A stretch of DNA of 64,000 nt from Armatimonadota bacterium (GTDB lineage: Bacteria; Sysuimicrobiota; Sysuimicrobiia; Sysuimicrobiales; Sysuimicrobiaceae): contig JAVKGX010000002.1 in NCBI GenBank assembly GCA_031432545.1, positions 62,001 to 126,000 of the forward strand, written 5' to 3'. Made by a program: the position numbers and the translations under genes. This document shows positions 1 through 64,000 of the stretch, piece by piece. The notes under the pieces were generated by a model, which saw nothing but the letters and a program-made list of their open reading frames with translations, had not been told where the DNA came from and made no database searches. Numbering within the stretch: position 1 is the first letter of the stretch; every line of letters begins with the position of its first letter.

Positions 1-258
1 GGAAATCCAGAAGAACTCGTCGTCACCCCGATGCTCGACGGTGAGATCCAGCGCGCCCTGGAGAGCCTGACGGAAGACCTGAGGATGGTTGTGATCCTGA
101 GCGACATTGAGGGACTCGCGTACGAGGAAATCGCGCAGGCGATGCGGGTGCCGGTGGGGACCGTCAAGTCCCGGCTGCACCGGGCCCGCAAGGCCCTGCG
201 GGATAGGCTGGCACCGGTCTACCGGAGGTCGGCAGCCCGCTCGGACGCACCCCGCTGA
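1..258 (+). CDS. ECF RNA polymerase sigma factor, C-terminal part (partial)
   Basis: The reading frame is open from base 1 and ends at TGA 256-258, so only the last 85 residues are visible. They cover sigma region 4: a helix-turn-helix with EGLAYEEIAQAMRVPVGTVK followed by SRLHRARKALRDRL, the standard -35-recognition segment of ECF sigma factors (RpoE/SigW type). It is followed after 46 nt by an anti-sigma factor and an RseB-like protein, the usual sigma/anti-sigma operon layout. The factor probably answers envelope stress, but this is inferred from the neighbours. Region 2 lies outside the window. Confidence 0.9.
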   Translation, partial: GNPEELVVTPMLDGEIQRALESLTEDLRMVVILSDIEGLAYEEIAQAMRVPVGTVKSRLHRARKALRDRLAPVYRRSAARSDAPR

Positions 259-304
259 TGGGATTGCGCGGCGACCACGAGGGCGGGACAAGGGCGGAGC
301 AGAC

Positions 305-835
305 ATGAACCGGCGGCTGGAACGACTGATCAGTGCGTACCTCGACGACGAGGTCTCGGCGGCCGAGCGCCGCGAGGTCGAGGCGCTGCTGCGCACGCGC
401 GAGGACGTGCGACAGCTGCACGACGAGTTGCTGCGTGTGAGGACGCTGCTCCGCTCGCTGCCCGACCGGCCGGTCCCCGAAGGTCTCGAGGAAGAGATTT
501 TGAAGCAGGTTCGGCCGCTGGTCCTGCCGCAACCATCGGCGCTCGGCAGCCGGCTGCGCGGATGGCTGAGCGCGTGGGCGCGGCGCCCGGCGCTGGCCCT
601 GGTGGCGGTCGCCGTGATGGCAGTGGTGCTGTTGCTGCCGGTCGTGCGCGGCGAACTGGGCAGGCTCCGCGCGTCGGAGGTGGGCATCCACTTCTTCGTC
701 CGCGAGCACGCTGTACATACCTCGACCGACCCGCTCAGCGACAGAGCCTATCTGGGCGTGGTGCTCACGGACACGAACCTGGCGCTGGCGGGGGAGTGGT
801 CGAGGCCGGACGACGAGGAAGGCGGGAAGCGATGA
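305..835 (+). CDS. Anti-sigma factor, single-pass membrane protein lacking zinc ligands
   Basis: The protein has 176 residues from ATG 305. The first 50 or so residues (RLISAYLDDEVSAAERREVE) have the helical pattern of the zf-HC2/ASD domain that clamps ECF sigma factors. The His-x3-Cys-x2-Cys zinc ligands are absent, and no Cys occurs in this part. A transmembrane helix lies at about residues 96-115 (ALALVAVAVMAVVLLLPVV), leaving an external C-terminal tail of about 60 residues. Its gene follows the sigma factor and overlaps the RseB-like gene by 4 nt (ATGA 832-835), so the three are probably co-translated. Expected role: holding the upstream sigma factor at the membrane until a signal releases it. 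Without the metal site a redox switch is unlikely. Confidence 0.82.
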   Translation: MNRRLERLISAYLDDEVSAAERREVEALLRTREDVRQLHDELLRVRTLLRSLPDRPVPEGLEEEILKQVRPLVLPQPSALGSRLRGWLSAWARRPALALVAVAVMAVVLLLPVVRGELGRLRASEVGIHFFVREHAVHTSTDPLSDRAYLGVVLTDTNLALAGEWSRPDDEEGGKR

Positions 836-2145
836 GCCGGGTGGGCGTCCTGCTGGCAAGCCTTGCGCTCCTGGTGGCCTGGGCCGCAGGGGGTTCGGCC
901 TCGGTGGGTGCAGCCGCGGTACCTGCGCCATCGCCGCTGGAGATCCTCAAGAACGCGGTGCGGGCGCCGGAGTTCCTCGACTATGAGGGCACGAAGGTCA
1001 TCACCACGCAGCGGGGCGACGCCGTGGAGTCGATCACGGTCTCGGAGTGGCACCGCCACCCGCACGCCTATCGCTTCGAGTACCTGGCACCCAAGGGCAT
1101 CGCCGGGCGGGTCCTGATCGACGACGGCGAGGTGTCGTGGCACTACGAGCCGTCGGTGCACCTCGCGATCCGTGGGCCGTCGCTGGGGCGCCCTGAGGCC
1201 GCAGAACTGGACCGGCTGCCGGAGAACTACAACGTGCGCCTTCTGGGGACCGACAGTGTGCTGGGGCGGGAAGCCTACCTGATCGCCCTCCAACCCAAGC
1301 GGTCCGGTGTCGAGCGCCGGTTCTGGGTCGATCGGCTCACCGGCCTGATCGTCAAGTCGGAGGAGTCCGACCGCGAGCGTGGCGTCTTCTTCACGAGCAC
1401 CTTCGTGCGCATCAGCTTCAGTTTGAACCTACCGGACGCGATGTTTCGGTTCCGGCTGCCGGCAGGTGCGCGCGTGTTGCAACTCGAGTCGGGCGCGCCG
1501 GCACCGCAGCGGCTGTCGATCCTCGAACAGCGCGCCGGCTTCCGTCCGGTCGCCCCGGCGACGCTGCCCCACGGGTACCGGTACGACCGGGGCGGCGTCT
1601 CGCGGTTCGAGAACCTCGGCGCGGTGGTGCTGCGCTACACGGACGGTGCCAGCAGCGTCTCGTTGTTCGAGATGCCGGCCAACCGGATGGGGATGCCGCC
1701 GGGCGGCGAACCGGTCCGGATCGGGGGTCTGGCCGGTCGGTTCTACCAGGTCGGCTACTTCCGCGTGTTGATGTGGGAACGCGGAGGTCTGCACTTCGCG
1801 GCCGTGGGCAGCGTCCCCCTGGAAATGTTGGCTGCGTTCGCCGAAGGGACGGACCCCAACCGCGAGAGCGCCCGGCTGACGGAGGTCGCGCGGCAGGCGG
1901 GTGTCCCGGTGGAGCGTGTGGCGGCGCTCCGCGACCGCGGCCTCACGTTCGAGCAGATCCTGACTACATTGCGGGCGGCCGTCCCGTCGGTACGGCCGCA
2001 GATGGAGGGTCCGGTCCCGCGCGACGAACGGGCCCCGCAGCCCGGCCCCAGGCCGCCGCAGGCACCGGCTGAGCACAGGCCGCTGATCGACGTGATCGAG
2101 AAGTTCCAGGACGAGATCCGGCGGGATCCCTTCCTGCGCCCCTGA
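832..2145 (+). CDS. RseB/MucB-like sigma-E regulatory exported protein
   Basis: The protein has 437 residues, starting at the ATG that overlaps the anti-sigma stop codon. A signal peptide ends near residue 27 (LLASLALLVAWAAGGSASVG). Residues about 35-215 resemble the MucB/RseB N-terminal lipoprotein-localisation-like fold (EFLDYEGTKVITTQ at the start, then FWVDRLTGLIVKSE). Residues about 235-345 form a second beta-rich domain like MucB/RseB C-terminal or DUF4367 domains. A proline-rich tail follows. In known systems RseB binds the periplasmic part of the anti-sigma factor and shields it from proteolysis, which fits the position here. The partner assignment is inferred from gene order. Confidence 0.75.
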   Translation: MSRVGVLLASLALLVAWAAGGSASVGAAAVPAPSPLEILKNAVRAPEFLDYEGTKVITTQRGDAVESITVSEWHRHPHAYRFEYLAPKGIAGRVLIDDGEVSWHYEPSVHLAIRGPSLGRPEAAELDRLPENYNVRLLGTDSVLGREAYLIALQPKRSGVERRFWVDRLTGLIVKSEESDRERGVFFTSTFVRISFSLNLPDAMFRFRLPAGARVLQLESGAPAPQRLSILEQRAGFRPVAPATLPHGYRYDRGGVSRFENLGAVVLRYTDGASSVSLFEMPANRMGMPPGGEPVRIGGLAGRFYQVGYFRVLMWERGGLHFAAVGSVPLEMLAAFAEGTDPNRESARLTEVARQAGVPVERVAALRDRGLTFEQILTTLRAAVPSVRPQMEGPVPRDERAPQPGPRPPQAPAEHRPLIDVIEKFQDEIRRDPFLRP

Positions 2146-2969
2146 TGAGACCGCGCCTTTTTGCCGGTGGGTTCCGCACAGCTGTCGCGTGGGGCCTGGT
2201 CGCGGCTGCCGTCGTCGCTCTGTCGTCGGTCGTCCGCGCCGGGCCGCCGCCCCGCGGGCCGGCACCCGCTCAGATCCACGGGATCGTCGTCTCGATCCAG
2301 CCGGCGGCAGGTGTCCTGTCGGTGCGACCCGAAGGCGGCTCCAGACCGGTGGTGGTCCGCGTGCCGCCCGGTGTCGTCATCGCGTGGGGCGGTGGGACGC
2401 TTGCACTGAGCGACGTCCGGGCCGGCGACCGCGTCCACATCTGGGCCTTGCCGGCGGGCGGCGCGTGGGTGGCACTCCGCATCGAGGTGCTCGGGCGAGA
2501 GGCGGTGAGGGCCGCGGGGGTGCCCGACTTGGCCCTCGTCGTGGAGCGGCGCGGGCCCGTACTCGTCCTCCTTCACCTGTCCGGCCAGGTGCGCCTGGCC
2601 TTCCTGTCCCCCGAAGCGCGGGTGGCTGGCGCGCGCACCCGTGCGGACGACATCCGCCCCTACGACGTCGTGCGCCTCGCAGGACCCATGGGCGCCGACG
2701 GCAGCCTGATCGCGACATCGGTCGCGGTGGAGTACGCCGCACCCGAACGCCCCGCGGCCCGGGGTGCGATCACGGCAGTGGGCCGCGGCGTGGTGCTCAT
2801 GGGCCCGATCGTCGTCAGCGTCGGCCCGCAGACGTTCGTGGTCAGGGACGGTCGCAGGCTGGCACCTGCGGACCTCCGCCCCGGGCTGACCGTCGGCGTG
2901 TGGGGGCCGGAGGTGCGCATCGGACCTCGGGTTGTGGCGGTCGATGCGCGGGCGATTGTGGTCGAGTAG
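2145..2969 (+). CDS. Exported DUF5666-like repeat protein
   Basis: The protein has 274 residues. Its ATG overlaps the previous stop by one base (TGATG), so it belongs to the sigma-factor operon. A signal peptide or membrane anchor covers residues about 10-32. The rest is two or three repeated beta-barrel units of 65-75 residues, each beginning with a segment like IHGIVVSIQPAAGVLSV, RGAITAVGRGVVLMG or LVVERRGPVLVLLH and containing an LRPGLTVGVWG/VRAGDRVHIWA-type turn. This is the pattern of DUF5666/OB-like exported proteins. No catalytic residues are recognisable. Function unknown; a surface or periplasmic role under the control of the upstream sigma factor is a guess. Confidence 0.6.
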   Translation: MRPRLFAGGFRTAVAWGLVAAAVVALSSVVRAGPPPRGPAPAQIHGIVVSIQPAAGVLSVRPEGGSRPVVVRVPPGVVIAWGGGTLALSDVRAGDRVHIWALPAGGAWVALRIEVLGREAVRAAGVPDLALVVERRGPVLVLLHLSGQVRLAFLSPEARVAGARTRADDIRPYDVVRLAGPMGADGSLIATSVAVEYAAPERPAARGAITAVGRGVVLMGPIVVSVGPQTFVVRDGRRLAPADLRPGLTVGVWGPEVRIGPRVVAVDARAIVVE

Positions 2970-3012
2970 GATGGCGGCAGTGGACAAAAGACGTGATCGC
3001 TGACCGAGTCGG

Positions 3013-4020
3013 TTGCTCCGTCTTTTCGTGATGGCATCAGTCCTCGCCGCCCTCGGTATGTCCGGCGCCGGGCGGCTCCACCGCGATGCGCTGGTCGTCG
3101 ACCTGCACGCTGACACGCTGCTACACGTCGCCGACGCCGGGCGCCGGTTCGGGGTGCGCTCCCGCACCGGGCACGTTGACCTCCCGCGTCTGCGCGAGGG
3201 TGGGGTGGATGTCCAGGTGTTCGCCGTATACGTGGCCCCGCGCTACGCGCCGACCGGGGGTCACCGGCGTGCCATCCAGCTTCTGGACGCGTTCGACCGC
3301 GAGGCGGGGGTGTCCGGTCGGGTGGTGCTGTGCACGACGGTGGAGCAGATTCGTACCGCCGCAGCCACCGGCAAGCTGGCCGCGGTGCTCTCGATCGAGA
3401 ATGGCGAGGCCATCGGAGACCGGCCGGAAAGACTGGACGGGTTCTGGCGGCGCGGGGTCCGGATCATGTCGCTGACGTGGAACGGGTCCAACCGGCTGGC
3501 AGACGGCGTCGGCGGCACCGAGCACGGCGGCCTCAGCGCCCTCGGGCGACGAGTCCTTCAGCGGATGCAACGCCTGGGTATGGTCGTGGACGTCTCCCAC
3601 CTGTCTGAGGCGGCGTTCTGGCAGGTCCTCGAAGCGACGCGCGGCCCGATCGTCGCGACCCACTCCAACGCGGCCGCCGTTCACCCCCACCGCCGCAACC
3701 TCACCAACGACCAGCTGCGTGCCATCGGGCGCCGGGGCGGCGTCGTGGGGGTGAACTTCTATCCGGAGTTCCTGGGGGGCGACACCGTCGAGCACGTGCT
3801 CCACCACGTCGACCATATGCTGCGGGTGATGGGGCCCGACCACGTGGCCCTGGGCACCGACTACGACGGGATCGGACGCACACCGCGAGGCCTGGAGGAC
3901 GTCTCCAGGATGCCGCACCTGACCGAGGCGATGATCCGCCGGGGTTACGCGCCCGAGGTCGTCCGCAAGATCCTCGGAGAGAACGCCCTGCGCGTCTTTC
4001 GCCAGGTCTGGGGCCGCTAG
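3013..4020 (+). CDS. Membrane dipeptidase (renal dipeptidase, peptidase family M19)
   Basis: The protein has 335 residues. It is a binuclear-zinc dipeptidase that cleaves dipeptides, including those with a D-residue at the C-terminus. Zn ligands are visible in order: His-x-Asp in VVDLHADT near residue 32, Glu in SIENGEAIG near 125, His in VDVSHLSE and in ATHSNA near 195-218, and Asp in LGTDYDGIG near 287. The C-terminal helix KILGENALRVFRQVW is typical. TTG 3013 gives a hydrophobic leader; GTG 3028 and ATG 3031 are alternatives, and no start has a clear ribosome-binding site. The leader suggests export. Such enzymes recycle peptides or D-amino acids, which fits the amino-acid importer that follows. 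Confidence 0.88.
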   Translation: MLRLFVMASVLAALGMSGAGRLHRDALVVDLHADTLLHVADAGRRFGVRSRTGHVDLPRLREGGVDVQVFAVYVAPRYAPTGGHRRAIQLLDAFDREAGVSGRVVLCTTVEQIRTAAATGKLAAVLSIENGEAIGDRPERLDGFWRRGVRIMSLTWNGSNRLADGVGGTEHGGLSALGRRVLQRMQRLGMVVDVSHLSEAAFWQVLEATRGPIVATHSNAAAVHPHRRNLTNDQLRAIGRRGGVVGVNFYPEFLGGDTVEHVLHHVDHMLRVMGPDHVALGTDYDGIGRTPRGLEDVSRMPHLTEAMIRRGYAPEVVRKILGENALRVFRQVWGR

Positions 4021-4131
4021 ATCCCACCGCACGACAGCAGGGGAGCCAGCCAGGGCGTCGAAACCCAGACCGAAACGGCCCACAACCGGTAACTAGTTGC
4101 CCGGTTGGGCCGGGCGGCGAGGGGGGATGGG

Positions 4132-5400
4132 ATGCGACGGTCCTGGACGGTCATGGTCTTGGTCTTGGTGTTGGTCTGGGCGGCTGCGGCGCCGTTGACG
4201 GCGCAAGCCCCTGCGATCCCGTCGACCATCAAGGTCGGAGCGCTGTTCGACCTCACGGGCCCGACGTCAGACGTCGGCGTCGACTACGCCCGGGGGGTGC
4301 AGGATCACGTCCGCTACATCAACGACGTCATGGGCGGGATCCGCGGGCGGATGAAGATCGACCTGGTGTGGGCGGACTACGCCTACCGGATCCCGGAGAG
4401 CCTGGCGCTGTACCGCAAGTACCGCGACGTCGACAGGGTGCTGGCGATCGTCGGTTGGGGCACGAACGACACGGAGGCCCTGAAAGAGCAGGTCGCCGCG
4501 GATCAGATCCCGTTCATTTCCGCCTCCTATTCGTCGCACCTGAACGACCCCTCGAAGACGCCGTACAACTTCTACCCGGTCTCGTCGTATTCGGATCAGC
4601 TCCGGGCGGTGCTGAAGTTCGCGCGCCAGCTCGCCGAGCAGGAACGCATCCAGCGGCCCAAGTTCGTCTTCGTCTACCCCAACCACCCCTACGGCCTGGC
4701 GCCGATCCCCGCCGGCAAGGCCTACGCCCGCGAACTCGGTTTCGAGGTGCTGCCGGACCAGATCGTCGACCTGGGCGCACTCGAGGCCCGCGCGCAGGTG
4801 ACCGCCATCCGCACCGCGGGAGCGGACTTCGCCTGGTTTGGGGGGACGACGAGTTCCGCGTCGGTGACGGTCCGGGACGCCAAGCAGGTGGGGGCGAGGA
4901 CGCGCTGGTTCGTGAACGTGTGGGGCTTCGACGAGAGCATGATCAAGCGAATCGGTGCCGCGGCCGATGGGGTCTACGGGACCACGCCGCACGTGTACTT
5001 CGGCGAGCCGGCCCCGGGCATGCGGGTCGTCTTCGACGCGTACCGGCGGTTCCAGGGCCGTGAGGTGCCCCGGTTCGAGTGGGGGACCGTGGGCTCGCCG
5101 TACATCGCGTCGTACATCCGCGGTTGGCTCAACGTCTTCCTGTTGCGGCGGGGTCTGGAGATCATCGTCGACAACTGGGCCACGTACGCCCGGCTGGGCG
5201 GGGTCAGCGGACCGTCGATCCGCGCGACGCTGGAGACGCTGCGCGACTGGGATCCGGAAGGTCTCGCGCCCCCGATCACGCTGACGCGCACCGACCACCG
5301 CCCGTCGACGACGACCCGCATCATGCAGATCCGCGGTGACCGCATCCGGTTAGTCGAACAGGTCACGGTGGAGCGGCGAAGGGACTGGCTGGGATTCTAA
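4132..5400 (+). CDS. ABC transporter solute-binding protein, LIV/HAAT type (system 1)
   Basis: The protein has 422 residues from ATG 4132, preceded by the purine-rich GAGGGGGGATGGG. A signal peptide (MVLVLVLVWAAAAPLTAQA) occupies residues about 8-27, and the mature part begins IKVGALFDLTGPTSDVG, the opening strand of the Peripl_BP_6 fold. Features such as FVYPNHPYGLAPI and WFGGTTSSASV are typical of the branched-chain-amino-acid/amide/carboxylate binding family. It is followed by an ATPase gene whose probable start overlaps its stop codon, and faces the convergent genes for the other ATPase and both permeases. Substrate is not deducible from sequence; the embedded acyl-CoA ligase suggests a carboxylic acid. 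Confidence 0.88.
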   Translation: MRRSWTVMVLVLVLVWAAAAPLTAQAPAIPSTIKVGALFDLTGPTSDVGVDYARGVQDHVRYINDVMGGIRGRMKIDLVWADYAYRIPESLALYRKYRDVDRVLAIVGWGTNDTEALKEQVAADQIPFISASYSSHLNDPSKTPYNFYPVSSYSDQLRAVLKFARQLAEQERIQRPKFVFVYPNHPYGLAPIPAGKAYARELGFEVLPDQIVDLGALEARAQVTAIRTAGADFAWFGGTTSSASVTVRDAKQVGARTRWFVNVWGFDESMIKRIGAAADGVYGTTPHVYFGEPAPGMRVVFDAYRRFQGREVPRFEWGTVGSPYIASYIRGWLNVFLLRRGLEIIVDNWATYARLGGVSGPSIRATLETLRDWDPEGLAPPITLTRTDHRPSTTTRIMQIRGDRIRLVEQVTVERRRDWLGF

Positions 5401-6179
5401 CCGTCAACAACATCGAGGTGGTCTACTGGGGCACGATCCTCGTGCTCAAGGGGGTGTCGCTGTCCGTGGCGCCCGGGAGCATCACCGCGCTGATCGGGGC
5501 GAACGGAGCGGGCAAGACCACGACGCTGAAGGCCATCTCGGGACTTGTCCGCCTGGAGCGCGGGGAGGTGACCCGCGGATCCGTGGAGTTCGAGGGCCGC
5601 CGCATCGAGAACTGGCTGCCCGAGGAGACGGCCAGAGCGGGAATCGTGATGGTACGGGAGGGGCGGCGGCTGTTCGAGGAACTCACCACCGAGGAGAACC
5701 TGCTGGCGGGGGCCGTCCTCCGCCGCTTTGGGGTCCGCGAATCGCTCGAGAGGGTATACGCGTACTTCCCGCGCCTGCGCGCACGTCGCCGCGTGCGCGC
5801 AGGCTACCTATCGGGCGGCGAACAGCAGATGTTGGCCATCGGATGCGCCATGATGGCTCGCCCGCGCCTGTTGCTGCTGGACGAGCCGAGCCTGGGGCTG
5901 GCGCCGATCGTCGCCGGCGAGATCTTCCACCTCGTCCGCAGGCTCAACGCCGAACAGGGGATCACGATCCTGCTGGTCGAGCAGAACGCGAGGATGGCGC
6001 TGCAGCTCGCTTCGTACGGATACGTGATGGAGAACGGCAAGATCGTGCTCGACGGCCCGGCCGAGCGTCTGCGGGAGGACGCCGACGTCAAGGAGTTTTA
6101 CCTGGGGATGACCCGCACGGGACGCCGCCGGTTCACCGAGATCAGGTCCTACACGCGCCGCAAACGCTGGCTGGCCTGA
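5394..6179 (+). CDS. livF: ABC transporter ATP-binding protein, LivF type (system 1)
   Basis: Cytoplasmic ATPase of the importer, 261 residues if started at 5394. It has Walker A GANGAGKTT, signature LSGGEQQM, Walker B LLLLDEPSLGLAP and the VEQN loop typical of LivF. The first standard start is GTG 5418, but this would remove the conserved first beta strand. Homologous sequence (LTVNNIEVVYWG) is encoded upstream to an ATT codon at 5394 that overlaps the stop of the binding-protein gene, with GAAGGGA about 9 nt upstream. I therefore extend the gene to 5394, with the start codon uncertain. It is separated from its permease partners, which lie on the other strand. Confidence 0.85.
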   Translation: MLTVNNIEVVYWGTILVLKGVSLSVAPGSITALIGANGAGKTTTLKAISGLVRLERGEVTRGSVEFEGRRIENWLPEETARAGIVMVREGRRLFEELTTEENLLAGAVLRRFGVRESLERVYAYFPRLRARRRVRAGYLSGGEQQMLAIGCAMMARPRLLLLDEPSLGLAPIVAGEIFHLVRRLNAEQGITILLVEQNARMALQLASYGYVMENGKIVLDGPAERLREDADVKEFYLGMTRTGRRRFTEIRSYTRRKRWLA

Positions 6180-6207
6180 CGGCCGAAGCGAGACGTGCCG
6201 GCGGAGG

Positions 6208-7251
6208 CTAGTGGGGAAACGGCCACAGGTCGACGTAGCGCTTCAGCTTGCGGGCCAGCCGGGCCAGTCCGCCCGGCTCCCAGATCAGCAGACCTATCAA
6301 GAGCGCTCCGAACAGGATCTCCCGCAGCGAGGGAGCCGCCCGTCCCAGGAGGGGGACGTACAGCGCAATCAGCGGAGCAGCGATCTTTAGGATCTGCGTG
6401 AGCGTCCGCACGAACGCCGCACCCAGATGCGGCCCCCAGACGCTGCCCAACCCCCCGATGACCAGCATCGCCACGAAGTCGATCGACTGCGCCAGGCTGA
6501 AGTGCTCGGCGCCGATCACGCGGTTGTAGTGCGCAAACAGGCTTCCGGCTACACCCGCGTAGAAGGCCGAGATCGCAAACGCGAGAGTCTTGTAGTACAG
6601 AAGGTTGACGCCGAGGACCTGGGCCGCGTAGTCCCGGTCCCGGACGGCCATCAGGGCTAGCCCCACGCGGGTGCGCACAAGGTTGGTTGCGAAGACCGCG
6701 CCGCCGACCCAGATCGGCAGCACGAGGTAGTAAAACTGCGTCTCCGTCGCCAGCGTCCGGCCGAAGATCTCCAGCGGCGGGACGGGCGTCCCCCCCATGC
6801 CGCTGACGGTCTGCACGATCACGTACTCGACGAGGAACTGGAACGCCAAGGTCGCGATCGCCAGATAGAGGCCCTTGATGCGCAGTGACGGCAGTCCGAC
6901 GACCGCACCGACGGCGAACGCGCTCAGGCCGGCCAGCGGCAGCGCGGCGACGAACGGCCACCCCAGCTGGGCAGTCACGAACCACGAGCTGTACGCCCCC
7001 ACCGCCATGAAGGCGGCATGGCCGAGGGAGATCTGTCCCGCAAAGCCCATCAGCACCGACAGCCCCGTGGCGGCGATCGCGAAGATCGCGATGTCGTTGA
7101 GCAAGAAGATCCAGCGTCCCAGCAACCAGGGCGCGGCGACCAGCCCGGCCGCCAGCAGGACGAATCCCACCCGGTACAGTCGGATGTCCAGCAGCGCCAT
7201 GTCCTGCGCGTAGGACGTCTTGAAGTCGCCGCAGGGTCGTGCGTAGGCCAC
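6208..7251 (-). CDS. livM: ABC transporter permease, LivM type (system 1)
   Basis: Inner-membrane subunit of 347 residues with about nine hydrophobic segments and the LivM signature around GLSVLMGFAGQISLGHAAFM. GTG 7251 has GGGGAG about 7 nt upstream; ATG 7200 (MALLDIRLYRVG) is an alternative that would lose a non-conserved 17-residue tail. It is the last gene of a minus-strand series (livG, acyl-CoA ligase, livH, livM) and lies 15 nt after livH. The convergent plus-strand livF ends 28 nt away. It pairs with LivH to form the translocation pore. Confidence 0.9.
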   Translation of the reverse strand: MAYARPCGDFKTSYAQDMALLDIRLYRVGFVLLAAGLVAAPWLLGRWIFLLNDIAIFAIAATGLSVLMGFAGQISLGHAAFMAVGAYSSWFVTAQLGWPFVAALPLAGLSAFAVGAVVGLPSLRIKGLYLAIATLAFQFLVEYVIVQTVSGMGGTPVPPLEIFGRTLATETQFYYLVLPIWVGGAVFATNLVRTRVGLALMAVRDRDYAAQVLGVNLLYYKTLAFAISAFYAGVAGSLFAHYNRVIGAEHFSLAQSIDFVAMLVIGGLGSVWGPHLGAAFVRTLTQILKIAAPLIALYVPLLGRAAPSLREILFGALLIGLLIWEPGGLARLARKLKRYVDLWPFPH

Positions 7252-7266
7252 CGGCGGGCTCCCCGA

Positions 7267-8193
7267 CTATAGGCGTTCGATGTGCTCGGTCCCGAACAAG
7301 CCGTGGGGGCGGAGGATCAGCACGAGCAGGATCACCAAGTACGCGGTCACCTCCTTGAATCCGTGCAGGGGCTGGCCGAACAGCCTCACGAAGGCATCGA
7401 TGTAACCGCCGACCACCGTCTCCACCACGCCTACCGCGAGTCCGCCGGCGATCGCACCCGGGATGCTGTCCAGCCCCCCCAGGATCACCGCGGCGAGCGC
7501 CTTCAGACCCACGGTGCTCAGGGCGAAGTTGACGCCCAGCCACAGGCCCAGGAGGATTCCGCCGACCGCCCCAGCGACCGCGGCGAACGCCCACGCGTAG
7601 GCGAAGGCGCGCTTGAGGCTGACGCCGAGGGTCGAGGCGGTCAGCTGCTCGTTGGCGGCCGCCCGCATTGCGATCCCCCACAGCGTGTACCGGAAGAACA
7701 GTGAGAACAGCACGAGCAGCACCAGAGCCGATACCGCGCTCCAGACGCCGACGAGCGAGACCGGCACGGAGAGCACTTCCACCACGGTGGGCGGGACGAT
7801 GGGTGGGAAGGTGCGCGTCTCCGCGCCCCACAGGCCCACCATCAGGCCTCGGATGACGTAACCCAGCGCCAGCGTGACGATGATCACCGACAACAGCGGC
7901 TGGCCGAACAGGGGGCGCATCACCGCCCGCTCCACCGCAAATCCCAGCGCGGCGGCGACCAGTAGGGTGACGGCGATCCCGAAGGCGAATGCGGCACCCG
8001 CCGGGAGCCAACCCGCAAGGCCGTAGGTGGCCGCGATGGCGAGATATCCGCCGAACAGGACGAGTTCGCCGTGCGCAAGGTTGAGGATCTTCGTGGACTT
8101 ATACAGGACGACGAAGCCGAGAGCGATCAGCGCGTAGATCGAGCCGACGGCCAGCCCGATGACCGTGCCCTCGAGGACGAACTGGGGTGTCAT
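7267..8193 (-). CDS. livH: ABC transporter permease, LivH type (system 1)
   Basis: Inner-membrane subunit of 308 residues. The N-terminus has the family pattern GLAVGSIYALIALGFVVLYK and ILNLAHGELVLFGGYLA, and the C-terminus ends LILRPHGLFG, which is diagnostic for LivH. ATG 8193 overlaps the stop codon of the upstream acyl-CoA ligase (TGATG), so translation of importer and ligase is probably coupled. A GTG one codon upstream is also possible. Several gly-rich membrane segments (VILGGLDSIPGAIAGG) match the conserved cytoplasmic loop that contacts the ATPase. Confidence 0.9.
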   Translation of the reverse strand: MTPQFVLEGTVIGLAVGSIYALIALGFVVLYKSTKILNLAHGELVLFGGYLAIAATYGLAGWLPAGAAFAFGIAVTLLVAAALGFAVERAVMRPLFGQPLLSVIIVTLALGYVIRGLMVGLWGAETRTFPPIVPPTVVEVLSVPVSLVGVWSAVSALVLLVLFSLFFRYTLWGIAMRAAANEQLTASTLGVSLKRAFAYAWAFAAVAGAVGGILLGLWLGVNFALSTVGLKALAAVILGGLDSIPGAIAGGLAVGVVETVVGGYIDAFVRLFGQPLHGFKEVTAYLVILLVLILRPHGLFGTEHIERL

Positions 8194-10151
8194 CACGACG
8201 TCCCGTCGACGCGGCGGATCTCCATCACCGGCTGCAGCGTGGCAATCCTGCCATCCTCGTAGCGGATCGTGACCGTGGTCTCGAAGCGTGGTGCGCCCGC
8301 GTAGATCGCGTCGATCAGCTCCCGGTACCGGTCGGCGATGTGCCGGCGCCGCAGCTTACGGGTGCGGGTTAGCTCATCGTCGTCGGGATCGAACTCCTTG
8401 TACAGCGACACGAAGGCCCGGATGCGCCACGCCGGTTGCAGACGGTCGTTGGTCTCCCGGACAATCCGCTCGAGGAGGTCCAGCACCTCCGGCTTCTGGG
8501 ACAAGTCCATGTACGACGTGTAGGCCAGTCCGCGGTCTTCGGCCCACTTCCCGACGTTGCGGAAATCGATGTTGAGAATCGCCGCGAGGTACGGGCGCTG
8601 CGGGGCGAGGACCATCGCCTGCTCGACGTATGGGGTGAACTTCAGCATGTCCTCGACGACGCGCGGAGGGATGCGCGTACCGTCGGCCAGCGTGATGATG
8701 TCGTCGGCGCGGTCGAAGAGGATGACGTCTCCACTCGGATCCAGCGCGCCGGTGTCCCCGGAGTGCAGCCACCCGTCCCGCAGGGCCCGCGCGGTGGCCT
8801 CGGGGTTCCGGTAGTAGCCCTGGAACACCGACGGACTGCGGCTGACGATCTCGCCGTCTTCGGTGACGCGAAGCTCGGTGTTGGCGATCGGTGTCCCCAT
8901 CGTCCAGAACCGCACCTGGCCGTCGCGGTGCACGCACGAGATGCCGGCGATCTCGGTCTGTCCGTAGATCTGCTTGAGGTTGAGGCCCAGGCCGCGGAAG
9001 AAACGGAAGTAGTCCGGCCCCAGCGACGCGCCGCCGTTCCAGGCGACGCGCATGCGGACCAACCCGACCTTGTCCAGCAGGGGGCGATAGACGGTCCAGT
9101 ACGCTGCGTGCCAGGCCAGCTTTAGCCAGGGCGCGACGTGGCGCCCCTCGGCTTCGAGATCGGCGATCCGGGCGGCCAGCGCGATGGCCCGATCGTAGAT
9201 CGCGCGGCGCATCCGTCCGGCGTCCAGCATGCGCACCGAGATCGAGGAGTGGATGCCCTCGTAGATCCGGGCCGGAGCGAAGATGAAGTGCGGCCCGATC
9301 TCCCGGAAGTCCCGCTGCACCGTTTCGGGTTCCTCCGGGAAGTTCACGGTGAAGCCGACCAGCTGGTGCAGCGTGTAGGAGATCATCTGCTCGCCGATCC
9401 ACGCGAAGGGCAAAAAACTCAGAAACTCGTCGCTCGGCGAGACGTGCCGCTCCACCGCGAGGAAGTCGCGCCCCTGGCTGAGGAGGTTCCCATGGCTGAG
9501 CATCGCCAGCTTCGGCACGGCGGTCGTGCCCGAAGTCAGGCAGAAGATGGCGACGTCCGAGCTCCGGCCCTGCGCGATCTCATGGGAGAACCGGTCCGGG
9601 GTGTGTGCGTTGATCTCCGCACCGCGCGCTTCGAGGTCGCGGAAGCTCACGAGCTTCGGGTGGCGGTACCGCCACATGCCGCGCCAGTCCTCGACGATGA
9701 TGCGTTCGACCTTCGGCAGCCTCGACTCCATCGCCAGGATCTTGTCGGTCTGCTCCTGGTCCTCGCAGAAGACGAAGCGCGCGTCGGCGAAGTCGATCAG
9801 CTCGGCCAGCTGCTCGGCCAGGGTGTCTTGGTACATTCCGCAGGAGACACCCCCGATTGACTGGGCGCCCATCGCGACGTAGTAGAGTTCCGGCCGGTTG
9901 TCACCGATGAGGGCGATGACGTCACCCCGGCGCATCCCCAAAGACAGCAATCCGCCGGCGCAGGCGCGCGCGTGTTCTAGGTACTGGCGCCACGTGATCT
10001 CCTGCCAGATGCCGAACTCCTTCTCCCGGAAGGCGACGCGGTCGCCGAAGCGCTCTGCGTTGTGCACCAGCCGTTTGGGGAACGTGTCGAGTGCGGCTTC
10101 GACCTGCGGGCCCACCGCCGGCGGACGCTCAAGGACGGCCTGCGCGCTCAC
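8193..10151 (-). CDS. Long-chain-type acyl-CoA synthetase embedded in the LIV operon
   Basis: The protein has 652 residues. It belongs to the AMP-forming ligase superfamily (ANL) in the long FadD15/FAA1-like branch. Visible motifs are the phosphate loop TSGTTAVPKLAMLSHGN, QIYGQTEIAG, the adenylate Asp in WLHSGDTG, FDRADDIITLADGTRIPP and a C-terminal TRTRKLRRRHI replacing the usual TPTxKxKR. It forms an acyl-AMP and then acyl-CoA from a free carboxylic acid. The start is GTG 10151, overlapping the livG stop as GTGA; an upstream in-frame extension lies inside livG and is rejected. Its position between livG and livH suggests that it traps the imported acid as a CoA ester. Substrate chain length is not readable. 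Confidence 0.88.
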   Translation of the reverse strand: MSAQAVLERPPAVGPQVEAALDTFPKRLVHNAERFGDRVAFREKEFGIWQEITWRQYLEHARACAGGLLSLGMRRGDVIALIGDNRPELYYVAMGAQSIGGVSCGMYQDTLAEQLAELIDFADARFVFCEDQEQTDKILAMESRLPKVERIIVEDWRGMWRYRHPKLVSFRDLEARGAEINAHTPDRFSHEIAQGRSSDVAIFCLTSGTTAVPKLAMLSHGNLLSQGRDFLAVERHVSPSDEFLSFLPFAWIGEQMISYTLHQLVGFTVNFPEEPETVQRDFREIGPHFIFAPARIYEGIHSSISVRMLDAGRMRRAIYDRAIALAARIADLEAEGRHVAPWLKLAWHAAYWTVYRPLLDKVGLVRMRVAWNGGASLGPDYFRFFRGLGLNLKQIYGQTEIAGISCVHRDGQVRFWTMGTPIANTELRVTEDGEIVSRSPSVFQGYYRNPEATARALRDGWLHSGDTGALDPSGDVILFDRADDIITLADGTRIPPRVVEDMLKFTPYVEQAMVLAPQRPYLAAILNIDFRNVGKWAEDRGLAYTSYMDLSQKPEVLDLLERIVRETNDRLQPAWRIRAFVSLYKEFDPDDDELTRTRKLRRRHIADRYRELIDAIYAGAPRFETTVTIRYEDGRIATLQPVMEIRRVDGTS

Positions 10152-10975
10152 CGCCCACCCGCCGCTTCGGCGACTCCGTGTTCCTCGCCGAGATAGGCAC
10201 GGATGACGTCGGGATGCTGCTGGATCTCGCCGGGCGGTCCTTCGGCGATCTTCCGCCCGTAGTCCATGGCGATCAGCCGGTCGCACAGGTCCATCACGAC
10301 GCCCATGTCATGCTCGATCAGGATCATCGGGATGCCGTGGACCTCGCGGAGCTCGAGGATGTAACGGGCCATATCAGCCTTCTCCTCGACGCTCATCCCG
10401 GCCATCGGCTCGTCCAGCAGCAGCAGTCGGGGCTCCATGGCCAGCGCGCGCCCGAGTTCGACCTTCTTCTGGATGCCGTACGGCAGCTCGGAGACGAGGT
10501 GGTCCCGATAGGGCTCGATTTCCAGGAAGTCGATGATCTGCTCGACGCGCTCCCGGTGGGTGAGAACCTCCCGCTGACCCGGCCCCCAGTACACGCCGCA
10601 GGCGAGGAGGTTGGTGTGCATGTGGATGAGCCGGCCGGACAGGATGTTCGCGAGGACGGTCATGTGTGGATACAGTGCGATGTTCTGGAAGGTCCGCGAG
10701 ATTCCGAGCGCCGCCCGCGCATGGGGAGCGGCGTGGGTCACGTCCCGCTCGAGGAAGGTGATGCGACCCGCCTGCGGACGGTAGAAGCCGTTGACGCAGT
10801 TGAGGACGCTGGTCTTGCCGGCGCCGTTGGGACCGATGATCCCCAGCAGTTCGCCCGCCCGGAGGCGGAACGATAGGCCGTCGACGGCGGCCACGCCGGC
10901 GAATCTGAGCGTCAGGTCGCTGACGCCGAGGATGGTGTCGACCAGCGGGAGGTTGGGTCCCACTGCCGGAATCAT
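10148..10975 (-). CDS. livG: ABC transporter ATP-binding protein, LivG type (system 1)
   Basis: Cytoplasmic ATPase of 275 residues with Walker A GPNGAGKTS, the LivG insertion after LGISRTFQNIALYP, a degenerate signature region (LPYGIQKKVELGRAL), Walker B LLLLDEPMAGMS and the IEHDM H-loop. ATG 10975 is used; GCAGGT precedes it. The gene is 27 nt downstream of speB on the same strand, so the polyamine genes and the importer may share a transcript. The stop overlaps the start of the acyl-CoA ligase gene. Confidence 0.9.
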   Translation of the reverse strand: MIPAVGPNLPLVDTILGVSDLTLRFAGVAAVDGLSFRLRAGELLGIIGPNGAGKTSVLNCVNGFYRPQAGRITFLERDVTHAAPHARAALGISRTFQNIALYPHMTVLANILSGRLIHMHTNLLACGVYWGPGQREVLTHRERVEQIIDFLEIEPYRDHLVSELPYGIQKKVELGRALAMEPRLLLLDEPMAGMSVEEKADMARYILELREVHGIPMILIEHDMGVVMDLCDRLIAMDYGRKIAEGPPGEIQQHPDVIRAYLGEEHGVAEAAGGR

Positions 10976-11002
10976 ACGACCTGCGTGCCCGGGCTCCTGC
11001 CG

Positions 11003-11884
11003 CTACCGCCTGCGTCCCGCGAACGCGAGGACGAGTTCCCGGACGATTTTGGCGGCGGCCACGGCCGTCGTGCTGGACGGATCGTGGGGGGGCGATGTCT
11101 CGACGACGTCGGCCGCAACCACGCGGACCTCCCCCAGCAGCCGGAGCGCCTCCATCAGCTCGGCGGACGAAGGACCCCCGGGTTCCGGGTTGCCGACGCC
11201 CGGTGCGTAGGCGGGATCGAGGACGTCTATGTCCGTCGACAGGTACACGGGACGGTCGTGCAGCTCGCGCAGCACGGTCTCCGGCGCAGCCAGCGGGCTC
11301 AGGCTCCAGCGGCAGTGCGTTTGGGCGAACGCGAGTTCGTCGCGGGTTCCCGACCGAACGCCGAGCTGTACGATCCGGCCGTCGCCCACAACCTCCCAGA
11401 TGCGGCGCATCGTGCAGGCGTGCGACCATCTGGACCCCTCATACTCGTCCCGAAAGTCGGCGTGGGCGTCGAACTGCACCACGACCAGGTCGGGATGGCG
11501 CGCGGCGAGGGCCCGGACCGCACCGACCGTGACGGTGTGGTCGCCGCCGAGCAAGACGGTCAGCACCGCCGGGTCCAAGGACGCCACCGCCCGCTGTACC
11601 GCGTCCAGCATCGCCGGCGGCTGTAGATCGCTAACCGGCAGGTCTCCCAGGTCCGCGAGGCGTACTTCCTGCAGGTCGCGGTCCAGCTCAGGGCTGTAGG
11701 TTTCGATGCTGTGGGAAGCCTCGCGGATCGCCTGGGGTCCGACAGCGGCGCCGCGGCGGTGGGACTGAGTACGGTCGTAGGGGATCCCAACGATCGCGGC
11801 GTCGGGCGCGGGGTGATCGGCAGATGCCAAATAGCGCACCGAAGTCAGCGGTCTCCGGATCGCCAGCCGTGCGGCCCATGCCAC
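11003..11884 (-). CDS. speB: Agmatinase/aminopropylagmatinase-type ureohydrolase
   Basis: The protein has 293 residues of the arginase/agmatinase family, which removes urea from a guanidino substrate with two Mn ions. Metal ligands are visible in LGGDHTV, QFDAHADFRDEY and STDIDVLDPAYAPG; SHACTM and GVGNPEPGG are typical of agmatinases. The start is GTG 11884. It lies downstream of speE and a pyruvoyl arginine decarboxylase, so the substrate is agmatine (giving putrescine) or, as known in Thermus, N1-aminopropylagmatine (giving spermidine). The order ArgDC-SpeE-SpeB favours the second but does not prove it. Confidence 0.92.
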   Translation of the reverse strand: MAWAARLAIRRPLTSVRYLASADHPAPDAAIVGIPYDRTQSHRRGAAVGPQAIREASHSIETYSPELDRDLQEVRLADLGDLPVSDLQPPAMLDAVQRAVASLDPAVLTVLLGGDHTVTVGAVRALAARHPDLVVVQFDAHADFRDEYEGSRWSHACTMRRIWEVVGDGRIVQLGVRSGTRDELAFAQTHCRWSLSPLAAPETVLRELHDRPVYLSTDIDVLDPAYAPGVGNPEPGGPSSAELMEALRLLGEVRVVAADVVETSPPHDPSSTTAVAAAKIVRELVLAFAGRRR

Positions 11885-11936
11885 TGCCTATCCGTCCACG
11901 ACCGCACGGAGAGACCCGCCACGACCGCGCTCCCCG

Positions 11937-12782
11937 CTACGCGCCGTCCGCGATCTGGCGGAGGAACGGCGGGGGACGCAAGGCGCAGTGATGTCGGTCG
12001 GCGGTGTAGTAGCGCAGACCGAGGTGATCGATCCGCGATGCGATGCGTTCTGGATCGGTCTGCAGGGGATCGTACCTCTTGGAACCGAGCGTGAACGACC
12101 AGAGGACCCCGGGATAGGTCGGTACGGTGGCGACGTAGGTTCGCACGATCGGGAAGTGCTGCCCCATGTTGCGCCTGACCTGCCCGATCAGGTCACGCTG
12201 GTAGAAAGGGGATCCGCTCTGGACGGCGAGGACGCCGTCGTCGGCGAGAATCCGGTGCAGGTCGCCGTAGAACTCCGCGCCGAACAGCGGCACCGACGGC
12301 CCCTGGGGGTCCGTGGAGTCGACGAGGGCCACGTCGAAGCGCAGCGGGGTCTCGCGCACGTATGCGAAGCCGTCTTGGATCCGCAGCTCCGCGCGGGGGT
12401 CGTCGAACGCGCCGGCCGGAATCTCAGGGATGAAGCGCACGGTGGCGTCCACCACCATCCTGTCGATCTCGACCATCACTGCGCGTTCGAGCGGGTGCTT
12501 CAGCCCCTCCTCCAGCAACCCGCCGTCCCCGCCGCCGATGATCAGCAGCGACTTCGGGTTCGGATGGGTTACAAGGGGCAGGTGCGCCAGCATTTCGTGG
12601 TAGATGAACTCGTCAGTCTCGGTCGTCTGCACGGCATCGTCGAGAACGAGCATGCGGCCGAACGTCGGCGTGCGGACGACTCTCACGTGCTGGTAGGGCG
12701 ACCGGGCGTCGAACAACACCTCGTCGATGCGGTAGGCGTGCGCGAACCCCTCGCCCCCGGTGTCGTGGAACCACTCGGTCAT
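11937..12782 (-). CDS. speE: Spermidine synthase-family aminopropyltransferase
   Basis: The protein has 281 residues. The N-terminal beta region carries YQHVRVVRTPTFGRMLVLDD, then TDEFIYHEMLAHLPL, the Rossmann motif LLIIGGGDGGLLEE and VALVDSTDPQGPSVPLF, in the order of SpeE (decarboxylated-SAM and acceptor sites). The classic catalytic sequence DSSDPxGP appears here as DSTDPQGP. The enzyme moves an aminopropyl group from decarboxylated SAM to putrescine or agmatine. It sits 24 nt after the arginine decarboxylase and 52 nt before speB. No SAM decarboxylase gene is visible in the window, so the donor must come from elsewhere. Confidence 0.93.
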   Translation of the reverse strand: MTEWFHDTGGEGFAHAYRIDEVLFDARSPYQHVRVVRTPTFGRMLVLDDAVQTTETDEFIYHEMLAHLPLVTHPNPKSLLIIGGGDGGLLEEGLKHPLERAVMVEIDRMVVDATVRFIPEIPAGAFDDPRAELRIQDGFAYVRETPLRFDVALVDSTDPQGPSVPLFGAEFYGDLHRILADDGVLAVQSGSPFYQRDLIGQVRRNMGQHFPIVRTYVATVPTYPGVLWSFTLGSKRYDPLQTDPERIASRIDHLGLRYYTADRHHCALRPPPFLRQIADGA

Positions 12783-12806
12783 GGCCCCCTCCGGTTCACC
12801 CGTACG

Positions 12807-13268
12807 TCAGTCCGGCCAGAATAGAACCGCGGCGACGACGCAGCCGATCCGGTCGACGACGTGTTCCTTCGCACCGACGAGCACCTCGCGCAGCCGCAGC
12901 TCGCGGATGGCGAAGGCCTCGTCGACCATGCGACGAACGATCTGCTCGGCGTTCTCCGCGGTGCCCTTGTGTGAGTACTCCATGATGACCCCGTAGGCGT
13001 CCTCGCTCAGCCCGACGCCGACCGCGGCGGCGATGCGCTCTCCCGGAACGTGGCTGGCGATGCGCGCATACACCGCCGGCATCAGCATCCCCTCCGTGAT
13101 CCCGCGCATCGGAACGACCCGGACGCCCGCGGGAAGGATGCTCGTGACCCGCAGGAGGTTCAGGTTCGCGATGCCCGCGTCCATCAGAGCGTGGTCGAAC
13201 GCGTTGATCTCGGTCGCGCCCTCGGCGGCGCCGGCGGCGATCGTTATGGCCTTCGGAGTTTCCCACAT
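12807..13268 (-). CDS. Pyruvoyl-dependent arginine decarboxylase
   Basis: A small proenzyme of 153 residues that cleaves itself to make a pyruvoyl cofactor and converts arginine to agmatine. The cleavage region reads LNLLRVTSILPAG; Ser43 would become the pyruvoyl group, with Thr42 as the residue before the scissile bond. MEYSHKG near residue 95 and the segment VPMRGITEGMLMP after the cleavage site match the family. ATG 13268 has GGGAGG 9 nt upstream; an in-frame upstream extension has no such support. First gene of the polyamine set on this strand, followed by speE and speB. Confidence 0.9.
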   Translation of the reverse strand: MWETPKAITIAAGAAEGATEINAFDHALMDAGIANLNLLRVTSILPAGVRVVPMRGITEGMLMPAVYARIASHVPGERIAAAVGVGLSEDAYGVIMEYSHKGTAENAEQIVRRMVDEAFAIRELRLREVLVGAKEHVVDRIGCVVAAVLFWPD

Positions 13269-13447
13269 GCGCGATGGCCTCCCATCAACGTGTGAGCCGT
13301 CATCTGTCGGAGATCGGTCCACTGTCCGCCATCCTAAGTGGGATGCGCACCCTGCGCAAGGCCGAACCGGCGCCCGTGACGGTCCGTAGGGGAAGAGGGT
13401 GTGACGCCGGTAAGAGGAGAACCGAGTATCCGTTGGGAGGGAGGAAG

Positions 13448-15097
13448 TTGCGGCCGTCCGTTCCCGTGCTGCTGATGCTGGCGGTTGCCTTCGGCCCGAG
13501 CCTCGCGGCGGCTTGGGCAACCGGGCCTTCACCCACGCCGGTGCGCCTGCTGGGTTCCGAGGTCACGTCCCCGCAGCAGGTCGCCGCCGCGCGGTCCTCC
13601 GGCCAGAACGCCGTGAAGGTGCTCGTGGACTGGAGCCACGTGGAGCCGCAGCAGGGGCGGGTCGACTGGTCCCAGGTGGATGCGCTCGTGACCGCCGCGA
13701 CCTCGGCGGGCATGAGGGTGGTGGGCGTGCTGGCCCATACGCCGCTGTGGGCGTCGATCGCCACTGGCACCGATCGTCAGGACAGGAACGTCTGGAGCCG
13801 TATGCCCCCGCGGCGGGCATCCGATTGGGCGACGTTCGCCGGCCGCGCGGCCGCGCGCTACCGTGGGAGGATCGCCGCCTGGCAGGTTTGGACACCGCTG
13901 GCGCTGGCATCCTTCAGGGGGACGGCCCGGGATTACTCCGAGCTGCTGGCCGCAGCACACCCGCAGATCCGCAGGGCGGATCCCAACGCGCGGGTGATCG
14001 CTAGCGCGCCGGTCGGGCTGGATCTGGCCTTCGTGCGCCGGTTGCTCGCAGATCATGGCAACCACCTCGACGGCGTCAACATCGCACCGCTGCCGTTGCG
14101 GCCCGAGCAGATGATCCGGGGACTGGGCAGGCTGTGGAGCGATTTGTTCGGCCCCCGGCCCTCCCGCCTCGTCTGGTGGATGGAGTGGACGCCACAGGCC
14201 GTCCGGCGATCGGAGGACACGGAAGCCGCTCTGCTGCTGCAGGCAGGCGCGCTTGCCGTCGCCGCCGGAGCGCAGGGGGTGTTCGTGGGCGACGTGCGAC
14301 CCGAGGGCCTGGCCATCCTGCGGGTGCTGGGCCCACAGGTGCTGCCCAGGACGTTGGCGGGATTTTTGGAACGCAGCCCGCAGACCACGGTCCTCGTCTA
14401 CGAGGAGGGGACTGCGGTGGCGTGGGGCGGCGGGGACCTGCGCCTGGAGTTTTCCCACGGCGTCGACGCCGGCGGACAGAGCGTGCCACCGGGCCCGCTG
14501 TCGTTGTCGGGCGGCCGCACCGTCGTGCTCCACGGGCTCAGCGCCGCGGTCGTCGACGAGGCGCGTCGGACCCTGCAGGCCGCGGGGGCGTTGCGGCCGG
14601 TGCTGGCGCCGGAGCAGGACTTCGGCCAGGCGGAAAGTGTGTCCGCGCGACTCGGTGAGCACAACGAGGAGCGCGGGCTGTACAACATGCCCTACCGCAG
14701 CCGGCGCAACGGCGCGGTGCGGGCCATCCGCGTGGGCGACGAGGAGGCGGTGCAGCTGGCCGCCGCGCGCGATGTCGTGTACGTGTACTTCGACGTGGAC
14801 GACAGCTTCTTGTTCTTCAACAACCGACGCTACGAAGTGGAGATCGCGGTCGAGGTCCGCGGCGCGTCTGCGCCCGACCAGCTGGGCTTCAACATCTTCT
14901 ACGACAGCGACACCGGCTACCGGTTCACGCCGTGGCGCGTCGTGGAGGCGCGCCAGGGTTGGATCACCTATACCTTCCGGCTGGCGGACGCGAACTTCGC
15001 CAACACATGGGGTTGGGACTTCGCGATCAACGGGGCGGGAAACCGCAGGGAGGACCTGGTCGTCCGGTCGGTGGCCGTTCGGCGGATGCCCAGGTAA
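13448..15097 (+). CDS. Secreted glycoside hydrolase-like TIM-barrel protein with C-terminal beta domain
   Basis: The protein has 549 residues from TTG 13448, which follows GGGAGGGAGG. A signal peptide (LLMLAVAFGPSLAAAWA) ends near residue 23. Residues about 35-330 look like a (beta/alpha)8 barrel related to GH5/GH39-type enzymes: VKVLVDWSHVEPQQGRVDWS is the typical first strand-helix, followed by GMRVVGVLAHTPLWAS and AAWQVWTPLALASF, where family members have a W-x-x-x-NE acid motif. Here that position lacks the Asn-Glu pair, so activity is doubtful. Residues about 430-549 (RYEVEIAVEVRG, FNIFYDSDTGYRFTPW) resemble a carbohydrate-binding jelly roll. It may bind surface or extracellular glycan rather than cleave it. 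Confidence 0.55.
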   Translation: MRPSVPVLLMLAVAFGPSLAAAWATGPSPTPVRLLGSEVTSPQQVAAARSSGQNAVKVLVDWSHVEPQQGRVDWSQVDALVTAATSAGMRVVGVLAHTPLWASIATGTDRQDRNVWSRMPPRRASDWATFAGRAAARYRGRIAAWQVWTPLALASFRGTARDYSELLAAAHPQIRRADPNARVIASAPVGLDLAFVRRLLADHGNHLDGVNIAPLPLRPEQMIRGLGRLWSDLFGPRPSRLVWWMEWTPQAVRRSEDTEAALLLQAGALAVAAGAQGVFVGDVRPEGLAILRVLGPQVLPRTLAGFLERSPQTTVLVYEEGTAVAWGGGDLRLEFSHGVDAGGQSVPPGPLSLSGGRTVVLHGLSAAVVDEARRTLQAAGALRPVLAPEQDFGQAESVSARLGEHNEERGLYNMPYRSRRNGAVRAIRVGDEEAVQLAAARDVVYVYFDVDDSFLFFNNRRYEVEIAVEVRGASAPDQLGFNIFYDSDTGYRFTPWRVVEARQGWITYTFRLADANFANTWGWDFAINGAGNRREDLVVRSVAVRRMPR

Positions 15098-15113
15098 GCG
15101 TGCGCGCAGCCCG

Positions 15114-16460
15114 TCAGGGTGCGGGCTCCTGGCCCCATGGGTGGAGGGGCGGATCGGCCGCCGGGGTTGGACCTGGCGCAGCCAGGTCGGTCTGGACTGG
15201 CGGTCGGGCAGCCCACTCCCGGGCGCGGTACATGGCGGTGTCTGCGGCAAGGACGAGCTGACCGGGTGTCGCCCCGTCCTGTGGATAGGTGGCACTGCCG
15301 ACCGTCATGGCGACGCGTATGACCGCATCGCCCACGTGGATGGGCGTCTGCCGGATTTCCGCGGCCAGCGCGTCGGCCAGGGCGGCCGCGCCATGGGCAT
15401 CGGTGCTGGGGACGACGAAGGCGAACTCGTCGCCGCCGATGCGGAACGCAAGGTCCGTCGTCCGGATGGCCTGGCGGAGGGCAGAGGCCACCTGGCGGAG
15501 GACTTCGTCGCCGGCGGCGTGCCCCATCGTGTCGTTCACCCGCTTGAGCCCGCGCAGATCGGCGATCAGCACGGACAGGGGCTGACCGTAGCGCGCGGCG
15601 CGCTGGAACTCGTCCTCGAGACGCTCGTTGAAGTGGCGCCGGTTGAACAGGCCCGTGAGGGCGTCGGTGATCGACGCTTCGTGCAGCGCCTGCATCGCCT
15701 CCTCCAGTCGCGTGTTCGCCTCGCGCATCTCGACGAACCCCTTGATCGCCAGGCTGGCCAGCAGCCACACCGCGACGGTGAGCGCGCTGCCCCCACGACC
15801 CGCGAGGAACGCGGCGACCATCAGGTACGACGACGGCACGTAGAACACGAGCGCGAACACCGTCAGGTAGGCCCACCGGCTTGGGGTCACGTGGGCGCGA
15901 TCTCCGGTGTCGAGGTAGCGGCCGACCCCGGCCACCAGGGCGCTGGACGCCGCGAACAGACCTCCGCACAGCAGCAGCGCCGCGGCATCGCCCCACGATG
16001 TCGTGATCTCCAGCGGTCCGGTGACCAGGCGTTTGAACACCCCCGCCGCGGCCGACATCGTCACCGTCGCGTTGCCGAAGTACAGCATCCCGCGCCACAG
16101 GCTCGCCCGCTGCGTCGCCAGGAGGATGACCGTGGACAGCAGGTTGATGGGGACGAGCACCGGCCACCCGTAAAGCCAGGCGGCCGCCAGGGCGACGGCG
16201 CCCTGCATGGTGTACAGCACCCCGCCGGCCAGGCGGACGACGATGAGGTTCCCGACGGCCGACAGGGCCAGGAAGAACAGGTAGGAGGGCTCGAGCCGGA
16301 CGACCCGGGGGACGGCCGCGACGGCGATTGCGCAACCCACACCGAACCACACGGCGGCGTACAGACGGTACGCAACCGTGTGCCCCGCCCCGGCGCCCAC
16401 CGGGTCTGGTCCTCCCTCACCGCCCCGCTCGTTCCCCGGCGGGTTCGTGGCCGACCTCAC
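15114..16460 (-). CDS. Membrane-bound diguanylate cyclase (GGDEF)
   Basis: The protein has 448 residues. The first 250 or so contain six to eight hydrophobic helices resembling a MASE-type sensory membrane domain, followed by a short coiled segment (EMREANTRLEEAMQALHEA). The GGDEF domain covers about 265-425: TDALTGLFNRRHFNE, the metal/GTP region ADLRGLKRVNDTMGHAAGD and the active loop RIGGDEFAFVV. An RxxD inhibitory site is not evident. The enzyme makes cyclic di-GMP from two GTP. It is convergent with the secreted glycosidase-like gene (16 nt apart) and divergent from the PaaK-like ligase. A proline-rich C-terminal tail follows the domain. Confidence 0.9.
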   Translation of the reverse strand: MRSATNPPGNERGGEGGPDPVGAGAGHTVAYRLYAAVWFGVGCAIAVAAVPRVVRLEPSYLFFLALSAVGNLIVVRLAGGVLYTMQGAVALAAAWLYGWPVLVPINLLSTVILLATQRASLWRGMLYFGNATVTMSAAAGVFKRLVTGPLEITTSWGDAAALLLCGGLFAASSALVAGVGRYLDTGDRAHVTPSRWAYLTVFALVFYVPSSYLMVAAFLAGRGGSALTVAVWLLASLAIKGFVEMREANTRLEEAMQALHEASITDALTGLFNRRHFNERLEDEFQRAARYGQPLSVLIADLRGLKRVNDTMGHAAGDEVLRQVASALRQAIRTTDLAFRIGGDEFAFVVPSTDAHGAAALADALAAEIRQTPIHVGDAVIRVAMTVGSATYPQDGATPGQLVLAADTAMYRAREWAARPPVQTDLAAPGPTPAADPPLHPWGQEPAP

Positions 16461-16530
16461 GGCTCCCCCCCGAACCTATCCTTCCAGAACTTCGGCCCGA
16501 CGCAACGAAATTTGTTCCCCCGGAGGTCTC

Positions 16531-16570
16531 CGGCCAGTCTCATCTGGCCGCAGGATCGGTGCCGTCACCG
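16531..16570. other. Two adjacent inverted repeats in a divergent intergenic region
   Basis: The 197-bp gap between the diguanylate cyclase and the PaaK-like ligase contains CGGCCAG-TCTCAT-CTGGCCG (16531-16550; 7-bp perfect arms). Seven bases later comes CGGTG-CCGT-CACCG (16557-16570; 5-bp arms). Either could be an operator or a 5'-leader hairpin of the ligase transcript. The region is GC-rich, so chance cannot be excluded. Confidence 0.35.
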
Positions 16571-16657
16571 ACAGAACGTTGTGCTGCGGCCTTTTCGCGC
16601 GCCGCCTTCGGAAGCGCCGGGCGGAACGGAACGCACGCGGGTGCGGGAGGCGGGAGG

Positions 16658-17914
16658 ATGCGGGGTACTCCGCCGGATCGTTCGGATCGCCTGTTCGACG
16701 AGGTCGAGGGGTTCCGGCAAGAACAGCGGGTGCGTTGGCAGCTGGACCGCCTGGGCGATGTCCTGCGCACGGCGTCGGCGCCCTCCGCCCGCAGCGCGGC
16801 CCAGGCGGCGGGGCTGCTATGGGGGCCGGCGGGACTCGAGGCGCTGCGCCGCCTGCCGGTACTGCGCAAGGACACCTTGCCCCAACTGCAGGCGGCTTCG
16901 CCTCCCCTCGCTGGCTGGGCGTCGTGGGACCGCGTCCGCAAACTGTACGCGTCGCCCGGCCCGATCTACGAACCCGAGGGGCCGGGGCCGGACTACTGGG
17001 GGTTTGCGCCCGCGCTCCACGCGGCCGGTGTGCGGGCCGGCGACGTGGTCCTCAACTGCTACGCCCACCACCTGACGCCTGCGGGATCGATGATGGAAGG
17101 AGGGCTGCTGAGCCTGGGCGCGATCGTCGTCCCCGGCGGCGTAGGGAACACCGAGATCCAGGTGCGCGCCGCGGCGCACCTGGGCGCGACCGGCTACGTT
17201 GGCACACCGAGCTTCCTGGGGACGTTGCTGGACAAGGCCGTCGAAGCCGGCGTCGACCTGGGGTTGGAGGTCGCGCTCGTCTCGGGGGAGAGGATGCCCG
17301 AGTCGGTGCGCCGCCGATTCTCGGATGCCGGCATCCGCACGCAGCAGGCGTACGCCACCGCGGACGTCGGCCTGATCGCCTACGAGTGCCCGCTGCGTTC
17401 GGGCATGCACACCGCGGCCCGGTGCATCGTGGAGCTGCTGGACCCCGCCTCGGGCGACCCGGTATCGGAGGATGCCCCGGGCGAGGTCGTGGTCACGCTG
17501 CTAGACTCCACGTACCCGCTGTTGCGGCTGGCCACCGGGGACCTGGCGCAGTGGACGGCCGAGCCGTGCCCGTGCGGCCGCACCGCCCCGCGGCTGCGCG
17601 GGATCCTCGGTCGGGTCGGGGAAGCGGTCAAGGTGCGTGGGATGTTCGTACACCCCGCCGAGCTGCGCGCGGCCATGGAAGAGCATCCGCGGGTGATCCG
17701 CTACCAGTTCGTCGTGGTGCGGGCCGGCGGCCAGGACGAGCTGATCGCGCGGCTGGAGGCGGCGCCCGACCCCGCCCTGGAAGAAGCGGTGCGCCGCTCC
17801 GTGAGGGCGCATGCGCGGCTGCGTTGTAGGGTCGATTTCGTCCCCGCGGGCACCATCGCCGCCGACGCAGCGATGCTCACCGACGCCCGCACATGGGAGG
17901 ATGGGGCTCTTTGA
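16658..17914 (+). CDS. Phenylacetate-CoA ligase (PaaK)-family protein
   Basis: The protein has 418 residues from ATG 16658, directly after GGGAGGCGGGAGG. The fold is that of PaaK-like adenylate-forming ligases: RRLPVLRKDTLPQ near the N-terminus, HLTPAGSMMEGGLLSLGA, TADVGLIAYEC, LLRLATGDLAQW with the ribose-binding Asp, CPCGRTAPRLRGILGRVGEAVKV-type segments and GMFVHPAEL in the C-terminal subdomain. The canonical phosphate loop SSGTTGxP is replaced by ASPGPIYEPEG. It probably activates an aromatic or other carboxylate, but whether it still adenylates is uncertain. It stands alone, followed by rpsU. Confidence 0.72.
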   Translation: MRGTPPDRSDRLFDEVEGFRQEQRVRWQLDRLGDVLRTASAPSARSAAQAAGLLWGPAGLEALRRLPVLRKDTLPQLQAASPPLAGWASWDRVRKLYASPGPIYEPEGPGPDYWGFAPALHAAGVRAGDVVLNCYAHHLTPAGSMMEGGLLSLGAIVVPGGVGNTEIQVRAAAHLGATGYVGTPSFLGTLLDKAVEAGVDLGLEVALVSGERMPESVRRRFSDAGIRTQQAYATADVGLIAYECPLRSGMHTAARCIVELLDPASGDPVSEDAPGEVVVTLLDSTYPLLRLATGDLAQWTAEPCPCGRTAPRLRGILGRVGEAVKVRGMFVHPAELRAAMEEHPRVIRYQFVVVRAGGQDELIARLEAAPDPALEEAVRRSVRAHARLRCRVDFVPAGTIAADAAMLTDARTWEDGAL

Positions 17915-17977
17915 CCCCGCGCGCCGCCGCGTGCTAGCATGATCTCGTTGCGCAGCACGCCGTGCCGGAAGGGGGGT

Positions 17978-18160
17978 GTGAGATTGGCCACTGTCCGCGT
18001 GGGGAAGGACGAGTCGCTGGACAGCGCCCTCCGCCGGTTCAAGCGCCAGGTCCAGCGTTCGGGCATCCTCGTAGAGGCCAAGCGGCACGAGCACTACGAG
18101 AAGCCCAGCGACAAGCGGCGCCGCAAGGCCGCCAAGCGGGCCCGCAAGGCATCCCGGTAG
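17978..18160 (+). CDS. rpsU: Small ribosomal subunit protein bS21
   Basis: The protein has 60 residues and is very basic. [19 protein letters not shown] and the Lys/Arg tail [19 protein letters not shown] are the S21 pattern. S21 joins the 30S subunit late and aids recognition of ribosome-binding sites. Possible starts are GTG 17978 and TTG 17984 (giving LATVRVGKD, close to the usual MATVRVG); GGAAGGGGGG lies just upstream, and TTG has the better spacing. A strong hairpin follows the gene. rpsU next to yqeY is a common bacterial pairing, as seen here. Confidence 0.95.
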
Positions 18161-18188
18161 GCCGCAGCCTGCAGGCCAGGAAGCTTCC

Positions 18189-18224
18189 GGGCTCCGAGTG
18201 CACTTCGGAGCCCGTTGCCTTTAG
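18189..18224 (+). terminator. Probable terminator after rpsU
   Basis: A perfect 9-bp stem GGGCTCCGA/TCGGAGCCC (18189-18197 with 18205-18213) with a 7-nt loop is followed by GTTGCCTTTAG, a weak T-rich stretch. It lies 29 nt after the rpsU stop and before yqeY. Confidence 0.65.
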
Positions 18225-18251
18225 CGCGAGCTGCGCCCGTCTGCGCGTGCC

Positions 18252-18539
18252 ATGACACTCTCCGAACGCTTGCTGGCGGACCTGCAGACCGCCCTGCGAA
18301 ACCGGGACGACGTGCGCGTCTCCACGATCCGGCTCGCCCGTGCGGCCATCCACAACGCCGAGATCGAGCGGCGGCGCCCCCTCTCGGACGAGGAGATCCA
18401 AGAGATCCTGCGCCGCGAGATCAGGCGGCGGCGCGAGGCGATTGACGCCTACCGGCGTGCGCAGCGCGAGGAGGCCGCCCACCGCGAGGAACTCGAAATG
18501 GCAGTGCTCATGGAGTACCTGCCCGCAGCCGCGCCGTGA
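18252..18539 (+). CDS. yqeY: YqeY/GatB_Yqey-domain protein, C-terminally truncated
   Basis: The protein has 95 residues. The N-terminal helical half of the YqeY family is intact: MTLSERLLADLQTALRNRD, VRVSTIRLARAAIHNAEIE, EEIQEILRREIRRRREAIDAY and LEMAVLMEYLP. Family members are about 148 residues and continue with a second helical domain (usually after YLPxQLSEEEL). Here a TGA follows YLPAAAP, and the other frames downstream do not encode the missing part before the Nudix gene starts 38 nt later. So this is a real C-terminal loss or a shortened variant, not a simple frameshift. Function of YqeY is poorly known; the full-length family resembles the tail domain of GatB. Confidence 0.75.
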   Translation: MTLSERLLADLQTALRNRDDVRVSTIRLARAAIHNAEIERRRPLSDEEIQEILRREIRRRREAIDAYRRAQREEAAHREELEMAVLMEYLPAAAP

Positions 18540-18576
18540 ACCGCAGGCAGGCAGACGGGTTGCGGTGCCGCCGACC

Positions 18577-19056
18577 ATGACCCGACCCGGAGGCCGACCG
18601 AAAAAGCGTGCGTTCAGCGCCGGCGGGGTCGTGTTCCGCAAGAGCCCGTCGGGCATCGAAGTCCTGCTCCTGCGGCACGAGAGGGGCAACTGGATGCTCC
18701 CAAAGGGTACGACGGAAGCCGGCGAGAGCGACCAGCAGGTTGCGCTGCGCGAGGTCACCGAGGAGACCGGGATCCGCAATGTGCGCCCGGTCGCCGATCT
18801 CGGAGAGGAGCGCTACGAGTTCTACTGGCGCCCCCACGCGACGCTGTACGACAAGACGGTGCACTACTATCTGCTCGAGTGGCTGGGCGGCGAGGAGCCG
18901 ACCCCTCAGCGCGAAGAGGGATTCGTCGCCGCGGAGTGGGTCCCGATCGAGGAGGCGTTACGCCGAATCCGCTACCGTGAGACACGTGAGATCCTCAGGC
19001 GCGCCCAGGCGATACTGCAGGGCGACTCCACACCCGCATCCGGGAGGACCCCTTGA
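18577..19056 (+). CDS. Nudix hydrolase
   Basis: The protein has 159 residues. The Nudix box G-x5-E-x7-REVTEETG is complete (GTTEAGE ... ALREVTEETGI, about residues 43-65), coordinating Mg for hydrolysis of a nucleoside diphosphate linked to another group. FSAGGVVFRKS at the N-terminus and FYWRPHATLYDKTVHYYLLE resemble the diadenosine-polyphosphate/8-oxo-dGTP type. ATG 18577 is used; GTG 18565 is in frame as well. The stop overlaps the TTG start of the aminotransferase. Substrate unknown. Confidence 0.85.
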   Translation: MTRPGGRPKKRAFSAGGVVFRKSPSGIEVLLLRHERGNWMLPKGTTEAGESDQQVALREVTEETGIRNVRPVADLGEERYEFYWRPHATLYDKTVHYYLLEWLGGEEPTPQREEGFVAAEWVPIEEALRRIRYRETREILRRAQAILQGDSTPASGRTP

Positions 19057-20324
19057 TCCCCGATCCCGATCGCATCGTCCAGGATACCCTCCACAAGTAC
19101 GCGGAGTTCGTCAATCCCGGACTGGCCAAGCTCTACCGCTTCGCGGGGATCGAGACGATCGAATGGGAAGCCCAGGGCACACTCGTACGCGACGTGCACG
19201 GCCGCGAGTACCTGGACTTCTCCGGCGGTCCGGCGGTGTTCGCGCTCGGCCACCGTCACCCCGCCGTCGTGCAGGCGGTGATCGACCAGATCCAGCGCAT
19301 GCCGATGTCAGTACGTGCGATGCCGCGGCGCCCCGAGGCCGAGCTCGCTGCGCTGCTCGCGGAGGTCACACCAGGAGACCTGCAGTACTCGTTCTTCTGC
19401 AACAGCGGTGCCGAGGCCGTCGAGGGCGCCCTCAAACTCGCGAGGCTGACCACCGGCAGGCCGGAGGTGATCGCGACCGAAGGGGGATTCCACGGCAAGA
19501 CGATGGGCGCGCTGTCGGCGAGCGGACGTGAGAAGTACCGTCAGCCGTTCCAGCCGCTCGTGCCGGGATTCCGCCACATTCCGTTCGGAGACGCCGACGC
19601 GCTGGAACGCGCAATCGACGAACAGACCGCCGCGTTCATCGTCGAACCGATCCAGGGCGAGGGAGGCGTCGTCGTCCCGCCGGACGACTACCTGCCGCGG
19701 GTGCGCGAGATCTGCGACCGTACCGGCGTGCTGCTGATCGTCGACGAGATCCAGACGGGGCTGGGCCGCACGGGCAAGATGTTCGCCTGCGAACACTTCG
19801 GCATCACGCCCGACATCCTCACGACCGCGAAGGCGCTGGGCGGTGGCGTCGTCCCCATCGGTGCGTTCACCGCGCGCCCCGCGCTGTGGGAAACCCTCGG
19901 CCGCGACCCGTACCTGCACTCCTCCACGTTTGGCGGCAACCCCGTCGCCTGCGCCGCGGGCGTGGCGACGATCCGGACGATCGTGCAGGAGGGACTGGCA
20001 GACCGAGCGGGCGAGATGGGCCGGATCCTGTTGGCGTCCCTGCGCGAGATGGCCGACCGCCACGGCGGTCTGATCCGCGAGGTGCGCGGCCGGGGGCTGC
20101 TGATCGGTGTGGAGTTCGCGCACCCGGACGCGGCGCTGATGGCGTCGGCCGAGGCGCTGCGGCGAGGCGTCATCGTCTTCTTCTCGCTGAACGATCCGCA
20201 GGTCGTGCGTATCGCACCCCCGCTGATCATCACACCCGAGGAGATCGCCGCCGGGGTCGAGCGCCTCGAAGACGCCGTGGCGGAAACCGAACAGCTCTTC
20301 GCGGGGATCGAGGTTCCCTCCTGA
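19053..20324 (+). CDS. Class III PLP-dependent aminotransferase (4-aminobutyrate/putrescine/ornithine type)
   Basis: The protein has 423 residues from TTG 19053, which has GGGAGG 6 nt upstream. It has the class III layout: LDFSGGPAVFALGHRHP, the PLP phosphate region FCNSGAEAVEGALKLAR, the EPIQGEGGVVVPP segment, VDEIQTGLGRTGKMFA with the Asp that holds the PLP nitrogen, and the Schiff-base Lys in TTAKALGGGVVPIGAF. STFGGNPVACAAG closes the site. It moves an omega-amino group to 2-oxoglutarate or pyruvate. Putrescine is an attractive substrate because polyamine genes lie 7 kb away, but GABA, ornithine or acetylornithine fit equally well. Confidence 0.87.
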   Translation: MIPDPDRIVQDTLHKYAEFVNPGLAKLYRFAGIETIEWEAQGTLVRDVHGREYLDFSGGPAVFALGHRHPAVVQAVIDQIQRMPMSVRAMPRRPEAELAALLAEVTPGDLQYSFFCNSGAEAVEGALKLARLTTGRPEVIATEGGFHGKTMGALSASGREKYRQPFQPLVPGFRHIPFGDADALERAIDEQTAAFIVEPIQGEGGVVVPPDDYLPRVREICDRTGVLLIVDEIQTGLGRTGKMFACEHFGITPDILTTAKALGGGVVPIGAFTARPALWETLGRDPYLHSSTFGGNPVACAAGVATIRTIVQEGLADRAGEMGRILLASLREMADRHGGLIREVRGRGLLIGVEFAHPDAALMASAEALRRGVIVFFSLNDPQVVRIAPPLIITPEEIAAGVERLEDAVAETEQLFAGIEVPS

Positions 20325-20383
20325 ACCACGACCGGCCCGCGAATGCCTTCTGGATGGCGGCCCGAGAGGATCGGCCGAATCGG

Positions 20384-20401
20384 ATCGGGTGTCCGCCCGA
20401 T
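20384..20401 (+). terminator. Weak candidate hairpin after the aminotransferase
   Basis: ATCGGG-TGTCCG-CCCGAT forms a 6-bp stem with a 6-nt loop. It is followed by GGCGCTTCCTTTCC rather than a clean T-run, so termination is only a possibility. Confidence 0.25.
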
Positions 20402-20468
20402 GGCGCTTCCTTTCCGGACCGGGCAGGATGGATGCGGGGAGGTAGCGGACAGTTGAAGAAGAGGTGGC

Positions 20469-21182
20469 ATGATGAGCGGTGAGGAGACAACCCAACGAAG
20501 GCCGGCTCGGCTGAGTGCGCGCGACGTGATGAGCGCACCGGTGATCACCATCGATCCCCAGGCGTCGGTGAAGGAGGCGGCCGAGCGACTGATCACGCAT
20601 CACATCAGCGGGATGCCGGTGTTGACCGCCGACGGGCAGCTCGTGGGGATCGTCACGGAAGCCGACCTGCTGCACAAGGAGAGCGGTCCGCAGGGCGGGG
20701 GTCTGCTCGCGTTCGTCCGGGGGAGCGGCGAAGCGCGCAAGGCCGAAGGGCTCGTCGTCGCCGACGTCATGACCGCGCGTGTGGTCACGGTGACCGAGGA
20801 AACCCCGGTCCGGGAGATCGCCCGGCTCATGACACGCCACAAGATCAACCGGGTGCCGGTGGTCCGCGACGGCCGAGTCGTCGGGATCGTCAGCCGTGCC
20901 GACGTGCTGCGCGCGCTCGCGCGTCCCGACGCGGAGATCGCCGACGCCGTAGCGGACGTCCTGCTGCGGGAGCTGTGGATCGACACGAGCAAGATCCGGG
21001 TCGAGGTCGACCAGGGGGTCGTGCGTCTTTCGGGAGAGGTGGACCGGTACTCGGACAAGGAACTCGCCGAGCGCTGGGTGGCGGCGCTCGACGGGGTGGT
21101 CGCCGTCGACAGCCGGCTCACCTACCGGTACGATGACCGTTCGGCCCGGCTGGGCGACCGCTGGCCGCCGCCACGCCCGTAG
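20469..21182 (+). CDS. CBS-pair and BON domain protein (paralogue 1)
   Basis: The protein has 237 residues. Two CBS motifs cover about 17-75 (LSARDVMSAPVITIDP, GMPVLTADGQLVGIVTEADLL) and 96-152 ([36 protein letters not shown]). A BON domain (about 175-220, IRVEVDQGVVRLSGEV) follows, then a short basic tail. CBS pairs bind adenosyl ligands and BON domains bind membranes or ligands. The start is ATG 20469 or 20472 after GAAGAGGTGG. A similar protein is encoded at 27168-27935. No partner is fused, so it is probably a cytoplasmic regulator of unknown target. Confidence 0.88.
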   Translation: MMSGEETTQRRPARLSARDVMSAPVITIDPQASVKEAAERLITHHISGMPVLTADGQLVGIVTEADLLHKESGPQGGGLLAFVRGSGEARKAEGLVVADVMTARVVTVTEETPVREIARLMTRHKINRVPVVRDGRVVGIVSRADVLRALARPDAEIADAVADVLLRELWIDTSKIRVEVDQGVVRLSGEVDRYSDKELAERWVAALDGVVAVDSRLTYRYDDRSARLGDRWPPPRP

Positions 21183-21185
21183 GCG

Positions 21186-21497
21186 ATGCGCAGCGCGCTT
21201 GCACCCTCGCAATCGGTCGCGGCCGCACGCCGGCCGGATGCCGCGGGCCCGCGTGATCCGTATCTGCACAGGCTGATCTACGAACCGGTGGAGGTGCGGG
21301 CGGAAGAGGGACGACCGGTCGAGTTCGTATGGCGCGGACGCCGGTACCGGATCGCCGAAGTCTTGGCGTCACCGAAGTGGTGGCGCCGGCGGCGCCGGTA
21401 CGTCGTGCGCACGGACACAGCTGAGGTGTTCGTGTTGGTCCGCGAGCGGGGATCGTGGCTGCTGGCGGAGGAGCTGTACCCTGAACGGGCCGACTGA
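21186..21497 (+). CDS. Small hypothetical protein, DUF6504-like
   Basis: The protein has 103 residues and starts 3 nt after the CBS-BON gene, so it is probably co-transcribed. After a disordered N-terminus it contains VEFVWRGRRYRIAEVLA, WWRRRRRYVVRTDTAEVFVLV and GSWLLAEELYPE, a small beta-sheet pattern I associate with DUF6504-type proteins. It has no signal peptide or membrane helix. Function unknown. Codon use matches neighbouring genes, which supports a real gene. Confidence 0.6.
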   Translation: MRSALAPSQSVAAARRPDAAGPRDPYLHRLIYEPVEVRAEEGRPVEFVWRGRRYRIAEVLASPKWWRRRRRYVVRTDTAEVFVLVRERGSWLLAEELYPERAD

Positions 21498-21588
21498 CAT
21501 CTCCTGCGGTCGCCCGACGGCAAATCGGGTGGCCGGCCGATGGCGAGTCAGGAGGCGGTCGGTGACAATGGGCGAGGAGGTGAGACGC

Positions 21589-22167
21589 ATGGCCAAGACG
21601 GAGATCCGCGAGTACTACGAAGACCCGGCGTTCGTCCGCGTCCTGTTTGGCACAACGCGGTTCGCCTGGCTGTGGGCGATCGTCCGGATCTGGCTGGGCT
21701 ACAAGTGGATCACCTCCGGGGTGCCCAAGCTCGGCAACCCGGACTGGGTCCAGACCGGTGCTGCGGTCCGGGCATTCTGGGAGCGTGCCATCCAGATCCC
21801 CCCGCCGCCCGCGCGGCCGCCGGTGGCGTTCGACTGGTACCGCGACTTCCTCGCGTGGCTGCTGAGCATCGGCGCCGAGGGGTTCTTCGCCAAGGTGGTG
21901 GCGTACGGGGAGGTCTTGGTCGGTGTCGCGCTGGTCCTGGGTGCGTTCGTCGGGATCGCGGCGTTCTTCGGTGCGTTCATGAACTGGAACTTCATGATGG
22001 CCGGGACCGCCAGCACCAACCCGGTGCTGTTCTTGCTGGCGATCCTGCTGATCCTCGCGTGGAAGGTCGCGGGGTACTACGGGCTGGATCGCTGGCTGCT
22101 GCCCATGCTGGGCACGCCGTGGAAGCCGGGCAGGGTATTCCGCGAAGCCGCGCAGGCGACCGACTGA
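21589..22167 (+). CDS. DoxX-family membrane protein
   Basis: The protein has 192 residues from ATG 21589, which is preceded by the strong site GGCGAGGAGGTGAG. Four transmembrane segments are visible, with the DoxX-type arrangement WLWAIVRIWLGYKWITSG, GFFAKVVAYGEVLVGVALVLG, FGAFMNWNFMMAGTAS and LLAILLILAWKVAGYYGLD. DoxX proteins include subunits of thiosulfate:quinone oxidoreductase and poorly defined redox or stress membrane proteins. No catalytic partner is adjacent, so the role is open. Confidence 0.8.
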   Translation: MAKTEIREYYEDPAFVRVLFGTTRFAWLWAIVRIWLGYKWITSGVPKLGNPDWVQTGAAVRAFWERAIQIPPPPARPPVAFDWYRDFLAWLLSIGAEGFFAKVVAYGEVLVGVALVLGAFVGIAAFFGAFMNWNFMMAGTASTNPVLFLLAILLILAWKVAGYYGLDRWLLPMLGTPWKPGRVFREAAQATD

Positions 22168-22287
22168 TGCCCACGCCCGCTCCCGAAGGGGCGGCGAATC
22201 GGCGAGCGTGGCACGCAGGGGCATGATTGAGCGCGCGAGGGCCCTGTCGGGTGTGTGCGTCCCCGGCGGGGCCCGTTGATTTCGGAC

Positions 22288-22431
22288 ATGTGTGGCCTGC
22301 GTCGGATCGTCGTCTTGCTGCTGGCCGGGGCGGCGGCGCTGTCGGTGTTCGCGGTCCTCACGTGGACGATCGTCGCCGTCGGCACGGACGTGCGCATGGG
22401 CCTTTCCGCCCGAACAGACGTCACAACCTGA
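22288..22431 (+). CDS. Possible small single-pass membrane protein
   Basis: A 47-codon frame from ATG 22288 (TTG 22276 is also in frame) encodes a basic N-terminus followed by one clear membrane helix, LLLAGAAALSVFAVLTWTIV, and a short polar tail. It ends just before the convergent heme-copper-like membrane gene. Very small membrane subunits often accompany respiratory complexes, but there is no sequence match to name and no clear ribosome-binding site. Treat as tentative. The rest of the gap between 22168 and 22443 shows nothing else recognisable. Confidence 0.3.
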   Translation: MCGLRRIVVLLLAGAAALSVFAVLTWTIVAVGTDVRMGLSARTDVTT

Positions 22432-22443
22432 GACGACGACTCG

Positions 22444-23775
22444 TCAGACCCGACCGGCCGCGCCGTCGAGGTTTGTGCGCACCGCTGCGCCGATCCACGA
22501 GGCCGCCATCAGATAAGCGAAGACCAGCGTACCCGTCAGCAGCAGCGCCCCCGCCACGGTCCCGGCAATCGGCTGCTGCAGCAGGACGGCGATGGGAAAC
22601 AACGCCGCCGCGGCCGTCGTCAGCCAGAAGGCGAGGACGCCTTCGGTCGGGTGGTAAGGCGCCTGTAGCCTCGGCACCTCCGCCGCGCTCATCCCCTTCG
22701 CGTACCGGTAGTGCCAAATGAGGAACGGCGTGACCTTGTACAGCTGCCCGAGGATGGCCGGGGTCACGAAGCCGAACAGCACCCAGACCGCGGCGGCGAC
22801 CGCCGCCCTCCGCCCCTCCACCGGCACCCAGCCCACCGCCCATCCCGCAGCGACGACCGTTTGCAGGGCCATCATCGTCGTGATCGCCCACCAATGGCGG
22901 TTCGTCAAGTCCGGTCTGCGGTCGGTTCCCCCGCGCACGAAGGAGCGCAGGTCCGCGGCGTAGAGCGCGCCCGCAACCGACAGTGCGAGCGTACCCGCTC
23001 GCGCGAGGGATCCGAGCGCTGAGAATGCCGCTGCCACCAGCAGGGCGATCCCGACGTTCGTCGCCCACAGGATTGCGGCGAGGCGTCCATCGCCGATCTG
23101 GCGGTTGCCGGTGAACCGCGGCAACAGGTAGTACGAGACGCTGATGATCAGCTGGCAGAACCAGCCCACCAGTCCCAGCACCGCGTGCACGCCGATGCCG
23201 GCGTGGGTGAGCAACGCCGGCCAGAACATGCGGATCCAGTTCCAACCCATCATCGCCCCCCACGTGGCCGCCAACCAAAGGTAGACGAGTGAGACCACGA
23301 CGCCTGTGGCCGGAAGCGGCCAGCGCCGACGCTGGGGGACGCGACGCAGGACCTGCCACAGAAAGACCGTGATCCCCACCCACGTCACGGTGCCGCCGAC
23401 GGCGATCCACAGCGTCCGGCGCGCCAAGAAGCCCGCGACCAGGACGGCGATGCCGGTGGTGGTGATGGCGAACTGCACGAGGGCACCGCGTCCCGGTTTG
23501 GCCGACACGCCGAGCACCGCGGGGAACATCTGGTGCAGCGCACCCATCGCGACCAGCGTTCCCCATGCCAGCGTCGCCAGGTGGTTGACCGCCAGGACGG
23601 GATAGGCGCGGTGGTCGCCTGCGGCGACGCGCCCGCCGATCCACGCCACACCCGCGCCGAGCAGGGGCAGGAGCAGGACGGCGGCGGCCATGAACGGGAT
23701 GGCGGCGGTCATGCCGGGCATGGCGGCGAGGCGGGTTGCGATACGGGATGCGGCCGGGGATCCAGACAGACCCAT
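22444..23775 (-). CDS. Polytopic membrane protein, heme-copper oxidase subunit I/NnrS-like
   Basis: About 443 residues if started at ATG 23775. Eleven or twelve membrane helices are visible, with His-containing segments at conserved-looking places: AVNHLATLAWGTLVAMGALHQMFPAV, LLTHAGIGVHAVLGLVGWF, QLIISVSYYLLPRF and LYKVTPFLIWHYRYAKG. This pattern resembles heme-copper-oxidase-I-like or NnrS-type proteins found alone in genomes. The complete set of six haem/CuB histidines of true oxidases is not apparent, and no subunit II gene is next to it. The start is uncertain; ATG codons near 23700-23715 would shorten it by about 20 residues. Function unproven. Confidence 0.5.
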   Translation of the reverse strand: MGLSGSPAASRIATRLAAMPGMTAAIPFMAAAVLLLPLLGAGVAWIGGRVAAGDHRAYPVLAVNHLATLAWGTLVAMGALHQMFPAVLGVSAKPGRGALVQFAITTTGIAVLVAGFLARRTLWIAVGGTVTWVGITVFLWQVLRRVPQRRRWPLPATGVVVSLVYLWLAATWGAMMGWNWIRMFWPALLTHAGIGVHAVLGLVGWFCQLIISVSYYLLPRFTGNRQIGDGRLAAILWATNVGIALLVAAAFSALGSLARAGTLALSVAGALYAADLRSFVRGGTDRRPDLTNRHWWAITTMMALQTVVAAGWAVGWVPVEGRRAAVAAAVWVLFGFVTPAILGQLYKVTPFLIWHYRYAKGMSAAEVPRLQAPYHPTEGVLAFWLTTAAAALFPIAVLLQQPIAGTVAGALLLTGTLVFAYLMAASWIGAAVRTNLDGAAGRV

Positions 23776-23857
23776 GCAGGACGAGGATACCAAATCGGTT
23801 CGGCGCCCGATACCGGCGGGCGTGCGCGGTCGGTAGGGTGGACCCAGGAGGTGGGGC

Positions 23858-24217
23858 ATGTCCGAGAGGTTGCGCGTGGCGATCGTGGACCCCTCACCGC
23901 AGGTACGGGACGCGATCGCCTCGCTCATCGAAGGCGAGGCCGACATCGTAGCGCGCGTGGGCTCGCTGCGCGAGTTGTTCAGTCTGCGCGACGGCGACGC
24001 CGACGTGGCGATCGCAGATTTCGGTGCGTGCTCAGGCGCGCGGCGGGCTGATTTGGAGGCTCTCCGCCGCCGCTGTCCGCATCTGCGTTTCATCCTGACG
24101 ACCGTGGAGGAAGAGCAGGAATACGAGGACGCCGTCGCGAGTCTCAGCGGCGACGCATGGGTTCCGAAGAGCCACCTGGGACGGGAGCTGACAGAGGTTC
24201 TGCGCAGGATGGCCTAG
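23858..24217 (+). CDS. Stand-alone receiver-domain protein
   Basis: The protein has 119 residues from ATG 23858, after CAGGAGGTGGGGC. It has a CheY-like fold: LRVAIVDPSPQVRDAIASLI (one acidic residue where two are usual), a probable phospho-acceptor in DVAIADFGA, the Thr position in FILTTVEE and the conserved Lys in AWVPKSHLG. There is no output domain. Its stop is 12 nt before the 2-oxoacid oxidoreductase operon, suggesting co-transcription. It may be a phosphate-dependent adaptor, although the reduced acidic pocket could mean that it is not phosphorylated. Confidence 0.7.
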   Translation: MSERLRVAIVDPSPQVRDAIASLIEGEADIVARVGSLRELFSLRDGDADVAIADFGACSGARRADLEALRRRCPHLRFILTTVEEEQEYEDAVASLSGDAWVPKSHLGRELTEVLRRMA

Positions 24218-24229
24218 CGAGGTGGGACG

Positions 24230-24826
24230 TTGGATCGCGTGGCCTTTCGAACGCTCGGCATTCGGTGGCATGGCCGCGGCGGATACGGCGTCAAGACCGC
24301 CGCGATGCTGCTCGCCGAGGCGGTAATCGACGCCGGCGGCTGGGCGCAGGCCTCGCCGGAGTTCGGGCCGGAACGGCGCGGTGCACCGGTGCAGGCCTTC
24401 ACCCGCATCGGGCCCGCCCCCATCGCCCGCCGCGGTCCGATCGAGCGCCCCGATTTGGTGGTCGTATTCGACGCGCGCCTGCTGTCCGTCCCTGCCGTGC
24501 TCACGGGCGTCGGACCGCAGACCTCGGTGGTGCTGAACGCGCCGGCTGCGCCCGATATCCCGGGCGTGCCCCGCGCCCAGGTCGTCGCGGCGAACGCTTC
24601 GGCGATCGCCCGTCGGACGCTGGGCCGCGACGTCCCCAACATACCGCTGCTGGCCGTGGTGGTGACCCTGTTCACGCCGCTGGAGCGAGACTCGTTCTTG
24701 GCATGGCTGCGCCGCCGCCTCGGCTCCGAGTTCCGACCGGACGTCGTGGAGGCGAACCTGCGGGCCGCGCGCGGCGCGATCGAGGAGGCAGGGAATGGCG
24801 GGTTCGGTGACGTGGCGGCAACTTGA
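24230..24826 (+). CDS. 2-oxoacid:ferredoxin oxidoreductase, gamma subunit
   Basis: The protein has 198 residues from TTG 24230 after GAGGTGGG. It is the gamma domain of pyruvate/2-oxoacid:acceptor oxidoreductases: IRWHGRGGYGVKTAAMLLAEAV near the N-terminus and ASPEFGPERRGAPVQAFTRI are the family signature. In the archaeal-type four-subunit enzyme this part binds CoA. The gene overlaps the delta subunit by 32 nt. With the next three genes it forms the complete gamma-delta-alpha-beta operon. Confidence 0.92.
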   Translation: MDRVAFRTLGIRWHGRGGYGVKTAAMLLAEAVIDAGGWAQASPEFGPERRGAPVQAFTRIGPAPIARRGPIERPDLVVVFDARLLSVPAVLTGVGPQTSVVLNAPAAPDIPGVPRAQVVAANASAIARRTLGRDVPNIPLLAVVVTLFTPLERDSFLAWLRRRLGSEFRPDVVEANLRAARGAIEEAGNGGFGDVAAT

Positions 24827-25082
24827 CCGAGGGCCGGTAATCCCCGGCGGGACCAGCCGCGGCTTTTCCACCGGCGACTGGCGGCAGGAGGCACCGATCC
24901 TGGATCTGGATCGGTGTGTGCACTGCATGCTGTGCTGGCTGTACTGCCCGGATTCCTCGATCCTCGTGGCCGGCGGCCGGGTGGTGGGGATCGACTACGA
25001 GCACTGCAAGGGTTGCGGGATCTGTGCCGCGGTCTGCCCGCCGCGGGCATCGGCGATTCGCATGGAAGCGGAGGGCGCATGA
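24795..25082 (+). CDS. 2-oxoacid:ferredoxin oxidoreductase, delta subunit (2x[4Fe-4S] ferredoxin)
   Basis: The protein has 95 residues. Two cluster motifs are complete: CVHCMLCWLYCP (about 42-53) and CKGCGICAAVCP (about 72-83). It carries electrons from the catalytic site to external ferredoxin. PVIPGGTSRGFSTGDWR at the N-terminus is typical of PorD. It overlaps both flanking subunit genes (32 nt and 4 nt), which implies fixed subunit ratios. Confidence 0.93.
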   Translation: MAGSVTWRQLDRGPVIPGGTSRGFSTGDWRQEAPILDLDRCVHCMLCWLYCPDSSILVAGGRVVGIDYEHCKGCGICAAVCPPRASAIRMEAEGA

Positions 25083-26263
25083 GTGCGGTTCTCGGACGGC
25101 GCGTGGGCCTGACGGGCAACGACGCCGTCGCGCTGGCGTGGCGGCAGATCGACCCCGACGTCGTCGCCGCGTACCCCATCACGCCGTCCACGCAGATCGT
25201 GGAGCGGTTCTCACAGTACGTGGCCGACGGCGAGGTCCAGACCCAGTTCCTGGCCGTGGAGTCGGAGCATTCGGCGATCTCGGCCTGCGTCGGCGCCAGC
25301 GCGGCTGGCGCGCGCGTCATGACGGCGACGTCTTCGCAGGGCTTGGCGCTGATGCACGAGATCCTCTACGTCGCCAGCGGGCTGCGGTTGCCGATCATCA
25401 TGGTGGTCGGCAACCGTGCGCTGTCGTCTCCGATCAACATCCACGGAGACCACTCGGACACGATGGGCTCACGCGATGCGGGCTGGATCCAGCTGTACTG
25501 CCGAGACGTGCAGGACGCGTACGACCGTACGATCCTCGCCGTGCGGATTGCCGAACGGGCACGCCTCCCCGTGATGGTCTGCCTGGACGGCTTCACCCTC
25601 ACGCACAGCCTGGAGCCGATAGAAGCGTACCCGGACGAGGAGGTGCAGGAGTTCGTGGGCGAGGGCCCGGCCGACGGCTACGCGCTGCTCGGGGGCGGCG
25701 AGCCGATCAGCGTCGGGCCCCTCGCGCTTCCGGATTCGTACATGGAGTTTCGGCGCGCGCTCGCGGCGGCGATGGAGCGCGCCCGCGAGGTGATCGCCGT
25801 GGAGACCGAGGCGTTCAATACCCGATTCGGTCGGGCGCTGCCCGCGTTCGTGGAGAAGTTCGAAATGGACGATGCCGAGGAGGCCTTCCTGCTGATGGGC
25901 AGCTACGCCGACATGGTCCGGGACGCCGTGGCGCGCTGGCGGCGTGCGCGGCGCGTGGGCATGGTCAGGCTGGTGACCTTCCGCCCCTTCCCGGCCGAAG
26001 AGGTGGCCCGGGCGTTGGGCCGCATCCGGCACGTCCACGTGCTCGAGCGAGCGGACACTCTCAGCACCCTCGGGGGCCCCCTCGGAATTGAGATACGGGC
26101 TGCGCTGTACGACCGCGTCGTGCGGCCTGCCGTGACCGACGTCGTGTTCGGGCTGGGTGGTCGCGAGCTGACCGACGGCGAGATCGACGGCTTGCTGCGC
26201 GCCCCCGGAGCGGGCGATCGCCTACGCTACCTCGGCGTGCGGCAGGAGGGCGGATGTCGCTGA
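25079..26263 (+). CDS. 2-oxoacid:ferredoxin oxidoreductase, alpha subunit
   Basis: The protein has 394 residues from ATG 25079, which overlaps the delta stop (ATGA). GNDAVALAWRQIDPDVVAAYPITPSTQIVE-type sequence is the start of PorA; FLAVESEHSAISACVGASAAGAR, TSSQGLALMHEILYVASG and SPINIHGDHSDTMGSRD follow in the family order. It supplies the PYR domain of the thiamin site and substrate contacts. The choice between pyruvate, 2-oxoglutarate and branched-chain oxoacids is not certain; the context of LIV importers makes VOR activity plausible. Confidence 0.92.
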   Translation: MSAVLGRRVGLTGNDAVALAWRQIDPDVVAAYPITPSTQIVERFSQYVADGEVQTQFLAVESEHSAISACVGASAAGARVMTATSSQGLALMHEILYVASGLRLPIIMVVGNRALSSPINIHGDHSDTMGSRDAGWIQLYCRDVQDAYDRTILAVRIAERARLPVMVCLDGFTLTHSLEPIEAYPDEEVQEFVGEGPADGYALLGGGEPISVGPLALPDSYMEFRRALAAAMERAREVIAVETEAFNTRFGRALPAFVEKFEMDDAEEAFLLMGSYADMVRDAVARWRRARRVGMVRLVTFRPFPAEEVARALGRIRHVHVLERADTLSTLGGPLGIEIRAALYDRVVRPAVTDVVFGLGGRELTDGEIDGLLRAPGAGDRLRYLGVRQEGGCR

Positions 26264-27171
26264 ACCTGCGCGATCTGTCTCAGCGCTCGCAGGGGCTGGC
26301 GCCGGGCCACCGCGCGTGTGCCGGCTGCGGATTCCCGACGCTGATCCGCATGCTGCTGGCGACGTCTGCCCGGCCCCTGGTGGTGGTGAACGCCACGGGG
26401 TGTCTGGAGGTCGTCTCGACCATCTATCCGTACTCGGCGTGGCCCGTGCCCTGGATGCACAACGCGTTCGAGAACGCCGCGGCGACCGCCTCCGGCGTGC
26501 AGGCGGCGGCGGTGGCGCTGCAGCGCCGCGGCCGGCTGGACCGTCTGCCCAAGGTGGTCGCGATCGGCGGCGATGGCGGCACGTACGACATCGGGCTGCA
26601 GAGCCTTTCTGGGGCCCTCGAGCGCGGCACCGACTTCCTGTACGTCTGCTACAACAACGAGGGCTACATGAACACCGGGATCCAGCGGTCGAGCGCGACG
26701 CCGCAGGGTGCGCGCACCACGACGACGCCGGTGGGGGCACGCCAGCTCGGCAAGCCGCAGCCCCGCAAGGACATGACCGAGATCGTCGCCGCGCACGGCG
26801 CGCCCTACGTTGCCCAGGCGAGCATCAGCCATTGGGGCGATCTCGGCAAGAAACTCCAGAAGGCGCTCGCGACCGCCGGGCCGACGTTCCTCAACGTGCT
26901 GACGCCCTGCCAGCCCGGCTGGGACTACCCTCCGGAGCAGCTGGTTCAGATCGCGAAGATGGCGGTCGAGACGCGGTACTGGCCCCTGTACGAGGTCGAC
27001 CGCGGCGTCTGGCGGATCACCTACATCCCGCGCGAACGAACTCCGCTCAAGGCGTTCCTCGAGATGCAAGGCCGCTTCCGGCACCTGCTCGACGATGAGA
27101 AGGTGCTGGCGGAACTGCAGTCTTGGGTGGACGCCCACTGGGAACGGTTGGAGGCACGCGCACGGGCATGA
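26254..27171 (+). CDS. 2-oxoacid:ferredoxin oxidoreductase, beta subunit (TPP-binding)
   Basis: The protein has 305 residues. The thiamin diphosphate motif is GGDGGTYDIG ... NNEGYMNTG (about 108-145). Cysteines that hold the proximal [4Fe-4S] cluster are visible in CAGCGFP (about 22-28), NATGCLEV (about 50) and LTPCQPGWDY (about 225). It catalyses oxidative decarboxylation of the oxoacid to acyl-CoA. The gene overlaps the alpha gene by 10 nt and the following CBS-BON gene by 4 nt. Confidence 0.93.
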   Translation: MSLNLRDLSQRSQGLAPGHRACAGCGFPTLIRMLLATSARPLVVVNATGCLEVVSTIYPYSAWPVPWMHNAFENAAATASGVQAAAVALQRRGRLDRLPKVVAIGGDGGTYDIGLQSLSGALERGTDFLYVCYNNEGYMNTGIQRSSATPQGARTTTTPVGARQLGKPQPRKDMTEIVAAHGAPYVAQASISHWGDLGKKLQKALATAGPTFLNVLTPCQPGWDYPPEQLVQIAKMAVETRYWPLYEVDRGVWRITYIPRERTPLKAFLEMQGRFRHLLDDEKVLAELQSWVDAHWERLEARARA

Positions 27172-27935
27172 GCGTCCGCCCAATCGAGGAGGAGGGAGCC
27201 GGTCACGCAAGGGGGTGGGTCGTGCGAAGGCTGACGGCCAGGGACGTGATGACCAGCCGGGTCGTGACGGTGCGTCCGGACACGCCCATCCCCGAGGTCG
27301 CCCGCCTGCTCACCGAGCACCGGATCAGCGGCGCGCCCGTGGTCGACGAGCAGGGCAGACTCGTCGGGATCGTCACCGAACGCGACCTGCTCTTCAAGGA
27401 GGCCGGCCCGGGCGGGCTCCCCAAGCTCGCTCCCTACGTCCCTGCCCGCTCCGCAGAGGTCGGAGAGCAGGTTCGGCGGTACGAGGGGAAGGTGGCCGCC
27501 GACGTCATGACCCGCGACGTGGTCACCGCCGAGGAGCAGACCCCAGTTCGCGTGCTCGCGGCCACCATGGCCCGCCGTGACGTCAACCGCATCCCGATCG
27601 TGCGCGAGGGTCGGGTGGTCGGCATTGTCAGCCGCAACGACGTTCTCAAAGTCTTCTTGCGACCCGATACGGAGCTGACCGCCGCCGTGGCCGAGGCAAT
27701 CCTGACGGATACCGGCATCGACCCGCAGAGCCTGGAGATCTACGTCCGGGACGGTGTAATCACGGTGCGCGGCCGGGTCGAGCGGCGCAGCCAGGCCGAG
27801 TGGATCCGAAGGTGTGCGCAGGCCATCGACGGTGTCGTGGACGTCGACGTCTCCGGTGTGGCCTACGTCCACGACGACCGGTCCTTTGCCGTGCGAAGGG
27901 TTGCCGGAGTTGACCCGTTGAGCAGGGGAGGGTGA
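27168..27935 (+). CDS. CBS-pair and BON domain protein (paralogue 2)
   Basis: The protein has 255 residues from ATG 27168, coupled to the oxidoreductase beta stop (ATGA); GTG 27222 after AAGGGGG would remove an 18-residue polar tail. Two CBS motifs ([38 protein letters not shown]; then [34 protein letters not shown]) are followed by BON ([16 protein letters not shown]). The same domain order and similar loops occur in the protein at 20469-21182. Lying between the oxidoreductase and glutamate dehydrogenase, it may sense adenylates for energy metabolism; this is inference. Confidence 0.88.
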
Positions 27936-27936
27936 G

Positions 27937-29217
27937 ATGAAGCCGCTGGGCGAACTGGCACCGCCCGTGCCCGCCGTCGAAGATCCCTGGGAGATGGCGC
28001 TCCGACAGTTCGCGCGGGCAGCCGACCGGCTGCCGCTGAAGCGCGGCATTCGAGACTTCCTCGCACATCCTCAGCGTGAGCTGACCGTGAACTTCCCCGT
28101 GAAGATGGACGACGGATCGGTCCGCATCTTCACCGGCCACCGCGTCCTGCACAGCACGGTCCTGGGGCCCACCAAGGGAGGGATCCGGTACAGCCCGCAC
28201 GTGACCCTCAACGAGGTCCGCGCGCTGGCGATGTGGATGACGTGGAAGTGTGCCCTGATGCACCTGCCGTACGGGGGCGGCAAGGGAGGCGTGAACTGCG
28301 ACCCCGCCGGTCTGTCGGGCGACGAGCTGGAGCACTTGACGCGGCGGTTCGCGACGGAGATCAGCGTGCTGATGGGCCCCGCCAGCGACATCCCCGGTCC
28401 GGACGTCGGGACTAACGAGCAGATGATGGCCTGGATCATGGACACCTACAGCATGCACCGTGGCTACTCGGTGCCTGCGGTGGTGACCGGCAAGCCGGTG
28501 GTAATCGGAGGATCCGTGGGCCGGCGCGACGCGACGGGCCGCGGGGTGACGATCGTCATGCGGGAGGCGGCGCGCTGGTTGGGTGTGCCGCTGGAGGGAA
28601 GCAGGGTGGCGATCCAGGGGTTCGGCAACGTGGGCGAGGCGACCGCTCGCCTGCTTTACGGGCTCGGCTGCCGGATCGTCGCGGTCAGCGACATCCGGGG
28701 TGGGATCCACCGCGAGGACGGCCTAGATCCCGCCGCGGTGCGCCGACACCTGCAGGAGAGCGGGACCGTGGTGGGGTTCCCCGGGGCCGACGCGATCTCC
28801 AACGCCGAGCTGCTGGAACTGCCCTGCGACTTCCTCGTCCCGGCCGCGGTCGAGGGACAGATCACCGCGGCCAACGCTGCGCGGATCCGAGCGCGCGTGA
28901 TCGTGGAGGGGGCCAACGGCCCCACCACCCCCGAGGCCGACGACATCCTGGAAGAGCGCGGGGTTCTGGTGGTGCCCGACATCCTGGCCAACGCCGGCGG
29001 CGTGGTCGTGTCGTACTTCGAGTGGGTCCAGGGACTGCAGCCGCTGTTCTGGACGGAACAGGACGTCGTCGAGCGGCTGGAGCAGACGATGGTCGCGGCG
29101 TTCGGGCGTGTGCTGCGGACCGCTCAGGAACAGGGCTCGAGCTTGCGCTCGGCGGCGATGGTGCTCGCCGTACAGCGCGTGGCCGACGCGCTGATGACGC
29201 GCGGCATCTATCCCTAG
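27937..29217 (+). CDS. gdhA: Glutamate dehydrogenase (NAD(P)-dependent)
   Basis: The protein has 426 residues. The N-terminal domain has [21 protein letters not shown] and the catalytic Lys in [34 protein letters not shown] follows, and the Rossmann motif is [10 protein letters not shown]. The acidic residue after the second strand ([10 protein letters not shown]) favours NAD over NADP, tentatively. It interconverts glutamate and 2-oxoglutarate plus ammonia, closing the transamination cycle for amino acid breakdown. It starts one base after the CBS-BON stop. Confidence 0.93.
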
Positions 29218-29234
29218 GGGCGCCGGAGCCGTCG

Positions 29235-30875
29235 ATGCCGCGGGGTTTGCGACCGATCGGAGAGGTCGGCGCCGAGCTGGGGCTGCACGAGGAGGAGCTG
29301 GTCTACTACGGGCCGCACAAGGCCAAGGTCCGCGTAGAGGCCCTCACCCGACGCCGCGACGTCTCCGACGGCCGGGTGGTACTGGTCACGGCGATCACCC
29401 CGACGCCGGCCGGCGAGGGTAAGACCGTGACCGCGATCGCCCTGGCCCAGGCGTTGCGGGCGTCGGGATCTGGCGCGGCGGTCTGCCTGCGCGAGCCTTC
29501 GATGGGTCCGGTCTTCGGTCTGAAGGGAGGTGCGACCGGCGGCGGTCGGTGCACGGTGGAGCCGGCGGAAGACATCAACCTGCACTTCACGGGCGACCTG
29601 CACGCCGTCACCGCAGCCAACAACCTGCTCGCGGCGCTGGTGGACGAGCACCTGTACCGGTGCCGGGAGCCGCACATCGACCCTCGGAAGGTTGCGTTCC
29701 GCAGGGTTGTGGACGTGAACGATCGGGCTCTGCGGCACGCCGTGGTTGGCCTGGGCGGAGGGTTGCCGCGGGAGGAGCACGTGGACATCACCGCGGCCTC
29801 CGAGGTGATGGCCGTGCTGGGGTTGGCCGGGGAGTACTCCGACCTGCGCCGGCGGTGTGGGCGGATCCTCGTGGGGCGCACGCGCGACGGGCGCCCGGTG
29901 ACCGCAGAAGACCTCCGCGCCGCCGGCGCGATGGCTGCGCTGCTGCGCGACGCGCTGATGCCCAACCTCGTGCAAACCCAGGACGGAACCGCGGCGTTCG
30001 TGCACGCCGGGCCGTTCGCGAACATCGCCCACGGCACCAGCTCGCTGGTCTCGCTGCGTCTGGCCCAGAAGCTCGTACCGATCGCGGTCGTCGAGGCCGG
30101 GTTCGGCGCGGATCTGGGCGCGGAGAAGTTCGTCCATGTCGTGGGCGCCCACGGCGGCCCCCAACCGCACGTGGCGGTCGTCGTGGTGACCGCGCGCGCC
30201 CTCAAGCACCATGCGGGAATCCCCTCCGATGGCCTCGCCGCACCGAACCCCGCTGCCGTCCGGCAGGCTCTGGCGCAGGTGCGACACCACGTCGACATCG
30301 TGCGGCGTCTGGGGATGCGCCCGGTGGTCTGCGTGAACGCGTTCAGCACCGACGCGCCCGAGGAGATCCGGGCGGTGGTGGCCGCCTCGGAGGCGTGGGG
30401 TGTCCCGGCGGCCGTCTCGCGCGGGTACGAATTGGGCGCAGAAGGCGCGCTCGATCTGGCGGAGGTCGTCCGCCAAGTCCTGCGGGACGCACCACCCGTC
30501 TCGCGCAGAGGCCTTTACGCGGCCGATGCGCCTCTGGCAAAGAAGCTCGAAGTCGTCGCCTCCGAGGTCTACCGCGCCTCAGGAGTGGAGTGGTCCGACG
30601 CCGCTCAGCGGAGCCTCGAGTGGGCCGAAGCGTGGGGGTTCGGCGGGCTGCCGGTGTGCGTGGCCAAGACCCAGTACTCGCTGACCGACGACCCGACCCG
30701 GCGCGGGGTGCCCACGGACTTCACGATCCGGATCCGGGACGTCGCGGTGCGGGCTGGCGCGGGGTTCGTGCTTGCGGTCGCGGGGGAGATCATGACGATG
30801 CCGGCGCTGCCACCGCGCCCGCGTGCGTGGGACATCGACCTGGACGCCGACGGTGCGATCCGGGGCGTGACCTGA
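29235..30875 (+). CDS. fhs: Formate-tetrahydrofolate ligase
   Basis: The protein has 546 residues. The N-terminal ATP loop is TPTPAGEGKTVTAIALAQAL; GLKGGATGGG, EDINLHFTGDLHAVTAANNLL and KFVHVVGAHGGPQPHVAVVV are highly conserved in FTHFS, and the C-terminal KTQYSLTDDP region is present. It makes 10-formyl-THF from formate, ATP and THF, entering the one-carbon pool. ATG 29235 is 17 nt after the gdhA stop. No other Wood-Ljungdahl gene is in view, so acetogenesis is not implied. Confidence 0.93.
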   Translation: MPRGLRPIGEVGAELGLHEEELVYYGPHKAKVRVEALTRRRDVSDGRVVLVTAITPTPAGEGKTVTAIALAQALRASGSGAAVCLREPSMGPVFGLKGGATGGGRCTVEPAEDINLHFTGDLHAVTAANNLLAALVDEHLYRCREPHIDPRKVAFRRVVDVNDRALRHAVVGLGGGLPREEHVDITAASEVMAVLGLAGEYSDLRRRCGRILVGRTRDGRPVTAEDLRAAGAMAALLRDALMPNLVQTQDGTAAFVHAGPFANIAHGTSSLVSLRLAQKLVPIAVVEAGFGADLGAEKFVHVVGAHGGPQPHVAVVVVTARALKHHAGIPSDGLAAPNPAAVRQALAQVRHHVDIVRRLGMRPVVCVNAFSTDAPEEIRAVVAASEAWGVPAAVSRGYELGAEGALDLAEVVRQVLRDAPPVSRRGLYAADAPLAKKLEVVASEVYRASGVEWSDAAQRSLEWAEAWGFGGLPVCVAKTQYSLTDDPTRRGVPTDFTIRIRDVAVRAGAGFVLAVAGEIMTMPALPPRPRAWDIDLDADGAIRGVT

Positions 30876-30884
30876 GCGCGTCGC

Positions 30885-31319
30885 CTATCCGCGCAGCAGT
30901 CGTCGGGTCTGTTCGTACTCCTCGGCGGAGATCTCCCCCTTGGCGAGCCGGATCTGAAGCGCCGCCAGCGCTGCATCGCCGGACGGCCTCCCGCGTAGCA
31001 GCAGCACGACGACGGTGACCGCCAGCGCCAAGAGGATCAGCCACAGCAGCCAGGCGCCGCCCAACCACCAGCCGTTCCAGCTGCCGGGTCCACCCATCAT
31101 CCCGCGGCCCATCATCCCGCCGCCCATCATGCCCATCATCTGGTTCATCCGGCCCATCATCTGCTGCATCTGCCCCATCATCTGGTTGCAGGCCGCCATC
31201 ATCTCCGCGATGCTCCGGTCCTGCCCCGCAAGAGGCACGCCGGGCGTCGCCTGCGCCGCTGCGCCGGTCGCCGCGAGCAGCACGGCAACCAGCGCGAGCC
31301 AAACACCGGTCTTGCGCAT
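30885..31319 (-). CDS. Met-rich exported membrane protein with C-terminal SHOCT domain
   Basis: The protein has 144 residues. A signal peptide (residues 1-22) leads to a methionine-rich stretch at about 40-78, built of MMGQM, MMGRM, MMGMM and MMGGGMMGRGMMGG-type units with more than fifteen Met. A membrane helix (LLWLILLALAVTVVVLLL) and a SHOCT motif (LAKGEISAEEYEQTRRLL) follow. Clusters of M-x-x-M suit Cu(I) or Ag(I) binding. SHOCT tails mediate oligomerisation. It lies 28 nt after a cupredoxin-like gene on the same strand, so a copper-handling role is likely but inferred. Confidence 0.75.
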   Translation of the reverse strand: MRKTGVWLALVAVLLAATGAAAQATPGVPLAGQDRSIAEMMAACNQMMGQMQQMMGRMNQMMGMMGGGMMGRGMMGGPGSWNGWWLGGAWLLWLILLALAVTVVVLLLRGRPSGDAALAALQIRLAKGEISAEEYEQTRRLLRG

Positions 31320-31347
31320 CTCGACCCCTCCTCTCGCGCTGGTTGTT

Positions 31348-31746
31348 TCAGGGTGGGGCCTCGACTTGCATCCTCATCCCAGCTTCCTTGTGTCCGGGCA
31401 CGGTGCAGACCGCCTCGTAGGTGCCAACCGGCAGATCGAGTTCGACCGTCCCGGTTTGTCCAGGCCGCACGAGGTGTTGCTTGTGCTGGGCGGCACCGTG
31501 CCCCGCAAGGGCGGGGATCGCGAAATCGTGCTCGACCGCGCCCTCGTTGACCAGCTCGAACTGCACGCCGTCGGCCTTCACCCGGACGACGTTGGGCTCG
31601 AATCCGAAGTCGCGCATCACCAACCTTACGACTTGAGTCTGTGCTGCAGGTCCCACAGGTGGGGACGCGGCACGCGGGGCGCATCCTGCCAGTCCCGTCG
31701 CCGCCCCGACAGCCAGAACCGTCCCGACGAAAAGCGTATTCCACAT
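31348..31746 (-). CDS. Cupredoxin-like lipoprotein
   Basis: The protein has 132 residues. A signal peptide ends in the lipobox LAGC, giving a lipidated Cys at about residue 22. The beta-sandwich carries type 1 copper ligands: His in VEHDFAIP and Cys-x4-His-x4-Met in CTVPGHKEAGM near the C-terminus. The function is probably electron transfer or copper storage at the outer face of the membrane. ATG 31746 follows GGAGGAGGGCGCG. It forms a pair with the Met-rich protein; the divergent DUF3795 gene and four 11-bp repeats lie upstream. Confidence 0.85.
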   Translation of the reverse strand: MWNTLFVGTVLAVGAATGLAGCAPRAASPPVGPAAQTQVVRLVMRDFGFEPNVVRVKADGVQFELVNEGAVEHDFAIPALAGHGAAQHKQHLVRPGQTGTVELDLPVGTYEAVCTVPGHKEAGMRMQVEAPP

Positions 31747-31870
31747 CCGCGCGCCCTCCTCCTGAGCTCAAGCCCAGCACGACCGCGTCAGGCTGTAAAT
31801 CCGAACGGCCGGTCGATCGCGCCGGCCGCGGGGGTATCCGGCGTTCCCCTTGCGATCGTAGCGGCGCCCC

Positions 31871-31914
31871 GTGAAGCCGGGGTGCGGCGGATGTGAAGAT
31901 CCGGTGAAGCGGCT
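31871..31914. promoter_or_regulatory. Four tandem 11-bp direct repeats, candidate OmpR-family operator
   Basis: GTGAAGCCGGG, GTGCGGCGGAT, GTGAAGATCCG and GTGAAGCGGCT follow one another exactly at 11-bp spacing. OmpR/PhoB-type regulators bind tandem half-sites once per helical turn, so an 11-bp period is what such a site should show. The position, in the 287-bp gap between the divergent cupredoxin and DUF3795 genes, fits control of the copper module by the response regulator at 34120-34715. The remaining gap shows nothing else recognisable. Confidence 0.5.
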
Positions 31915-32033
31915 GCGCGGCCGGTCGTCGGAAGCCGGCGCATGGATTTCGACGGCCCCAGGACGGAATCGGTTGCCGGCCCGATGTTCGATGCGTCGCG
32001 GGAGTGGTACGGGTCCTATAGGGAGGGATGCCT

Positions 32034-32444
32034 ATGGCCACCGAGGTCGGAAGGGAGATCAGGGACTTCGCCGGTGTCTGCGGTCTGTACTGGGAGGCCA
32101 GCGCTTGGTACGAGACCCTGGGTGTGACGTGTGGCATGCAAGCCCTTGCGCCCCTGGTCAACGTCTGCCCGGTGTACGCATGCGCGAAGCAACGCGGTGT
32201 GGAGCACTGCGGGGTGTGTCCGGAGTTCCCGTGTCATCTGCTGGTGAACCTGTCGGCGCAGAGCGGACCAGGTGACCCGCGGATCGAATCGGCTGCCCTC
32301 CGGGCTGCACTCGGGGACGAGGCGTGGGCGGAGTGGGCGCGCGCACAGCAGTGGGCGCAGGCCTTCTGTCCGCTGCGCGACCTTGCCGGGCCGCATCCCT
32401 CCCAGCGTGCGCGCGGCTATGCTACAGGCGTGCGAAGACGCTGA
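32034..32444 (+). CDS. Cys-rich DUF3795-like protein
   Basis: The protein has 136 residues from ATG 32034, which has AGGGAGG 7 nt upstream; ATG 32028 is too close to that site. Eight or so cysteines appear in the DUF3795 arrangement: GVCGLYWEAS, VTCGM, NVCPVYACAKQRGVEHCGVC (about 43-62) and PEFPCHLL. These suggest a zinc or Fe-S site. Function unknown. It overlaps the convergent DUF411 gene by about 20 nt at the 3' end and is divergent from the cupredoxin gene. Confidence 0.7.
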   Translation: MATEVGREIRDFAGVCGLYWEASAWYETLGVTCGMQALAPLVNVCPVYACAKQRGVEHCGVCPEFPCHLLVNLSAQSGPGDPRIESAALRAALGDEAWAEWARAQQWAQAFCPLRDLAGPHPSQRARGYATGVRRR

Positions 32445-32870
32445 CGCCGCCGCGGCCTACTCCGTAGACGACCAGCGGGGCGATCCTCTCTTTGCCCATG
32501 CCCGGGGACCCTGCTGGCATGCCCGGTAGCGCGATCCCGGCAAGAGGCGGTGCTTCCCGGAGCAGTTTCCCAATCGCAGCCACCGGCACGTGTCCTTCCA
32601 CGAAGTAGCCCGCGACCGTCATCGTGTGGCAGCTGCGCAGCGCTCCGGGCACACCCAGACGGTCCTTGATCCCGGTGAGGTCCGGGTGTGGACGATGCGC
32701 ACCGCGTACCCGTTGTCGCGGAGATAGCCCACATACGCAGCGCAACAGCCGCAGGTCGGCGACATGTACACGGTCAGGCCCGGCAAAGTGTCCGTGGCAC
32801 TCCGGGCGGGGCTTTGCGCTGAGGACAGCCCCCCAACGCCCACGGCGGCCATCCCGATCGCAGCGAGCAC
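32422..32870 (-). pseudogene. DUF411 metal-binding protein gene interrupted by a frameshift
   Basis: The N-terminal half (hydrophobic leader, LPGLTVYMSPTCGCCAAYV, YLRDNGYAVRIVHT) and the C-terminal half (DLTGIKDRLGVPGALRSCHT, GYFVEGHVPVAAI, GLALPGMPAGSPGM-like text) are both well conserved but lie in different frames. Adding one base in the run of three G at 32684-32686 (CCC on the coding strand) rejoins them as VHTPDLTGIKDRLG. DUF411 proteins carry a CxCC-type motif and often travel with copper resistance genes. The N-terminal start is unclear; GTG 32870 is the first candidate in frame. It may be a pseudogene or an assembly error. Confidence 0.7.
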
Positions 32871-32995
32871 GAGGAAGGCCGCACGTCGACGTAGGCGGCA
32901 GGAGTGGGCGCCCTCAGGCCGGACGTGACAGCAGCCGACATCGCCACCAACGTACCAAAAGCGGGCACTGGGGACATCGGGTGCGCACCCGATCT

Positions 32996-34123
32996 TCAGC
33001 GCCGCCCATCGGCGGCCGCGGGCAGGGTGAAGGTGAAGGTGCTCCCTCGGTTCGGCCCATCGCTGTGGGCCCATATCTGCCCCCCCGTGGGCCTCGACGA
33101 GGTGGCGGGCGATGGTCAGCCCGATGCCGCTACCGCCGCTGGCGCGAGCGCGGGAACGATCTACGCGATAGAAGCGGTCGAAGACATGGGGCAGGTGCTC
33201 GGCGGCGATGCCGGCGCCGTCGTCGCGTACGGCCACCGCTACGAACGTCCGGTCGCGGTATGCCCGCACCTCGACATGGCCGCCGGGCGGCGTGTGCTGC
33301 AGCGCGTTGCCGAGGACGTTCGTGAGGACCTGGCCGATGCGATCTGGATCTGCGCAGACCGGCGGCACATCGGGCGCGAGTTCGGCCCTCAACGCGACCT
33401 TCTTGTCTTCGAACTGGGGCCGCATCCGCGCAAGGGCTGCCTCCACGAGCTCGCCCACACCGACCGTTCGGGGTTGGACCGGGATCTGGCCGGCCTCGAC
33501 ACGGGACAACTCCTGCAAGTCGGCGACCAGCCGTTGTAGCCGGTTCGTCTCCCGCAGGATCCGATGGAACGTCTCGGGTTCCGGGGGCAGCGCGCCGTCG
33601 AGCAGACTCCTACGTACCCGGCCACGCTCGAAAGCGATGTGCGCAGTTCGTGCGCTACGTCGGCGATCAGGTCGCGCCGCATCCGTTCCACCTGTTGCAA
33701 AGAGCCGGCCATGCGATTGAACTGGGATGCCAGGCGTCCCAGCTCGTCGCCGGAGGTGACCGGGACGCGTTCGTCGTAGCGACCGCTGGCGATGCGCTCG
33801 CTGGCGCGGGTCATCGCCTGGATCGGCGCCACGATGCGCCGCGACAGGAAGCCCGCGACGGCGACAGCGACCGTAATTGCCGCAGCGGCCGCGACCGCGA
33901 CGGCTGCGTTCATGGGCCGCAGGAAGCTGCCGAGAAGATCTTCGGCCACCGCCGGGGCGCGCCCCATGTGCTGTCTCATCACCGCCAGGTGGTCCCCGAA
34001 CGTCACGGGTGCGACCGCCTGGGCCGTCATCCACAACACGACCGTGCCGACGCCGATGATCAGTAGGTGGGAGGCGAACAGTTTCCACGCGAGCCGAGAG
34101 CCGAGCGGCGCCATGCCTCTCAT
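32996..34123 (-). pseudogene. Sensor histidine kinase gene (HAMP, HisKA, HATPase) with two frameshifts
   Basis: ATG 34123 overlaps the response-regulator stop (ATGA). The first part encodes a membrane helix, an extracellular segment, a second helix, HAMP (SRRIVAPIQAMTRASERIA) and the H-box ADVAHELRTSLSSVAGY. A missing base near 33605-33608 then shifts the frame to LLDGALPPEPETFHRILRE, the N-box (RIGQVLTNVLGNALQHTPPG) and G-boxes (DDGAGIAAEHL, GGSGIGLTIARHLVEAHGG). A seventh base in the C-run 33080-33086 shifts it again to IWAHSDGPNRGSTFTFTLPA and a TGA at 32996. Corrected, it is a normal kinase of about 375 residues. It is probably the partner of the upstream OmpR-type regulator. Confidence 0.8.
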
Positions 34124-34715
34124 CGTGGTTCGTCGGCGAATCGGTACCCCACACCCCGAGTAGTTCGGCCCCACACGCGTTCGAGGAGTTGCTCCCGCGT
34201 CAGCACGTGCCCCGGGTAGGCGGCCAGCACCGTGAGCAGGTCGAACTCCAGGGCCGTGAGCGCGATCGGCTCCCCATCGCGCCGAACCTCGCGCCGCGCG
34301 GGATCGATGCGCAGGTGCTGGAAGACCATCGTCGGTGCCAGGCCCATCCCGCCACGTCCCCGGCGCAGGATCGCACGGATGCGGGCCGTCAGCTCGCGCG
34401 GACTGAAGGGCTTGGTCACGTAGTCGTCGGCTCCCATCGTCAGCCCGACCACCTTGTCGGTCTCCTCGGCGCGCGCGGTCAGCATCACGACGTACGCGCC
34501 GGACTCCCGGCGCACCTGGCGCAGGATTTCGATGCCGTCCAGCCCCGGCAGCATCACATCGAGGACCACGACGTCGGGCCGGAAGGTACGGACCTTGGCG
34601 AGGCCGGCGGACCGTCGGACGCCACCTCGACCTCGAACCCCTCGCGTCTCAGGTAGGAACCGACCAGCTCGAGGATGCTGTCCTCGTCGTCGACGACCAA
34701 CACTCTCGCCGCCAA
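34120..34715 (-). pseudogene. OmpR-family response regulator gene with one frameshift
   Basis: The N-terminus from TTG 34715 reads ARVLVVDDEDSILELVGSYL ... EVEVASDGPPA; the remainder, in another frame, continues LAKVRTFRPDVVVLDVMLPG (phospho-acceptor Asp), VVMLTARAEETDKVVGL, DDYVTKPFSPREL and a winged-helix output (ALEFDLLTVLAAYPGHVLTR, VWGRTTRGVGYRF). One base is missing near 34602-34604; GGCCCTCGCC instead of GGCCTCGCC would restore about 199 residues. Otherwise every key residue is present. It lies 18 nt after the aconitase gene and is coupled to the kinase. A recoding or sequencing explanation is as likely as real decay. Confidence 0.82.
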
Positions 34716-34733
34716 CGCCCCACCCCGCAGCGT

Positions 34734-37508
34734 TCAGACGGGCTCGAGCAGCCGGCGCAGCATCATCGGCAGCACGCCGCCGTGCCGGTAGTAGGAGAGT
34801 TCGGTCGCGGTGTCGATCCGCACGGTCGCCTGGAAGGTGACGCCGTCGCCGTCGGTCCGGTGGGCGCGGACCGTCACCGTACCACCCGGACGGAGGCCAT
34901 CGGCCAACCCGAGCACATCGTAGACCTCCTTCCCGGTGAGCCCCAGCGACTCGGCGCCGTCGCCGTCGCGGAACTGCAGGGGCAGCACGCCCATCCCGAC
35001 CAGGTTGCTGCGGTGGATGCGTTCGTAACTTTGGGCGAGTACCGCACGCACACCGAGCAGCGATACCCCCTTGGCTGCCCAATCTCGCGAGCTGCCCGCA
35101 CCGTACTCCTTGCCCGCCAGCACCAACAGCGGTACGCCCTCACTCCGGTAGCGCATGGCGGCATCGTAGATGGGCAACAGCTGCCCGCTGGGCAAGTGCA
35201 CTGTCCAGCCGCCCTCGCGCCCGCCCGCCAGCGCGTTGCGCAGCCGGATGTTGGCGAACGTTCCCCGCATCATGACCTGGTGATTGCCCCGTCGCGCACC
35301 GTAGCTGTTGAACTCCGCGGGGGATACCCCGTGCTCGATCAGGTAGCGGCCCGCGGGGCTGTCCGGCGGGATGCTGCCCGCAGGCGAGATGTGGTCGGTG
35401 GTGACGGAATCTCCAAGCACCGCCAAGACCCGGGCGCCCCGGATATCCTGCAGGGGTCCAGGCTGCGGGGGCAGGTCCTGGAAGAAGGGCGGTTCCTGTA
35501 CGTACGTGGAGTCGGGGTCCCACGCGTAGAGGTTGCCCTCCGGAACCGGTAGGGTCCGCCACGCCTCGTCGCCCGTGAACACATCCCGGTAACGCTCGCG
35601 GAAAAGTTCTGGGCTCACGTGGCGCCCCACCAGCTCCTGCACCTCGTGGGTGGTTGGCCAGATGTCCGGTAGGTACACGGGATTCCCGTTGGGGTCGTAC
35701 CCCACGGGGTCCCGGGTCAGGTCGACGTCCACAGTGCCCGCCAGGGCGAAGGTCACCACGAGGGGCGGGCTCGCTAGGTAGGCAGCCCGTACCAGCGGGT
35801 GGATCCGGCCCTCGAAGTTGCGGTTGCCGCTCAGTACTGCGGCGACGACCAGGTCATGCTCCTGGATGGCCTTCGCCACGGGCTCGGGCAGCGGCCCGCT
35901 GTTCCCGATGCAGGTGGTGCACCCGTAGCCCACCAGGTGGAAGCGCAGCGCCTCCAGGTAGGGCATCAGCCCCGCCTGCTTGAGGTACTCGGTTACCACC
36001 GCAGACCCCGGCGCCAGGCTCGTCTTCACCGCGGGACTCACCACCAAGCCTCGCTCGACCGCCTTCTTGGCCACCAGCCCCGCGGCCAGCATGACGGAGG
36101 GGTTGCTGGTGTTGGTGCAGCTGGTGATGGCCGCGATGACAACCGATCCGTGCCGCAGCTCCGCGTGCATCCCGTCCAGGCGGACATCCACGGTCTTGGG
36201 CCAGGAGGCGACGGCCGCGCCGCGGTCTCCGGCGGGCCGGCCTCCTTCAGACTCCAGACGGCCGGTGGCGACCCGGTTCGCGTCGGACGCGCCGATCCGA
36301 TCCCCCAACGCCGCGTAGAAGCTGCGTCCAACGTCTCGCAGGGGGACCCGGTCCTGGGGCCGCTGCGGACCTGCCACACTGGGCTCCAGGGTGCCGAGGT
36401 CCAGCTCCACCACCTGGTCGTACGCCGGCTGTGCGCTCGCTTCCCAGAACATCCCCTGCTCCTTGGCGTAGCGCTCCACCAGGGCCGCGTGATCTGGGTC
36501 CTGGCTTGTGAGGCGCAGATAGCCCAACGTCTCGTTGTCGATGGGGAACAGAGCGGCGGTGGCCCCGTACTCGGGTGCCATGTTGGCGATGGTGGCCCGG
36601 TCCGGCAGGGACAGATGGTACAGGCTGGGCCCGAAGAACTCCACGAACTTGTCCACCACGCCCACTCGGCGCAGGATCTGGGTGACCGTGAGCACCAGGT
36701 CCGTAGCCGTGACGCCCTCGGGAGGCGTGCCGTGGAGCCGGAGGCCCACCACCTCCGGAGCCGCCAGGTAGATCGGCTGGCCCAGCATCACCGCCTCCGC
36801 CTCGATGCCGCCCACGCCCCAGCCCAGCACGCCGAGCCCGTTGACCATGGTGGTGTGGGAATCCGTCCCCACGAGACTGTCGGGGAACGCGACCTGCTCG
36901 CCGTCCTGGTCGCGCGTGGCCACCACCGAGGCCAGGTACTCCAGGTTCACCTGGTGGACGATCCCCGTACCCGGCGGCACCACCCGGAAGTTGCGGAACG
37001 CCTTCTGGGCCCACCGCAGCAGGGCATACCGCTCGCGGTTGCGCTCGTATTCCCGCTCCACGTTGAACCGGAAGGCCAGCGCCGACCCAAAGGCGTCCAC
37101 CTGTACCGAGTGGTCGATCACCAGGTCCACAGGCACCAGCGGGTTGATGCGTTTGGGGTCGCCGCCCAGGCGGGCGACCGCAGACCGCATGGCTGCCAGG
37201 TCCACCACCGCCGGGACACCGGTGAAGTCCTGCAGAAGCACCCGCGCAGGCAGAAACGGCACCTCCCGCCCCGCACGTGAACCCGGCTGCCAGGAGGCGA
37301 GCGCACGCACGTCGTCTTCGGTGAACGGACCGCTTCCCGCAAAGCGGAGCACGTTCTCCAGTAGGACCTTGACGGTATAGGGGATGCGGTCCAAAGACAG
37401 CGTCAGATCGTCCGCGAGCGCGCCCAACCGATAGTAGGCAACGGTCTGCGTCCCTGTGGACAGCGTTGAGCGGGCGTGGAAGGGGTCTCGGCGGCTCATC
37501 GGCAGCAT
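34734..37508 (-). CDS. acnA: Aconitate hydratase A
   Basis: The protein has 924 residues, a full-length AcnA/IRP-type enzyme that isomerises citrate and isocitrate with a [4Fe-4S] cluster. Cluster cysteines are visible in AAITSCTNTSNPSVM and in GYGCTTCIGNSGPLPEP; substrate and structural motifs include SLVGTDSHTTMVNGLGVLGW, LFPIDNETLGYL and GKEYGAGSSRDWAAKG. ATG 37508 or ATG 37499 can serve as the start. It lies 15 nt after the NarL-type regulator gene and before the frameshifted two-component genes on the same strand. TCA cycle function is secure. Confidence 0.95.
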   Translation of the reverse strand: MLPMSRRDPFHARSTLSTGTQTVAYYRLGALADDLTLSLDRIPYTVKVLLENVLRFAGSGPFTEDDVRALASWQPGSRAGREVPFLPARVLLQDFTGVPAVVDLAAMRSAVARLGGDPKRINPLVPVDLVIDHSVQVDAFGSALAFRFNVEREYERNRERYALLRWAQKAFRNFRVVPPGTGIVHQVNLEYLASVVATRDQDGEQVAFPDSLVGTDSHTTMVNGLGVLGWGVGGIEAEAVMLGQPIYLAAPEVVGLRLHGTPPEGVTATDLVLTVTQILRRVGVVDKFVEFFGPSLYHLSLPDRATIANMAPEYGATAALFPIDNETLGYLRLTSQDPDHAALVERYAKEQGMFWEASAQPAYDQVVELDLGTLEPSVAGPQRPQDRVPLRDVGRSFYAALGDRIGASDANRVATGRLESEGGRPAGDRGAAVASWPKTVDVRLDGMHAELRHGSVVIAAITSCTNTSNPSVMLAAGLVAKKAVERGLVVSPAVKTSLAPGSAVVTEYLKQAGLMPYLEALRFHLVGYGCTTCIGNSGPLPEPVAKAIQEHDLVVAAVLSGNRNFEGRIHPLVRAAYLASPPLVVTFALAGTVDVDLTRDPVGYDPNGNPVYLPDIWPTTHEVQELVGRHVSPELFRERYRDVFTGDEAWRTLPVPEGNLYAWDPDSTYVQEPPFFQDLPPQPGPLQDIRGARVLAVLGDSVTTDHISPAGSIPPDSPAGRYLIEHGVSPAEFNSYGARRGNHQVMMRGTFANIRLRNALAGGREGGWTVHLPSGQLLPIYDAAMRYRSEGVPLLVLAGKEYGAGSSRDWAAKGVSLLGVRAVLAQSYERIHRSNLVGMGVLPLQFRDGDGAESLGLTGKEVYDVLGLADGLRPGGTVTVRAHRTDGDGVTFQATVRIDTATELSYYRHGGVLPMMLRRLLEPV

Positions 37509-37524
37509 CGGTTCCGTGTTGTGC

Positions 37525-38178
37525 TCATGCCTCGATCAGACCCTTGCGGATCGCGTACCGTACCAGCTCGGTACGGTCGTGCAGGTTGAGCTTCTCCATG
37601 ATGTGCGCACGGTGGGTCTGCACGGTCTTGATACTTATGTACAGCCGCTTGGCGATCTCCTGATTCGTCAGGCCCTCGGCGATCAGCGTGAGCACCTCGC
37701 GCTCGCGCGGCGTGAGACCGTCCAGCGACGCCGGCTCTTCCTTCGCTGCCGCACGGTCCAGGAAGTCCTGCACGACGAGGCGCGCCACCGACGGGTACAA
37801 GAATGCTTCCCCGCGGTGCGCGGCACGGACGGCGGAGACGAGGTCTTCGGCCGCGGCTCGCTTGAGCACGTAGCCGGCCCCACCCGCGCGCAGCATCCGG
37901 AAGACGTAGCTCGGCTCCTCGTGCATCGTCAAGCCAAGCACCTGCACCGACGGCAGCTCCTGCCGGATCTTCTCCGTCGCCTCGATCCCGGTCATGTCCG
38001 GCATGCTGATGTCCATCACCACGACGTCGGGCCGCAGCTGCCGCGCGAGTTCCAGCGCCTCGCGGCCGGTGGCGGCCTCGCCGACGACCTCGAAGTCCCG
38101 CTGGCCGGACAGGATCATCCGAACCCCCTCCCGCACGATGCTGTGGTCGTCGGCGATGAGAATGCGGATCTTGTTCAT
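37525..38178 (-). CDS. NarL/FixJ-family response regulator
   Basis: The protein has 217 residues. The receiver has IRILIADDHSIVREGVRMIL, the phospho-acceptor Asp in DVVVMDISMPDMTG, Thr in LGLTMHEE and Lys in GYVLKRA. The LuxR HTH is LTPREREVLTLIAEGLTNQE through KTVQTHRAHIMEKLNL. It follows the soluble kinase gene by 64 nt and is the third gene of the PucR-kinase-regulator operon. Target genes are not visible, but the divergent importer operon is the obvious candidate. Confidence 0.93.
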   Translation of the reverse strand: MNKIRILIADDHSIVREGVRMILSGQRDFEVVGEAATGREALELARQLRPDVVVMDISMPDMTGIEATEKIRQELPSVQVLGLTMHEEPSYVFRMLRAGGAGYVLKRAAAEDLVSAVRAAHRGEAFLYPSVARLVVQDFLDRAAAKEEPASLDGLTPREREVLTLIAEGLTNQEIAKRLYISIKTVQTHRAHIMEKLNLHDRTELVRYAIRKGLIEA

Positions 38179-38242
38179 GACCGCCCCCGGCGCCGGGTTG
38201 CGGGCGCCGCGCCGGCGGTGGGGCGTCGTATCGTGCCCACCT

Positions 38243-39460
38243 TCACCCGCCGGACTCGTCGTGCAGCGGAATCCTCGCCAGCACCGTCGTGCCGACGCCG
38301 GGCACCGACAGCACCTGGAGCGTACCGCCTACCAGCTGCGCGCGCTCCCGCATCCCCGCCAGACCCAAGGTCGCCCGGGGTTCCGGGTCTGTGCTGTCGA
38401 ACCCGGTCCCGTCGTCTCGGACCATCACGAGCAGGAACCCGCCGCGGCGGTCCACGCGGATCTCCAGCTGTCGTGCCTGCGCGTGCCGCAACGCGTTCGT
38501 CACGGCCTCCTGCACGATGCGAAATACGACCGTCTCGACCTCCTGCGGAAGGCGCTGCCCAATGTCACCGATGTGGACGTCGGCTCGCAGACCGGCCGCA
38601 TGCACGTAAGTGTCCGCATACCAGCGGAGTGCGGGTCCCAGACCGAGGTCGTCGAGGATCGAAGGCCGCAGTTCGTACACGAGCTTGCGCAACTCGTCCA
38701 GTCCCTGCTGCGCCAGGTCGTGCAATTTCCGCAGCGCCGGCGCCAGCGGCCCGTCCTCGGACTCCGCGCGTCGGGTGAGTTGCGCGAGCTGGATGATCAG
38801 CGCCGTCATCATCTGTCCGGCGTGGTCGTGCAGGTCCCGGGCGATGCGCCGCCGTTCCTCTTCCTGCGCGACGAGCAACCTCTGCAGCAGCTGACGCCGC
38901 GTATGCTCCTGCTCGCGCACCTGGTCGAACAGACGGGCGCGCTGGACGGCGACAGCGATCTCGTGCCCCAACGCCTCCAGCAGGTCGAGTTCCTCCGCGG
39001 CGAACGACCTGCCCGGGGGCAGCAGCAGATTCAGGATCCCGACGGTTTCGTCCTGCGCGATCAGCGGAACCGAGGCGTGGCGGTGCCGCTCGGGCGACTG
39101 GGGCAGGGCCTGCTCCAGCCGCGCGCAGTCAATGAAGTTCACGGGCTCGGCGAGCCGCCCCTCCCGCAGCATCGAGATGCACCGGCAGTCCCCGGCCATC
39201 CGCCGCTTGCCGGAGACCGACAGCGCCGGAGGTAGGTTCACGTCTGCAGCCATACGGAACTCCCCAGGCTCCGGGCCGTGCAGGAAGATCCAGCCGGCGT
39301 CGACGTCCATTAGTTCGACGATGCGGTGCAGGGCTCCATCGAGTGCCTCCCGCAGTGTGTACGATCGGTTGAGCACCTCAGCGATGCCGCGGAAGATCGC
39401 GGTCTGCCGGGCGACGTGGCGCGGGGCATCCGTTGGTTGGGCTTCCATCATGCCTATCAT
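38243..39460 (-). CDS. Soluble GAF-domain sensor histidine kinase (NarX/LiaS class)
   Basis: The protein has 405 residues with no membrane helix. The GAF domain (about 25-180) contains a Cys-x-Cys and a further Cys (GDCRCISML ... FIDCARLEQ) that could bind a metal, Fe-S cluster or haem. HisKA_3 carries the phospho-accepting His in ERRRIARDLHDHAGQ, and HATPase has QEAVTNALRHAQAR and DDGTGFDSTD, LGLAGMRERAQLVGG. It should phosphorylate the NarL-type regulator downstream. ATG 39460 overlaps the PucR stop by 4 nt. Being cytosolic, it senses an intracellular signal. Confidence 0.92.
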   Translation of the reverse strand: MIGMMEAQPTDAPRHVARQTAIFRGIAEVLNRSYTLREALDGALHRIVELMDVDAGWIFLHGPEPGEFRMAADVNLPPALSVSGKRRMAGDCRCISMLREGRLAEPVNFIDCARLEQALPQSPERHRHASVPLIAQDETVGILNLLLPPGRSFAAEELDLLEALGHEIAVAVQRARLFDQVREQEHTRRQLLQRLLVAQEEERRRIARDLHDHAGQMMTALIIQLAQLTRRAESEDGPLAPALRKLHDLAQQGLDELRKLVYELRPSILDDLGLGPALRWYADTYVHAAGLRADVHIGDIGQRLPQEVETVVFRIVQEAVTNALRHAQARQLEIRVDRRGGFLLVMVRDDGTGFDSTDPEPRATLGLAGMRERAQLVGGTLQVLSVPGVGTTVLARIPLHDESGG

Positions 39461-41106
39461 ACGGGCTCGCCGGCTCCGGGTGGCGAGTGTCGGGGACCGT
39501 GTTGCGCTCCCGTCGGTCGGCCGGACAGCTTCTCGATTTCGAGCGCCATCTGGAGGCGGAACCGGGTCTGGGGGTCGTCGAGACCTGCGCCCAGGATCTC
39601 CTCCATCCGCTCGACCCGGTGGCGCAGCGTGTTCCAGTGGACGTCCAGCCGCCGCGCCGCCGACCTCTGGTTGAACCCGCAGGTGATGAGGGCGACCGCA
39701 GTCTCGTACAGCGCCGCGCTGTGGTCGCGCAGGGCTCCCAGCGTGGCGCGGTACAGGCTTTCCATGGCCTCCCGGTCGGAGGCCGAGCCGAGGATCCGCA
39801 CCGTCTCGAAGTCCTCATACCACCAGACCCCGCTGCCGCGCACCGTACCCAGCGCGGCCTCCGCCTGCCGCAGGCTGAGCGGGATCCCGGTGTGACCCTG
39901 CTGGGGCCGTCCCACGACGAGCGCGACCGGCACCTCCGGTGCGGCGTCGCGCAGGTGGAGCCAGATGCCCTGGACCCGGCGGCGGAGTCTATCTTGCGGC
40001 AAGTCGGCGGAAATCAGACACTGCACCTGGTTCAGGGCGAAGGCCAAGAAGGCGGGCAGGCGAAAGGCTTCCAGGGCCGCCTGAAGCGCCTGGCCCAGCC
40101 GTGCGCGGTTCTGGAAGTCGTCGGTGGACGTGAGCGCGCGCGGTCGCACAGTCCCGTCCGCATCGACCGGAGCAGCGATGGCGACGGCGTACGTGCCCTC
40201 GGGGTCGAACCCCAACAGTTGCGCGCGCTCCCGCAACCCCGAGTCCCCAGTCAGCCTGCCCTGCAGGACCGCTTCGACGAAGGTGTTGCGCACGCGGGCC
40301 TCCGCGTCGGCTACGGCCTGCTGGCGCAGCAGGTGCAACCCCGCCACGACTGCGCCGTGTTCTCCCGCGCGCACGTCCAGTTCGTTCATCCCGCCCGGTG
40401 GGCCGACGACAATGAGATACCCGGACACCTCCCGCCCGGTGCGCACCGGAAAGAAGATGCCCTCGATTTGGTCCGTGCGGAAGCTCCCCTCGCGGTGCGC
40501 TGACGACCCAGACGCCGAGATCGCCCCGCGGGCGGCCCGCTCGATCGTCTCCCACTCTGCGGGGGTCGCGGTCAACGCGCGCAGCCGCCGGTCCGTGACG
40601 ACGACGCGCTTGCCGATCAGCTCCCCGAGCCGATCGGCGATGCTCTCCACGGCCTCGGCGTCGAGCGCGGCCGCGGTCAGCGTGCGGTGGATTCGCTCCG
40701 AACGCTCCAGCACCTCGAACTGCCGGCGGATGATCTCCCGGTTGATGGTCTCCACCAACTCGGCGAACGACGTCTCATGGTGCGCCTCGAGCACCGCCAG
40801 CCCGACTTCGCCTGCCGACGCAGCCTGGCGGATGGGGCTGGGAATGCTCGGGAAGAACGGCGGGTCCGCCCGGAACAGAATCGCGGAGGCGCCGGCGCGG
40901 TCCAGGTCTGCCAGGATCCTCCGCTGCTCGGCGGCGTCGGCCGGCCAACTGTATCCGGTCGTCAGCAGCAACTCCCCCCCGTGCGGCCAGGGCAGGACCT
41001 CGGGCCACGTGTGCACCCACCGGATGACCCGATCCAAGCCGTGGCGGGAGATCGGCTGCACGTCCCGCATGACATCCAAGCGCAACACCTCGTGCACCCG
41101 CAACAT
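39457..41106 (-). CDS. PucR-family transcriptional regulator
   Basis: About 549 residues from ATG 41106 (GTG 41109 is also possible). The N-terminal PucR-type sensory domain (about 5-120) has HTWPEVLPWPHGGELLLTTG; a central GAF/GGDEF-like region follows, and the C-terminal PucR HTH is at about 480-530 (AVALITCGFNQRSAARRLDVHWNTLRHRVERME). Family members control purine, amino acid and GABA catabolism and are activated by small ligands. The stop overlaps the start of the kinase gene, giving a PucR-kinase-NarL operon divergent from LIV system 2, with a palindrome in between. Confidence 0.9.
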   Translation of the reverse strand: MLRVHEVLRLDVMRDVQPISRHGLDRVIRWVHTWPEVLPWPHGGELLLTTGYSWPADAAEQRRILADLDRAGASAILFRADPPFFPSIPSPIRQAASAGEVGLAVLEAHHETSFAELVETINREIIRRQFEVLERSERIHRTLTAAALDAEAVESIADRLGELIGKRVVVTDRRLRALTATPAEWETIERAARGAISASGSSAHREGSFRTDQIEGIFFPVRTGREVSGYLIVVGPPGGMNELDVRAGEHGAVVAGLHLLRQQAVADAEARVRNTFVEAVLQGRLTGDSGLRERAQLLGFDPEGTYAVAIAAPVDADGTVRPRALTSTDDFQNRARLGQALQAALEAFRLPAFLAFALNQVQCLISADLPQDRLRRRVQGIWLHLRDAAPEVPVALVVGRPQQGHTGIPLSLRQAEAALGTVRGSGVWWYEDFETVRILGSASDREAMESLYRATLGALRDHSAALYETAVALITCGFNQRSAARRLDVHWNTLRHRVERMEEILGAGLDDPQTRFRLQMALEIEKLSGRPTGAQHGPRHSPPGAGEPV

Positions 41107-41121
41107 CACCTGTAGCCCCGA

Positions 41122-41145
41122 ATCATAGACGGTAAATACTATGAT
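41122..41145. promoter_or_regulatory. Palindrome ATCATAG-N10-CTATGAT in the divergent promoter
   Basis: Perfect 7-bp arms at 41122-41128 and 41139-41145 with a 10-bp spacer, in the only notably AT-rich stretch nearby. Both arms contain TATGAT on one strand, which resembles a -10 hexamer, so a regulator here would cover both divergent promoters. PucR is encoded next to it and is the natural candidate. CTTGT-GACA-ACAAG at 41170-41183 is a second, shorter inverted repeat between this site and the start at 41228. Confidence 0.55.
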
Positions 41146-41227
41146 AAACGCCCAAATCGATTCGGATCATCTTGTGACAACAAGCCCTTGATTTCGCCTC
41201 CGCGCACACCTGTAGCATGAGGCAACG

Positions 41228-42463
41228 ATGTCGTCTCGACACGGCAGGCGTCGACGTGCCGCCGACACGATTACGGTGGGCTGTTTGTATCCGCTGACCG
41301 GCCGGGCGGCGCGCTACGGGCACGACGCGATCGTGGGTGCCGAGATGGCGGCCGACGAGATCAACGAAGCCGGCGGCGTGGACGGCTCCGAGTTGAGGCT
41401 GCTGTTCTCCGACGACCGGTCCGATCCCACGTTCGCCGTCAAGGTGGCCCAGCGCTATGTGACCGAGGACCGCGTCGAGTTCCTGATGGGGGTGGTCAGC
41501 AGCGCCGTCGCTTTGGCGGTGACCGAGGTTTCCCGGCACTTCGGTGTCGTCTTCGTCGGCACCGACCACGCGTCGGGGAGGCTGACCATCGAGCAGTTCC
41601 AGCCGTACTACTTCCGGGTGACGAACAACACGGTGCAGTCCATGCGCGCCGGCGCCATGTACCTGCAGCGCCGCCCGTGGTCCACCTACTTCTACATCGG
41701 GCCGGACTACGAGTACGGGCACAGGCAGTGGCAGGACTTCCGGGACCATCTCGCCCAGCTGCGGCCGGATGTGGCGTTCATCGGGCAGGCCTGGCCGAAG
41801 CTGTACCAGAGCGACTACCGACCGTTCATCCGTGCGATCCTCGAGGCTTCGCCGCAGGTGCTCGTCCACGGCTTTTGGGGCGGAGACACGATCGCCTTCC
41901 TCGAACAGGGGTTGGAACTGGGTCTATTCGACCGCATCCAGGTCGTCAGCTTCGACGCGGGTGGCAACTACGAGGTGTTCGAGGCCCTAGGCGACCGCAT
42001 GCCCACCGGCCTCATCCTGAGCGCCCGCCACCACAACAACTTCCCGCAGACGGATGAAAACCGCACCTTCGTGGAGCGCTTTTGGTCGAGGGCGCGGCGC
42101 TATCCGTCGTACACGGCGCACGGGGCGTACGTCGGCGTGCACTTTATCGCGCAGGCCGTGCAGCGGGCGGGATCGGTGGACAGCGACGACGTCGTCCGCG
42201 CGGCCGAAGGCATGCAGCTTCGTACGCCTCGCGACCGCGAAGGTTTCTGTTCGTGGATCCGGCCGGTCGATCACCAGATCGTGCAGGAGATGTACATCGG
42301 CGTCAGCGAGCCCAACGTTGACTTCGCGCCGGCGCGCGTGATGCTGGGGCGGTGGGAGGTGATCCCCGCCGACCGGCTGTTGCCCGACACCGAAGAGATC
42401 CTGCGGCTGCGGCAGGCGGCCGCACAGCACAGATCGGCCATTCCACACGGGGGTGGGTCATGA
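41228..42463 (+). CDS. LivK-type solute-binding protein without signal peptide (system 2)
   Basis: The protein has 411 residues from ATG 41228, with GAGG 6 nt upstream. The N-terminus MSSRHGRRRRAADTITVGCL enters the first strand of the Peripl_BP_6 fold with no hydrophobic leader and no lipobox, and no upstream frame supplies one. The rest is complete (LTGRAARYGHDAIVGAEMAA, FYIGPDYEYGHRQWQDF, VVSFDAGGNYEVFEALGD). Such a protein would stay in the cytoplasm, as in AmiC of the Pseudomonas amidase system, and could sense rather than transport. It precedes a leader-bearing homologue with ATGA overlap. Confidence 0.85.
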   Translation: MSSRHGRRRRAADTITVGCLYPLTGRAARYGHDAIVGAEMAADEINEAGGVDGSELRLLFSDDRSDPTFAVKVAQRYVTEDRVEFLMGVVSSAVALAVTEVSRHFGVVFVGTDHASGRLTIEQFQPYYFRVTNNTVQSMRAGAMYLQRRPWSTYFYIGPDYEYGHRQWQDFRDHLAQLRPDVAFIGQAWPKLYQSDYRPFIRAILEASPQVLVHGFWGGDTIAFLEQGLELGLFDRIQVVSFDAGGNYEVFEALGDRMPTGLILSARHHNNFPQTDENRTFVERFWSRARRYPSYTAHGAYVGVHFIAQAVQRAGSVDSDDVVRAAEGMQLRTPRDREGFCSWIRPVDHQIVQEMYIGVSEPNVDFAPARVMLGRWEVIPADRLLPDTEEILRLRQAAAQHRSAIPHGGGS

Positions 42464-43800
42464 GGCAAAGGAACGTCCATACGTCCGTTGCCCGGCGGGT
42501 GGCGGGGATCGCCGCGGCGGCCGCGCTGGCGGTGGCGGTGGGGGCGCCCGGCGGGACGGCCGGGGCGGGACCCGCACGGCCGGCGGAGGTCAAGATCGGC
42601 ATCGTTACCTTCCTGTCCGGTCCGGCGGCGGCGCCGTTCGGCATCCCGGCCCGCAACGCGGCCGAGGTGCTCATCGACGAGATCAACGCCGGCCGCGCGC
42701 CGGCCCCGTACAATCAGCGGGGCATCGCTGGGGTTCCGATCCGCGTGGTGTACGTGGACGAAGCCGGGGGAGCGGACCGGCAGGTCGCGGAGTTCCGCCG
42801 CCTGGTGCTGGACGAGCGGGTGGACCTGGTGATCGGGTACATCTCCAGCGCGGACTGCCTGGCGGTCGCACCGGTCGCCGAGGAGCTGCGCGCGCTGCTC
42901 GTGATGTTCGACTGCGGCACGAACCAGATCTTCGAAGAGCGCAGCTATCGGTACGTGTTCCGCACGCACGGCCACCAGATCCTGGACAACGTCGGGGCGG
43001 CGCGGTACATCTTGCGGATCAAACCCGAGATCGCGTCGATCGCGGGGATCAACCAGAACTACGCGTGGGGGCAGGACTCGTGGCGGGACTTCCGGGACTC
43101 GGTGCGCAGACTGAAACCCGACGTACGCGTGATGGGCGAGCACTTCCCGCCTCTGTTCGGCGGTGAGTACTCGGCTCAGATCTCTGCGCTGCTGGGCGCA
43201 CGGCCGGAGGTCGTGCACACCAGCTTTTGGGGTGGCGACCTCGAGAGCTTCCTCATCCAGCAACTGCCCCGGCGGCTGTACGAGCGCAGCACTCTCGTGT
43301 TGACCACCGGGGACACCGTTCTGCCGCGTCTGGGGCGCAACATGATCCCGGGGGTGGTCGTCGGAGCACGCGGGCCGCACGGCGCGCTGGCGCCCAATGT
43401 CCCGCTGAACCGGTGGTTCCGGGAGGTGTATGCGCGGCGGTTCAACGTCCGTCCCGTGTACCCCTCGTACCACATGTCTCAGGCGATCTTCGGAGTCAAG
43501 ACGGCGTACGAGCGGGCGCAGCGGCAGGTGGGAGGATGGCCGACCCGAGAACAGGTCATCGACGCGTTCCGGGGGATCACGTTCGACACTCCCAGCGGTC
43601 CGATCCGCATGGCGCTGGGCCGCGGGCACCAGGCGATCGAGCCGGTGGCCTATGGGATCACGAGCCGTTTCAACACCGCCACGGGGGAGTACGATCTGAC
43701 GCGCGTCGTGGTCTTTCCCGCCGAGTGCGTCAACCCACCGGAGGGGATGACCAGCGCCGACTGGATCGCGCAGGGCTTCCCCGGGGCACGCTGCCCGTAG
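42460..43800 (+). CDS. ABC transporter solute-binding protein with signal peptide (system 2)
   Basis: The protein has 446 residues from ATG 42460. A signal peptide (VARRVAGIAAAAALAVAVGA) occupies about residues 10-35, and the mature sequence starts EVKIGIVTFLSGPAAAPFG. YVDEAGGADRQVAEFRRLV, SSADCLAVAPVAEEL, AWGQDSWRDFRDS and SFWGGDLESFLIQQL are characteristic for this HAAT subgroup. Clearly the exported receptor for the LivHMGF genes that follow. Only distantly similar to the leaderless protein before it. Confidence 0.9.
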   Translation: MRQRNVHTSVARRVAGIAAAAALAVAVGAPGGTAGAGPARPAEVKIGIVTFLSGPAAAPFGIPARNAAEVLIDEINAGRAPAPYNQRGIAGVPIRVVYVDEAGGADRQVAEFRRLVLDERVDLVIGYISSADCLAVAPVAEELRALLVMFDCGTNQIFEERSYRYVFRTHGHQILDNVGAARYILRIKPEIASIAGINQNYAWGQDSWRDFRDSVRRLKPDVRVMGEHFPPLFGGEYSAQISALLGARPEVVHTSFWGGDLESFLIQQLPRRLYERSTLVLTTGDTVLPRLGRNMIPGVVVGARGPHGALAPNVPLNRWFREVYARRFNVRPVYPSYHMSQAIFGVKTAYERAQRQVGGWPTREQVIDAFRGITFDTPSGPIRMALGRGHQAIEPVAYGITSRFNTATGEYDLTRVVVFPAECVNPPEGMTSADWIAQGFPGARCP

Positions 43801-43863
43801 ACGGGTGAGCCGGAGGAGACGGGGCCCGGCGCCCAGATTCCGGTCGAGACGTGGTGGGGCGCT

Positions 43864-44751
43864 GTGACGACCATCGTCGCGGACGGCTTGGTCTTCGCTT
43901 CCTGGCTGTTCCTGGTCTCGGCCGGGCTGACGCTGATCTACGGCGTCCTGCGCATCCTCAACATCGCCCACGGGAGCCTGTACGCGCTGGGTGCGTACGC
44001 CGGGGCTTCGCTGGTCATCGTCTACTCCCAGCGCGAGGCGTGGCCGTACGGCACCTTCTTCCTGCTGCCGCTGGCAGCGGTGGTCGTCGGCGCGGTCACG
44101 GGCCCGGTGATGGAGCGGGGCGTCCTGCGCTGGATGTACGGCCGGGACCAGGTGTTGCAGCTGCTGGTGACCTTCGCGCTGTTCTTGATCCTGGAAGATG
44201 CGGTGAAGCTCATCTGGGGGGTCAGCCCCTACTACGCGTTCCAGCCCTACACGCTGTTGGGCGAAATCCACCTCGCAGACGTCGTCTATCCCGGTTACAG
44301 TATGCTGCTGGTCGGGGTGGCCGCCTGCGCGGCGGTGGGGCTGTGGCTGTTCACAAGCCGCAGCCGCCTGGGCCGCCTGGTCGTCGCCGTCATCCACGAC
44401 CCGGAGATGAGCACCGCGATGGGCGTCAACCTGCCGCGCGTGTACGTGCTGACGTTCTCCCTCGGAGCGTCCCTCGCGGCGCTGGGAGGTGCCTTCACCG
44501 CGCCGATGATCTCGGTCGTGCCGGGGATCGCCGTGGAGGTGATCGTGGTCGCCTTCGCGGTCGTGGTCATCGGCGGGCTGGGCAGCCTGGAGGGGGCGGT
44601 CGCCGGTGCGTTGCTGATCGGCCTGGTGCGGTCGGCGGCGGTCCATCTGTTCCCGGCGCTGGAACTGTTCGCGATCTACCTGGTGATGGCTGCGGTGTTG
44701 CTCGTCCGACCGCACGGGCTGTTCGCCCGCCCCGAGGCGCGGCGCATATGA
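43864..44751 (+). CDS. livH: ABC transporter permease, LivH type (system 2)
   Basis: The protein has 295 residues from GTG 43864. LVSAGLTLIYGVLRILNIAHGSLYALGAYAG is spread over the first membrane segments, GGLGSLEGAVAGALLIGLV is the conserved cytoplasmic loop, and the C-terminus LLVRPHGLFARPE is diagnostic of LivH. About eight membrane helices. Stop overlaps livM (ATGA). A 63-nt gap separates it from the binding-protein gene. Confidence 0.92.
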   Translation: MTTIVADGLVFASWLFLVSAGLTLIYGVLRILNIAHGSLYALGAYAGASLVIVYSQREAWPYGTFFLLPLAAVVVGAVTGPVMERGVLRWMYGRDQVLQLLVTFALFLILEDAVKLIWGVSPYYAFQPYTLLGEIHLADVVYPGYSMLLVGVAACAAVGLWLFTSRSRLGRLVVAVIHDPEMSTAMGVNLPRVYVLTFSLGASLAALGGAFTAPMISVVPGIAVEVIVVAFAVVVIGGLGSLEGAVAGALLIGLVRSAAVHLFPALELFAIYLVMAAVLLVRPHGLFARPEARRI

Positions 44752-45689
44752 ACGGGCTGGGTCGGGCCCTGCCAGCCGTCCTGCTGTTGGTCTTCGCTGT
44801 CCTCGGCTCCGTCCTGCCGGGCTGGCTGGTCTTCGTGTTGACCCTGGCACTCGCAAAGGGGCTGGTGGTGCTGGCGGTCGTCGTGCTCATGCGCGCAGGG
44901 CTGGTTTCGTTCGGCCACGGGCTGTTCTTCGCGGGTGCTGCCTACGCTGCGGGATTTGCCACGCGGGCGTGGGAGGTCAAGGAGGCGCTGCTGCTCATCC
45001 TGCTGGGCGTGGCGGTGGCGGTCGCCCTGGGAGCGGTCTTCGGGCTGCTCGCAGCACGGTACCGCGAGATCTTCTTCGCGATGCTCAGCTTGGCGTTCTC
45101 GATGGTGCTGTACGGAGTGCTCATCAAGGCCTACACGCTCACCGGCGGCAGCGATGGGTTGCGGATTCCCGTTCCGACGATCCTCGGCGTCGTGCCCCAG
45201 CTGGAGCAGGCCCGGCTGGCGATCTACTACGTCGCCCTGGCAGCGGTTGCCGTGGCGGTTGCGCTCATCCGGCGCTACTCCGCCGCTCCGCTTGGCTACC
45301 TCATGCAGGCGGTGCGCGACAACGAGGTTCGCGTGGGCTACTTGGGCGCGTCCGTGAACCGGGCCATCTATCTGACCTACGTGCTGTCGGCCGCGCTCGG
45401 CGGGCTGGGAGGGGTGTTGGTCGCACTCAACGTCGGCCACATCGACCCGAACCTGGCGTACTGGACCACGTCGGGGGAATTCGTCTTCATCGCTCTGCTG
45501 GGCGGCACCGAGGGCGTTCTCGCGCCGCTGGCGGGCGCAATCGTCTACGAGCTGTTCAAGAGCTACGCGTTCAAGTACGCACCGTACGCGTGGCAGATGA
45601 TGATGGGCGGTATCATGCTGGCGATCATCCTGTTCCTGCCGGGCGGGTTGTGGGCGCCGATCGAGCGGGCCCTGCGGAGGACGCGGTGA
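44748..45689 (+). CDS. livM: ABC transporter permease, LivM type (system 2)
   Basis: The protein has 313 residues. Membrane helices contain VVLMRAGLVSFGHGLFFAGA, the LivM signature, and RYREIFFAMLSLAFSMVLYG followed by TGGSDGLRIP. The gene is coupled to livH by an ATGA overlap and to livG by GTGA. It forms the second half of the importer pore in the inner membrane. Confidence 0.92.
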   Translation: MNGLGRALPAVLLLVFAVLGSVLPGWLVFVLTLALAKGLVVLAVVVLMRAGLVSFGHGLFFAGAAYAAGFATRAWEVKEALLLILLGVAVAVALGAVFGLLAARYREIFFAMLSLAFSMVLYGVLIKAYTLTGGSDGLRIPVPTILGVVPQLEQARLAIYYVALAAVAVAVALIRRYSAAPLGYLMQAVRDNEVRVGYLGASVNRAIYLTYVLSAALGGLGGVLVALNVGHIDPNLAYWTTSGEFVFIALLGGTEGVLAPLAGAIVYELFKSYAFKYAPYAWQMMMGGIMLAIILFLPGGLWAPIERALRRTR

Positions 45690-46429
45690 CGCCGGTCTTG
45701 GAGGTCACCGACCTCACGATGCGCTTCGGCAGCATCGCCGCGGCCGAGAGCGAGAACGTGACGGTCCACAGCGGGGAATTCGTCGGTATCGTGGGGCCCA
45801 ACGGCGCGGGCAAGACGACGTTTCTGAACCTCGTCACTGGCTACCTGCGGCCCCAGGCGGGGCGGGTGAAGTTTTGCGGGCGGGACATCCTCGGGTTGCG
45901 GCCGGAGGAGATCACGGCCCTGGGAATCGGAAGGTCTTTTCAGATCCCCCAGCTGTTCCTGACGCTGACCGTCCTCGAGAACCTGTTGGTCGCCCTGGCC
46001 TGCGCCGAACGGCGCAGCCTCGACTTCTGGCGGCCGTTGTGGCAGACAGACCGAATCCGTGCGGCACAGCAGGTGCTGGGACAGTTCGGCTTGGAGGCCG
46101 ACGCGGACCGGCCCGCGAGCGAGCTTCCGGAAGGTGGCCGCAAGCTGCTGGACATCGCGCTGGCGTTCGCGTTGCGGCCGACGCTGCTGCTGATGGACGA
46201 GCCCACCAGCGGGGTCAGCGCGCAGGAGAAGTTCGCCGTGATGGACAGGCTCGTCGCGGTGCTGCGGGAAGGTTCGGTGACCGCGATCTTCGTCGAGCAC
46301 GACATGGAGGTCGTCCGCCGCTACGCGGACCGGGTGCTCGTGCTCGACAACGGCCGCATCGTAGCCGAGGGACCACCGGCGCTGGTGCTCGGCGGGGAGG
46401 CCGCCCAGCAGGCAGCGAGGCCAGGCTGA
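45686..46429 (+). CDS. livG: ABC transporter ATP-binding protein, LivG type (system 2)
   Basis: The protein has 247 residues from GTG 45686. Walker A GPNGAGKTTFLNLV, Q-loop and LGIGRSFQIPQLFLTLTVLE, a poorly conserved signature (LPEGGRKLLDIALAFAL), Walker B LLLMDEPTSGVS and H-loop VEHDMEVVRRYADR. The signature is LPEGGRKL instead of LSGGQQ-like sequence, as in several LivG proteins. It lies between livM and livF and is translated with livM. Confidence 0.92.
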   Translation: MTPVLEVTDLTMRFGSIAAAESENVTVHSGEFVGIVGPNGAGKTTFLNLVTGYLRPQAGRVKFCGRDILGLRPEEITALGIGRSFQIPQLFLTLTVLENLLVALACAERRSLDFWRPLWQTDRIRAAQQVLGQFGLEADADRPASELPEGGRKLLDIALAFALRPTLLLMDEPTSGVSAQEKFAVMDRLVAVLREGSVTAIFVEHDMEVVRRYADRVLVLDNGRIVAEGPPALVLGGEAAQQAARPG

Positions 46430-46431
46430 CG

Positions 46432-47100
46432 ATGTTGTACGTACAGGACCTGCGGGTGAACATCCGACGGTTGGCGATCCTGCGCGGCGTGACCCTCGAG
46501 GTGCCTGCGGGGACGATCGTGGCGTTGGTGGGCCGCAACGGCGCCGGGAAAACCACGACCCTGCGCGCCGTCATGGGCTTGGTGCCCGCATCCGGCGGCT
46601 CGATCACCCTCGACGGAAGCGACCTGCTGCGGGTGCCGGCGCACGGTCGGGCGGCGCTGGGCATCGGGTACATGCCGGAGGACCGCCGGCTCATCCCCCA
46701 ACTGACCGTGGAGGAGAACCTCCTCCTGCCGGCCTGGGCGAACCGCATGTCGGACGCCACCGGGCGTCTGCGGGACCTGTACGAACGCATGCCGGCGCTG
46801 GCGGCGTTCGCCTCCCGCCGGGCCGGACACCTCAGCGGAGGCCAGCAGAAACTCGTCGCGGCCGCGCGCGCCATGATGACCGCCGACCGTGTTCTGCTGC
46901 TGGACGAGCCGTTCGAAGGACTGGCACCGGCGCTCGTGGGCGCGTTAGGCTCGGTGCTGCGGGGGCTGGCGCAGGAGGGTCGTGCCGTGCTGGTGGCAGA
47001 GTCCGAACACACCCACGTCGCAGCACTCGCCCACCGGGCACACACGATCGAGCGCGGAGAGACCGTGGGGTGCAGGAGATGGAAGAACACCGGCTGCTGA
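46432..47100 (+). CDS. livF: ABC transporter ATP-binding protein, LivF type (system 2)
   Basis: The protein has 222 residues. Walker A GRNGAGKTTTLRAVMG, YMPEDRRLIPQLTVEENLLLP, signature LSGGQQKLVAAARAM and Walker B VLLLDEPFEGLAP. The usual VEQN segment after Walker B is AESEHTH, which is unusual. The C-terminus is short and ends GCRRWKNTGC, overlapping the start of the aldehyde dehydrogenase gene by about 30 nt; so the tail may be non-functional. The importer and dehydrogenase appear to be one operon. Confidence 0.9.
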   Translation: MLYVQDLRVNIRRLAILRGVTLEVPAGTIVALVGRNGAGKTTTLRAVMGLVPASGGSITLDGSDLLRVPAHGRAALGIGYMPEDRRLIPQLTVEENLLLPAWANRMSDATGRLRDLYERMPALAAFASRRAGHLSGGQQKLVAAARAMMTADRVLLLDEPFEGLAPALVGALGSVLRGLAQEGRAVLVAESEHTHVAALAHRAHTIERGETVGCRRWKNTGC

Positions 47101-48506
47101 TCGGCGGGCGGTGGGTGTCTGGGGGCTCACTGTCGGAAGTCCGAAACAAATATACCGGCGAGGTGATCGGCGTACTTCCCGTCGCCACCCGCGCCGACGT
47201 GGAAGAGGCGGTGGCCGCCGCGCAACGGGCGGCGCCGGCCATGGCCGACTTGCCGGTACACCGCCGTGCCGAAATCTTGGCGAGGGCCGCCGCCTTGATC
47301 CGCGAGCGCAGGAAGGAGTTCGCGCGCACGATCGCGGCCGAAGCCGGCAAGGCTCTCAAGTACGCGCGGATCGAGGTGGATCGCGGGATCACGACGTTTG
47401 CCATCGCCGCAGAAGAGGCCCGCAGGCTGCACGGCGAGACGGTCCCCCTGGACGCCGTGCCCGCTGGAGAAGGTTACTTCGGGTTCTGGGTGCGCCGGCC
47501 CGTGGGGGTGGTGGCGGCCATCACGCCGTTCAACTTCCCCCTCAACCTGGTGGCGCACAAGGTGGCCCCCGCGCTGGCGTCAGGGAACACGGTGGTGCTG
47601 AAGCCGGCCAACACGACACCGCTGACGGCCGTCAAGCTGTGCCAGGTGCTCGAAGAGGCGGGTCTGCCGGCGGGTGCGATCAACCTCGTCAACGGGCCGG
47701 GCAGTACGGTGGGCGAGTGGCTGGTCACCGATCCCCGCGTGGCAAAGGTGTCGTTCACCGGCAGCCCACCTGTCGGCGAGCGGATCCTCTCGATCGCGGG
47801 CATCAAGAAGGTGACGCTGGAGCTCGGGAACACCTCTCCCGTGATCGTCGCACCGGACGCCGACCTGGACTACGTCGCCCGCAGGTGCGCGGTCGGAGCG
47901 TACTACAACTCCGGCCAGGTGTGCATTTCGGTGCAGCGCATCTATAGCGAGCGGGCGGCCTACGAACCCTTCGTGGAGCGGTTCGTGCGTGCCAGCGAGG
48001 AGATGGTGGTGGGCGACCCGCTGGACGAGCGAGTCGACGTGGGGCCAATGATCGACGTCCGCGAGGCCCAGCGGATCGAGTCCTGGGTCGCCGAGGCGCT
48101 GGCGGGTGGGGCGCGTGCCCTCACGGGAGCACGCCGGGAGGGTGCGGTATACGTGCCGACGGTGCTGACCGACGTCCGGCCCGACATGAAGGTCGTCGCT
48201 CAGGAGGCGTTTGCGCCCGTGGCGTCGGTGATCGCCTGCGACGACTTCGATGAAGCGCTGCGGCAGGCCGACGCGACCGAGTACGGCTTGCAGGCGGCGG
48301 TGTTCACGCGGGACCTGGATCGGGTGTTCCGGGCGATCCGGCGGCTGAACTTCGGCGGGGTGATCGTCAACGACACCCCGGCGTTCCGCGCCGACCACAT
48401 GCCCTATGGCGGGATCCGGCGCAGCGGCCTGGGCCGTGAGGGCGTGCGGTTCGCGATGGAGGAGATGACGAACATCCAGATGGTCGCGATCCGCTTGGCA
48501 CCGTAG
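47070..48506 (+). CDS. NAD(P)-dependent aldehyde dehydrogenase
   Basis: The protein has 478 residues from GTG 47070, or 475 from ATG 47079. The class is clear: ITPFNFPLNLVAHKVAPALA, KPANTTPLTAVKL, FTGSPPVGERI, the general base Glu in VTLELGNTSP and the catalytic Cys in NSGQVCISVQR, with GGIRRSGLGREGVRFAMEEMT at the end. It oxidises an aldehyde such as succinate semialdehyde, lactaldehyde or a branched aldehyde to the acid. Being tied to LIV system 2 and a Zn alcohol dehydrogenase, it points to oxidation of an imported alcohol, aldehyde or amine-derived compound. Confidence 0.92.
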   Translation: MQEMEEHRLLIGGRWVSGGSLSEVRNKYTGEVIGVLPVATRADVEEAVAAAQRAAPAMADLPVHRRAEILARAAALIRERRKEFARTIAAEAGKALKYARIEVDRGITTFAIAAEEARRLHGETVPLDAVPAGEGYFGFWVRRPVGVVAAITPFNFPLNLVAHKVAPALASGNTVVLKPANTTPLTAVKLCQVLEEAGLPAGAINLVNGPGSTVGEWLVTDPRVAKVSFTGSPPVGERILSIAGIKKVTLELGNTSPVIVAPDADLDYVARRCAVGAYYNSGQVCISVQRIYSERAAYEPFVERFVRASEEMVVGDPLDERVDVGPMIDVREAQRIESWVAEALAGGARALTGARREGAVYVPTVLTDVRPDMKVVAQEAFAPVASVIACDDFDEALRQADATEYGLQAAVFTRDLDRVFRAIRRLNFGGVIVNDTPAFRADHMPYGGIRRSGLGREGVRFAMEEMTNIQMVAIRLAP

Positions 48507-48538
48507 CGGTCGCGGATCGTCGACGCGCACAGCGGGCG

Positions 48539-49666
48539 ATGCAGACGCGGGCTGCGGTTCTGTACGAGATGGGCCGTCCCAGGCCCTACACGGAGACGCA
48601 ACCGCTGCGCATCGAAGAAGTGGAGCTCGCAGGCCCTGGCCCGGGCCAGGTGCTGGTCGAAGTCGCCTGCGCCGGGCTGTGCCACTCCGATCTGTCGGTC
48701 ATCGACGGATCGCGGCCGCGCCCGATGCCGATGGTATTGGGGCACGAGGCGGCCGGCGTAGTCCGAGAGGTCGGGACGGGCGTCCACGACCTCAGCCCCG
48801 GCGACCACGTCGTGCTCTCGTTCGTCCCCACCTGCGGCCGCTGCCGCTACTGCGCTGGGGGTCGGCCGGCGCTGTGTGAAGTCGGCAACCGGGCCAACGC
48901 CGCCGGCGTCCTGCTGGACGGCACCTGCCGGTTCCGCGACCGGGCCGAGCGCGCCCTGCACCACCACCTGGGGGTGTCGGCGTTCTCCCGTTTCACGGTG
49001 GCGGCTCAGGAGTCGCTCGTCCGCATCGACGCTGACGTCCCGTTGGACCGGGCCGCGCTGTTCGGCTGCGCGGTCGTGACCGGCGTGGGCGCAGTCGTCA
49101 ACACGGCTCGTGTTCAACCCGGTACGGCGGTTGCGGTCTTCGGATTGGGCGGCGTGGGTCTGAGCGCGGTGATGGGCGCCCGCGTGGCGGGAGCGTATCC
49201 GATCGTGGCGGTCGACGTTGTGCGCGGCAAGTTGGATCTGGCGCGGCGAGTGGGTGCCACACACGTCGTCGAAGCCCGCGAGGACCCCGTCACCGCGGTC
49301 CGGGACCTGACCGGGGGTGGGGCAGACTATGCCTTCGAGAGCGTGGGGAGCGAGCAGGTACTCAGGCAGGCCTACGAGGCCACCCGCCGCGGGGGCACGA
49401 CGGTGGCGATCGGCCTGCCGGACCCCAGCAGGCCGTTCGTCGTCCCCGCGGTCAGCCTCGTGGCCGAGGAGCGGACGGTAAGGGGATCGTACATGGGCTC
49501 GGCCGTTCCGCGCCGCGACATCCCCCGATTCCTCGCCCTCTACCAGGCGGGCCTGCTGCCGGTTGACCTCCTGCTCACCCGCACGATTCCGCTGGACGCC
49601 ATCAACGACGCGTTCGAGGCACTCGCCCGAGGCGACGCGGTCCGCCAGATCGTCGCCACCTTCTGA
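48539..49666 (+). CDS. Zinc-dependent alcohol dehydrogenase (MDR, class III-like)
   Basis: The protein has 375 residues. Catalytic Zn ligands are CAGLCHSD and GHEAAGVV; the structural Zn lobe is CGRCRYCAGGRPALC, and the nucleotide site is FGLGGVGLSAVMGA with VAVDVV after strand 2, which suggests NAD. FGCAVVTGVGAVVNTARV is typical of the NDMA/formaldehyde-like subgroup. It probably supplies an aldehyde to the neighbouring dehydrogenase or acts on a hydroxyl compound from system 2 or 3. No ribosome-binding site is evident, so the start is provisional. Confidence 0.9.
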   Translation: MQTRAAVLYEMGRPRPYTETQPLRIEEVELAGPGPGQVLVEVACAGLCHSDLSVIDGSRPRPMPMVLGHEAAGVVREVGTGVHDLSPGDHVVLSFVPTCGRCRYCAGGRPALCEVGNRANAAGVLLDGTCRFRDRAERALHHHLGVSAFSRFTVAAQESLVRIDADVPLDRAALFGCAVVTGVGAVVNTARVQPGTAVAVFGLGGVGLSAVMGARVAGAYPIVAVDVVRGKLDLARRVGATHVVEAREDPVTAVRDLTGGGADYAFESVGSEQVLRQAYEATRRGGTTVAIGLPDPSRPFVVPAVSLVAEERTVRGSYMGSAVPRRDIPRFLALYQAGLLPVDLLLTRTIPLDAINDAFEALARGDAVRQIVATF

Positions 49667-49721
49667 CCCCATCGGGCCCTCACGGGCCGAGAAGGAGAAA
49701 AGTGACGGCGGACAGAATCTA

Positions 49722-49737
49722 TCGATCGTTCGATCGA
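49722..49737. promoter_or_regulatory. Palindrome TCGATCG-TT-CGATCGA beside the tetR start
   Basis: Seven-bp inverted arms around a TT centre, 4 nt upstream of GTG 49742. Size and symmetry suit a TetR dimer site and suggest autorepression of the adjacent regulator and perhaps of the whole ligase-importer operon. The sequence also contains repeated CGATCG, which is self-complementary. Confidence 0.5.
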
Positions 49738-49741
49738 AAAA

Positions 49742-50401
49742 GTGTGGGCACCGCCGGCCGTGTCGCACAGACAGACCCAGATCGCGCGAAACAACCACCG
49801 GCGCCTGCTCGACGCGGCGGCCCGCCTGTTCCGCGCGAAGGGATACGCCGCCACCGGTATCCGCGACCTGTCACGCGCCCTGCGCATGGAGACCGCCTCC
49901 CTGTACCACTACATGGATGGGAAGGAAGGTCTCCTCTACGAGATCGCGCGCCGCAGCCAGGAAGACCTCGCTGCCGCGGTCGCGCCGATCGTGGTCTCGG
50001 ATCGACCTCCGCTCGAAAAAGTCCGCAGCCTGATGACCACCCACATGACCATCGTCCTCCGCGACCGGGACAAGTACGCGGTCCTGCTGTCGGAGCTGAA
50101 GGCGCTGTCGCCGCGTCGGCGGGCCGCGATCGTCCGCCTGCGCGACGCGTACGAACGGATGGTGGACCACGTCCTGGCTGAGGGGCAGGGCTGCGGCGTG
50201 CTGCGGACCGACGTCCCGGTCCGCTACCTGCGGCTGGCGCTGCTGAACCTGCTGAACTGGTCCATCTACTGGTATCGGCCGAACGGGCCCCTGACCCCGG
50301 AGGCGCTGGCCGCCGTGCTGAGCGCGGTGTTCCTGGACGGCGCCCGCGCGCGCAGGTCGGTTCGGCGTTCCTTGACCGGCACCAGTACGTCAGGGAAATA
50401 G
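49742..50401 (+). CDS. TetR/AcrR-family transcriptional regulator
   Basis: The protein has 219 residues if started at GTG 49742. The HTH is RRLLDAAARLFRAKGYAATG, IRDLSRALRMETASLYHYMDGKEGLLYEI; the C-terminal helical ligand domain resembles that of regulators of fatty acid or acyl-CoA genes (about 80-200). Starting at 49742 leaves no ribosome-binding site, whereas GTG 49702 has AAGGAG 4 nt upstream but is in another frame; one base less in the A5 run at 49737-49741 would join the two. GTG 49760 is a further option. Its stop abuts the acyl-CoA ligase start. Confidence 0.87.
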   Translation: MWAPPAVSHRQTQIARNNHRRLLDAAARLFRAKGYAATGIRDLSRALRMETASLYHYMDGKEGLLYEIARRSQEDLAAAVAPIVVSDRPPLEKVRSLMTTHMTIVLRDRDKYAVLLSELKALSPRRRAAIVRLRDAYERMVDHVLAEGQGCGVLRTDVPVRYLRLALLNLLNWSIYWYRPNGPLTPEALAAVLSAVFLDGARARRSVRRSLTGTSTSGK

Positions 50402-51979
50402 ATGCGGACGCCGCTGTCGCCGCTGCAGTTCTTCCGTCGGGCGGCGGGGATCTACCATGATCGGCTGGCCGTCGTGGACGGGGGCGCACGTTTCTCGTAC
50501 CGACAGTTTTGTGAGCGCTGTCTGCGGCTGGCGGCGGGCCTGAGAATCCGCGGTTTGAGACGTGGCGACCGCGCGGCCGTACTGGCACCCAACACGCACC
50601 GGGCCCTTGAGTGCTACTATGCCGTTCCCCTGGCGGGCGGCGTACTGGTACCGCTCAACACCCGGCTCAGTCCGGATGACTACGCTTACATCCTCGGCCA
50701 CTCCGGCGCCCGGCTGCTGCTGGCCGATCCTGGATTTGCCTCCACCGCCGCGGCTCTCGGAGAGCAGATTCCGTCGCTGGACGTGGTGTTGCTGGGGGAG
50801 GGCAAACCGAACTCTTCGGAAGCGGTCCTGGCGTCTGTGGGCGCGGAGGTCGCACGGGAGATCGTGGGTGAACTCGAGGGTCTGGACGAAGAGTCGCCGA
50901 TCAGCTTGAACTACACGAGCGGCACGACCGCCCACCCCAAGGGTGTGGTGCTGACCCACCGAAACACCGCGCTGAACGTGGTCAACTTCGTCGTGCACGG
51001 GCGCCTGGCTGCAGACGACGTGTACCTGCACACGCTGCCGATGTTCCACGTCAACGGATGGGGCGGCGTGTGGGCCGTGACCGCGGTCGGGGCGACGCAC
51101 GTCTGCCTCCCGAAGCCAGATCCGGCGGAGGTCGTACGGTCGATCGACGAGCACGGAGTGACGATGGCCTGTTCGGCGCCCACCGTGCTGGTGATGCTCG
51201 GCAGCCATTTGTCCACGCAGAACTGGAGACCGCGTCGGCCGCTGCGCTGGTACGTGGGAGGTGCCCCGCCGCCGCCGGCCCTGATCGCGCGGATCGAAGA
51301 CGCGCTGGGCATCGAGCTCGTGCACGTCTACGGGTTGACCGAGACCGGCCCGTGGCTGACGGTCTGCGAGTGGAGGCAGGAGTGGAACAGCCGGTCGCCG
51401 GAGATCCGCGCGGCCATCAAGGCCCGTCAGGGAATCGGGCAGCTGCTTTGCGGTGAGGTGCGGGTCGTGCGGGCCGACCTCACTCCGGTGGCGGCGGACG
51501 GACGCGAAGTCGGCGAGATCGTGGTCCGCGGCCCGACGGTGATGGCCGGCTACTACAACGATCCCGAGGCCACCCGGGAGGCGTTCGCCGGTGGATGGTT
51601 CCATACCGGGGACCTCGCGGTGCTGCATCCCGAGGGCTACATCCAGATCGTCGACCGAAAGAAGGACATGATCATCAGCGGCGGGGAGAACATCTCGTCG
51701 GTGGAGGTCGAAAGCGTACTGTATCAGCACCCGGCCGTGCTGGAGGCGGCCGTGGTGGCCGCACCGGATCCGAAGTGGGGCGAAGTGCCGCGGGCGTTCG
51801 TGGTCCTGCGCCCAGGCGCGCATGTGACCGCCGACGATCTGATCGCCTTCTGCCGCGACCGGATAGCCCACTTCAAAGCGCCGAAGATCGTCGAGTTCGT
51901 CGACGCGTTGCCCAGGACTGCGACGGGAAAGATCCAGAAGTATGTGCTGCGAACCTCGACGACTGCGGGGAAGACCTAA
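50402..51979 (+). CDS. Fatty/aryl acyl-CoA ligase (class I AMP-forming)
   Basis: The protein has 525 residues. Phosphate loop YTSGTTAHPKGVVLTHR, LPMFHVNGWGG, YGLTETGPW, the ribose Asp in WFHTGDLAVL, the hinge DRKKDMIISGGENISSVEVE and the catalytic Lys in LPRTATGKIQKYVLR. It is closest in layout to medium-chain or 3-methylmercaptopropionyl-CoA-type ligases, where the segment EWRQEWNSRSPEIRAAIKARQG is common. It lies between tetR and the HpaB-like gene, sharing one base (TAATG) with the latter. Substrate is unknown, presumably the acid imported by system 3. Confidence 0.9.
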   Translation: MRTPLSPLQFFRRAAGIYHDRLAVVDGGARFSYRQFCERCLRLAAGLRIRGLRRGDRAAVLAPNTHRALECYYAVPLAGGVLVPLNTRLSPDDYAYILGHSGARLLLADPGFASTAAALGEQIPSLDVVLLGEGKPNSSEAVLASVGAEVAREIVGELEGLDEESPISLNYTSGTTAHPKGVVLTHRNTALNVVNFVVHGRLAADDVYLHTLPMFHVNGWGGVWAVTAVGATHVCLPKPDPAEVVRSIDEHGVTMACSAPTVLVMLGSHLSTQNWRPRRPLRWYVGGAPPPPALIARIEDALGIELVHVYGLTETGPWLTVCEWRQEWNSRSPEIRAAIKARQGIGQLLCGEVRVVRADLTPVAADGREVGEIVVRGPTVMAGYYNDPEATREAFAGGWFHTGDLAVLHPEGYIQIVDRKKDMIISGGENISSVEVESVLYQHPAVLEAAVVAAPDPKWGEVPRAFVVLRPGAHVTADDLIAFCRDRIAHFKAPKIVEFVDALPRTATGKIQKYVLRTSTTAGKT

Positions 51980-53460
51980 TGCTGCGCTCTCCCGAGGAGT
52001 TCCTGGCAAGCCTGCGCGACGGCCGACGCGTAGTCTATCGGGGCCGGCTCGTCGACGACGTGACGGCTCACCCGCACCTGGGCAAAGGTGCCCGCCACGT
52101 GGCCGTGGACTTCCGGTTGGCACACGCACATCCTCACGACGACCGGTTCACAGTGGCCGACGAGGGGACGGGCGACCGGGTGAGCCGCTACTTTCACGTC
52201 CCGCGCGACGGAACGTCCCTGTTGCGGCGGCGCGATCTGATCGAGGCCGTCACCCGTGCAGCACGGTCGTTCGTGCCGCTCATCAAGGAGATCGGCACCG
52301 ACGCGCTCTTCGCCCTCATGATCGTGACCGCTCAGCTCGATCGCGACCTTCGGACGAACTTCCGTTCCCGCGTGGACGCCTTCTACCGGCACTGCCGGGA
52401 TGGCGATCTGGCGATGGCTGTCGCCCAGACCGACGCCAAGGGGGATCGAAGCCGGCGGCCGTCGCAGCAGCCTCACCCGGACTTGTACGTACGAGTCGTG
52501 TCGCAGGACGCTCGCGGCATCGTGATCCGTGGAGCGAAAGCGCACACGACCAACGCGGTGTTCAGCAACGAGATCTTCGTCCTCCCCACACGAGCGATGA
52601 CCGAGGCCGACGCGGCCTACGCGGTGGCCTGCGCGGTGCCCGCCAACGCACCCGGGCTGACGATGGTCGCCAGTCCCCGCGGATTCAGCGCCACAAGCCA
52701 GTTCGACAACCCACTGAGCAGCCGGCACAGCCTGACGGAGTCACTGACGATCTTCGACGACGTGTTCGTTCCCTGGGAACGAGTGTTCCTCTGCGGGCAG
52801 TGGCAGTACGCGGCCATGTTGGCGAAGACGTTCGTCGAGTTCCACCGGTTCACCGCAGTCTCCTACAAGACGCCGCTGTTGGAGTTGCTGCTCGGGGCGG
52901 CGGCGCTGGTCGCGGACTGCAACGGGCTTCTGGGCGTTGCCCACGTCCGCGACAAACTCGCCCGGATGGCGATGTACCTCGAGGCGGTACGCGGCCTGAC
53001 CACCGCGTCAGCCGTAGAGCACCGGATCGTCGAGGGCATCGCCGTTCCCAACGTGCGGACCACAAACGCGGCGAAGTACTATTTCGCCCACGGATACCAC
53101 GAAGTGGTACGCGACGTACAGGACATCGCCGGCGGCCTGACGGTGACTGGCCCTGCGGAGGAGGACTGGGACGCACCGGAGATACGTGCTCTGATCGAGC
53201 CGTACCTGATGGGGCGCGAGGGCGTCGATGGGGAGCGGCGCTTGCGCGTGATGAACCTGATCCGAGACCTGACCGCATCCGACCTGGGAGGCTATTTGGA
53301 GGTTCTGGCCATTCACGCCGAAGGATCCCTGCAGACACAGAAGCTGACGGTCCTGATGGACTTCGACCTGGAGCGTGTGTGTGCTCTTGCAGCCGAGGCG
53401 GCGGGGCTGCCGGCGACGGGGGCTGCTGACGCCGTCGGAGGAAAGGGGGAAGACAGATGA
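51979..53460 (+). CDS. HpaB-family flavin-dependent enzyme (4-hydroxyphenylacetate 3-monooxygenase-like)
   Basis: The protein has 493 residues from ATG 51979. The fold is that of the acyl-CoA-dehydrogenase-like HpaB/4-hydroxybutyryl-CoA dehydratase superfamily: AVAQTDAKGDRSRRPSQQ, DARGIVIRGAKAHTTNAVFS, SSRHSLTESLTIFDDVFVPW and the C-terminal MNLIRDLTASDLGGYLEVL. The dehydratase branch needs three Cys and one His for a [4Fe-4S] cluster; the C-x3-C pair is not seen, and the Cys after EFHRFTAVS is absent. It is thus more likely an FADH2-dependent hydroxylase. No flavin reductase (HpaC) gene is adjacent. It overlaps the binding-protein gene by 4 nt. Confidence 0.78.
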   Translation: MLRSPEEFLASLRDGRRVVYRGRLVDDVTAHPHLGKGARHVAVDFRLAHAHPHDDRFTVADEGTGDRVSRYFHVPRDGTSLLRRRDLIEAVTRAARSFVPLIKEIGTDALFALMIVTAQLDRDLRTNFRSRVDAFYRHCRDGDLAMAVAQTDAKGDRSRRPSQQPHPDLYVRVVSQDARGIVIRGAKAHTTNAVFSNEIFVLPTRAMTEADAAYAVACAVPANAPGLTMVASPRGFSATSQFDNPLSSRHSLTESLTIFDDVFVPWERVFLCGQWQYAAMLAKTFVEFHRFTAVSYKTPLLELLLGAAALVADCNGLLGVAHVRDKLARMAMYLEAVRGLTTASAVEHRIVEGIAVPNVRTTNAAKYYFAHGYHEVVRDVQDIAGGLTVTGPAEEDWDAPEIRALIEPYLMGREGVDGERRLRVMNLIRDLTASDLGGYLEVLAIHAEGSLQTQKLTVLMDFDLERVCALAAEAAGLPATGAADAVGGKGEDR

Positions 53461-54728
53461 GAAGGACGAGATGGGTTTGCGTGGGGTTGTGGGGCACCGC
53501 GCTGCTGCTGGCCATCGCCCCGCAGGCTGGCTCAGCACCGGCGACCTGCCAGCTCGGTGTGCCAGCGATCAGACTGGGGGTCCAGGGCGTCGCATCCGGA
53601 CCCCACGCGGATTACGGCCGCCAGATCCAGATGGGCGCAGTGATGGCGATCGAGGAGATCAACGCGCGGGGTGGTGTCCTGGGGTGCCGGCTGGAGATGC
53701 GCTTCATGGACGACGAGAACCGGCCGGCTACCGGTGTGCGCAACGCCCGGCTGCTGGTAACCGAGTACGGCGCGCACTTCCTGTACGGGACCGACAGCAG
53801 CGGGGTTGCGATGGCCCTGGGGCCGGTGCTCAAGGAGCTGGACCGCATCCAGTTCTTCACACACGCTGCCACGCACCGCCTGACGGAGGAACTCGTGGCG
53901 CAGCAGGGGATCCGGCAGATCGTGCGCGTCAGTGCGCCCGTGTACCAGGATGCGATTGCAGCATGGGTGTTCAAGGACAATCCACAGATTCGGCGCTGGG
54001 CGACGATCGGAGCCGACTATGAGTATGGCTACGCGACCTGGGCGCTGTTCCGCGATGCGATGCGGAGGTTCCGGCCGGATGTGGAGTTCGTGGGCGCGGC
54101 CTGGGCACCGTTTCTGACCACGGATTTCAGTCCTCATATCTCGGCGGTCATGGCGCAGAACCCCGACGGCATCATCGCCACCCCGTGGGCAGGCGAGGCA
54201 GTGACGCTTCTGCGGCAGGCCGTGCTGATGGGGGTCTTCGATCGCGTACAGGTGTGGTTCCAGGCCATGGGCGGGTCGGTCGACGTGCTGGAGGGCATTG
54301 CACGCGAGGTCCAGGAGGACCGCTTCAAGGGCAAGCTGTGGGCAACAGCCCGGTACATTCACAACTGGCCTGACACGCAGACCAACCGGGCCTTCGTCGA
54401 ACGCTTCGAGCGGCGGTGGGCTCGCCTACCGAACTATTCGGCGGAGACCACCTATTCCGCGATCCAGATCACGAAGGCCGCGGTGGAGAGGTCTCGCAGC
54501 CTTCAGACCGACCGGGTCATCGCCGCTCTCCGCGGGATGCAGATCGTGACGCCGGCCGGCCTGCGAGTGTTCCGGGAGCAAGACCAGCAGTTCGTCTACA
54601 CGGTGCCGGCAGGGCGCGTGGTGTGGAGCGCCCGGCACAACATGCCCATCCTCGGAGATCTCCGCGTCGTCAGCGCGCGGGAGTATTGGCGGTCTCCACC
54701 CTTTACACCGCTGCAGGTGGGAAGGTAG
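53457..54728 (+). CDS. ABC transporter solute-binding protein, LIV/HAAT type (system 3)
   Basis: The protein has 423 residues. A signal peptide (VGLWGTALLLAIAPQAGS) ends near residue 27, and the mature part starts with IRLGVQGVASGPHADYGRQI. GAVMAIEEINARGGVLGC, WATIGADYEYGYATWALFRD and KGKLWATARYIHNW are typical. The ATG overlaps the HpaB-like stop (ATGA), so import and metabolism genes are one operon. The substrate class is perhaps an aromatic or branched acid, inferred from the neighbours. Confidence 0.88.
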   Translation: MRRTRWVCVGLWGTALLLAIAPQAGSAPATCQLGVPAIRLGVQGVASGPHADYGRQIQMGAVMAIEEINARGGVLGCRLEMRFMDDENRPATGVRNARLLVTEYGAHFLYGTDSSGVAMALGPVLKELDRIQFFTHAATHRLTEELVAQQGIRQIVRVSAPVYQDAIAAWVFKDNPQIRRWATIGADYEYGYATWALFRDAMRRFRPDVEFVGAAWAPFLTTDFSPHISAVMAQNPDGIIATPWAGEAVTLLRQAVLMGVFDRVQVWFQAMGGSVDVLEGIAREVQEDRFKGKLWATARYIHNWPDTQTNRAFVERFERRWARLPNYSAETTYSAIQITKAAVERSRSLQTDRVIAALRGMQIVTPAGLRVFREQDQQFVYTVPAGRVVWSARHNMPILGDLRVVSAREYWRSPPFTPLQVGR

Positions 54729-54744
54729 CCGCGCAGAAACGGGG

Positions 54745-55608
54745 ATGGACGCGTTCCTCTACCAGGGCCTGGTCGGCGTCTCGCTGGCCATGTATCTTTG
54801 GTTGATCTCCGCCGGGCTCACGATCGTCTTCGGCGTGCTGGGGGTTCTGAACTTCGCTCACGGCAGCCTGTTCATGCTAGGCGCCTACCTAGCCTATACG
54901 TTCTACGGCCCGGCGGAGCTTCCCTTTGCGGTCTCCGTGCTGGCGGCCGTCGCAGTCGTAGCCGTGGTCGGCCTCGTCATGGAGCACTTCTTCCTGCGTC
55001 ATCTCTACGCGGTGGATGTGGCCTACCAGTTGCTGCTCACGTTCGGCTTCGTGCTGGTTTTCGACGATCTCGTGAAGATCCTCTGGGGCGGCGTGTTCCG
55101 GATCCCGCCCATTCCGCGTTTCCTCGACGGCGCGTGGACGGTGTTCGGGCGACCGTTCCCCATCTATAACGCTTTCGTGATCGCCGTGGGACTGACCGTG
55201 GGTGCGGCGCTGTGGCTGCTGTTCGAACGGACGTGGTGGGGACGGACGGTACGGGCCACCGCTTCGGACCGAGACATGGCGGGCGCGCTCGGCGTGCGCG
55301 TCCCGCGCGTATTTTCAGCCGTCTTCATGTTCGGAGCTGCGCTGGCGGCCCTGGGTGGTGCACTAGGAACTCCCGTGCGTGTGGTCGCCCCGGGGATCGG
55401 TGGGGCGATGATCATCCAGGCGTTCATCATTACGGTGATCGGCGGGCTCGGCAACCTCAAGGGAGCTTTCATCGGTTCGCTGATCGTCGGGATCCTCTCA
55501 GCGTACGGAACACTGTTCTTTCCCGTGTTCGAACTGTTCTTCATCTTCGTGATTATGGCGGCCGTTCTACTCGTGCGACCGCAGGGTCTGTTCGGCACGG
55601 CGCGATGA
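54745..55608 (+). CDS. livH: ABC transporter permease, LivH type (system 3)
   Basis: The protein has 287 residues. LISAGLTIVFGVLGVLNFAHGSLFMLGAYL (over two segments), GGLGNLKGAFIGSLIVG and the terminal LLVRPQGLFGTAR define LivH. About eight membrane helices. The stop overlaps livM by ATGA. It has the same gene order as system 2, but moderate sequence divergence, so the two are not a recent duplication. Confidence 0.92.
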   Translation: MDAFLYQGLVGVSLAMYLWLISAGLTIVFGVLGVLNFAHGSLFMLGAYLAYTFYGPAELPFAVSVLAAVAVVAVVGLVMEHFFLRHLYAVDVAYQLLLTFGFVLVFDDLVKILWGGVFRIPPIPRFLDGAWTVFGRPFPIYNAFVIAVGLTVGAALWLLFERTWWGRTVRATASDRDMAGALGVRVPRVFSAVFMFGAALAALGGALGTPVRVVAPGIGGAMIIQAFIITVIGGLGNLKGAFIGSLIVGILSAYGTLFFPVFELFFIFVIMAAVLLVRPQGLFGTAR

Positions 55609-56618
55609 CGGCGTTGGCTGCAACGCGCTGGAGCGGCTGGCTGGCATGGTCGACCGGCCTGTTGCTCCTTGGGCTACTGCTGGTGCTCCCTTATGTGGCC
55701 AGCACCTACGTCATCTACGTCGCGACGCATGTGCTGATCCTCTCTCTGTTCGCGCTGGGTTTCAATCTGCTGTTTGGCTACTCGGGGCTGCTGTCGTTCG
55801 GACAGGCGGGATTCTACGCCGTGGGCGCCTACGTCTGTGCGAAGATCCTCCTTTCTACCCCTTCGCTGTTGCTCGGCGTGGGTGGGGGAACGCTGGCCGC
55901 AGGGTTGGTGGCGCTGCTCGTTGGCGCACTCTCGGTGCGACACACACGCATCTACTTCGCGATGCTGACGCTGGCCTTCGGGATGATCATTTTCTCCTTG
56001 GCCTGGAAGTGGCGCGACGTTACGGGCGGCGACGACGGCCTGGTGGGGATTCCGCGCGCACCGCTGGTGATCGGGCCGCTGGAAGTGAGCGTGGCCAGCG
56101 TGGAACGCTACTACGTCTTTGTGCTGATCGTCACGTTGCTCGCCATTTGGGCGATCCGTCGGATCCTTGTCTCACCCTTCGGGCTGACGCTGCAAGCGAT
56201 TCGTGACAGCGAGACCCGGGCACCGTTCACAGGCATCGCAGTTCACACCCACCGGCTTGTTGCTTTCGTGATCGCGGGCCTCTACGCGGGGCTGGCGGGT
56301 GCTCTCTTACCCGCCCTCGAGAACACTGTGACACCGCCCATCGCACACTGGACGACATCGGCAGAACCCGTACTCGCAACGCTGCTGGGCGGCATCCGCA
56401 CGTTCGGCGGACCGATCGTGGGTGCCCTGTTGCTGTTCGTGATCAAGGATTTCATCGTGCGGGTGACGATACACTGGTCGCTGGTGTTGGGGATCACCGT
56501 CATCGTACTGGTCGTTGGATTCCGTGGTGGGGTGGCCGGCGCAGCCGGCGCCTTGTTCTCCCGGATCGTGGAGAGGGCGCAGGGGGCACGGGCCGGGTTG
56601 GAGGGCGGCCGGCCGTGA
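55605..56618 (+). CDS. livM: ABC transporter permease, LivM type (system 3)
   Basis: The protein has 337 residues. NLLFGYSGLLSFGQAGFYAVGAY is the LivM signature; RHTRIYFAMLTLAFGMIIFS and the conserved TGGDDGLVGIP follow. Nine to ten membrane helices. Coupled to livH by ATGA and to livG by an overlapping GTG. A short basic C-terminal tail (RIVERAQGARAGLEGG) is present. Confidence 0.92.
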   Translation: MTALAATRWSGWLAWSTGLLLLGLLLVLPYVASTYVIYVATHVLILSLFALGFNLLFGYSGLLSFGQAGFYAVGAYVCAKILLSTPSLLLGVGGGTLAAGLVALLVGALSVRHTRIYFAMLTLAFGMIIFSLAWKWRDVTGGDDGLVGIPRAPLVIGPLEVSVASVERYYVFVLIVTLLAIWAIRRILVSPFGLTLQAIRDSETRAPFTGIAVHTHRLVAFVIAGLYAGLAGALLPALENTVTPPIAHWTTSAEPVLATLLGGIRTFGGPIVGALLLFVIKDFIVRVTIHWSLVLGITVIVLVVGFRGGVAGAAGALFSRIVERAQGARAGLEGGRP

Positions 56619-57373
56619 GCACGCTGCTGCGGACACATGGGCTGTACAAGCGTTTCGGAGAACTGCGGGCCGTCGATGGTGTCTCGCTGGAACTCGCTGA
56701 GGGCGTTCTGACGGCGATCATTGGACCCAACGGAGCCGGCAAGACTACGCTCATCAACCTGCTGAGCGGAGCCATGGCGCCGGACTCTGGACGCGTGGAG
56801 TTCCGCGGACACGACGTCACACGGATGCCGGTCCACGCACGCGTCCGGCACGGCCTGACGCGCTCGTTCCAGATCATGAGCATTTTCGCGGGGCTCACGG
56901 TGCGCGAGAACGTGCTGATTCCCGTCCTGGCGCGGTTGGGCCGCGAACGTCAGGTACACATACCCGTCGCACGGTGCGCCGATGCCCTGGGGGAGACAGA
57001 CCGTATCCTGGAAGCGATCGGCTTGTTGGAACAGCGTGATCGGCGGGCTAGTGCACTCTCCCACGGGGACAAGCGCCGGCTGGAGTTGGGGATCGCGATC
57101 GCTTCGGAGCCTGTTTTGTGTCTGTTGGACGAGCCGTGTTCGGGCACCAATCCCGTGGAGCGCAGGGTCGTGCTCAACCTCATTCAGGCCCTGTCGCGCC
57201 GCGGTCGGACGACATTCGTCGTGGTAGAGCACGACATGGACGTAGTATTCAGCCTGGCACAGCGGATCGTGGTCATGAGCCGAGGGCAGGTACTGGCGGA
57301 CGGTCCGCCTCCGGTCATCCGCGACCATCCCCAGGTACGCGCCATCTACCTGGGCGAGGAGTTCGAGACATGA
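56615..57373 (+). CDS. livG: ABC transporter ATP-binding protein, LivG type (system 3)
   Basis: The protein has 252 residues from GTG 56615. Walker A GPNGAGKTTLINLLSG, GLTRSFQIMSIFAGLTVREN, signature-like LSHGDKRRLELGIAIA, Walker B LCLLDEPCSGTNP and H-loop VEHDMDVVFSLAQ. The stop overlaps livF (ATGA). Confidence 0.92.
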   Translation: MSTLLRTHGLYKRFGELRAVDGVSLELAEGVLTAIIGPNGAGKTTLINLLSGAMAPDSGRVEFRGHDVTRMPVHARVRHGLTRSFQIMSIFAGLTVRENVLIPVLARLGRERQVHIPVARCADALGETDRILEAIGLLEQRDRRASALSHGDKRRLELGIAIASEPVLCLLDEPCSGTNPVERRVVLNLIQALSRRGRTTFVVVEHDMDVVFSLAQRIVVMSRGQVLADGPPPVIRDHPQVRAIYLGEEFET

Positions 57374-58125
57374 CGACCGACCAACGTGCAAGCTGCTCTA
57401 CAGCGGACGCCAGAGCTGACCCGGAGCTGTTGACCGTGAGCGACCTCGTGATCGGATACGACGACAACGTGGTCGTACAGGGACTCTCTTTGAGCGTGTG
57501 CCAAGGCGAGGTGGTGGCTTTGCTTGGCCGCAACGGGGCGGGCAAGACGACGACGCTACGTGGCATCGTCGGGATGACGCCGGCGCGGGCGGGCGAGGTG
57601 TGGTTCCAGGGCCGGAGACTCACCGGCCTGCCGCCGTACGAGATCGCACGCCGGGGCATCGCGTATGTCCCCGACGATCGGCGGATCTTCGCCGACCTAA
57701 CGGTCGAGGAGAATTTGCTGCTGGCCGGACGCGTGGCGGGACGGGCGGGGAGGTGGACCCGGGACTCGGTCTACGATCTGTTTCCCGCACTGGCGGTCCT
57801 GCGGGGCAGCCGTGGCGGCCACCTGAGCGGGGGAGAACAGAAGATGCTCGCCATCGGTAGGGCCCTGATGACGAATCCCGACCTGCTGCTTCTTGACGAA
57901 CCGGCCGAAGGACTAGCGCCCCTTGTCGTACGCCAGCTCGGTGAGGTGCTCCGCGAGATTCGGAGTTCCGGGGTCACGATCCTGCTGGCGGACCAGAATA
58001 TGCGCTTCTGCCGTCGGCTGGCTGACCGCGGCTACGTCATCGACCGGGGAACTGTGCGACTGCACGGAAGGATGGAGGACATTTGGCAAGACGAGGAAGT
58101 GATCCGCCAGCACCTGGCCATCTGA
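57370..58125 (+). CDS. livF: ABC transporter ATP-binding protein, LivF type (system 3)
   Basis: The protein has 251 residues. Walker A GRNGAGKTTTLRGIVGM, YVPDDRRIFADLTVEENLLLA, signature LSGGEQKMLAIGRALM, Walker B LLLLDEPAEGLAP and ADQNMRF in place of VEQN. The N-terminal 20 residues are an extra polar tail before LLTVSDLVIGYDD. It is the last gene of the operon; the convergent pgl gene ends 52 nt away. Confidence 0.92.
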   Translation: MTTDQRASCSTADARADPELLTVSDLVIGYDDNVVVQGLSLSVCQGEVVALLGRNGAGKTTTLRGIVGMTPARAGEVWFQGRRLTGLPPYEIARRGIAYVPDDRRIFADLTVEENLLLAGRVAGRAGRWTRDSVYDLFPALAVLRGSRGGHLSGGEQKMLAIGRALMTNPDLLLLDEPAEGLAPLVVRQLGEVLREIRSSGVTILLADQNMRFCRRLADRGYVIDRGTVRLHGRMEDIWQDEEVIRQHLAI

Positions 58126-58177
58126 AACTGCGACAAGTGCGACGGCTTCGGAGCGGGCGCAGAGGGTTCTGAGCAGC

Positions 58178-58906
58178 TCACGACAGCGACCCCGGGTCAT
58201 CCTGCCCCGCGGCTGCGCGATCCACCCACCAGGTCAGGGTGCCGTCGGCCGGTTGGACTCGGCTGGCTGGACATGCATCTGTGTTCCCTCGCCGCGCACG
58301 GCGCAACGCCTCCGCCTTGTCGTGCCCGGTGACGAGGAAGTGCACCTGTGCCGCGCGGTTCAGGATCGGTAGCGTCAGCGTCAGGCGGATCGGAGGATCG
58401 GCTGGCGCGGTGACGGCGACAACCCATCGCTGCACCTCGAGGAGGGCCGCCGAGCCGGGGAACAGCGATGCCGTATGGCCATCGGGGCCCAGGCCGAGCA
58501 GGATGAGATCGAATCGTGGATCCGAGCCGAAGTGCGCCCGCAAGACGGCCTCGTAGGTACGGGCCGCCTCACCCGGATCCGCGTGGTCAGTCGGCATCGG
58601 GTGCACGTTTCCGGCCGGGATGTCGATGCGTGCAAGCAGCGCTTGGCGGGCCATACGGAAGTTGCTGGCGGGATGGTCGTGGGGTACGTACCGCTCGTCA
58701 CCCCAGAACAGGTGCACGTTCGTCCAGGGGATGTCGGCATGGGCGGACAGGAGCTCGTACATCCGGCGCGGCGTACCGCCACCGGCGAGTGCGACGTCAC
58801 ATCGGCGGCGTTGGGCCACGGCCTCGCGCATGGCGTCCCCGATGGCCGCCGCGGCAGCCTGGCTCAGGGACTCCCCGTCCGCAAAGACGCGCAGCCGGCC
58901 CTCCAT
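58178..58906 (-). CDS. pgl: 6-phosphogluconolactonase (DevB type)
   Basis: The protein has 242 residues from ATG 58906; an in-frame GTG at 58933 lies inside the zwf gene. The family pattern is complete: DVALAGGGTPRRMYELL, WTNVHLFWGDERYVPHDHPASN, LLGLGPDGHTASLFPG and HFLVTGHDKAEALRRA. It hydrolyses 6-phosphogluconolactone to 6-phosphogluconate. Third gene of a gnd-zwf-pgl operon, 11 nt after the zwf stop. Confidence 0.92.
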   Translation of the reverse strand: MEGRLRVFADGESLSQAAAAAIGDAMREAVAQRRRCDVALAGGGTPRRMYELLSAHADIPWTNVHLFWGDERYVPHDHPASNFRMARQALLARIDIPAGNVHPMPTDHADPGEAARTYEAVLRAHFGSDPRFDLILLGLGPDGHTASLFPGSAALLEVQRWVVAVTAPADPPIRLTLTLPILNRAAQVHFLVTGHDKAEALRRARRGNTDACPASRVQPADGTLTWWVDRAAAGQDDPGSLS

Positions 58907-58917
58907 GGGGCCGTCCG

Positions 58918-60347
<1,430 letters not shown>

Positions 60348-60348
<1 letters not shown>

Positions 60349-61256
60349 CAGTCGGGCCGGCGAAATGCATGTCCGCCGAACTGGTGCCGCAGCATCGCCA
60401 GGACGCGGTCGGCGTAGGACTCTGCGTCGCGGGAGCGCAGCCGCTGCAGCAGCGCAAGCGTGATCACCGGCGCGGGAGTGTCCAGTGCGATCGCCTCGGC
60501 CACGGCCCACCGTCCCTCGCCGGAGTCCTCGACGTAGGGCGCCACGTCGTGCAAATCCGGATCCTCCGCTAGCCCGCGCGCGGCCAGGTCCAGCAGCCAC
60601 GACCGCACGACGCTGCCCCAGCGCCAGATCTGGGCTACTTGGCGGACGTCCAGGCCGAAGGTGTTCGCGCGTCGGAGGATCGCAAACCCCTCCGCGTACG
60701 CCTGCATCAGCCCATACTCGATTCCGTTGTGCACCATCTTCACGAAGTGCCCCGCGCCGTTGGGTCCGACGTGGCCCCAGCCGCGGTCGGGCGCCGGCGC
60801 GAGGGCCTCGAACAGCGGTCGCAGCCGTCCCACCGGCTCCGGATCGCCCCCGATCATCAGACAGTACCCCTCTGACAGGCCCCACACCCCTCCGCTGGTC
60901 CCCACGTCCACGAAGTGCAGCCCGCGTGCGCGCATCCACGCCGCCCGGCGCATCGAGTCCCGGTAGTGGGAGTTGCCGCCGTCCACGACGACGTCGCCGC
61001 TGCCCAACAGCGGCGCCAGTTGCTCCAGCGTCCGATCCACCCCCTCGCCGGCCGGAATCATCATCCACAGCGCCCTCGGGCGTGCGAGGGCGTCCACGAG
61101 TGCTTGCAGCGACTCCGCACCCCGTCCGCCCGACTCCACGAACTGCCGGACCGTCCGTGTGCTGCGCGCATGCCCGACGACCTCGTGCCCGGCGCGGATC
61201 AACCGCTGCCCCATGCCGGCACCCATGCGTCCCAGCCCGATCATCCCCACCTGCAT
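60348..61256 (-). CDS. gnd: 6-phosphogluconate dehydrogenase, short decarboxylating (GntZ/YqeC) type
   Basis: The protein has 302 residues, shorter than the 470-residue classic Gnd. Nucleotide motif IGLGRMGAGMGQRLI, VVDGGNSHYRDSMRRA, FVDVGTSGGVWGL, GPNGAGHFVKMVHNGIEYG and the C-terminal RDAESYADRVLAMLRHQFGGH are the family marks. It produces ribulose-5-phosphate and CO2; short versions often prefer NAD. First gene of the pentose-phosphate operon, with ACGGAGGCG upstream. Confidence 0.93.
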
Positions 61257-61409
61257 GGCAACGCCTCCGTCGCTGTGCGCGTGTCTGATAGAGTTTCTCG
61301 ATCTGGGGGCACCGCCCCTCGCCGCGGCGCTCGGGGAGCCCGAACGGCCTGCGTTCGACGGTCGCGGCAGCGGCGTGGCGCCAGGTCGACAGGCATCTGT
61401 GCACGACGG

Positions 61410-62099
61410 TCAATCCCCGATCCGAGCCATGCGGGCCGCCCTCCGCGCCAAACGCAGGGGCTGTGGGGTCCTCCGACGCCCCGTCAACGCGAGGAGCACC
61501 TCTGCCGCGGTCTGCGGGTCGGTCCGCCACGCGGCGTGTGCGACGAGGGGTCGAGTAGCGGGGCGCGTGCGTACCCAGTAGCCGACGACCTCGCCGTCGA
61601 GTCGCAGCGGGCTGATCGCGCCGCGGACATCGGGTGGCCAGTCCCCCCGGGCGAGCAGGGGTCGGTTCGTCACCCCGATCGTCGGGATACCCAGCCTTGC
61701 CCCGAGGTGGAGGGCGAGTCCCGCGCGCCGCGGATGGTCCCGCCCCGTCGCATTGACCAGGAGGACCTCCGGCATCGACGCCAGGAGGCGGACGGCTTCT
61801 TCCAGGATCGGACCCTCGCGGAGTGCCAGCAGTCCCGGCTCGTAGGCAGCCCCGACCTGGCTGCGTACGACCTCGATCGCGGCGACCTTGCCTCCCTCCA
61901 TGCGCACCGCTGCGGCCCAGGCTCGATCGCCGGCCGCTCCCCTTCCGGCCGTACCCCGCGGGAAGCAGACGAAGCAGGCGCCGACCGACCGGATCGCCCC
62001 ACCCGGCCGCCACGGCGCCACGGACAGTCGGGCCAGACGATCCTGCTCCGCCCGGAGAGATTGCGCGTCGACCGGCCACGGTCCGACGACGGGTTCCAT
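61410..62099 (-). CDS. Endonuclease V homologue with altered active site
   Basis: The protein has 229 residues. The body matches Nfi: AAYEPGLLALREGPILEEAV, ATGRDHPRRAGLALHLGARLGIPTIGVTN and a C-terminal SPLRLDGEVVGYWVRTR. Endonuclease V uses Asp at the G-V-D-V position and Asp at V-D-G. Here these are GACFV (Cys at about 42) and VNATG (Asn at about 114). The Glu in LREGP remains. DNA cleavage next to deoxyinosine therefore seems unlikely; binding or another use is possible. It is separated from gnd by 153 nt in which nothing is recognised. Confidence 0.82.
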   Translation of the reverse strand: MEPVVGPWPVDAQSLRAEQDRLARLSVAPWRPGGAIRSVGACFVCFPRGTAGRGAAGDRAWAAAVRMEGGKVAAIEVVRSQVGAAYEPGLLALREGPILEEAVRLLASMPEVLLVNATGRDHPRRAGLALHLGARLGIPTIGVTNRPLLARGDWPPDVRGAISPLRLDGEVVGYWVRTRPATRPLVAHAAWRTDPQTAAEVLLALTGRRRTPQPLRLARRAARMARIGD

Positions 62100-62216
62100 C
62101 TTCGTCCCCGGCGGGTGCGGCCCCCGCTTCCAGGGTGATCGTCTCCCTTTGCACTCTGCAGGACAAGGATCGGGTCCAGGTTACGTGGCAAATTTGTCTG
62201 CAGGGTGGAGGAGCCG

Positions 62217-62927
62217 ATGAGGGTCCGGGTGGGGTGCTGCGGCTTTGCGCGGCGGTTCGAGGAGTACGCACAGCACCTGGACGTCGTCGAGGTTCAGCAG
62301 ACGTTCTACCGGATGCCGCAGCACCGGACCGTAGAGCGGTGGCGCCGGCGCGTACCCGATCGGTTCGAGTTCACCTTGAAGGCCTGGCAGTTGATCACCC
62401 ACACGCCCGACAGCCCCACCTACCGTCGCCTGGGCCACAAGATCCCGGTTGCGCTCCGGCACCGCTACGGGTCCTTTGCGCCAACCCGGGAGGTGGAAGT
62501 GGCGTGGCAGGCCACGCTCGACGTCGCGCGGGCGCTGCGGGCTACGATCGTGGTCTTCCAGTGCCCTGCCCGCTTCGGCCCCACCGACCCGCACGTCGCG
62601 AACCTGCGGCACTTCTTCGCCAACGTGCCGCGCGAGGGGCTGCGGTTCGCGTGGGAGCCGCGGGGCCACTGGCCTCCCGCGCTCGTCAAGGCCCTGTGCA
62701 GGGAGCTTGATTTGATCCACTGTGTCGACCCGTTCGTCGCGCCCTCGCAGTATGGGGACCCCTGCTACTACCGCATGCACGGCCGCGGCGGATACCGATA
62801 CCGCTACACCGACGAAGACCTACAGCAGCTGCGCGAGATGTGCACAGGACCGACGTACGTCCTGTTCAACAACGTGTCGATGTGGGACGACGCCGTGCGC
62901 TTCCTCCGGCTCGTCGGGGCCGCATGA
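62217..62927 (+). CDS. DUF72-family TIM-barrel protein
   Basis: The protein has 236 residues from ATG 62217, with GGAGGAG upstream. MRVRVGCCGFARRFEEYAQ, VVEVQQTFYRMPQHRTVERW, FEFTLKAWQLITH and the segment GDPCYYRMHGRGGYRYRYTDEDL are characteristic of DUF72. The family has no firmly assigned activity. The gene is divergent from the endonuclease V homologue and is followed after 104 nt by another TIM-barrel gene. Confidence 0.88.
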   Translation: MRVRVGCCGFARRFEEYAQHLDVVEVQQTFYRMPQHRTVERWRRRVPDRFEFTLKAWQLITHTPDSPTYRRLGHKIPVALRHRYGSFAPTREVEVAWQATLDVARALRATIVVFQCPARFGPTDPHVANLRHFFANVPREGLRFAWEPRGHWPPALVKALCRELDLIHCVDPFVAPSQYGDPCYYRMHGRGGYRYRYTDEDLQQLREMCTGPTYVLFNNVSMWDDAVRFLRLVGAA

Positions 62928-63031
62928 GGGAGGTTTGCCGCGGAAGCGTACTCCGCCATGGGGGAGTCGGGCAGGAGACGGTCGAAACATCCCCCATGCG
63001 CACGGACGGGTCGGGGCGGGTCGAGAGTCAC

Positions 63032-63880
63032 ATGTCGGCGAGCACGCCCAGGCTGGGACTCAACGGTGCCACCACCGGACAGACCGACCTGCTCACCGAC
63101 GTGAAAATCGCGGCGGAGGCCGGCTACGACGCGCTGGAGCTGCGGGATGCGAAGATCGAGGTCTACCTGCGCGGTGGCCACACCCTGTCGGACCTGCGAA
63201 CCAGACTGCAAGACGCGGGGATCGAACCCCTGAGCATCAATGCCCTAGACCGCTCGACGCTGGTGGCCGGCGCCGCGTGGGAGGCGGCCGCGCGCCGGTG
63301 CGCCACCCTCTGCGATTGGGCGGCGGCGCTCGACTGCCCCTATGTCGTGGTCGTGCCGAGTCCGCTCCCGGACGGTCTGCGACGCGAGGACGCCGTCGGT
63401 CCGACCGTGGAGGCGCTGCGGCAGATGGGTGAGATCGCGTTGCGGCGCGGCGTGCGCATCGGGTTCGAGTTCCTGGGCTTTGGGGACTGTTCGGTGCGTA
63501 CGCTGTCGGAGGCGGCGGCCATCGTGGACGATTGCGACCGCCGCACCGTCGGGTTGGTGATCGACGCGTTCCACTTCCACGTGGGCGGATCGTCCTGGCA
63601 CGCGTTGGACGCCCTCGACCCGGCGAGGTTGTTCGTCGTGCACCTGGACGACGCCGAAGACAGGCCCCTAGGAGATCTGCGCGATGCCCACCGGCGGCTG
63701 CCCGGTGACGGGGTGCTGCCGCTGGGAGCATTTGTCCGGGGCCTGCAGCACATCGGGTACCGTGGCGTCTACTCGCTCGAACTGTTCCCGGCAGACGACG
63801 CCCTCGGGTACCAGGATCCGCTGGCGCTCGCTCGGGTGGGCCGGGAGAGGATGGCGGCGCTGTTCGAAGATAGGGGGTAA
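63032..63880 (+). CDS. Sugar phosphate isomerase/epimerase-like TIM-barrel protein (IolE/IolI type)
   Basis: The protein has 282 residues from ATG 63032. LGLNGATTGQTDLLTDVKIA starts the barrel; metal ligands are likely in GFEFLGFGD (Glu), LVIDAFHFHVGG (Asp, His), VVHLDDAEDRPLG (His, Asp) and YSLELFPAD (Glu). This is the AP_endonuc_2/xylose-isomerase-like fold of inosose isomerases. The next gene is a Gfo/Idh/MocA oxidoreductase, which supports a role in inositol or sugar catabolism. Substrate unknown. Confidence 0.85.
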   Translation: MSASTPRLGLNGATTGQTDLLTDVKIAAEAGYDALELRDAKIEVYLRGGHTLSDLRTRLQDAGIEPLSINALDRSTLVAGAAWEAAARRCATLCDWAAALDCPYVVVVPSPLPDGLRREDAVGPTVEALRQMGEIALRRGVRIGFEFLGFGDCSVRTLSEAAAIVDDCDRRTVGLVIDAFHFHVGGSSWHALDALDPARLFVVHLDDAEDRPLGDLRDAHRRLPGDGVLPLGAFVRGLQHIGYRGVYSLELFPADDALGYQDPLALARVGRERMAALFEDRG

Positions 63881-63949
63881 GTGATCGGCGGGCCGTCTGA
63901 CACCCGACCGCGGCTGCCGCTGCCCACAACGCCAATCTAGGAGGTTGCG

Positions 63950-64000
63950 ATGCCCCTTGGGATCGGCATACTCGGTGCTGGGTTCATGGGGGGCATTCAC
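63950..64000 (+). CDS. Gfo/Idh/MocA-family oxidoreductase, N-terminal fragment (partial)
   Basis: Seventeen codons are visible from ATG 63950, which follows a strong TAGGAGG. They encode PLGIGILGAGFMGGIH, the first beta strand and Gly-x-Gly-x-x-Gly loop of the NAD(P)-binding fold of the Gfo/Idh/MocA family. The gene runs off the window. It lies 69 nt after the isomerase/epimerase-like gene, so both are probably in one sugar catabolic operon. Confidence 0.72.
   Translation, partial: MPLGIGILGAGFMGGIH

Follow-up and report, generated by a model that had tools for sequence, protein, structure and literature searches.

A leaderless solute-binding protein, SBP1, is encoded back to back with a PucR-type regulator in the genome of an Armatimonadota bacterium, and we propose that it is a dedicated ligand sensor which lost export when it became coupled to the cytosolic PucR protein, a reading to which we give a probability of roughly two in three. 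With somewhat less confidence, we lean towards the wider view that one sensor family changed compartment together with its partner, from an exported protein working with a kinase and an NtrC regulator to a cytosolic one working with PucR, with largely the same importer-dehydrogenase operon as the target. The locus lies in a stretch of 64,000 nucleotides, called here the window, from a source genome of 2.19 Mb in 21 contigs, whose phylum we suspect to be Sysuimicrobiota (CSP1-3).

SBP1 (41228-42463, plus strand) is the first gene of an operon that continues on the same strand with SBP2, LivH, LivM, LivG, LivF, an aldehyde dehydrogenase and a zinc alcohol dehydrogenase, and ends at 49666. The start of SBP2 (42460-43800; Peripla_BP_6, 3.1e-48) overlaps the end of SBP1 by ATGA; it encodes the secreted solute-binding protein of the importer, with a hydrophobic leader here and in its orthologues. 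Two permeases matching PF02653 follow, of the LivH type (43864-44751) and the LivM type (44748-45689), the latter match lying inside a longer mechanical open reading frame (43851-45689) with the start read from the sequence. The ATPases, LivG-type (45686-46429) and LivF-type (46432-47100), match PF00005. For the aldehyde dehydrogenase (47079-48506) the nearest NCBIfam model is that of lactaldehyde dehydrogenase (NF040648; 530.7 bits, under the cut-off of 650), and the zinc alcohol dehydrogenase (48539-49666) scores 346.6 bits with TIGR03989, under the cut-off of 440. On the minus strand, PucR (39457-41106) has the N-terminal PucR domain and C-terminal HTH_30 characteristic of its family, together with a GGDEF-like domain (PF07905, PF13556 and PF17853, all over cut-off), and shares with the SBP1 operon a divergent intergenic region (41110-41227). 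Beyond the operon, the interval 49742-55608 contains genes for a TetR protein and an acyl-CoA ligase, as well as another Liv-type operon, which encodes a leadered binding protein of its own (SBP3) and is similar to one on a Thermus oshimai megaplasmid (L132).

Binding proteins of LivK/LivJ-type transporters are expected to bear an export signal, and SBP1 does not. The protein starts MSSRHGRRRRAADTITVGCLYPLTG, with no hydrophobic leader, and contains a full Peripla_BP_6 domain (Pfam, 5.5e-65). Where the signal peptide would be there is a short, basic, Arg-rich N-terminal tail (41228-41269), which is present in 8/8 cytosolic orthologues. The ATG at 41228 is the first start codon in frame after a stop, with GAGG upstream. 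Seven further leaderless orthologues, 66-76% identical to SBP1 of the window, come from the same family (G004, G005, G006), from another family of the same phylum (G007), and from a different GTDB phylum, outside the 43 genomes of the window's phylum (G043, G044, G074); the G044 copy runs off the end of its contig. Peak hydropathy before the fold, taken over 11 residues at a time in the region upstream of it, is at most 1.25 in all eight cytosolic proteins versus at least 2.0 in secreted paralogues, and the leader of the G006 SBP2 is visible in its sequence.

The fold and operon position of SBP1 are typical of a transporter binding protein, as they would be if it were a second binding protein of the importer that is exported by an unrecognised route or has a mis-called start. 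However, none of the eight orthologues has an in-frame hydrophobic run, all upstream frames in the window and three relatives were searched for a leader hidden by a wrong start or a frameshift and hold none, and only 106-158 bp separate SBP1 from PucR in all loci; this explanation has very little chance of being right. The claim of the initial annotation that the first protein of the operon has no export signal is thus borne out, in all eight orthologues, and the sequence correction adding a leader that it named as a possible refutation did not materialise. Its other possible refutation, that homologues are generally leadered, fails for the 8/8 close orthologues and holds for nine relatives in Pseudomonadota, described below.

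PucR is divergent from SBP1 in 8/8 cytosolic loci, with a gap of 106-158 bp, in a sample of eight loci only that come mostly from metagenome-assembled genomes and are in some cases closely related. SBP2 and LivHMGF lie downstream in all seven loci with contigs long enough, and the next gene in each (7/7) encodes an aldehyde or alcohol dehydrogenase. Conservation of this neighbourhood, which had been suggested as a check on the initial annotation, is therefore found wherever the leaderless protein occurs in the sample. Among the PucR proteins outside this clade in the same two phyla, none faces an SBP1. The link between PucR and Liv operons is wider than SBP1, because remote PucR proteins of two genomes (G041, L086; G011, L087), ~38-41% identical, adjoin Liv-type operons with leadered binding proteins. 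On plasmids, the best PucR match (Burkholderia ambifaria, 30%) sits beside GABA-type catabolic genes, and there is no binding protein at that locus. We found no description in the open-access literature of a leaderless binding protein paired with a PucR regulator.

Each of the eight loci has a related, partly dyad 20-bp site, at a distance of 58-73 bp upstream of SBP1. An operator matrix, applied with the group left out, recovers the site in the window (ACTATGATAAACGCCCAAAT, 41138-41157; shuffle p 0.022) and in G005, G006 and G007, and the site is not significant in the other four of the eight loci; 41138-41157 is accordingly put forward as a weak operator candidate. Searching the intergenic region for gapped words yielded nothing that exceeded shuffled sequence, no Rfam match was found in 30000-56000, and no sigma-70-like promoter or terminator in 40900-41400.

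Next to PucR in the window, also on the minus strand, are genes for a soluble GAF-HisKA_3 histidine kinase (38243-39460; no transmembrane segment by hydropathy) and a NarL-type response regulator (37525-38178). The positions and strands of these two genes, of PucR and of the leaderless SBP1 agree with the initial annotation, which also correctly described an ATGA at which the PucR stop overlaps the kinase start. From this overlap it could be argued that SBP1, PucR, the kinase and NarL act around the importer as a single signalling unit, but we consider this highly unlikely, as orthologues of the kinase and of NarL are separate from PucR-SBP1 in all the relatives examined. Kinase orthologues (69-77% identical) lie apart from PucR and SBP1 in G004, G006 and G007, and occur as well in G001, G002 and G042, genomes without a close SBP1 or PucR; the ATGA coupling of PucR and kinase is seen in the window genome and in no relative. 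In G007 the NarL-kinase pair is beside aconitase, ~70 kb from PucR-SBP1. The window is therefore best described as two modules side by side, joined here by ATGA. The initial annotation had envisaged a cytosolic sensor, a PucR and a full two-component pair around one transporter; the leaderless protein and PucR part of that layout is conserved, the kinase-NarL pair is not a conserved part of it, and a circuit of three regulators is not supported. Aconitase, NarL and GAF kinase genes also occur together in the window (34734-39460), the same grouping as in G007 away from PucR-SBP1, and so make up a separate conserved neighbourhood.

A search of plasmids revealed an SBP1 that is 40% identical on Sinorhizobium meliloti plasmid pC, in an operon encoding a kinase, an NtrC-type regulator, SBP1, SBP2, LivHMGF, an iron alcohol dehydrogenase, an MBL-fold protein and an aldehyde dehydrogenase. 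A signal peptide is present on this SBP1, and the kinase combines two transmembrane segments with HAMP and HisKA domains. Sampling of Alphaproteobacteria and Pseudomonadota yielded eight more exported SBP1 proteins (n=9 in total). These nine are the closest relatives of SBP1 outside the leaderless group, and form a sister clade which the initial annotation had missed. All nine loci carry the kinase-NtrC-SBP1 gene set, each SBP1 has a leader-like hydrophobic run (hydropathy 2.05-3.06), and hydropathy indicates two transmembrane segments in 9/9 partner kinases. The external domain of the Pseudomonadota kinases is predicted to fold like Cache domains (pLDDT 80.6). The operon on pC (L131, 957-19056) may be mobile, because it is on a conjugative plasmid with integrase and IS5 transposase genes nearby.

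The exported SBP1 usually has the same SBP2-LivHMGF-ADH/ALDH operon nearby, with SBP2-Liv genes close in 7/9 loci. In G641 SBP2 is 29 kb away, and in G884 no SBP2 match at E 1e-30 was found in the whole genome; both keep SBP1 with the kinase and NtrC regulator, from which it appears that SBP1 follows its regulator, not the importer. Cytosolic-clade SBP1 genes are beside permease and ATPase genes where contigs allow, and G641 and G884 are without adjacent SBP2-Liv genes. This bears on the possibility that SBP1 is cytosolic and yet not the regulator's sensor, buffering or carrying substrate to the dehydrogenases or inhibiting the importer from inside, which would suit the place of the cytosolic-clade gene at the head of an importer operon with SBP2, LivHMGF and dehydrogenases. 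We know of no binding protein with such a substrate-carrier role, and we think the possibility unlikely, given that the sister-clade SBP1 stays with kinase-NtrC even when SBP2 is distant or absent and that the cytosolic SBP1 always faces PucR. In G884 (locus L149, 6279-14017) the SBP1 gene is followed by those for a Xan_ur-type permease and an AMP-binding ligase, and its product has changed pocket motifs (GAGHSS for GTDHAS, WTRD for WGGD); this sensor may have shifted to another ligand.

In a tree of 17 SBP1 proteins (8 cytosolic, 9 exported), with secreted paralogues as outgroups, the SBP1 clade (support 100/100), the cytosolic clade (100/99) and the exported clade (100/100) are all recovered. 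The split between cytosolic proteins with PucR and exported proteins with a kinase is clean, with one change of export state on the tree, and the simplest reading would be that the leader was lost once, when the membrane kinase was exchanged for PucR. Since this is one evolutionary event, the match between compartment and partner is a contrast made once, not a correlation in the statistical sense. SBP2 falls in a clade separate from SBP1, which shows that SBP1 is not a recent copy of it. This is relevant to a further explanation, in which ligand sensing is left to PucR by itself and SBP1 is a relic, an SBP2 duplicate minus its leader. Indeed, the N-terminal PucR domain, usually taken as the sensor, could sense the ligand unaided, which counts against a sensor role for SBP1, and paralogous binding proteins are common in these genomes. 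However, this explanation is very unlikely: besides falling in a separate clade, which argues against duplication, SBP1 is 66-76% identical across two phyla with pocket motifs intact, and is conserved as much as SBP2 or more.

The AlphaFold2 model of SBP1 shows the two lobes of a binding protein (pLDDT 82.4, pTM 0.84; range over the five models, 53 to 82). Among the first Foldseek matches to this model were 3i45 and proteins that bind urea or aromatic acids, with Liv-type proteins also matched, and the match to AmiC (1pea) has TM scores of 0.72/0.79. SBP1 thus has the type I (Liv-like) two-lobe fold of AmiC-type sensors by Pfam, AlphaFold2 and Foldseek. Almost every SBP1 protein, cytosolic or exported, has the motifs GTDHAS, IGPDY[ED]YG, FD[AT]G[GA]NY and RHH.N, G884 being the main exception, and ligand binding is therefore probably retained. 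WGGD is found at an equivalent position in SBP1 and SBP2 and is absent from SBP3; taken as proof of a common ligand this motif is suggestive only, and a related ligand for the two proteins is possible. The dehydrogenases of the operon point to an alcohol, diol or aldehyde as the substrate. A cytosol-specific C-terminal helix was also considered as the partner site, and was dropped because most exported SBP1 proteins carry a similar tail.

In the mechanism we propose, SBP2 would deliver substrate to LivHMGF for import, SBP1 not being the importer's binding protein, and the operon's alcohol and aldehyde dehydrogenases would oxidise what is imported. Cytosolic SBP1 would bind that substrate, or a product of it, and signal its ligand state to PucR, which is presumed to activate the SBP1 operon from the intergenic region that the two share. 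If AmiC-AmiR and NasS-NasT are a guide, PucR would most likely be kept inactive by empty SBP1 and freed when ligand binds; alternatively, ligand-bound SBP1 and PucR may form an activating complex. Contact between SBP1 and PucR, the sign of the effect and the identity of the ligand are what we infer here. Cytosolic SBP1 would have a single origin, in an exported sensor family, through loss of the signal peptide, and the exported survivors of that family would work with a membrane kinase, with its external Cache-like domain, and an NtrC regulator. The suggestion of the initial annotation that a cytosolic LivK-fold protein acts as ligand sensor is credible in so far as the protein is leaderless and faces PucR in 8/8 loci, with the sensing itself deduced from this arrangement.

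Both cytosolic binding-protein sensors (AmiC, NasS) and exported, kinase-linked ones (LuxP, TorT, XylFII) are already known. In the amide operon of Pseudomonas aeruginosa the cytosolic LivJ-fold protein AmiC has as its partner AmiR, an RNA-binding ANTAR antiterminator. SBP1 is likewise a cytosolic LivJ-fold protein proposed as a ligand sensor, but its sequence similarity to AmiC is weak (26 bits), its unit extends to a full importer served by a separate, leadered binding protein, and its conserved neighbour is PucR, which binds DNA where AmiR binds RNA, and not the ANTAR-domain partner expected of AmiC-type sensors. NasS, which lacks the signal sequence of NrtA and controls NasT, is similarly a leaderless homologue of a transporter binding protein that serves as a cytosolic sensor (PMC3795266), although it belongs to another binding-protein family (NrtA-like) and has an ANTAR partner. 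In LuxP-LuxQ, TorT-TorS and XylFII-LytS, exported binding-protein sensors signal to kinases (PMC6321045). The exported SBP1 of Pseudomonadota resembles these in sitting beside a two-transmembrane membrane kinase with an external, periplasmic domain, whereas SBP1 of the window is leaderless and sits with PucR.

Most PucR regulators that have been studied are activators, and for GabR, where the ligand leaves DNA binding unchanged, the action of the effector is unsettled (PMC7652997). Because the GabR ligand does not change DNA binding, there is room for an accessory sensor. As with GabR and other PucR activators, the PucR-type gene of the window is divergent from a catabolic operon that is its expected target for activation; the difference lies in the leaderless binding-protein partner, which we have not found described for those. 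Nor was any description found in the open-access literature of one sensor family split between exported proteins with kinases and cytosolic proteins with PucR.

If the proposal is true, PucR would be a new type of partner for cytosolic binding-protein sensors, which would point to a way in which some PucR proteins are informed of their ligand. Ligand action on PucR-family regulators is poorly known, and PucR with the leaderless SBP1 is a defined pair in which to study it. The paired exported and cytosolic clades may also be regarded as a natural experiment on how a sensor can be shifted from one side of the membrane to the other and connected to a different regulator. The label 'ABC transporter substrate-binding protein' can hide a regulator, and leaderless members are easily annotated as transporter parts.

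The minus strand of the window also has an antisense open frame of 861 codons (42271-44856) across SBP2 and LivH, which is probably a by-product of high G+C.

Follow-up and report, generated by a model that had tools for sequence, protein, structure and literature searches.

A 24-bp palindrome between pucR and a divergent transporter operon is probably a chance dyad that includes the predicted pucR -10 box

The gap between a PucR-type regulator gene (pucR) and a divergent transporter operon contains the palindrome ATCATAGACGGTAAATACTATGAT, and in our assessment this is probably a chance dyad, with control of the gap exerted at another site. Its inner arm would be the -10 box of the pucR promoter (TATCAT, minus strand, 41146-41141), whereas its outer arm would be an incidental, unconserved AT-rich stretch in the short pucR leader. 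PucR would act elsewhere in the gap, possibly at a candidate site between the two promoters (41161-41181), on both divergent units, and would activate the transporter/dehydrogenase operon from that operon's own promoter (41188-41218). The use of the predicted hexamers, PucR as the binder and the choice of its site are what we infer. The eye-catching palindrome would thus be mostly a promoter box and coincidence, and the conserved elements of the gap become the focus. The features of the window, which is the whole stretch of 64,000 nucleotides analyzed, are listed in Table 1.

Table 1. Features in and around the pucR/SBP1 gap, with positions in the window
Feature	Positions	Strand	Basis or remark
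GAF histidine kinase and NarL-type regulator	37525-39460		directly behind pucR
pucR, PucR-type transcription factor, 550 aa	39457-41109	minus	Pfam PF07905, PF13556, PF17853
Reported dyad ATCATAG-N10-CTATGAT	41122-41145	none	perfect 7-bp arms, 10-bp spacer
Outer arm, second -10-like hexamer TATGAT	41122-41127	minus	12 nt from pucR start
Predicted pucR -10 box TATCAT	41141-41146	minus	overlaps inner arm; 31 nt to pucR start
Counterpart of the candidate dyad seen in the relatives	41136-41156	none	degenerate; overlaps inner arm and pucR -10
Candidate operator: imperfect dyad with an odd centre (GTTGTCACAAGATGATCCGAA on the minus strand)	41161-41181	none	footprinting
Predicted operon promoter TTGATT-N19-TAGCAT	41188-41218	plus	-35 at 41188-41193, -10 at 41213-41218
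SBP1, Peripla_BP_6 protein without signal peptide	41228-42463	plus	Pfam; N-terminus hydropathy
SBP2, Peripla_BP_6 protein, hydrophobic signal-like N-terminus	42352-43800	plus	Pfam; hydropathy
Rest of presumed operon: LivH-, LivM-, LivG-, LivF-like and two dehydrogenases	43864-49666	plus	
Aldehyde dehydrogenase	47070-48506	plus	in presumed operon
Zinc alcohol dehydrogenase	48539-49666	plus	in presumed operon

The dyad was found exactly at the coordinates reported for it by a sequence-only reading of the window, with perfect arms, and -10-like TATGAT is present on both strands, as that reading had described. The gap measures 118 bp, from the pucR start at 41109 (minus strand) to the SBP1 ATG at 41228, and has a GC content of 49%. 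Its description as a rare AT-rich patch is borne out, as the gap is contained in 41060-41246, the only span of the window with any 118-bp stretch at or below 50% GC. With up to two mismatches, the dyad was the sole match in the window (0.01 expected for the exact sequence) and also in the 2.19-Mb genome. Like an operator for PucR, it is an inverted repeat in the gap between a regulator and its presumed target. As a kind of feature, however, it is not clearly above chance. When the gap was shuffled 5,000 times with its dinucleotides preserved, perfect dyads with 7-bp arms turned up in 8.6% of shuffles at spacers of 0 to 20 and in 11.2% at spacers of 0 to 30. The window as a whole contained 208 such dyads (spacer 0 to 20) versus 227, 209, 228, 216, and 218 in five shuffles. 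Dyads with at least five A/T per 7-base arm numbered 3 in the window versus 0, 0, 2, 1, and 0 in five shuffles. Given these shuffle rates and the lack of a window-wide excess, the dyad is unusual only when its exact spacing is specified beforehand; perfect 7-bp arms with a spacer of exactly 10 were obtained in 0.54% of 5,000 gap shuffles, which counts against coincidence. The folded 24-mer was better than 199 of 200 shuffles (z = -4.2), a value that restates the perfect arms. The dyad might work as an RNA or DNA hairpin, either as structure in the pucR leader or as a cruciform, and its arms could pair into a 7-bp stem closing a 10-nt loop. The energy is only -3.1 to -3.7 kcal/mol (DNA parameters), however; with transcription starting about 7 nt past TATCAT, the inner arm would fall outside the pucR leader, and it would lie upstream of the operon promoter on the other strand. 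We consider a hairpin function extremely improbable.

pucR was searched in 61 genomes, of which 15 had any match. Besides the source genome, close orthologues (52 to 56% identity) were found in G002, G004, G005, and G020, and the same four and the source genome were those with SBP1 orthologues (74 to 78%, E of 1e-120 or better) among the 43 genomes of the order. A scan of genome contigs yielded 27 loci, four of them orthologous (69 to 78%), namely, L022 (G004), L023 (G005), L024 (FW021), and L025 (REEB). pucR and SBP1 are divergent in all six distinct relatives (G002, G004, G005, G020, FW021, and REEB). The four genomes belong to other genera, and the 61-genome set has no further member of the genus of the source genome (g1); G001 to G006 are of the same family as the source genome.

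The regulator has PucR, GGDEF-like, and HTH_30 domains, and its matches to PF07905 (E 7.5e-20) and PF13556 (E 6.1e-18) lie over the curated cut-offs, which places it among the PucR-type factors. Its start was picked by likeness to five of the six relatives, with the start strings compared by eye. Within the presumed operon, LivM, LivG, and LivF were named from their position and their likeness to the relatives' loci. The order SBP2-LivH-LivM-LivG-LivF was kept in all four relatives examined downstream (G002, G004, G005, and G020), followed by the aldehyde dehydrogenase in three (G002, G004, and G005); the alcohol dehydrogenase was present in two (G002 and G020). The G004 contig stops about 390 bases past the aldehyde dehydrogenase, almost 4 kb of further G005 sequence gave no match to the alcohol dehydrogenase (E 1e-10), and G020 gave none to the aldehyde dehydrogenase (E 1e-10). 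We infer that the transporter substrate is likely to be a compound that is broken down via an alcohol or aldehyde. Since the kinase and NarL-type genes directly follow pucR in the window, the response regulator (37525-38178) might bind the palindrome and set both promoters. However, a search of eight loci of the six relatives, reaching 0.6 to 2.3 kb beyond pucR, gave no match to the kinase/NarL pair at E 1e-3, and there is no such dyad in these loci; this alternative appears highly improbable.

The dyad itself was absent from all six orthologous gaps. Phylogenetic footprinting, which had been suggested as a check on the arms, revealed the pair to be unconserved, with mismatches at 4 to 6 of the 14 arm positions in the best match of each gap (6 in G004, 5 in G005, 6 in FW021, 4 in REEB, 4 in G020, and 6 in G002). 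Shuffled sequences matched equally well in 19 to 65% of cases for G004, G005, FW021, and G002. The matches in REEB and G020, located elsewhere in the gap, were somewhat above chance (shuffled fractions of 0.044 and 0.019), which speaks against coincidence. When up to two mismatches were allowed, 30 of the 43 genomes of the order had a match (none mismatched in the source genome, one in G012, and two in the rest), with none in G001 to G006 or G020 and hence none in the four genomes of this set with an orthologous gap. The palindrome was thus rejected as a conserved operator, as none of the six relatives carries the paired arms.

The two arms differed in what the relatives retained. TATCAT was present 31 nt before the pucR start codon in the source genome, G004, and G005 (three of seven genomes), and other -10-like hexamers were observed in G002 (TACAAT at 35 nt), REEB (TATATT at 38 nt), and FW021 (TACAAT at 49 nt); G020 had no such hexamer within one mismatch. 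For the outer arm, a TATAAT-like hexamer at a comparable distance was found in none of the six relatives. The inner arm is most likely the predicted pucR -10 box, and it would have been kept because RNA polymerase needs this box. The placement of the palindrome between the PucR-type gene and the divergent operon stands, and it does include a probable -10 box, that of pucR.

Alternatively, the palindrome might serve as a PucR operator specific to this lineage, at which a dimer would cover the pucR -10 box and leader, repress its own gene, and reach the operon from about -92. The arms are perfect and lie over the pucR -10 box, the length resembles that of the 24-bp AdeR site, and pucR is divergent from its target as in gabR-gabTDP (both precedents from an excerpt of PMC7652997). 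A recent origin would also be compatible with a sample of 61 genomes that holds no second representative of the genus. Furthermore, G004, FW021, and G020 (but not G005, REEB, or G002) have perfect dyads of different sequence (arms of at least 6) in a similar position, no more than 50 nt upstream of pucR; such a pattern in three of six relatives is what an operator drifting in sequence would give and argues against coincidence. On the other hand, the arms are missing in all six relatives despite an orthologous PucR and gap, chance alone produces comparable dyads at the rate given above, and a different motif is common to the relatives. We consider a lineage-specific operator unlikely.

The operon appears to have a promoter of its own. 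The predicted -35 box begins 42 bp beyond the end of the palindrome, and the promoter was position-anchored in all seven gaps, with TTGA (TTGT in FW021) and a spacer of 17 to 19 bp. The corresponding -10 boxes are TAGCAT in the window, TATCAT in G004 and G005, TTCAAT in FW021 and REEB, TAGGAT in G020, and TAATGT in G002. The -35 box was picked by eye from the alignment of the seven gaps; a mechanical promoter search placed the operon pair among the best three in six of seven gaps (FW021 excepted). In the window, this promoter tied at four mismatches with ATGATA/GATCAT, in which the inner arm would serve as a plus-strand -35 box, a result that counts against chance origin. The tying pair was not repeated there in G004 or G020 and had no constant partner in the other relatives. 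On these predictions, the dyad does not contain the -10 boxes of both units, the conserved operon promoter being separate, and simultaneous control of both directions from it finds no support. A dyad of chance origin is favored because it is absent in six of six relatives, TATCAT recurs at 31 nt in three of seven genomes, shuffling yields similar dyads at a rate of 8.6%, and the operon promoter is separate. The operon -10 box lies 9 nt from the ATG (6 to 12 nt in the relatives, by eye); judging from this distance, the operon mRNA is probably nearly or fully leaderless. We also noted by eye that CACCTGTAGC occurs twice in plus orientation, at 41107-41116 and 41207-41216, near opposite ends of the gap.

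Related systems provide a frame for these data. As reported in the excerpt of PMC7652997 considered here, the PucR-type activator GabR binds two 21-bp inverted repeats at -87 to -23 of its target; the sites were found with MEME on three species and shown by gel shift. The same excerpt cites a 24-bp inverted repeat for AdeR and a 17-bp one for PutR of Bacillus subtilis, palindromic sites likened to the one studied here by length only, and a non-palindromic site for B. subtilis PucR. The present locus resembles gabR-gabTDP of Corynebacterium glutamicum in that a PucR-type regulator is divergent from a transport/dehydrogenase operon, whereas PucR has a GGDEF-like domain that GabR, as described there, lacks. 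In contrast to the gel-shifted GabR sites (PMC7652997), the palindrome is known from sequence alone and is unconserved. These precedents make palindromic control of such a gap unsurprising, but what is conserved in this gap is not the reported palindrome. The GabR sites, at -87 to -23 in the same layout, were counted in favor of control elsewhere in the gap.

A motif search of the seven gaps was carried out at six settings, with no position information and against a null that ignores the kinship of the gaps. The strongest result was obtained for a palindrome of width 21, with a score of 81.0 versus a null of 59.7 (sd 2.5, maximum 65.4, 30 shuffles). For non-palindromic motifs, scores were 75.9 at width 14 (null maximum 71.5) and 89.4 at width 18 (null maximum 79.4). 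Even-width palindromic motifs were discarded for their weak or absent signal; at widths 16, 20, and 24, scores were 56.8, 67.9, and 70.0 versus null maxima of 60.6, 70.5, and 69.7, the first two lying under and the third barely over the maximum, and z values also ranged from -0.6 to 1.9. In the six relatives, the distance from the centre of the width-21 site to the operon -35 box downstream is 42, 41, 40, 40, 42, and 39 bp, and each site was the best of its gap when excluded from the matrix; those of G004 and G005 include the pucR -10 box. The site chosen in the source genome, 41161-41181, is 17 bp from the operon -35 box. The place homologous to the relatives' sites is centred 42 bp from this box (39 to 42 in the relatives) and ranked 26th of 63,980 window positions with the matrix.

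The matrix of the six relatives, whose sites had been chosen jointly with the window, ranked 41161-41181 first of 63,980 window positions (10.8; next 7.0). Among 2,000 permuted matrices, 62 had their best window match in the gap, and 13 reached 10.8 there. A loose consensus, written with 41161-41181 in view, matched the genome at up to two mismatches solely at this site. Without G005, z was 2.9 at width 21, 5.3 at 23, 4.7 at 25, and 4.1 at 17; width 17 picked other places, and widths 21 to 25 misplaced REEB and, at 23, also FW021. When the window was omitted as well, z was 2.4, 3.7, 3.7, and 2.8 at widths 19, 21, 23, and 25. One of four window-free matrices ranked the candidate first, namely, that of width 19 (41162-41180, 13.3; 0 of 2,000 controls), whereas the highest-scoring site in the gap was placed 30th at width 21 and 23rd at width 23, and a fixed-offset set placed 41170-41190 second. 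The stretch 41161-41181 is thus a candidate operator whose support varies with width and register. When the upstream regions of six more distantly related pucR genes (37 to 41% identity) were scanned, the best score was 2.7 bits, with no convincing site. TTGTGACAACAAG at 41172-41184, considered alone with two mismatches, was dismissed as not rare, having been matched in 22 of 100 shuffles. In the G020 gap (L003), we observed the perfect dyad CTTGTGACAGGATCACAAG 18 to 36 nt before pucR, in which the shared motif is seen most clearly; we take it to be somewhat CRP-like.

SBP1 may be a sensor. AmiC has no export signal, and SBP1 is likewise a member of a binding-protein family that, from its sequence, lacks one, as would an AmiC- or NasS-like sensor. 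A hydrophobic N-terminus was absent in all seven genomes; within the in-frame stretch upstream, 12-residue hydropathy peaked at 1.5 in G004, largely ahead of the likely start codon, and at 0.6 or below in the others. SBP2 had a hydrophobic N-terminus in six of six (2.4 to 3.0), the REEB contig stopping short of SBP2, as did 11 of 11 more distant binding proteins examined (10 of the 23 remaining loci plus L008). The missing SBP1 signal in seven of seven genomes, set against its presence in 11 of 11 distant relatives, suggests a cytosolic ligand sensor. Among solved structures, the top sequence match of SBP1 (E 1.2e-39) was 3i45, which bears the name of a Tat-pathway signal protein; the match to AmiC was far lower (E 2.8e-5).

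According to the excerpt of PMC3795266 consulted, NasS, which is related to binding proteins but has no signal, controls NasT, and the pair has been likened to AmiC-AmiR. The arrangement here is similar in that SBP1, a binding-protein relative, is encoded beside a regulator, PucR; however, AmiR and NasT are antitermination proteins (PMC3795266), whereas PucR is a DNA-binding factor. By this analogy, SBP1 might bind the imported compound in the cytosol and control PucR, a proposal that we regard as tentative and rather doubtful; only the order of the genes prompts the guess that SBP1 and PucR are partners. A word search of one literature library retrieved no report on the PucR family with a divergent solute-binding protein, and one for a signal-less binding protein beside a regulator retrieved only a paper on another transporter. 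If the proposal holds, a binding protein of a transporter would, through loss of its signal peptide, have become a cytosolic sensor that serves a different class of regulator.
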